The notes under the pieces are model-generated. The model was not told the origin of the DNA. It did no database searches and saw only the letters and a program-made list of their open reading frames with translations. From contig JAPPKP010000284.1 of assembly GCA_028819955.1 (NCBI GenBank), forward strand, positions 1 to 20,529: 20,529 nucleotides of DNA, written 5' to 3'. The stretch comes from Rhodospirillaceae bacterium (lineage in GTDB: Bacteria > Pseudomonadota > Alphaproteobacteria > UBA828). The position numbers were made by a program, and so were the translations under genes. Shown in pieces: positions 1-20,529 of this stretch. Within the stretch, counting starts at the first letter, position 1. Each line of letters opens with the position of its first letter.

Positions 1-107
1 TCACCCAACGCGTCTACGAGAGCTTCTCCGCCTTCCGCAAGACGGCGGTGCCGTATAACGAGCGCTCGGAGCTTGCCTACGCGAGCGCCCGGCTTTTGAC
101 GGCGTAG
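1..107 (+). CDS. TRAP transporter substrate-binding protein, C-terminal end (partial)
   Basis: Only the last 34 codons are in the window; the frame enters at base 3 and stops at TAG 105-107. The peptide contains YESFSAFRKTAVPYNERSEL followed by AYASARLL. This is the usual C-terminal helix of DctP-type periplasmic binding proteins, where a YxxFxxFR stretch is followed by a short Ala/Leu-rich tail. The small and large TRAP permease genes follow on the same strand, which supports the assignment strongly. The protein would capture an organic acid in the periplasm and deliver it to the permease pair. The ligand cannot be inferred from this fragment. Confidence 0.75.
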   Translation, partial: TQRVYESFSAFRKTAVPYNERSELAYASARLLTA

Positions 108-127
108 TACGCCAGCAAGACGTGCGT

Positions 128-156
128 TCGGGGCGGGCGGCATTGGCCCGCCCCGA
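128..156 (+). terminator. Intercistronic hairpin after the binding-protein gene
   Basis: A perfect 11-bp inverted repeat, TCGGGGCGGGC (128-138) and GCCCGCCCCGA (146-156), surrounds a 7-nt loop and begins 20 nt after the binding-protein stop codon. There is no T-tract after it. Hairpins between a binding-protein gene and its permease genes commonly protect the upstream mRNA or cause partial termination, so that binding protein outnumbers permease. That role is inferred here. Confidence 0.5.
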
Positions 157-272
157 CCCGCGCCGAAAGTTGCGGGATTGGCCCGGCGCCGCCGCGGGGT
201 GCCGGAACGGTGCGCACGAATGCCGCGCCCGCGCACCGGCGCCTGAAGGGAGCACCGGCCGCCTGAAATGAG

Positions 273-836
273 ATGCAGGCGTCTCTCTCCGCATTAGCCG
301 CGCTCACACGCGTCATCGACGTGGTCAACGAGCACGTCGGGCGCGTCGCGTCGTGGCTCGCGCTCCTCATGGTGCTCCTCCAGTTCATTGTCGTGGTGAT
401 GCGCTACATCTTCGGGTGGGGCTTAATCGCGATGCAGGAGGGGGTGATCTACCTCCACGCCACCCTCTTCCTCGTGGGTGCGGGCTACACGCTGCTCCAC
501 GGCGGGCACGTCCGCGTCGACATCTTCTACCGCGATGCGCGCCCGCGCCGGCGCGCGCTCATCGATCTTCTGGGCGTGATTTTCTTTCTGATGCCGGTCT
601 GCGTGATCATCGGCTGGGCGAGCTGGCCCTATGTGGAGCAATCCTGGTCGGTGTTCGAGAAATCGGCGGAAACCAGCGGCATTCCGGCGATCTACACGCT
701 CAAGTCGATGATTCTCGCGTTCGTGGTGCTGATCGCATTCCAGGGTCTCTCGCTCGCGTTTCACGCGGTGCTGACCCTCGCCGGCCGCCGGGCACGCCAC
801 GACGACATCGCAGAAGCCGGCGGCGAGGCCGCCTGA
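273..836 (+). CDS. TRAP transporter small permease (DctQ type)
   Basis: This 187-residue protein has four hydrophobic segments at about residues 27-47, 57-74, 92-115 and 145-167, the DctQ topology. It contains HVRVDIFY (about 82-89), the conserved DctQ motif after the second membrane segment. It forms the membrane complex with the large permease encoded 6 nt downstream and helps receive the solute-loaded binding protein. The ATG at 273 is the first start that keeps the whole first helix; a GAAGGGA stretch lies about 20 nt upstream, so the ribosome site is not ideal. Length and motifs fit the mannitol/chloroaromatic-type TRAP small subunits; the substrate is unknown. Confidence 0.88.
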   Translation: MQASLSALAALTRVIDVVNEHVGRVASWLALLMVLLQFIVVVMRYIFGWGLIAMQEGVIYLHATLFLVGAGYTLLHGGHVRVDIFYRDARPRRRALIDLLGVIFFLMPVCVIIGWASWPYVEQSWSVFEKSAETSGIPAIYTLKSMILAFVVLIAFQGLSLAFHAVLTLAGRRARHDDIAEAGGEAA

Positions 837-842
837 TCCGCC

Positions 843-2435
843 ATGCCCGTCGGCGAAGTCCTGGTCATCGTCATGTTCGTGACGACCTTCGGCTGCCTGC
901 TGGCGGGATTCCCGGTCGCCTTCACGCTCTCGGGCGTCGCCGCGCTGTTCGGGCTCTTCTCCTACGCCTTCGGCGTCTTCGACATCAGCTTCATGCGCGC
1001 CATGCCGCAGCGCATCTTCGGCAACGCGATGTGGAACGAGGTGCTGATCGCGGTGCCGCTCTTCATCTTCATGGGCGTGATGCTGGAGCGCTCGAAGGTC
1101 GCGGAGGAGCTGCTGGAGGCCATGGGCCGCCTCTTCGGCGGCCTGCGCGGCGGCATCGGGCTCTCGGTGATCGCCGTCGGCGCCTTGCTTGCCGCCTCTA
1201 CCGGGATCGTCGGCGCCACCGTCGTGACCATGGGGCTGCTCTCGCTCCCCACCATGTTGCGCCGCGGCTACGACCCCAAGCTCGCGACCGGAACGATCTG
1301 CGCCTCCGGCACCCTGGGCCAGATCATCCCGCCCTCCATCGTCCTCGTGATCCTCGGCGAGCAGATCTCCAACGCCTACGTCGATGCCCAGCGCGCCATC
1401 GGCAACTGGTCGCCGGAGCCGGTCTCTGTCGGCGACCTCTTCGCCGGCGCCCTGCTGCCGGGGATGGTGCTCGTCGCGCTCTACATGACCTATCTGATGG
1501 TCGTCGCCTGGCTGCGGCCCAAGGCGGCGCCGGCCATCCCGCGCGAGGAGCTGGGCGGCGAATGGCGCGAGGTGTGGCGGCGCACCGGCCGCGCGCTGGT
1601 GCCGCCGATCGTGCTCATCGTCGCCGTTCTGGGCTCGATCCTCGGCGGCATCGCGACCCCGACCGAGGCTGCGGCGGTGGGCGCCGTGGGCTCGCTGATC
1701 CTCGCGGGCGCGCGGCTCGCCCCTGAGGGCGGCACGCAGCTCGAGCGCAGCGTGGGCGGCGCCCCGCTCTACCTCGCGGGCGGCGCGCTGATCCTGATGA
1801 TGATCCTCGCCGGCCAGTTCGACCTCGTGGTCACGCGGGCCGGCATCGGCGCACCGGCCGTCGTCGCCTTCATCTGCTGCGGGCTTCTGGTCTACGGGAT
1901 CTGGACGAGCCTCTGGCGGGTCTGGCGCGCCGGCGTGCTCGTGCCGGTGATGCGCTCGACCATGCAGATCAGCGCCATGGTCTTCGTCATCCTGATCGGC
2001 GCCGCCATGTTCTCGCTGGTCTTCCGCGGCCTCGGCGGCGACGAGATGGTCCACCAGGCGCTCTCGAACGTGCCGGGGGGAGTCATCGGCGCGATGCTCG
2101 TGGTCATGCTGATCATGTTCGCGCTCGGCTTCTTCCTCGACTTCATCGAGATCACCTTCGTGGTGGTGCCGATCATCGCGCCCGTGCTGCTGCAGATGGA
2201 CATCAACCCGATCTGGCTCGGCATCATGATGGCGGTGAATCTGCAGACCTCGTTCCTGACCCCGCCGTTCGGCTTCTCGCTCTTCTACCTGCGCGGCGTG
2301 GCGCCCCGCACGGTGCGCACCGGCGAGATTTACCGGGGCGTCATCCCCTTCGTCATCATCCAGCTTGCGGCGCTTGCCGTGCTCGGCCTGTTTCCCGAGC
2401 TCACCACCTGGCTGCCGTCGGTCGTCTTCGATTGA
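843..2435 (+). CDS. TRAP transporter large permease (DctM type)
   Basis: This 530-residue polytopic membrane protein carries out ion-coupled solute movement in the TRAP system. The N-terminus (VIVMFVTTFGCLLAGFPVAF) and the segments ASTGIVGATVVTMGLLSLP and CASGTLGQIIPPSIVLVILG are typical of DctM. It is about 100 residues longer than the common 425-430-residue DctM. The extra length falls mainly in the middle (about residues 160-370), as in the mannitol/chloroaromatic-type large subunits. The LGFFLDFIEITFVVVPI and NLQTSFLTPPFGFSLF stretches near the C-terminus are conserved family signatures. The start lies 6 nt after the small-permease stop, so the two are translationally linked in one operon. 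Confidence 0.92.
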   Translation: MPVGEVLVIVMFVTTFGCLLAGFPVAFTLSGVAALFGLFSYAFGVFDISFMRAMPQRIFGNAMWNEVLIAVPLFIFMGVMLERSKVAEELLEAMGRLFGGLRGGIGLSVIAVGALLAASTGIVGATVVTMGLLSLPTMLRRGYDPKLATGTICASGTLGQIIPPSIVLVILGEQISNAYVDAQRAIGNWSPEPVSVGDLFAGALLPGMVLVALYMTYLMVVAWLRPKAAPAIPREELGGEWREVWRRTGRALVPPIVLIVAVLGSILGGIATPTEAAAVGAVGSLILAGARLAPEGGTQLERSVGGAPLYLAGGALILMMILAGQFDLVVTRAGIGAPAVVAFICCGLLVYGIWTSLWRVWRAGVLVPVMRSTMQISAMVFVILIGAAMFSLVFRGLGGDEMVHQALSNVPGGVIGAMLVVMLIMFALGFFLDFIEITFVVVPIIAPVLLQMDINPIWLGIMMAVNLQTSFLTPPFGFSLFYLRGVAPRTVRTGEIYRGVIPFVIIQLAALAVLGLFPELTTWLPSVVFD

Positions 2436-2470
2436 GCTGGCCGCGGGCCACTCTCGAAGGCCGCTTTTGG

Positions 2471-2624
2471 CGGGATTAACCGGGATCGGGCGGGATTAAG
2501 TGGGATTGAGTGGGATTCGTCGGGACAGGTGGGATTCGCCGGGACAGGTGGGATTCGCTGGGACAGGTGGGATTCGCCGGGATAGGCGGGATTAAGCGGG
2601 ATAAGTGGGATTAAGCGGGATGGG
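2471..2624. repeat. Tandem G-tract repeat with ~19-bp period, quadruplex-prone
   Basis: Eighteen GGG tracts occur in 154 bp on the + strand, at 2472, 2482, 2488, 2492, 2502, 2512, 2522, 2531, 2541, 2550, 2560, 2569, 2579, 2588, 2598, 2607, 2617 and 2622. From 2522 to 2616 the unit is 19 bp, five copies in a row, with spacing alternating 9 and 10; the first three copies are close to GGGACAGGTGGGATTCGCC. All loops between tracts are 1-7 nt, so the stretch satisfies the classical G-quadruplex pattern many times over. The period is not a multiple of three, so it is not a coding repeat. It lies between the convergent TRAP operon and bioA and would be transcribed as a G-rich 3' end of the TRAP mRNA. 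Confidence 0.85.
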
Positions 2625-2708
2625 TAAGAAATGCGGGTTGAGATGCTCGTCATGGCGCGACATTGATGCAAGCGCCGCGCCCTGTGCACCGCACCATGGT
2701 CCGGCGGG

Positions 2709-4004
2709 TTAGCGCTCCCGCGACCAGGCGGTCACGACGTCGATCAGCGCATCCGTGAGCCGGGTGAGGTCGGCCTCGTCGATGGTGAGCGCGGGTGTCA
2801 CGTAGACGATATCGCCGAAGGGGCGGACCCAGACGCCGGCGTCGACGAACCGCGCTTTGAGCCAGCCGATGCGGCTCATGTCGTCGAGCTGGATCACGCC
2901 GATCGCGCCCCGCACACGCACGTCGACCACCCCCGGCAGCCCCCGCGCGGGCTCCAGCGCGGCAGCGAGATGGCTCTCGATGGCCCGCGCCTGGGCGAGC
3001 CTGGGCTCGCGCTCGAACAGGTCGAGAGAGGCATTGGCGGCGGCGCAGGCCAGGGGATTGGCCATGAAGGTCGGCCCGTGCATGAGCGCCGCGTCGGCAT
3101 CGTCCGACAGGAAGGCCTCGAACACCCCTTCGCTCGCAACGGTCGCGGCCAGCGCCATGGTGCCGCCGGTGAGCGCCTTGGAAAGCGTGACGATGTCGGG
3201 CACGACGCTCGCCCGCTCGCACGCGAACATCGTGCCGGTGCGGCCGAACCCGGTCATGATCTCGTCGGCGATCAGCAGCAGGCCGTGCTTGTCGCAGGCC
3301 GCTCGCAGCGTGCGCAGCACCTCCGGCGCGTGGAAGCGCATGCCGCCTGCGCCCTGAACCAGCGGCTCGACGATGACCGCCGCCACGTCCTCCCCGTTGC
3401 GGGCGAGGTAGGCGTCGAAGGCGGCGATGCCCGCCTCGTCCTCGGGCAACCTCACGACGTGCTGCTCCGGCAGGGCGCCGGCGAACAGGCTGTGCATGCC
3501 CTCCTCGGGATCGCATACCGACATGGCGGCGAAGGTGTCGCCGTGATAGGCGCCCTGGAAGCTCACGAAGCGGTGGCGACCGCGAACCCCCTGGTTGAGC
3601 CAGTACTGCAGCGCCATCTTGAGCGCGATCTCCACCGCCACCGAGCCCGACTCCGAGAAGAACACCCGACTGAGCGGGTCGGGGAGCATGCCGGCCAAGC
3701 GGCGGGCCAGCGTGAGCGCGGGCTCGTTGGCGAGGCCGCCGAACATGACGTGGGGCATGCGCTCCAGCTGCGCGGCGACGGCGGCGCGAATGTAGGGGTG
3801 GTTGTAGCCGTGGCAGGCGGTCCACCACGACGCGATACCGTCGATCAGCTCGCGGCCGTCGGCGAGGACGATGCGCGTGCCCCTGGTGGCCGCCACCGGC
3901 AGCGGCGGCGGCACGCTCGCCATCTGGGTGTAGGGCAGCCAGACGTGGCCGTAGCCCTCGGCGAGCCAGTCGGGCGCCGGCGGTGAGGAAGGGTCGGCAG
4001 GCAT
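2709..4004 (-). CDS. bioA: Adenosylmethionine-8-amino-7-oxononanoate aminotransferase BioA
   Basis: This PLP-dependent class III aminotransferase (431 residues) converts 7-keto-8-aminopelargonate to 7,8-diaminopelargonate, using S-adenosylmethionine as amino donor in biotin synthesis. Visible features are the HVWLPYTQM start typical of BioA, SWWTACHGYNHP (59-70), ESGSVAVEIALKMALQYW (about 118-135), QGAYHGDTFAAMS (150-162), the PLP-binding Asp in LIADEIMTGFGRTG (Asp247) and the Schiff-base lysine in TLSKALTGGT (Lys276). Length is normal. It lies 42 nt downstream of bioB on the same strand and is probably cotranscribed with it. No bioF or bioD is seen in this window. Confidence 0.93.
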   Translation of the reverse strand: MPADPSSPPAPDWLAEGYGHVWLPYTQMASVPPPLPVAATRGTRIVLADGRELIDGIASWWTACHGYNHPYIRAAVAAQLERMPHVMFGGLANEPALTLARRLAGMLPDPLSRVFFSESGSVAVEIALKMALQYWLNQGVRGRHRFVSFQGAYHGDTFAAMSVCDPEEGMHSLFAGALPEQHVVRLPEDEAGIAAFDAYLARNGEDVAAVIVEPLVQGAGGMRFHAPEVLRTLRAACDKHGLLLIADEIMTGFGRTGTMFACERASVVPDIVTLSKALTGGTMALAATVASEGVFEAFLSDDADAALMHGPTFMANPLACAAANASLDLFEREPRLAQARAIESHLAAALEPARGLPGVVDVRVRGAIGVIQLDDMSRIGWLKARFVDAGVWVRPFGDIVYVTPALTIDEADLTRLTDALIDVVTAWSRER

Positions 4005-4046
4005 ACGGCGCGCCGCGGCGAGCGCTGAGGGCGCCGGGCGCAGGGC

Positions 4047-5042
4047 CTAGGCCGGCATCGGCGCGATGCCGAGGCGGGCGAAGAGCTGGCTGTCGCGTTC
4101 GCGTTCGGGATTGGGCGTTGTCAGCAGCTCGGGCCCGACGAACACCGAGTTGGCGCCGGCGAGGAAGGCCAGTGCCTGCATCTCGTCGGACATCTGCTCG
4201 CGCCCGGCCGAGAGCCGGACCACCGAGCCCGGCATGGTGATCCGCGCCACCGCTACTGTGCGCACGAACTCGAAGGGATCCAAAGCGTCCGTGCCGTTGA
4301 GCGGCGTGCCCTCCACCTGCACCAGCATGTTGATGGGCACGCTCTCAGGGTGAGCCGGCAGGCTCGCGAGCGTCGCGATCATGTCGGCGCGGTCGCGGCG
4401 CGATTCGCCCATGCCGACGATGCCGCCGCAGCAGACGTTGATGCCCGCGTCCCGCACATGGCCCAGGGTCTCGAGCCGGTCCTGGTAGGTGCGCGTGGTG
4501 ATGATCTCGCCGTAGAACGATTCGGAGGTGTCGAGATTGTGGTTGTAGTAGTCGAGGCCGGCATCGACGAGGCGCTCAGCCTGGGGCGCGCTCAGCATGC
4601 CGAGGGTGACGCAGGTCTCCATGCCGAGCGCCTTGACGCCCGAGACCATCTCGGCCACCGCGTCGAGATCGCGGTCCTTGGGGCTGCGCCAGGCGGCGCC
4701 CATGCAGTAGCGGGTGGCGCCGGCGTCGCGGGCACGGCGGGCCTCCGCCAGCACCTCGTCGCGGGACATCAGCTTGCCCGCTTCGAGCCCGGTGTCGTAG
4801 CGCGCGCTCTGCGGGCAATAGGCGCAGTCCTCCGGGCAGCCGCCGGTCTTGATGCTCAAGAGCGTCGACATCTGCACCTGGTTCGGGTCGAAGTGGCGGC
4901 GATGGGCGGTCTGCGCGCGGAACATCAACTCGGCGAAGGGCAGCGCGAGCAGCGCCTCGACCTCCGCCGCCGACCAGTCATGCCTGAGCGCGGGCGCAGT
5001 ACTTGGCGGCGCGTCCGCGCCAATCGCCTCGACAGTGTCCAT
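4047..5042 (-). CDS. bioB: Biotin synthase BioB
   Basis: This radical SAM enzyme inserts sulfur into dethiobiotin, the last step of biotin synthesis. The 331-residue protein has the radical SAM cluster motif CPEDCAYC with Cys69, Cys73 and Cys76. The cysteines that hold the second [2Fe-2S] cluster sit in [18 protein letters not shown] and [13 protein letters not shown]; the conserved arginine is in [18 protein letters not shown] is a family hallmark. The ATG at 5042 is preceded by GGGGACGAG as a plausible ribosome site. A sigma70-like promoter lies just upstream, so bioB-bioA can be expressed independently of the molybdenum enzyme gene that ends 67 nt upstream. Confidence 0.95.
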
Positions 5043-5072
5043 GATCGCTCGTCCCCGGCCCCCGACCGGCGC

Positions 5073-5100
5073 AGGATAGGCCCGCCCGCCGAAGGGTCAA
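5073..5100 (-). promoter_or_regulatory. Putative sigma70-type promoter of bioBA
   Basis: Read on the minus strand, TTGACC (5095-5100) is followed after 16 nt by TATCCT (5073-5078), about 30 nt before the bioB start codon. Five of six bases match the -35 consensus and four of six the -10. I saw no BioR-type palindrome (TTATCTATAA) here, the site known for biotin control in several alphaproteobacteria. Confidence 0.5.
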
Positions 5101-5109
5101 GCAGGTGTC

Positions 5110-7479
5110 CTAATCGCCGTCATCGGAGGCGGCCCTGATCGCGCGCCACACGCGCTCGGCAGTGAACGGCATCTCCACGTGGCGGACGCCGAGGTGCCAG
5201 AGCGCATCGAGGATGGCGTTGCCGATCGCGGCCGGCGGCCCGGAGGTGCCCAGCTCGCCCACGCCCTTGACGCCGAGCGGGTTGGTCTCGGTCAGGGTCA
5301 CGTGGCCGTCCAGCGTGAAGTCGGGCAGGTCGTCCGCGCGGGGCATGGTGTAGTCCATGAACGAGCCGGTTAGCAGCTGGCCCGTCTCCGGCTCGTAGCG
5401 CACGTCCTCCAGCAGCGCCTGGCCGATGCCCTGGGCGGCGGCCCCGTGACGCTGGCCGTCCACCACCAGCGGGTTGATGACGAGGCCGGTGTCCTCCACC
5501 GAGTAGTAGCCGGTGAGCCGCACTGCGCCGGTCTCGGCATCGACGGTGACGGTGGCGACGTGGGTTCCGTAGGGATAGTTGAAGTCGTCCGGGTCGAAGA
5601 ACGCCGCCTCTTCCAGCCCGAGCTCGAAGCCGTCCGGGTAGTCGGCGCCGCGATAGGCCATGTCGGCGATCTCGACGAAGCTCATCCGCCGGTCGGTGCC
5701 GCGCACCGAATAGGCGCCGGCCCCGAACTCGATATCGTCCACGGCGCATTCCATGAGATGCGCGGCGAGGCGGCGGCCCTTCTCGACGATACGGTCGGAG
5801 GCGACGGCGAGCGCCGAGCCCACCACCGTGATCGAGCGCGAGGCCCAGGTCCCGAGGCCGTGGGGGATCCGGTCGGTATCGCCCTCGACGACGTCGATGT
5901 CGGCCATATCGCAGCCGAAGCGGTCGGCCACGATCTGCGCGTAGGTCGTGGCGTGGGACTGGCCGTGGTTGTGGCTGCCGCAGAGCACGGTGATCTTGCC
6001 GCTGGGGTGGACCCGCACGGTGGCCACGTCCCAGAGACCCATGCGGCTGCCGAGGGCCGCCGCTAGCCGGCTCGGCCCGGCGCCGCCCGAGCGAATGAAG
6101 GCAGCCATGCCGATGCCCATCAGCACGCCGTCACCCCGGAGCCTCGCCTGCTCGGTCCGGAGCGCGTCGAGATCGGCGAGCGCGCGGGCCTTGTCCAGCA
6201 CCGCCGGGAAGTCGCCCACATCGTAGGTGACGCCGGTTGCGCTCGCGTAGGGCATGCTTGCCGCGGGCACGAGGTTGCGGGCGCGGGCCTCGACCGAATC
6301 GCGGGCCCGCTCCCGCGCGCCGTTCTCGATCAGCCGCTCGATGACGTAGGTGATCTCGGGATTTCCCGCGCCGCGATAGGCGTCGATCGGCGTGGTGTTG
6401 GTGTAGACGCCGAGCACGCGGCAGTGCAGCGCGGGGATCGCGTACTGGCCCGAGAACATGGTGACGCAGAAGAGCGACGGGATGCAGGCGGCGAACTGGC
6501 TCTGGTAGGCGCCGAGGTTGGCGATGATCTCGGCTTCGACGGCGGCGATGCGGCCGTCCTCATCGAACGCCATGCGCGCCTCGGTCACGTGATCGCGCGC
6601 GTGGATGTCCACCGCAAGCGTCTCGGCGCGGGTCGCGGTCCAGCGCACCGGCCTACCCACCAGCCGCGCGGCCCAGGGAAGGCTCGCCTCCTCCGGGTAG
6701 TGATAGGTCTTCTGGCCGAAGCCCCCGCCGACATCGGGGGCCACCACCCTGATCGCGTGCTCGGGCGCGCGGAGCGTGTCGCGCGAGAGCCACTGGCGGA
6801 CCAGGTGCGGGTTCTGCGTGGTGGACCAGAGAGTGTAGCGCCCATCGGCACGGTCGTACGCGCCGATGGCCGCGCGCGGCTCCATGGCGTTGGGCGCAAG
6901 GCGGTTGTTGACGAGCCTGAGCGACGTGACGTGCGCGGCCGCGGCGAAGGCGGCCTCCGTCGCCTCGGCATCGCCGAGCCGCCAGTCGTAGGCGACGTTG
7001 CTGCCGAACTCTTCGTGGACCAGGGGCGCATCCGCCTCGACCGACATCGCAAGGTCGGTGATCGAGGGGAGCGGCTCCCACGCGACCTCGACGGCAGCCG
7101 CAGCGTCGGCCGCCGCGTGCGGGTCTTCCGCGACGACGAGGGCCACCGTATCGCCCACGTGACGGGCCTCGCCGGCAGCGAAGATCGGCCGGCGGGCGAG
7201 CGCCATCGGGGTGCCGTCGTGGGAGGCGATGTCCCACAGCACGTCTGTCTCGCCGCCGCCGTCGCGCCGCCAGTCCTCGCCGGTGAGCACGGCCAGCACC
7301 CCCGGCATGGCGCGCGCCCTGTCGGTGTCGATAGCCCCGATGCGGGCACGGGCGTGAGGGCTGCGGACGAAGGCGGCATAGGCCTCCCCCGGCAGGCGGA
7401 TGTCGTCCACGAACCGGCCCCGGCCGGTCAGAAACCGATCGTCCTCGACGCGCGTGTGCGCAGCACCGACGTGCGCCAT
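5110..7479 (-). CDS. Xanthine dehydrogenase/CoxL-family molybdopterin-binding large subunit
   Basis: This 789-residue large subunit of the molybdenum hydroxylase family would hold the molybdopterin cytosine dinucleotide cofactor and oxidise an aldehyde, N-heterocycle or similar compound. The N-terminal a/b hammerhead domain covers about residues 15-135. The cofactor-binding part shows PDVGGGFGQK (249-258), and the active-site loop is DAYRGAGNPE (366-375). The catalytic glutamate is in GVGELGTSG (Glu742). The loop is closer to form II CoxL and aldehyde oxidases (AYRGAGR) than to true CO dehydrogenase (AYxCSFR), and its usual arginine is replaced by Asn. A GGGGGAG ribosome site precedes the ATG. 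No medium (FAD) or small (2Fe-2S) subunit gene lies beside it, so partners must be encoded elsewhere. Substrate unknown. Confidence 0.88.
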   Translation of the reverse strand: MAHVGAAHTRVEDDRFLTGRGRFVDDIRLPGEAYAAFVRSPHARARIGAIDTDRARAMPGVLAVLTGEDWRRDGGGETDVLWDIASHDGTPMALARRPIFAAGEARHVGDTVALVVAEDPHAAADAAAAVEVAWEPLPSITDLAMSVEADAPLVHEEFGSNVAYDWRLGDAEATEAAFAAAAHVTSLRLVNNRLAPNAMEPRAAIGAYDRADGRYTLWSTTQNPHLVRQWLSRDTLRAPEHAIRVVAPDVGGGFGQKTYHYPEEASLPWAARLVGRPVRWTATRAETLAVDIHARDHVTEARMAFDEDGRIAAVEAEIIANLGAYQSQFAACIPSLFCVTMFSGQYAIPALHCRVLGVYTNTTPIDAYRGAGNPEITYVIERLIENGARERARDSVEARARNLVPAASMPYASATGVTYDVGDFPAVLDKARALADLDALRTEQARLRGDGVLMGIGMAAFIRSGGAGPSRLAAALGSRMGLWDVATVRVHPSGKITVLCGSHNHGQSHATTYAQIVADRFGCDMADIDVVEGDTDRIPHGLGTWASRSITVVGSALAVASDRIVEKGRRLAAHLMECAVDDIEFGAGAYSVRGTDRRMSFVEIADMAYRGADYPDGFELGLEEAAFFDPDDFNYPYGTHVATVTVDAETGAVRLTGYYSVEDTGLVINPLVVDGQRHGAAAQGIGQALLEDVRYEPETGQLLTGSFMDYTMPRADDLPDFTLDGHVTLTETNPLGVKGVGELGTSGPPAAIGNAILDALWHLGVRHVEMPFTAERVWRAIRAASDDGD

Positions 7480-7610
7480 GCGTGCTCCCCCTCAGTTGCG
7501 GCCGCCGCAGACCGCCGCAGGCAGGCTAGTGAGCCGGCGTGCGGGCGTCCACCCTCGGCGGCGGGCGCGTGCTATGGTGAACGCCGGCGCGAAGGAACAC
7601 GGGGGCGACG

Positions 7611-8669
7611 ATGCTGAAGCCGGAGACCGAGGTTCTCGTATCCGAGCTCGACCGGGTGCTGAGCGACCACGTTGAACGGGGCATCGTCGGCGTCTCGCTC
7701 GCCCTCGTCCGGCCGGGCGAAGAGGTGCTGACTCTCGCCGCCGGCTGCGCCGATCAGGCGACGGGAGCACCGCTTACCCCTGACCACCTGTTCAAGACCG
7801 CGAGCACCAAGAAGACCTGGACCGCCGTCGCCGTGCTCGCGCTGGTGAGCGAAGGGCGCGTGCAACTGGATCAGACCATCGAAGGGTGGTTCCCGCACCT
7901 GCCGCGCGCGGCCGAGATCCGCGTGCGGCACCTGCTGAGCCACCGTAGCGGCCTGCCCGAATACGAGGCGTTCATGCCGAAGGGCGCGGCGGACGACTGG
8001 ACGCCGGAGCGAATCGTCGACTTCGCGCTCGCCAACGGCACGCAGATCGGGCCGGGCGAGGCCTTCATCTACTCCAACCCCGGCTACGTGCTGGCGGGCG
8101 AGATCGTTGCCAGCGAGCGGGGCGAGGTGCTCTCCCGATGGCTCAGGCGCGCGGTCTTCGAGCCGGCCGGCATGAGCGAGACCTGGAGCGGCGGAGACGA
8201 GGTCTTTCCGCGCGAGCGCCTTGCCCGCCAATACGTCTTCGTTTCCGCCAGGCCCGACGCGCCGCCGGAGGATTCGTCGGACTGGTTCCCGCTCTCCGGC
8301 ATCGGGGCGGCGGGCGATCTGGTCACCACGCCGCGCGACCTCGCGCGGGGCTTCCAAGCGCTCTTCACCGGGCAGGTGCTGGACCCCGCCGCCCTCGCCA
8401 TGCTGCGCGGCCCGCTGCTGCCGGCCTCCTTCCCGGGCACGAACATCACACACTGCGGCCACGGGATTCTGGTCTCCCGCTTCGGCGACCTCACGATCGA
8501 AGGGCACCTCGGTCAGCTGCGCGGCCACGTCACCATGGCCGGCCATCACGAGCCGAGCGGGATCACCGCCGTGTTCAGCCAAAACTCGTGCTCGAGCGAC
8601 CTTGAGGCCTTCGGCGCAGCCGGCATCCACCCGGCCTTCGCTGAGGTCTTCCGCCTGGCCGGCGCGTGA
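7611..8669 (+). CDS. Serine hydrolase, class C beta-lactamase/PBP4* family
   Basis: This 352-residue protein has the serine beta-lactamase-like fold. The nucleophile motif SxxK is STKK (Ser65, Lys68), the second motif is YSN (Tyr154-Ser155-Asn156), and the third is HLG (299-301) in place of KTG. This HxG form is common in EstB-type esterases and D-aminopeptidases of the family. [15 protein letters not shown] (105-119) is a further family signature. There is no signal peptide, so a cytoplasmic esterase or peptidase is more likely than a true beta-lactamase. It is divergent from the molybdenum enzyme gene (131-nt gap) and convergent with the rubrerythrin gene. The substrate cannot be told from the sequence. 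Confidence 0.85.
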
Positions 8670-8764
8670 TCTCGCAGGCGCGCGCCGCCTCCCGCCGCGA
8701 ATGCGGCGCCTGCGCGTGTCGCGGAGGCGCCGGCAGTAGGCCGGCTGCCGTGAGCGATACAGAG

Positions 8765-8799
8765 CTTGAGCGTCTCCGTGTAAAACGGAAACGCTCAAG
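8765..8799. terminator. Bidirectional hairpin between convergent genes
   Basis: CTTGAGCGTCTCCGT (8765-8779) and ACGGAAACGCTCAAG (8785-8799) form a 15-bp stem with one mismatch around the loop GTAAA. It sits between the stop of the serine hydrolase gene and the stop of the rubrerythrin gene, so it can serve both strands. There is no clear T-tract on either side. Confidence 0.6.
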
Positions 8800-8805
8800 A
8801 AGGGC

Positions 8806-9225
8806 TCAGTCGAGCCCGTCGAGCGCCCTCTGGAAGCGCCCGGCGTGGGATTTTTCCGCCTTCGCCAGGGTCTCGAACCAGTCGGCGATCTCGTCGAAGC
8901 CCTCGTCGCGGGCGGTGCGCGCCATGCCGGGATACATGTCGGTGTACTCGTGGGTCTCGCCGGCCACGGCCGCCGCCAGATTGTCCGCGGTCTGCCCGAT
9001 GGGCTTGCCGGTGGCCGGATCGCCGGTCTCGGCCAGGAAGTCGAGATGGCCGTGGGCGTGGCCGGTCTCGCCCTCGGCGGTCGAGCGGAAGAGCGCGGAG
9101 ACGTCGTTGTGGCCCTCCACGTCCGCCTTGCGGGCGAAGTAGAGATAGCGCCGGTTGGCCTGTGACTCGCCGGCGAAGGCGTCCTTGAGGTTCTGCTCGG
9201 TCTTGCTTCCACCCAATGCTGGCAT
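8806..9225 (-). CDS. Rubrerythrin, diiron domain only
   Basis: This 139-residue ferritin-like four-helix protein is typically a peroxide-scavenging or iron-handling diiron protein in the cytosol. The metal ligands are visible in the expected register: Glu20 ([10 protein letters not shown]), Glu53 and His56 ([10 protein letters not shown]), Glu90 and Glu93 ([14 protein letters not shown]), Glu124 and His127 (AEKSHAGRF). It ends right after the fourth helix and lacks the C-terminal rubredoxin domain with its two CxxC pairs, so electrons must come from a separate protein. AGGGGGAAC gives a good ribosome site. A TTGACG/CATATA promoter lies in the 122 nt between it and irr upstream, and an Irr-box-like palindrome abuts that promoter, suggesting iron control. 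Confidence 0.92.
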
Positions 9226-9308
9226 GGTCCTGTTCCCCCTAAGGTATGGTTCGAGGTGCTGGGCCGCCGCACTGCAGGACGCGAGTACGGCCGGTGTGTT
9301 CGCTACCC

Positions 9309-9337
9309 TATATGACGCAGCGCACGGCCTTCGTCAA
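9309..9337 (-). promoter_or_regulatory. Putative rubrerythrin promoter
   Basis: On the minus strand, TTGACG (9332-9337) and CATATA (9309-9314) are separated by 17 nt, about 85 nt before the rubrerythrin start codon. TATAGG, shifted by two bases, is an alternative -10. The placement just after the end of irr means rubrerythrin can be transcribed on its own. Confidence 0.45.
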
Positions 9338-9342
9338 CGGAT

Positions 9343-9355
9343 TGGAATCATTCCA
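9343..9355. promoter_or_regulatory. Irr/Fur-box-like palindrome across the irr stop codon
   Basis: TGGAATCATTCCA is a perfect 13-bp inverted repeat (TGGAAT, C, ATTCCA). It resembles the Irr iron-control element, whose consensus is close to TTTAGAATNATTCTAAA. It overlaps the last codons and TGA stop of irr and lies 5 nt upstream of the -35 of the rubrerythrin promoter. Binding by the neighbouring Irr is inferred. Confidence 0.5.
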
Positions 9356-9809
9356 GGGTGCGAGAGTGGCGCGGGGCCTTCGAGCCCTTGTCTTCCCCGT
9401 CGCCGGTCACGCGGATGATGACGTCGATACGCGAGACCCTGGTTCCCGGCGGCGCAGGCGGCAGGTCGCTCACCGAGACGCGATCGCCCGGCACGTCGAC
9501 GAGACGGCCGGTCTCTTCCAGGAAGAAATGCTGGTGATGCGTGGTGTTGGTGTCGAAGAAGGAGGGCCCTGCGTCCACCACGAGCTCGCGCAGCAGACCT
9601 GCCTTCGTGAACTGGTGCAGGGTGTTGTAGACCGTGGCGAGGGAGACTCCCGCTTCTTCCCGCAGCACCTCGGCGTGAAGCTCGGCGGCGGTGACGTGCC
9701 GATCCGGCCCGCCGAAGAGCCGGCGGGCGAGGACGATGCGCTGGCGCGTGGGCCTGAGCCCGGCTTCGCGCAGGCGCGCCGCAGCGTCGCTGTCGGGTAG
9801 TGTCGTCAT
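9348..9809 (-). CDS. irr: Irr, Fur-family iron response transcriptional regulator
   Basis: This 153-residue Fur-superfamily DNA-binding protein fits Irr, which controls haem and iron genes in alphaproteobacteria when iron is low. The winged-helix segment LRPTRQRIVLARRLF and VSLATVYNTLHQFTKAGLL is followed by FDTNTTHHQHFFLEETGRLVD in two overlapping parts. The HHQH (91-94) with DTN before it is characteristic of Irr. The protein has no cysteine at all, so it lacks both Fur-type structural zinc cysteines and the N-terminal CP haem-regulatory motif of Bradyrhizobium Irr. I chose the ATG at 9809 (MTTLPDSDAA) over an in-frame GTG at 9875, because the extra 22 residues do not look like Irr and the shorter form has the usual length. 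Confidence 0.87.
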   Translation of the reverse strand: MTTLPDSDAAARLREAGLRPTRQRIVLARRLFGGPDRHVTAAELHAEVLREEAGVSLATVYNTLHQFTKAGLLRELVVDAGPSFFDTNTTHHQHFFLEETGRLVDVPGDRVSVSDLPPAPPGTRVSRIDVIIRVTGDGEDKGSKAPRHSRTLE

Positions 9810-9917
9810 CTCTATGCCATGCCTTCGATACCGTGATTCATAGCACAAGTTGGCGACGAGTGCCGGGTGGAGCACGATGGGCTACCATGATGACTCCGAT
9901 CCTGAGGAGGATGCGCT

Positions 9918-12005
9918 GTGCCGAGCGAGTTCGTTGCCACCGCCTGCCCCCACGACTGCCCGTCCACCTGCGCGTTGGAGGTGGAGCGGCTCTCGCCGGA
10001 GAGGATCGGCGCGGTCAGAGGCGCGCGGGAGAACGACTACACCTCGGGCGTGATCTGCGCCAAGGTCGCGCGCTACGCCGAGCGCGTGCACCATCCGGAG
10101 CGCCTCGCGCAGCCGCTGCAGCGCACCGGCGAGAAAGGCGCGGCCGAGTTCCGCCCCATCGGCTGGGACGACGCGCTGGACCTCATCGCCGACGCCTTCG
10201 TCCGCACGGCGGAGAAGCACGGCCGCGAGGCGGTCTGGCCCTACTACTACGCCGGTACCATGGGCCTGGTGCAGCGCGACGGCATCAACCGCCTGCGCCA
10301 CGTCATGAAGTATTCGGGGCAGGACGAGACCATCTGCGCGCGCCTTTCCAGCGACGGCTGGTGGGCCGGAGTCGGCACCTACGTGGGCTCCGACCCGCGC
10401 GAGATGGCGAAGGCGGACCTGATCGTCGTCTGGGGCTGCAATCCGGCGTCGACCCAGGTCAACGTGATGACCCACATCGCGAAGGCGCGGAAGACGCGGG
10501 ACGCTGCGCTCGTCGTGGTCGATCCTTACGAGACGCGGACCGCCAAGGTCGCCGACCATCACGTGGCTTTACGGCCGGGTACGGACGGCGCGCTCGCCTG
10601 CGGCATCATGCACGTGCTCTTTGCCGAGGGCTTCGCGGACCGCGACTACCTCGCCCGCTACACCGACCACCCGGACGAGTTCGAGGCCCACCTCACGAGC
10701 CGCAACCCCGCGTGGGCATCCGCCATCACCGGCATTTCGGCAGCCGAGATCGTTGCACTGGCCCGCATGATCGGGCGCGTCAAGCGCACCTACATCCGCC
10801 TCGGCTACGGCTTCACCCGCTCGCGCAACGGGGCCGCGAACATGCACGCCGCCAGCTGCATCGCGGCGGTCACCGGCGCCTGGCAGTACGAGGGCGGCGG
10901 CGCGATGCACACCAACAAGAGCGTCTACGGCGTCGATGCCACGCTGATCGAGGGGCTCGACGCGAGAGACCGCTCGGTGCGGCTGCTCGACATGTCGCGC
11001 ATCGGCCCGGTGCTGACCGGAGACCCCATCGACATCGGCGACGGCCCGCCGGTCACCGCCATCGTCATGCAGAACGTCAACCCGGCAGCGGTCGCGCCGG
11101 AATCGGCCAAGGTACGGGACGGCCTCATCCGCGAGGACCTGTTCCTCGCCGTGCACGAGCAGTTCATGACCGACACCGCGCGCTACGCCGACATCGTGCT
11201 GCCGGCGACGACCTTCCTGGAGCACGACGACATCTACGTGGGCGGCGGGCACATGTACCTGCTGATGGGTGCCAAGGTGATCGAGCCCTACGCCGAGGCG
11301 CGCTCCAACCACGACGTGATCCGCGCGCTCGCCAAACGGCTCGGCGCCGAGCATCCGGGCTTCGACATGACCGCGTGGGAGCTGATCGACGCGACCCTCA
11401 AGCGCTCGGGCCACCCCGACGCGGCGACGCTCAAGGCCATGCGCTGGAAGGACTGCATGCCGGACTTCGAGACTGCCCATCACCTGAACGGTTTCGGCTG
11501 GCCGGACGGGCGCTTCCGCTTCAAGCCGGATTGGACCAGGATGGGGCCGCGCGGCGCCGAGATCCCGGCCTTCCCCGACCACATGGCGGTGACCGAGGCG
11601 GCGGACACCGAGCATCCCTTCCGCCTCGTCACCGCGCCCGCGCACAACTATCTCAACTCCAGCTTCAGCGAGACGCCCACCAGCATAGCCAAGGAGAGGC
11701 GGCCCTCCGCCCTCTTCCACCCCGGCGACGCCCGCGACTTGGGCTTCGAGGACGGCGACCGCATCCGCATCGGCAACCGGCGGGGCTCCATCCTGATTCA
11801 CGCGCGCATCGCGAACGGTGCCGGCAGGGCCAACGGCACCACGCATGGCCAGCAGCGCGGCACCGTCATCGTCGAGAGCATCTGGCCCAACACCGCCTTC
11901 GAGGAAGGGCTCGGGATCAACACGCTGACCTCGGCCGATCCCGGCTATCCCAACGGCGGCGCGGTGTTCCACGACACCGCCATCTGGGCCCGGCCGGCGA
12001 ATTAG
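9918..12005 (+). CDS. Molybdopterin-dependent oxidoreductase, DMSO reductase family
   Basis: This 695-residue catalytic protein of the Mo-bis-MGD family has an N-terminal [4Fe-4S] motif, CPHDCPSTC with Cys10, Cys14, Cys18 and Cys47. DLIVVWGCNPASTQVNVMTH (about 167-186) and RLGYGFTRSRNGAANMHA are typical cofactor-binding segments, and the C-terminal molybdopterin-dinucleotide domain begins near FRLVTAPAHNYLNSSF. There is no twin-arginine signal, so it should be cytoplasmic. GTG at 9918 is the start: AGGAGG lies 7 nt before it. It stands alone, with no iron-sulfur or membrane partner subunit nearby. Members are usually annotated only generally; electron donor and substrate are unknown. Confidence 0.88.
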   Translation: MPSEFVATACPHDCPSTCALEVERLSPERIGAVRGARENDYTSGVICAKVARYAERVHHPERLAQPLQRTGEKGAAEFRPIGWDDALDLIADAFVRTAEKHGREAVWPYYYAGTMGLVQRDGINRLRHVMKYSGQDETICARLSSDGWWAGVGTYVGSDPREMAKADLIVVWGCNPASTQVNVMTHIAKARKTRDAALVVVDPYETRTAKVADHHVALRPGTDGALACGIMHVLFAEGFADRDYLARYTDHPDEFEAHLTSRNPAWASAITGISAAEIVALARMIGRVKRTYIRLGYGFTRSRNGAANMHAASCIAAVTGAWQYEGGGAMHTNKSVYGVDATLIEGLDARDRSVRLLDMSRIGPVLTGDPIDIGDGPPVTAIVMQNVNPAAVAPESAKVRDGLIREDLFLAVHEQFMTDTARYADIVLPATTFLEHDDIYVGGGHMYLLMGAKVIEPYAEARSNHDVIRALAKRLGAEHPGFDMTAWELIDATLKRSGHPDAATLKAMRWKDCMPDFETAHHLNGFGWPDGRFRFKPDWTRMGPRGAEIPAFPDHMAVTEAADTEHPFRLVTAPAHNYLNSSFSETPTSIAKERRPSALFHPGDARDLGFEDGDRIRIGNRRGSILIHARIANGAGRANGTTHGQQRGTVIVESIWPNTAFEEGLGINTLTSADPGYPNGGAVFHDTAIWARPAN

Positions 12006-12007
12006 AG

Positions 12008-12027
12008 CGCCGCCGCGGCGGGCGGCG
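12008..12027. terminator. GC-rich hairpin between convergent genes
   Basis: CGCCGCC (12008-12014) and GGCGGCG (12021-12027) can pair as a 7-bp stem just after the oxidoreductase stop and before the amidase stop on the other strand. There is no T-tract, so this is only a possible shared terminator. Confidence 0.3.
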
Positions 12028-12048
12028 AAGCCTCCTATCCGTTAGCGA

Positions 12049-13620
12049 TCAGCACATCTTCCAGTCGGCAGTGGCCTCCAGCGCCGCCGCGACCTGAAGC
12101 ACCTTCGCATCCTCGAAGTGGCGGCCGACGATCATGAAGCCGACGGGCAGGTCGTCGGAGACCCCGCACGGCACCGAGATCGCCGGATGTCCCGTGAGGT
12201 TGAACTGGCAGGTGTTATGGACCATGTCCAGCGCCCGCACGAGGCGCTCCCTGAGCGGCGCGTCGTTACCCGGTATCGGGGTCGCCAGGATGGCCGTGCT
12301 GGGCATCGCCAGCACGTCGCACGACTGCAGCAGATCGTCATAGCTCTGCCGGATCTGCTCGCGGATGTTCTGCGCCTTCGCGTAGTAGCGCCCGTAATAG
12401 TCCCCGTTCATGTATTCGCCGAGCAGCAGCGTCATCTTCACCATCGCGCCCAGGTCATGGGGACGGGCACGGGCACCCTTGGCCACGTTGTCGAGTAGCT
12501 GCGTGTTGTAGAAGCCCAGCCAGTTGGTGCCGGTGTTGTTGGCCTTCAACATGAAGGCCTGCGCGCCCTCGACGACGATGGGCCGCCAGACGTGAAGGGC
12601 GTCCTCGTGGCGCGGGTTGGAGACCTCGGCGACCTCGACGCCGGCACCTGCGAGCCGCTCGACGGCGGCGTGCACCTTGTCCGAGACCACCCTGTTGCCG
12701 GGCGGCAGCCCCGTATCGCCCCAGGACTCGGCGCCCATGCCGTGGTCGAATCCCTCCTTCAGAACGCCGATCCTCATGCCCTTGCAGCCCCTGTCGAGAC
12801 CGGTGAGGTAGTCCGTGTCCAGACCGGCCGGGATCCGGCCCCGCTGGCGTGGATCGAGGGGGTCCTCGCCTGCGATCGCGGTGAGCAGCCGCGCGGTGTT
12901 CTCCACCGTGTCGGCCATGGGTCCGAGATGGTCAATGGTCATCTCGATCATCATGGCGCCGGTATAGGGCACGAGGCCGTAAGTCGGCTTATGGCCGACG
13001 ATACCGCTCCAACTCGCTGGGATACGGATCGAGCCGCCCTGATCGCCGCCGATCGCCATGTCGATGTCGCCGGCGACGATGGCCGCGGCGTTGCCGTTCG
13101 ACGACGCGCCGGTGGAATGGGTCGGCTTGTGCGGGTTGCGCACGGGGCCGTACGCCGAGGTGTGGCTCGCGCCGGAGAACGAGCTGTCCTCGCTGTTTGT
13201 CTTGCCGAGGACGGTGCCGCCGGCGTCGAGCACGCGCGTCACCACCGTGGCGTCGATATCGGGGATATAGCCCTCCATCCCCTTGGCGCCGTTGATCATG
13301 GGAAGGCCCGCAACGCAGATCGCATCCTTGATGCCGACCCGCTTGCCGGCAAGTACGCCGTCCGCCGCGCCCTCGATTGCGCCCTTCACGTACCAGGCGT
13401 TGTACGGATCCTCCTCGGGTCCCGGCCGGTAGGAGCCGGCGCGCGGATACTTCACCGGCGGCTTGGTTTCCTGCATCGCGTCGAGACGGCGGTAGCTCCG
13501 CAGCGTCCCCGCCATCATCTCGCTGTAGAGGGCGGCGTCCTCATCGCTCATGGTAAAGCCGAACGGCTCGGCCAGCTCCTGGACCTTCTTCGCGCTCGGC
13601 GGTACTGGACCTATCGGCAT
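12049..13620 (-). CDS. Amidase, amidase-signature family (nitrile-hydratase-associated type)
   Basis: This 523-residue enzyme hydrolyses an amide to acid and ammonia with the Lys-cis-Ser-Ser triad. Lys98 (VGIKDAI), Ser173 (STGASSNG) and Ser197 (GGDQGGSIRIPASW) are spaced 75 and 24 residues apart, as in this family. GIVGHKPTYGLVPYTGA and TIDHLGP match the enantioselective amidases found with Rhodococcus-type nitrile hydratases. The ATG at 13620 is preceded by GGGAGAG; an in-frame start further up (13671) would add 17 residues of unlikely sequence. No nitrile hydratase gene is present here. It converges with the molybdopterin enzyme and diverges from the Sel1 gene. One small oddity: the usual GGSSGG reads GASSNG. 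Confidence 0.9.
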   Translation of the reverse strand: MPIGPVPPSAKKVQELAEPFGFTMSDEDAALYSEMMAGTLRSYRRLDAMQETKPPVKYPRAGSYRPGPEEDPYNAWYVKGAIEGAADGVLAGKRVGIKDAICVAGLPMINGAKGMEGYIPDIDATVVTRVLDAGGTVLGKTNSEDSSFSGASHTSAYGPVRNPHKPTHSTGASSNGNAAAIVAGDIDMAIGGDQGGSIRIPASWSGIVGHKPTYGLVPYTGAMMIEMTIDHLGPMADTVENTARLLTAIAGEDPLDPRQRGRIPAGLDTDYLTGLDRGCKGMRIGVLKEGFDHGMGAESWGDTGLPPGNRVVSDKVHAAVERLAGAGVEVAEVSNPRHEDALHVWRPIVVEGAQAFMLKANNTGTNWLGFYNTQLLDNVAKGARARPHDLGAMVKMTLLLGEYMNGDYYGRYYAKAQNIREQIRQSYDDLLQSCDVLAMPSTAILATPIPGNDAPLRERLVRALDMVHNTCQFNLTGHPAISVPCGVSDDLPVGFMIVGRHFEDAKVLQVAAALEATADWKMC

Positions 13621-13796
13621 TCTGCTCTCCCTCGCTTCCCAAGGCCGCTGGGCAGCGCCCGAACGGCGCACCGCAATCTAGCCCGGACTTTATCTTCAGG
13701 GTCATGGCTCGGCGGGCATGCCGCAAGAGCTGGCAGGCATGGCGGAGAGTTGCTTTTTCTTGCCCACCGGAAGAATCGGGATAATGTTGCCGCGCC

Positions 13797-14558
13797 GTGA
13801 CACTTAGTCCCCCCATCCGAGTCGTCAAGCGCGCCTCCGCGCGGCCCCTTCTCTTCCTCGTGGCAGCCCTTCTGTCGGCTGCCGCGGTGCACGGGCCAGC
13901 CAAGGCGGCCGACCTGCTGGCCGAAGGCGCCGCGGCCTATGAGGCCGGCAACTATGGCGAGGCAGCCTCGATCTGGCGCCCGCTCGCCGAAGAGGGCGAC
14001 CCGAAGGCGCAGTTCAATCTGGCACTCCTCTACGAGACCGGCCGCGGCGTGGCCGAAGACCCGGCCGAGGCTGCGGCCTGGTACGAACGCGCCGCGCGCC
14101 AGGGCGTGACCCAGGCACAGCTCAATATGGCGGCGCTCCATCAGACCGGTCGCGGCGTCGCACAGGACCCGGCGGAGGCGCTCTTCTGGCTCGAAGTCGC
14201 GGCTCGGCTCGGCGAGGGCGCCGCCCGTGAGCAGGCAGCCGACGCCGCCGCCGAATTGGCACCGTTGCTGGAGGGCGGTGAGGCCGAGGCCGCGCAGGCC
14301 CGCGCCAACGCCTTCGCGCCCCGCCCGGAGGAACCCGCGATCCAGCGGGTGGCGGTCACTCTCATACTCTCCGAGCGCCAGATCGAGGTGCTGCAAAGAC
14401 GGCTGGCCGCGCACGGTTACGACCCGGGCCCGACGGACGGTATTCCTGGAGAGATGACGAGAAGCGCCGCACGCCGCTACCTCGCCGACCGGGGCCTCGA
14501 ATGGCCCGAGGGCGAGCTCCTGACCCAGCGTCTTCTGGACCTCGTCGTGGAACCCTAG
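13797..14558 (+). CDS. Secreted Sel1-repeat protein with peptidoglycan-binding-like C-terminus
   Basis: This 253-residue protein starts at GTG. A signal peptide covers about residues 1-38 (hydrophobic PLLFLVAALLSAAAV, cleavage after AKA). Three Sel1/TPR-like helical repeats follow at about 46-66, 67-102 and 103-138, including AQFNLALLYETGRGVAEDPA and its near copy AQLNMAALHQTGRGVAQDPA. The C-terminus (about 195-235, QIEVLQRRLAAHGYDPGPTD) resembles a peptidoglycan-binding type 1 domain. It is probably a periplasmic protein-interaction scaffold linked to the cell wall. GATAAT at 13781-13786 lies only 10 nt before the start, so if it is the -10 the transcript would be nearly leaderless. Confidence 0.82.
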   Translation: MTLSPPIRVVKRASARPLLFLVAALLSAAAVHGPAKAADLLAEGAAAYEAGNYGEAASIWRPLAEEGDPKAQFNLALLYETGRGVAEDPAEAAAWYERAARQGVTQAQLNMAALHQTGRGVAQDPAEALFWLEVAARLGEGAAREQAADAAAELAPLLEGGEAEAAQARANAFAPRPEEPAIQRVAVTLILSERQIEVLQRRLAAHGYDPGPTDGIPGEMTRSAARRYLADRGLEWPEGELLTQRLLDLVVEP

Positions 14559-14596
14559 CGTCCCGTTTGAGAAGTTCGTACGCCTTGCCGAGAACC

Positions 14597-14640
14597 CCAA
14601 CACGTCATGGCCGGGCTTGACCCGGCCATCCACGTGTTGG
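14597..14640. repeat. Alphaproteobacterial palindromic repeat, copy 1
   Basis: An outer stem CCAACACGT (14597-14605)/ACGTGTTGG (14632-14640) and an inner stem ATGGCCGGG (14607-14615)/CCCGGCCAT (14621-14629) enclose the loop CTTGA. The core belongs to the interspersed palindromic element frequent between genes in alphaproteobacteria. It follows the Sel1 gene by 38 nt and may act as its terminator. Confidence 0.8.
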
Positions 14641-14670
14641 CTCGGGACTCAACGGATCTGGCAGAGAGAG

Positions 14671-14693
14671 ATGCCCGGATCAAGTCCGGGCAT
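14671..14693. repeat. Alphaproteobacterial palindromic repeat, copy 2 (inverted)
   Basis: ATGCCCGGA (14671-14679) and TCCGGGCAT (14685-14693) form a perfect 9-bp stem around TCAAG, the reverse complement of the loop in copy 1. The two copies face each other about 40 nt apart, a common paired layout for this element. Confidence 0.78.
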
Positions 14694-14969
14694 GACGAGA
14701 AGAATTGGAGAGTCGGGGAGACTGCACGGTCAACCCAAGATCATGCGAACTTCAGAAACAGGACACTAGCCCGCACTTTAAATTTCGACAATACTATGAA
14801 ATCTCATAAGGCATTGTAATAACACGGCAAATCACCTTCATCGTGGAGCCCATGGACGGGTGGCTCAGGACCGGTCATCAAGTCGAGAGCGATGTTTTTC
14901 AAAGTGCTGGCGATTTTTCTTGTGCCGTCGACGCGGTTTGGCGATCTCGCTCGAGCGCCGGCTCGCCCG

Positions 14970-15674
14970 TCAGTCGGTTTTGACACGCTGGCTCCACACC
15001 CAGGTCAGCAGATCGGCACGCACATAGTACACCCGATTTCCAATCCTGCAGTACGCAGGGCCCTTGCGGGCCGCGCGTAAGCGGTCCAGCGTGCGCGCGG
15101 TCAGCCTGAGGAACGTCGCCGCTTCTTTCGTAGTGAGGAACAACTGGCGGTCATCCTCGGGAGCATGGTCGCGGGCATCCTTGTCCGCCTCTGACGCCGG
15201 AGAGGTCGTTTTCTCTCGCTTCTCGCCCTGCACGGAGGTGCTTGCGCCGTCGTTGAATATCGTGCTGCCGCTGCCCTCCAGCATCCTGGCGATGACGGCA
15301 CGCTGGGAAGGCGTTGCGGTCTCGACCATCCAGGCTCGCACCCGTTCCACCGCAGAGAGCCGGACCGCTCCTTCCTCGAGTGTGCCGACGAACCAGGGAT
15401 AGCCGGCGGCCTTGGTGCCTAACCTGACCGGCTTGATGGCGGTGACGTCAAGAAAGGCTTCGATCTCGCGTCGGAAGACGGGGCCGATCGGCGCCTCGCT
15501 CAGGAACTGGAGCAGGCGGTCGGCGGTCTTGAGCGTCATCGTCTGCTGTACTGCAAGCTGCTCCACGAATTGGGGTCGTCCGAGTGCGAGCTTTCCGAAC
15601 TGCTCGTCGGGCATGCCGGTGCGCTTGAGAAAGGCCGAGACCTTGGCGCGGATGTCATCCGTCAGGGTCGTCAC
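14970..15674 (-). CDS. DNA-binding protein: duplicated N-terminal module plus excisionase-type HTH (paralog A)
   Basis: This 234-residue protein of unknown role is the last gene of the operon. Residues about 160-234 form an AlpA/excisionase (HTH_17) domain: FLTTKEAATFLRLTARTLDR, then RKGPAYCRIGNRVYYVRADL. The N-terminal part has two related units, FGKLALGRPQFVEQL (about 26-40) and LGTKAAGYPWFVGTL (about 85-99), each followed by a helix ending in R(L/V)xxF/W. By shape these could be compact lambda-repressor-like HTH units; that is inference. A polar linker (about 134-175) separates the halves. GTG is the start, with AGGAGGAGGGGG about 12 nt upstream. It is clearly paralogous to the next gene upstream along the whole length. 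Possible roles are control of the operon or of element excision. Confidence 0.7.
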   Translation of the reverse strand: MTTLTDDIRAKVSAFLKRTGMPDEQFGKLALGRPQFVEQLAVQQTMTLKTADRLLQFLSEAPIGPVFRREIEAFLDVTAIKPVRLGTKAAGYPWFVGTLEEGAVRLSAVERVRAWMVETATPSQRAVIARMLEGSGSTIFNDGASTSVQGEKREKTTSPASEADKDARDHAPEDDRQLFLTTKEAATFLRLTARTLDRLRAARKGPAYCRIGNRVYYVRADLLTWVWSQRVKTD

Positions 15675-15758
15675 GAACCTCGTTCCCCCTCCTCCTCAGG
15701 TGGTGCCACCGGCGGGCATGGACGGGGTTGCGGGTATCTTCTGCAAGGCGCCAATCGG

Positions 15759-16478
15759 TCACGCTCCCTCTCGGGGGTACCCCCTGCGTTTCGCCCATGC
15801 CCAGGCCAGGATATCGGCGCGGTAATACCGAATTGCCCCTCCCAGCTTGCAATACGCGGGGCCGTCACCGGTATACCGGTAGTGAGACAGCGTGACGGGA
15901 CTCAATCTCAGGAAATCCGCGGCCTCGGACTCGGTGAGCAAGAGTCGTTCCTCAATGGGCTGAGAGCATTCCCCCGGCGGGCTCCCGCGGTCGGAAACAG
16001 CGCAGGGCGCCCCATCGGCCAGAGTGTCCAGCGCCGCCGGGTCCGGGTTGAGGGCGGGCTCCGGCACACCGGGATCGGCAATCGCCCGCGCGATCGCGGC
16101 CCGTTCCCCATAGCCCGCGACCTTGCGCATCCACTTCCGGATCCGCTCGACGGCGAACAGTCGCGGCGATACACCCGAGTTCAACTTCGTCATGAAGGCA
16201 GGATCTCCGATTGCCCCACACCCCAGCTCGGAGCCGTTGGTTTCGGTGATGAGAAGGAACGCCGCGATCTCGGACCGGAATGCCACACCGATGGTCGGCT
16301 CGCCCATGCAGAGCAGCGCCCGGTCGGCCGTGTCCATGGTCGGCCCGTCCGCCATTCGGAGGCTCGCGACGAACCCTCCGTCGCCGATCGCGCGCTCGCC
16401 GAACTCTCCTTCGGTCAATGGCGAGTTGTAGAGAAAGGCCGTCACCAGGGTCAGCAAGTTCTCGGTAAGGCTTGTCAC
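15759..16478 (-). CDS. DNA-binding protein: duplicated N-terminal module plus excisionase-type HTH (paralog B)
   Basis: This 239-residue paralog of the gene 84 nt downstream aligns with it from the first residue (MTSLTENL against MTTLTDDI). The two N-terminal units are FGERAIGDGGFVASL and LGCGAIGDPAFMTKL. The C-terminal HTH_17 domain reads LLLTESEAADFLRLSPVTLS and GPAYCKLGGAIRYYRADIL. A Pro/Ala-rich linker joins them. The start is a GTG with no ribosome site of its own; it overlaps a TGA as GTGA, the usual pattern of translational coupling to the upstream ATPase gene. That TGA, however, is not in the frame of the ATPase, whose ORF runs on through most of this gene in another frame. The role is unknown; DNA binding is well supported by the C-terminal domain. 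Confidence 0.72.
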   Translation of the reverse strand: MTSLTENLLTLVTAFLYNSPLTEGEFGERAIGDGGFVASLRMADGPTMDTADRALLCMGEPTIGVAFRSEIAAFLLITETNGSELGCGAIGDPAFMTKLNSGVSPRLFAVERIRKWMRKVAGYGERAAIARAIADPGVPEPALNPDPAALDTLADGAPCAVSDRGSPPGECSQPIEERLLLTESEAADFLRLSPVTLSHYRYTGDGPAYCKLGGAIRYYRADILAWAWAKRRGYPREGA

Positions 16479-18624
16479 CGGTGACCGCTGTGCCGTCTGC
16501 CCGGTCTGTAAGGGCCATCTGGAACATGTCGATGTTCTTGTGCAGATACCTATGCTCCAGGTCCTTCCAGGTCTTCTGGTCCTGGGTGAGGACGACTGTC
16601 TGGATGCCGGCGCTGATCAGTTCCTCCAGGACGTCAGTCTTGAAATAGGCCCGGTAGTCCTCGTCGCTCGCGAGGATCGGATCATCGAGCACCATGAAGC
16701 CGGCATCCTCGTGCAGGGCGCGGGCGATGAAAAGCGCAAGGCCCAGACAGTGAAGCTGGGACTGGCTGAACACGGCAATGACATCGCGCAACTTCGGGGC
16801 ACTTCGATCGGCGTCAAGCGACAGGCCAGCCTTGAAATCCACGGTACGCCGCGCGCCCTTGCGGGGTCTGACAGCGGAGAAGAAGGTCGGCTCGTCGGGG
16901 CGGAGCAGGTCCCACCAGTGCTGGATGCTGCTGCTCAGATCCACGAACTTGTCATCCAGAACCTTCTCGTTGCCTTTGTCGATCTGGCGTACCGCCGCGT
17001 TCATTTCGCTCTGCAGAGCAAGCCGGGCCTGGCGTTCGATCAGGCTCGCGCGAAGCGCGCCCTGATCGCCGGCGAGATCGATGAGATCTTGCCAGCCGCC
17101 GGTGTCGCTGGCGGCGTCAATGACGGCCGTGAGCTGTTCCAGGAGGGCGGTTTCCGCGTCGGCGTAGAGCTTCAGCAGTTCGGAGAAACCTCGGTAAGCG
17201 GTGGCGGCCTCGCGGAAGCGGGCCCTCAAGGGTTGCGGATCATGCAGGGTGTTCGGTTTCTCCGCATAGCCGTCGACTTCGGCCGTTAGAGCTTTGGCGG
17301 TGGCGTCAAGGGTCGCCCTCGCGCGGGCGAGGTTGCGCAACGCCTTCAGCCAAGGATCGATGACGGCGGTGGCATCCGCTCTCAGCAAGGTTCGGATGCG
17401 CTCCACGCGGAAACCCTCCTGGCGGCGCTTGCTTGAGTTCATTGCGAGGAAGCGGGGGGAGGCGGAAGCGGCTGCCCGATCGAACCCGCGCGCGGACACT
17501 GCCAGGCCGCGCAAAGTGTCAATCGCAGCCGTTTCAGCGACCTGAAAATCCTCGGTCTCCTGCGCGCGTGTGCGGATAAGGGCGATGCGCTCCGGCGTCA
17601 GGCTACCCTCGGTGCCGCACAGCAGGCAGTCGATGGGCTGCGTCGCGGCATCGACGGCTGGGATGGCCAAGGCCTCCCTGAACAGCGCGGTCAGACGGCG
17701 TGTCTCTTCCTCGACCGCTTCGCGTTCGGCCAGGTAGGAATCGAGCTTGCCCCATTCGCCCTGGGCCGGTTCGGTCCAGTCGGCGAGCGGTCTCCTATCG
17801 AATCCGTCAACAGGGAAGGTCTTGGCCCGCCGCGCCAGCAGCAATGCTTCGAGCGCGGCCAGGCGGTCGGCGGGCGTCGTTGGCAATGGGTGCCCGGCCA
17901 CGGTCAGGATGGCTGCGATCGCCTTATCGATGGCTTCGGCAATATCGGCGGGCACCGGGACAGCCGTCCTGAGAGGCGCCAGGAGTGGCCCTGCGTTTTC
18001 GATGGCGGCGGCAGCAGCGAGCCTTTCCCACTGCCGGTCGTGGTCATCGGGCTTGAACTCGGTGTTGAGCACCGCCGCTGCGCTGCGCAGCTCTTCCAGG
18101 TCCGTGACCTCCAGGACCTTCTTGAAATATGTGGCGCGGTCCCCCGGCCGGGCGGAGAAGAGGTATCCGAGAGTATGTTGGGCTAGGACCGGAGCGGCGA
18201 GCGGCGGTTGTGAAAGCACGATGCCGAGGGAGGCGAGATCGCTTTCTTTCGCGTCCTCGCCGTCGATCTGCAATGCTGACTGGCAGTCATTCCGCTTGGC
18301 GTAGTCGGAGATTAGCGTCCGCCTGACCGTGCGCGTCCGGCCGTCTGTGCCGGTGATCTGCGCCTCGACATAGGTCGGCATGGCGACCGGCATATGGGCG
18401 TTGCGCAGTGAGTCGGCGAATTCATCCTGGGTGCTGGCTACGAGCTGGCGTCGGACGATCTGTCCGGTCAACAGGAACTCGAATGCCTCGGCGAGGCTGG
18501 TCTTGCCCTGGCTGTTGGGTGCCCAGATGGCGGCCAGCGACGAGCCGAAGGCGAGCGTCTGTCCCTTCTGGCCGAAAGCCCGGAAGCCCTGAATTTCAAT
18601 CTTGTTGATCTTCGGTGTCGTCAT
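15952..18624 (-). CDS. Rad50/RloC-like ABC ATPase with CxxC zinc-hook candidate
   Basis: The ORF is 890 codons, of which about the first 720 look genuine. Walker A is APNSQGKT (35-42), preceded by the family-typical IQGFRAFG. PIDCLLCGTEG carries a CxxC at 333-336 flanked by helices, like a Rad50 or RloC zinc hook. The signature helix is FSQSQLHCLGLALFIA (619-634) and Walker B is GFMVLDDPI (642-650), with the LDDP form seen in RloC, PrrC and related ATPases. At the switch position the usual His is Gln (LTQDQK, Gln681). After about residue 722 the translation turns Arg/Gly-rich and simply overlaps paralog B in another frame, so the real end is probably near 16470 or the gene is frameshifted. 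It overlaps the upstream small gene by 29 nt. Expected role: ATP-driven DNA sensing or tethering in a defence-like or maintenance system; no nuclease domain is visible. Confidence 0.75.
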   Translation of the reverse strand: MTTPKINKIEIQGFRAFGQKGQTLAFGSSLAAIWAPNSQGKTSLAEAFEFLLTGQIVRRQLVASTQDEFADSLRNAHMPVAMPTYVEAQITGTDGRTRTVRRTLISDYAKRNDCQSALQIDGEDAKESDLASLGIVLSQPPLAAPVLAQHTLGYLFSARPGDRATYFKKVLEVTDLEELRSAAAVLNTEFKPDDHDRQWERLAAAAAIENAGPLLAPLRTAVPVPADIAEAIDKAIAAILTVAGHPLPTTPADRLAALEALLLARRAKTFPVDGFDRRPLADWTEPAQGEWGKLDSYLAEREAVEEETRRLTALFREALAIPAVDAATQPIDCLLCGTEGSLTPERIALIRTRAQETEDFQVAETAAIDTLRGLAVSARGFDRAAASASPRFLAMNSSKRRQEGFRVERIRTLLRADATAVIDPWLKALRNLARARATLDATAKALTAEVDGYAEKPNTLHDPQPLRARFREAATAYRGFSELLKLYADAETALLEQLTAVIDAASDTGGWQDLIDLAGDQGALRASLIERQARLALQSEMNAAVRQIDKGNEKVLDDKFVDLSSSIQHWWDLLRPDEPTFFSAVRPRKGARRTVDFKAGLSLDADRSAPKLRDVIAVFSQSQLHCLGLALFIARALHEDAGFMVLDDPILASDEDYRAYFKTDVLEELISAGIQTVVLTQDQKTWKDLEHRYLHKNIDMFQMALTDRADGTAVTGDKPYRELADPGDGLSLQLAIDRRRVRRARDRRRRVRREPPNGGRADHGHGRPGAALHGRADHRCGIPVRDRGVPSHHRNQRLRAGVWGNRRSCLHDEVELGCIAATVRRRADPEVDAQGRGLWGTGRDRAGDCRSRCAGARPQPGPGGAGHSGRWGALRCFRPREPAGGMLSAH

Positions 18625-18862
18625 GGCTTTGCTTCAGTTCATCGAGACGGGTTGCGACGACCTTCGCGACGGCATCGGTGGGTGTTGCCTCGCCCGGGGC
18701 CGCGTAGGCGGCCACGAGTTTCGCGGTGAGGCTGTCCTCGGGCAGATGCGCGATCAGTCGGTCGAAGTTGGTCTGCGGCGCGGCGGGTTCTCCGCTATTC
18801 GTCGCGTTCGACGGATTTTCGTCATCGTTTTGAGCGCTCGGCTTCTTGTTTTCTGTGCTCAT
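18596..18862 (-). CDS. Small acidic protein of the ATPase operon, unknown function
   Basis: This 88-residue protein has a disordered, polar N-terminus (about 1-28, rich in Asn, Ser, Glu), a helical middle (NFDRLIAHLPEDSLTAKLVAAY) and a charged acidic tail (HDDTEDQQD). I do not recognise a family. Its start codon overlaps the stop of the upstream gene as ATGA, and its end overlaps the ATPase start by 29 nt, so the three genes are translationally coupled. This placement suggests a subunit or adaptor for the ATPase. Its acidity complements the Arg-rich tail of the upstream protein, so the two might bind each other; that is a guess. Confidence 0.65.
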   Translation of the reverse strand: MSTENKKPSAQNDDENPSNATNSGEPAAPQTNFDRLIAHLPEDSLTAKLVAAYAAPGEATPTDAVAKVVATRLDELKQSHDDTEDQQD

Positions 18863-19446
18863 GCGGTTGCCTTTCGTGCGCGGCGCCGGCGTCGGCTCCC
18901 GACGGACCGGGGCTTCGCTTCTTCCTCGTCCGGCGGGTCGCTGAGATCGTGAGCGCCGATTTCGATCATCCGCTGGGCGAGGGAGTTGAAGAACGATTCG
19001 TTGATTTGGCCGGCTTCATAGAGTTGGCGCACGACCAAGTAAGGGTTGAAAATCAGGACGTAGCTGATCGGTCCATTCGGTCCACTCTTGATATCGATGA
19101 AGCCGAGGTCCTTGAGGGTGCGCATGCGCATCGTCCAAGTGCGGACGGCTCGCTCGCCGCTGAACCCAGAGAAATACGCCATCTCGCGGTCCTTGTTGGC
19201 GATAATGAAGGAGTCGTCGTAAGTCCGGCACCACAAGTCGAGATAGGTCGAGGAAACCGGCTTACCCTTGGAGAGGCTGTCCATGATCTTCATGAGCAGC
19301 GGCATCGGCCGCGGAACGCTGAGCCAGCCGTCCGACCGCTCGCGCGACCACAATCGAGCCTCGTCAAGTTCGGGCCAAAGCGTATCGCGCATGCGCAGCT
19401 TCTGGCGGGCGATCTTGCTGAGGCGTTTCTTGCTTTCCGTCGCCAT
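18859..19446 (-). CDS. Winged-helix-like protein, first gene of the ATPase operon
   Basis: This 195-residue protein has no recognised name. The middle part reads like a winged helix: FSGERAVRTWTMRMRTLKDL then GFIDIKSGPNGPISYVLIFN, the pattern of a recognition helix followed by a beta wing ending in an NPY motif, as in replication initiators and some regulators. The C-terminus is strongly basic (RSVGSRRRRRARKATA). The ATG at 19446 has an excellent ribosome site, AGGAGGTG (19453-19460), with 6 nt spacing; the upstream GTG at 19455 lies within that site and is rejected as start. It leads an operon with the small acidic gene and the ATPase. DNA binding is likely; whether it regulates, initiates or senses is open. 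Confidence 0.7.
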   Translation of the reverse strand: MATESKKRLSKIARQKLRMRDTLWPELDEARLWSRERSDGWLSVPRPMPLLMKIMDSLSKGKPVSSTYLDLWCRTYDDSFIIANKDREMAYFSGFSGERAVRTWTMRMRTLKDLGFIDIKSGPNGPISYVLIFNPYLVVRQLYEAGQINESFFNSLAQRMIEIGAHDLSDPPDEEEAKPRSVGSRRRRRARKATA

Positions 19447-19596
19447 GTCTTGCACCTCCTAGCGTTCGGACGAAAGATCGGGCCGAGGTGTGGACGCCCG
19501 GCCCTGCGGAACAATCTTGCCCGCACATGCGTCGCTCCGCTCCGTGCCGCGCACCGAAACAAGCCGTTTGGACCCGACATATTCGCTGCAACTGTC

Positions 19597-19611
19597 CGCT
19601 ACTGAGTAGCG
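19597..19611. promoter_or_regulatory. Palindromic operator candidate upstream of the ATPase operon
   Basis: CGCTACT-G-AGTAGCG is a perfect 15-bp inverted repeat. It lies 13 nt downstream of a perfect TATAAT on the minus strand, so a bound protein would sit just after the transcription start. One of the operon's own DNA-binding proteins is a natural candidate ligand, by inference. Confidence 0.45.
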
Positions 19612-19623
19612 TAAAGGAAAAAT

Positions 19624-19629
19624 ATTATA
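19624..19629 (-). promoter_or_regulatory. TATAAT -10 element for the ATPase operon
   Basis: The minus strand reads TATAAT exactly, inside an AT-rich block (about 19612-19710) that contrasts with the GC-rich surroundings. No good -35 hexamer is found at 16-18 nt. It would give a 5' leader of about 170 nt before the first gene. Confidence 0.4.
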
Positions 19630-19785
19630 AATCAATGACTTAATACTTCATACGGTTTCTGTCTGGAGGTTATATCATATCGATTCATTATTTGAATTAG
19701 AAAAATATGATGTCGATCCGAGATGCGAATTGGAATGCGTGGTTGGAATTAATGGCCGGAGATCAAGGGATTGCCACGGGATCAT

Positions 19786-20010
19786 TGTGTTCCCGGTGCT
19801 CCCATGGTCATGTGCTCGGCTGTGATCCCGGTGCTCCAGGGGTCGCGGGGGAGGAGACCCCTTCCTTTGAGCGCAGATTCGTCCGTCAGTTTGTCCAGGT
19901 CGACTTGGGCACGCGCGCCGTAAGGGGGTGACCCTCCTTGCATAGGGCCGATTGTCGGCTTGGGCCGCGAGGGGCTATCCGCGTGGAGGTGCGGGAACAC
20001 CGGGATCGCT
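19786..20010. repeat. 17-bp repeat, two direct copies and one diverged inverted copy
   Basis: TGTGTTCCCGGTGCTCC (19786-19802) and TGTGATCCCGGTGCTCC (19821-19837) differ at one base and start 35 bp apart. A third copy lies on the minus strand at 19994-20010, matching 14 of 17 bases with the core GATCCCGGTG. This could be a protein-binding site set. Confidence 0.5.
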
Positions 20011-20232
20011 GTCCGGAACCAGGTGCCGCTGCCGCGACGGCGTCACCCACCACAAACGAACATAGGGCGCCGGTCAGCGGCGACGGACATGACCATCTCC
20101 GGGCGTCCGCCTCTGGGGCGGGAGCTATTGGGCGCGATTGGGGCGGGTGATGCGGTTGCAGGAGGAGCGGCGCTCAGGTGGTGTCCCGCGCAGTGTCGCC
20201 GCGAGGCTAGCCAGGAGGTTTTGGTGTGCTCG

Positions 20233-20266
20233 TCTGCAATATTCACTGCGCAGTGAATATTGCAGA
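20233..20266. promoter_or_regulatory. Perfect 34-bp palindrome, operator candidate 1
   Basis: The left arm TCTGCAATATTCACTGC (20233-20249) is exactly complementary to the right arm GCAGTGAATATTGCAG plus A (20250-20266), with no loop. The centre is CTGCGCAG. Its right arm contains TTGCAG (20260-20265), which stands 17 nt before TAGAAA (20283-20288), a possible promoter for the gene at 20328. A protein bound here would cover the -35 region. Confidence 0.6.
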
Positions 20267-20295
20267 TTTCTCGAATGTATGCTAGAAAAAGTAAA

Positions 20296-20311
20296 TTTGC
20301 TGCGCAGCAAA
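20296..20311. promoter_or_regulatory. Perfect 16-bp palindrome, operator candidate 2
   Basis: TTTGCTGC-GCAGCAAA is a perfect palindrome sharing the CTGCGCAG centre with the larger palindrome; the centres are 54 bp apart, about five helical turns. It lies 16 nt before the right-end gene's start codon. Confidence 0.55.
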
Positions 20312-20327
20312 ATAGGTTTGAACGGTC

Positions 20328-20529
20328 ATGCTTGGCTCGAACGCAATGGAAGGACAGCTGCTGGATGGGCTCCTGGAAGCCCTGCGGGAGCTCCCCGAGG
20401 CGCAGGCGGAGGTCAGTGGGGTCGAACAGCCGGGCTGCCTTGATCGAGGACATGGCGCCCAGGTTGACCTCCGCGTGGGCGGGAAGGCGGTCACCCTGCT
20501 GATTGAGATGAAGAAGGAAGTATATCCCC
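20328..20529 (+). CDS. 5' part of a gene cut by the window end; possibly an AbiEi-like antitoxin/regulator
   Basis: An open frame runs from ATG 20328 to the end of the window (67 codons). ATG 20346 is an in-frame alternative and begins MEGQLLDGLLEALRELP. The later part, AQVDLRVGGKAVTLLIEMKK followed by EVYP, has the beta-beta pattern with an (I/V)E(M/V)KK motif seen at the start of proteins annotated as AbiEi-type antitoxins or related regulators, and also of PD-(D/E)XK nuclease-like folds. The assignment is from memory of family style and is weak. The two palindromes just upstream fit an autoregulated gene. The rest lies outside the window. Confidence 0.5.
   Translation, partial: MLGSNAMEGQLLDGLLEALRELPEAQAEVSGVEQPGCLDRGHGAQVDLRVGGKAVTLLIEMKKEVYP

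Follow-up and report, generated by a model that had tools for sequence, protein, structure and literature searches.

We found that three adjoining genes, A, B and C, together with the DNA just upstream of them (about positions 16480 to 19900 of the window, the whole stretch of 20,529 nucleotides analysed here), probably represent a single copy of a mobile cassette whose effector is RloC-like and appears to be disarmed at this locus. The window seems to show a defence gene that has lost its effector end, which accounts for the missing effector. The suggestion of the initial annotation that the locus is defence-like or maintains a mobile element was supported, as gene A belongs to a plasmid family and its members often stand directly 5' of toxin or abortive-infection genes.

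The ORF list of the window gives five ORFs, A to E, on the minus strand between 14970 and 19455. Gene A (18859-19446, minus strand) encodes a winged-helix-like protein of 195 amino acids from an ATG at 19446; gene B (18596-18862, minus strand) encodes a small acidic protein of 88 amino acids, and gene C a Rad50-like ATPase with a CxxC hook. The ORF coordinates bear out the five same-strand genes described before, with overlaps of 4 nt between A and B (18859-18862) and of 29 nt between B and the ATPase start (18596-18624), and the DNA upstream of A is AT-richer (52% G+C in 19456-19900 versus 69% in 1-14600). Walker A, CxxC and LDDP motifs are present in C, as expected of the Rad50/RloC-like ATPase that had been proposed. 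The ATPase does not stop at the 'GTGA junction', as had been assumed: the frame there reads GGT GAC and is open as far as 15952, so that the full ORF has 890 codons (15952-18624) and overlaps D by 527 nt.

Only part of this frame is homologous to other proteins. We searched with residues 1-716 (16477-18624, minus strand) and obtained 353 proteins at E ≤ 1e-3; the listing covered the best 120. Most full-length relatives among these 120 have 835-849 residues, about 125 more than the homologous part here. The window ATPase aligns with them to residue 716 and no farther, and its 174-codon continuation (15952-16476, minus strand), which runs over D in another frame, has no homology to their C-terminal domain. 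A stop at residue 716 was seen in just one of the best 120 of the 353, P0001, a protein of identical sequence from a 7,019-base contig whose record is named as a Boseongicola MAG; it shares the junction of the window and about 29 codons past it. Six other relatives among the 120 stop short elsewhere (reference residues 417, 530, 539, 546, 797 and 799) and four have no N end; we take these, without having checked them singly, to be contig ends or fragments. The DNA tells the same: from 19900 to 16480 the window is colinear with and 86-91% identical to contig C382 of genome G001 (loci L001, L065 and L066), with no homology beyond. The break lies inside a palindrome, GTCACCGGTGAC (16474-16485), at the first codon of D; homology to L001 and L066 ends at 16480. 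The lost domain is absent from the rest of the window (tblastn, best E 0.82). With homology ending at residue 716, the window copy misses the C-terminal Arg-Glu-His triad of its relatives, and the ATPase core is complete through LDDP and the switch region. Because the core is kept but the putative RNA-cutting domain is gone, the window copy is most likely a disarmed remnant that should not cut RNA. The initial annotation had recognised no effector; a putative effector domain is known in the ATPase family and absent from the window copy, and the missing effector is, judging from the alignments, the lost end of the ATPase. One of the options raised before, that the effector is the ATPase itself, agrees with the intact relatives.

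Because the homology of the window to L001 ends at 16480, D and E lie beyond a break, and relatives of C carry a further ATPase domain where the window carries these two genes. The locus is therefore not the five-gene operon it was first taken for. D (15759-16478, minus strand, 239 amino acids) and E (14970-15674, minus strand, 234 amino acids) are indeed paralogous (38% identity, E 7e-46). Their description as multi-HTH proteins held only partly: each has one HTH_17 domain above the cut-off, at the C-terminal end, and the N-terminal parts gave weak matches only (phrog_7669). Relatives of E occur in several copies in two alphaproteobacterial genomes (five matches in G187, six in G077), some of them side by side, like D and E. 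The two are excisionase-like regulators, unrelated to the A-B-C unit and not part of it. A REP-like inverted repeat (GCCGGGCTTGACCCGGCC) at 14605-14630 separates E, at the end of the cluster, from metabolic genes.

The C-terminal end that intact relatives possess resembles that of RloC. Across 70 aligned relatives, the Walker A and LDDP motifs and residues C333, C336, R748, E752 and H814 are invariant, H798 is present in 69 and S797 in 63, so that the end reads Arg-X3-Glu and then, after X45, Ser-His (E752-X45-S797-H798). The available part of the RloC description gives proteins of 658-897 amino acids, an ABC ATPase interrupted by a CX2C insert, and a C-terminal pattern Arg-X3-Glu-X36-52-His in which Ser often precedes the His (PMC2610378). 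The relatives fall within this length range (most have 835-849 amino acids among the best 120 of 353), have a Rad50-like fold over residues 3-724 with the CX2C insert, and carry the triad pattern, with His 798 or His 814 as candidate catalytic residues. Structure matches were to Rad50, SMC and the Lamassu protein LmuB; the matched part was residues 3-724, with the C-terminal domain outside it. In the AlphaFold model this domain is helical, with low confidence near 812-815, and sequence searches of PDB and Pfam gave no relative of it. Two plasmid relatives with about 27-31% identity retain Arg, Glu and the later of the two His residues. One of these two, from a Bradyrhizobium plasmid (L068, 10001-12432), is annotated as two consecutive CDSs and may be interrupted. 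PrrC and RloC are treated as ABC-HEPN RNases of phage defence in the part of a HEPN review available to us (PMC3710099). The intact relatives are RloC-like, with a putative HEPN fold and putative tRNA-cutting activity.

Three other readings of the ATPase and its surroundings were weighed. The break at 16480 might be an assembly error, with the true gene intact. The relatives are intact and the window record is probably a metagenome bin, in keeping with such an error; the shared junction and the farther codons of P0001 speak against it, although P0001 and the window possibly come from the same assembly, and so does the smooth passage of the window into two intact related genes, D and E. We consider an error here unlikely. 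Less probable still is a functional five-gene operon, with the shortened ATPase joining D and E in a regulatory or tethering complex. That the ATPase core is complete through LDDP and the switch region, and that D comes next on the same strand with D and E both intact ORFs, would fit such a complex. Yet a stop at this place was found in one of the best 120 of the 353 relatives, and that one is the same locus; the ATPase frame continues over D in another frame; and relatives of D and E are found elsewhere in alphaproteobacterial genomes, with no such ATPase in the two flanks that were read (L094, L095). The ATPase could also be an LmuB of Lamassu or ABC-3C type, and A or B would then be the middle component. 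LmuB is the best PADLOC model for the window ATPase (E 1.5e-16) and spans nearly all of a Nitrosospira relative (8.5e-26, 19-604 of 611), and LmuB structures are among the fold matches; in the portion of the Lamassu review at hand, LmuB is described as carrying a zinc hook and LmuC as small (PMC10586767). The PADLOC matches favour placing the ATPase core with Lamassu, but the LmuB models also match other Rad50-like ATPases. Moreover, the relatives are longer (about 840 amino acids versus about 650 in the same portion of that review) and have a C-terminal domain of their own, the ABC-3C middle-component models match neither A nor B at E ≤ 1, and we saw no LmuA-like effector gene: the five window genes gave no match to an effector model, and the neighbourhoods of the relatives, read by eye, showed none. 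We regard an LmuB of this kind as very improbable.

This ATPase family is patchy, and among the six loci examined no copy was seen as a single, partnerless core gene. It is present in 3 of the 397 genomes of the order of G002 (G627, G002 and G580, the last with one internal stop). G002 alone has a true member among 385 genomes of its class, and within the order of G001 (14 genomes) and the genus of G627 (18 genomes) members were confined to G001 and G627 themselves; the remaining matches in these genome sets were weak and SMC/RecF-like by size or span. By reading, L001 has ParB-like, SNF2-like and Hsp90-like genes downstream of the ATPase, whose upstream neighbours are methyltransferase-like in L002 and resemble a type III R-M set in L063. 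The initial annotation had asked whether A and B always travel with the ATPase. For B this held in the six loci examined, each of which has a small B-like ORF that overlaps the start of the ATPase gene (by 29 nt in the window, L001, L067 and L068, by 20 nt in L002 and by 14 nt in L063). Some RloC-like ATPases may thus have B as a small working partner. A is not obligate: B and C occur without it in L002, L063, L067 and L068, we saw no A gene preceding B in L002 and L063, and genome G002 lacks A. We saw A adjoining the ATPase only in the window and in L001. Among the matches listed, six A proteins and six ATPases have longest contigs of equal size (7019, 30806, 38173, 45681, 56056 and 97805), which hints that the two often share a contig.

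Gene A was searched with residues 4-195 (18859-19437), and Pfam, NCBIfam, PADLOC and PHROGs contained no model that matched it at E ≤ 1. The model of these residues is winged-helix-like (mean pLDDT 82), in support of the winged-helix-like partner proposed before, with a disordered tail from model residue 169; its structure matches are weak and tied over many winged-helix domains, initiator domains included. We found 448 relatives at E ≤ 1e-3. Members are present in 164 of 72,556 plasmid records and 1 of 50,697 phage records, in 6 of 397 genomes of one order and in 4 of 398 genomes of the phylum, and one E. coli pair of A and its partner was found in 15 of 5,426 genomes, with 19 of its 19 places plasmid-borne. 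A is a mainly plasmid-borne family. A limited literature search with few terms recognised no paper describing it. A was rejected as a homologue of StbA from plasmid R388, as hhalign of the A family with L118:6472-6897 gave a probability of 0.4%; this CDS was taken as StbA for its place before stbB, the record itself not naming StbA.

We read 38 A loci (the window, L001, the seven loci L069-L075, the 18 loci L076-L093, the four loci L106-L109 and the seven loci L111-L117) and counted as a partner any annotated CDS, or ATG/GTG ORF of at least 50 codons, on the same strand that starts no more than 35 nt from the A stop, overlaps included. A close downstream partner is present in 22 of the 38, counted by eye in a set where many plasmid loci are closely related, so that the counts are not independent, and the partners are mutually unrelated. 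They comprise the RloC-like B-C of the window and L001, TIR_2 in L070 (E 2.2e-11), AbiJ_NTD3 with Abi_C in L079 (4.3e-35 and 3.7e-18), PBECR2 in L082 (4.1e-16) and, by annotation, in L088, YafQ in L093 (6.8e-32) and PIN_3 in L109 (4.6e-7). A group of 164/181-amino-acid proteins follows A in L077, L083, L084 (counted across the start of a circular record), L085 and L089, with weak YjaZ matches far under the cut-off in L077 and L089; a group of 182-187 amino acids, recognised by eye, follows it in L076, L087, L092 and L115; and five short or unknown ORFs do so in L086, L091, L112, L114 and L116. The layout of type II toxin-antitoxin systems, an antitoxin-like gene directly 5' of a toxin gene, was thus seen in six loci with curated Pfam matches above the cut-off or annotation (YafQ, PBECR2, PIN_3, TIR_2, AbiJ/Abi_C and the annotated PBECR2 of L088). 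A also stands alone, since 16 of the 38 loci have no close downstream gene (L069, L071, L072, where a TTG ORF was left out of the count, L073, L074, L075, L078, L080, L081, L090, L106, L107, L108, L111, L113 and L117). In L106, a 127-amino-acid ORF (662-1045, minus strand) lies 426 nt downstream of A and looks VapD/Cas2-like by eye, with no Pfam match at E ≤ 0.5.

The DNA upstream of A carries a repeat array. A word search of the window found GAGCAC, GATCAC, GAGCAC, GAGCAC and GAACAC, 9-16 nt apart, at 19787-19836 (minus strand). We defined a chain as at least three GANNAC words with a spacing of 8-11 nt, about a 9-nt period; the first three words of the window array form one, and none of 300 crude shuffles reached a chain of three. 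Chains lie upstream of A in 17 of 28 genes, for which no more than 1 in 300 crude shuffles gave a chain, and in 5 of a further 9, for some of which the start positions are approximate. Overall, 22 of 37 A genes have chains of three or more (L075 being outside the count) and 15 have none by the GANNAC word. A control scan of the window and the loci longer than 7 kb on both strands (558,056 bases), some A loci without chains among them, gave six chains, all six upstream of A, two of them being the same site in L001 and L065. None was found in the B-C loci that have no A (L002, L063, L067 and L068), all of which were within the control. Nearer to the gene, the A leader has its first GGGTCCAAAC site at 19564-19575 (minus strand). 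Farther out, a perfect 28-bp palindrome (GCAATATTCACTGC and its reverse complement, 20237-20264) stands 5' of a partial ORF of 67 codons (20328-20529, plus strand) that is cut by the window end and whose beginning we take to resemble an AbiEi-type N-terminal start.

Covariation points to a second element, a leader hairpin with the loop GTCCACA at 19480-19504 (minus strand), just 5' of the ribosome-binding site of A; its core would be expected to match 0.05 times in the window. In nine alphaproteobacterial leaders, selected for having the motif, a GTCCANA-loop hairpin stands just 5' of A, and both sides have changed in 6 of its 9 pairs. Pairing holds in 93.8% of cells, versus 77.7% in shuffles, and the covariation score is 0.515 versus 0.187, reached by none of 500 shuffles; in slid versions of the hairpin 22-61% of cells pair. 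The sequence GGTCCAMACC occurs 10 times in 110 loci, 9 of these upstream of A genes. The gammaproteobacterial leaders examined have no GTCCANA-type hairpin. Several GTCCA-type hairpins follow one another in L078 (3142-3341), in the leader of a solo A on an 11.8-kb plasmid.

We tentatively propose that A represents an undescribed class of promiscuous, mainly plasmid-borne winged-helix control proteins, which would recognise the array of about 9-nt period and, in alphaproteobacteria, the covarying leader hairpin, and would restrain RelE-type, PBECR2, PIN, TIR, AbiJ-type and RloC-like effectors across alpha-, beta- and gammaproteobacteria, with B as a second tight partner of RloC-like ATPases. 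For the cassette itself, the most likely reading is that A binds its own upstream array and controls the cassette, either by silencing it or by rendering its product harmless. What follows A, whether one gene or more, would be a swappable self-harming effector that harms the cell when control fails, upon plasmid loss or infection. Here the effector would be the two-gene RloC-like unit of the small partner B and the Rad50-like ATPase, which in intact relatives may sense abnormal or phage DNA and release its C-terminal tRNA-cutting domain; in the window copy, a recombination break at 16480 has probably replaced this domain by D and E.

The candidate roles of A are antitoxin, repressor or plasmid-stability protein. 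As the last of these, A and its array would be a unit of plasmid stability or replication control, comparable to StbA and its 9-bp direct repeats or to an iteron-binding initiator domain, and the downstream genes would be cargo that A does not neutralise. We regard this as rather unlikely, for the spacing to several unrelated toxin and Abi genes is close and often overlapping, several of the host plasmids carry other replication systems (Rop or ColRNAI, RepM, RepA), and R388 StbA shares no sequence homology with A. If A does control its partners, it would be a counterpart of Panacea-type antitoxins on small enterobacterial and alphaproteobacterial plasmids, and the unnamed genes behind it would be toxin or defence candidates.

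The closest known kinds are RloC, promiscuous antitoxins, Lamassu and StbA. Like StbA of R388, in the part of its description available (PMC3098194), A is a plasmid gene for a (predicted) DNA-binding protein with direct repeats of about 9 nt upstream, there named stbDRs, but the repeat sequence differs and toxin-like genes come after A. Lamassu and ABC-3C systems share the hook-bearing Rad50-like ATPase, as the PADLOC LmuB matches reflect, whereas no LmuA gene was seen here and the ATPase of the relatives is longer, with its own C-terminal domain. The relatives share with RloC the length, the ABC ATPase interrupted by a CX2C insert and the Arg-X3-Glu-X45-(Ser)His pattern; their nuclease activity and HEPN fold are putative. 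They differ from RloC in a second invariant His (814) and in the small B gene overlapping the ATPase start, not met in the available part of the RloC description (PMC2610378), and the window copy differs in missing the C-terminal domain. Panacea-type promiscuous antitoxins (NetFlax network) and A are alike, as far as the available parts of the papers on such antitoxins go (PMC10440598, PMC8832971), in that one conserved protein stands, tightly spaced, before many unrelated toxin-like genes. A differs in being winged-helix-like, with no Panacea or other Pfam match, and in having a repeat array and a leader hairpin in addition; neutralisation by A is putative.
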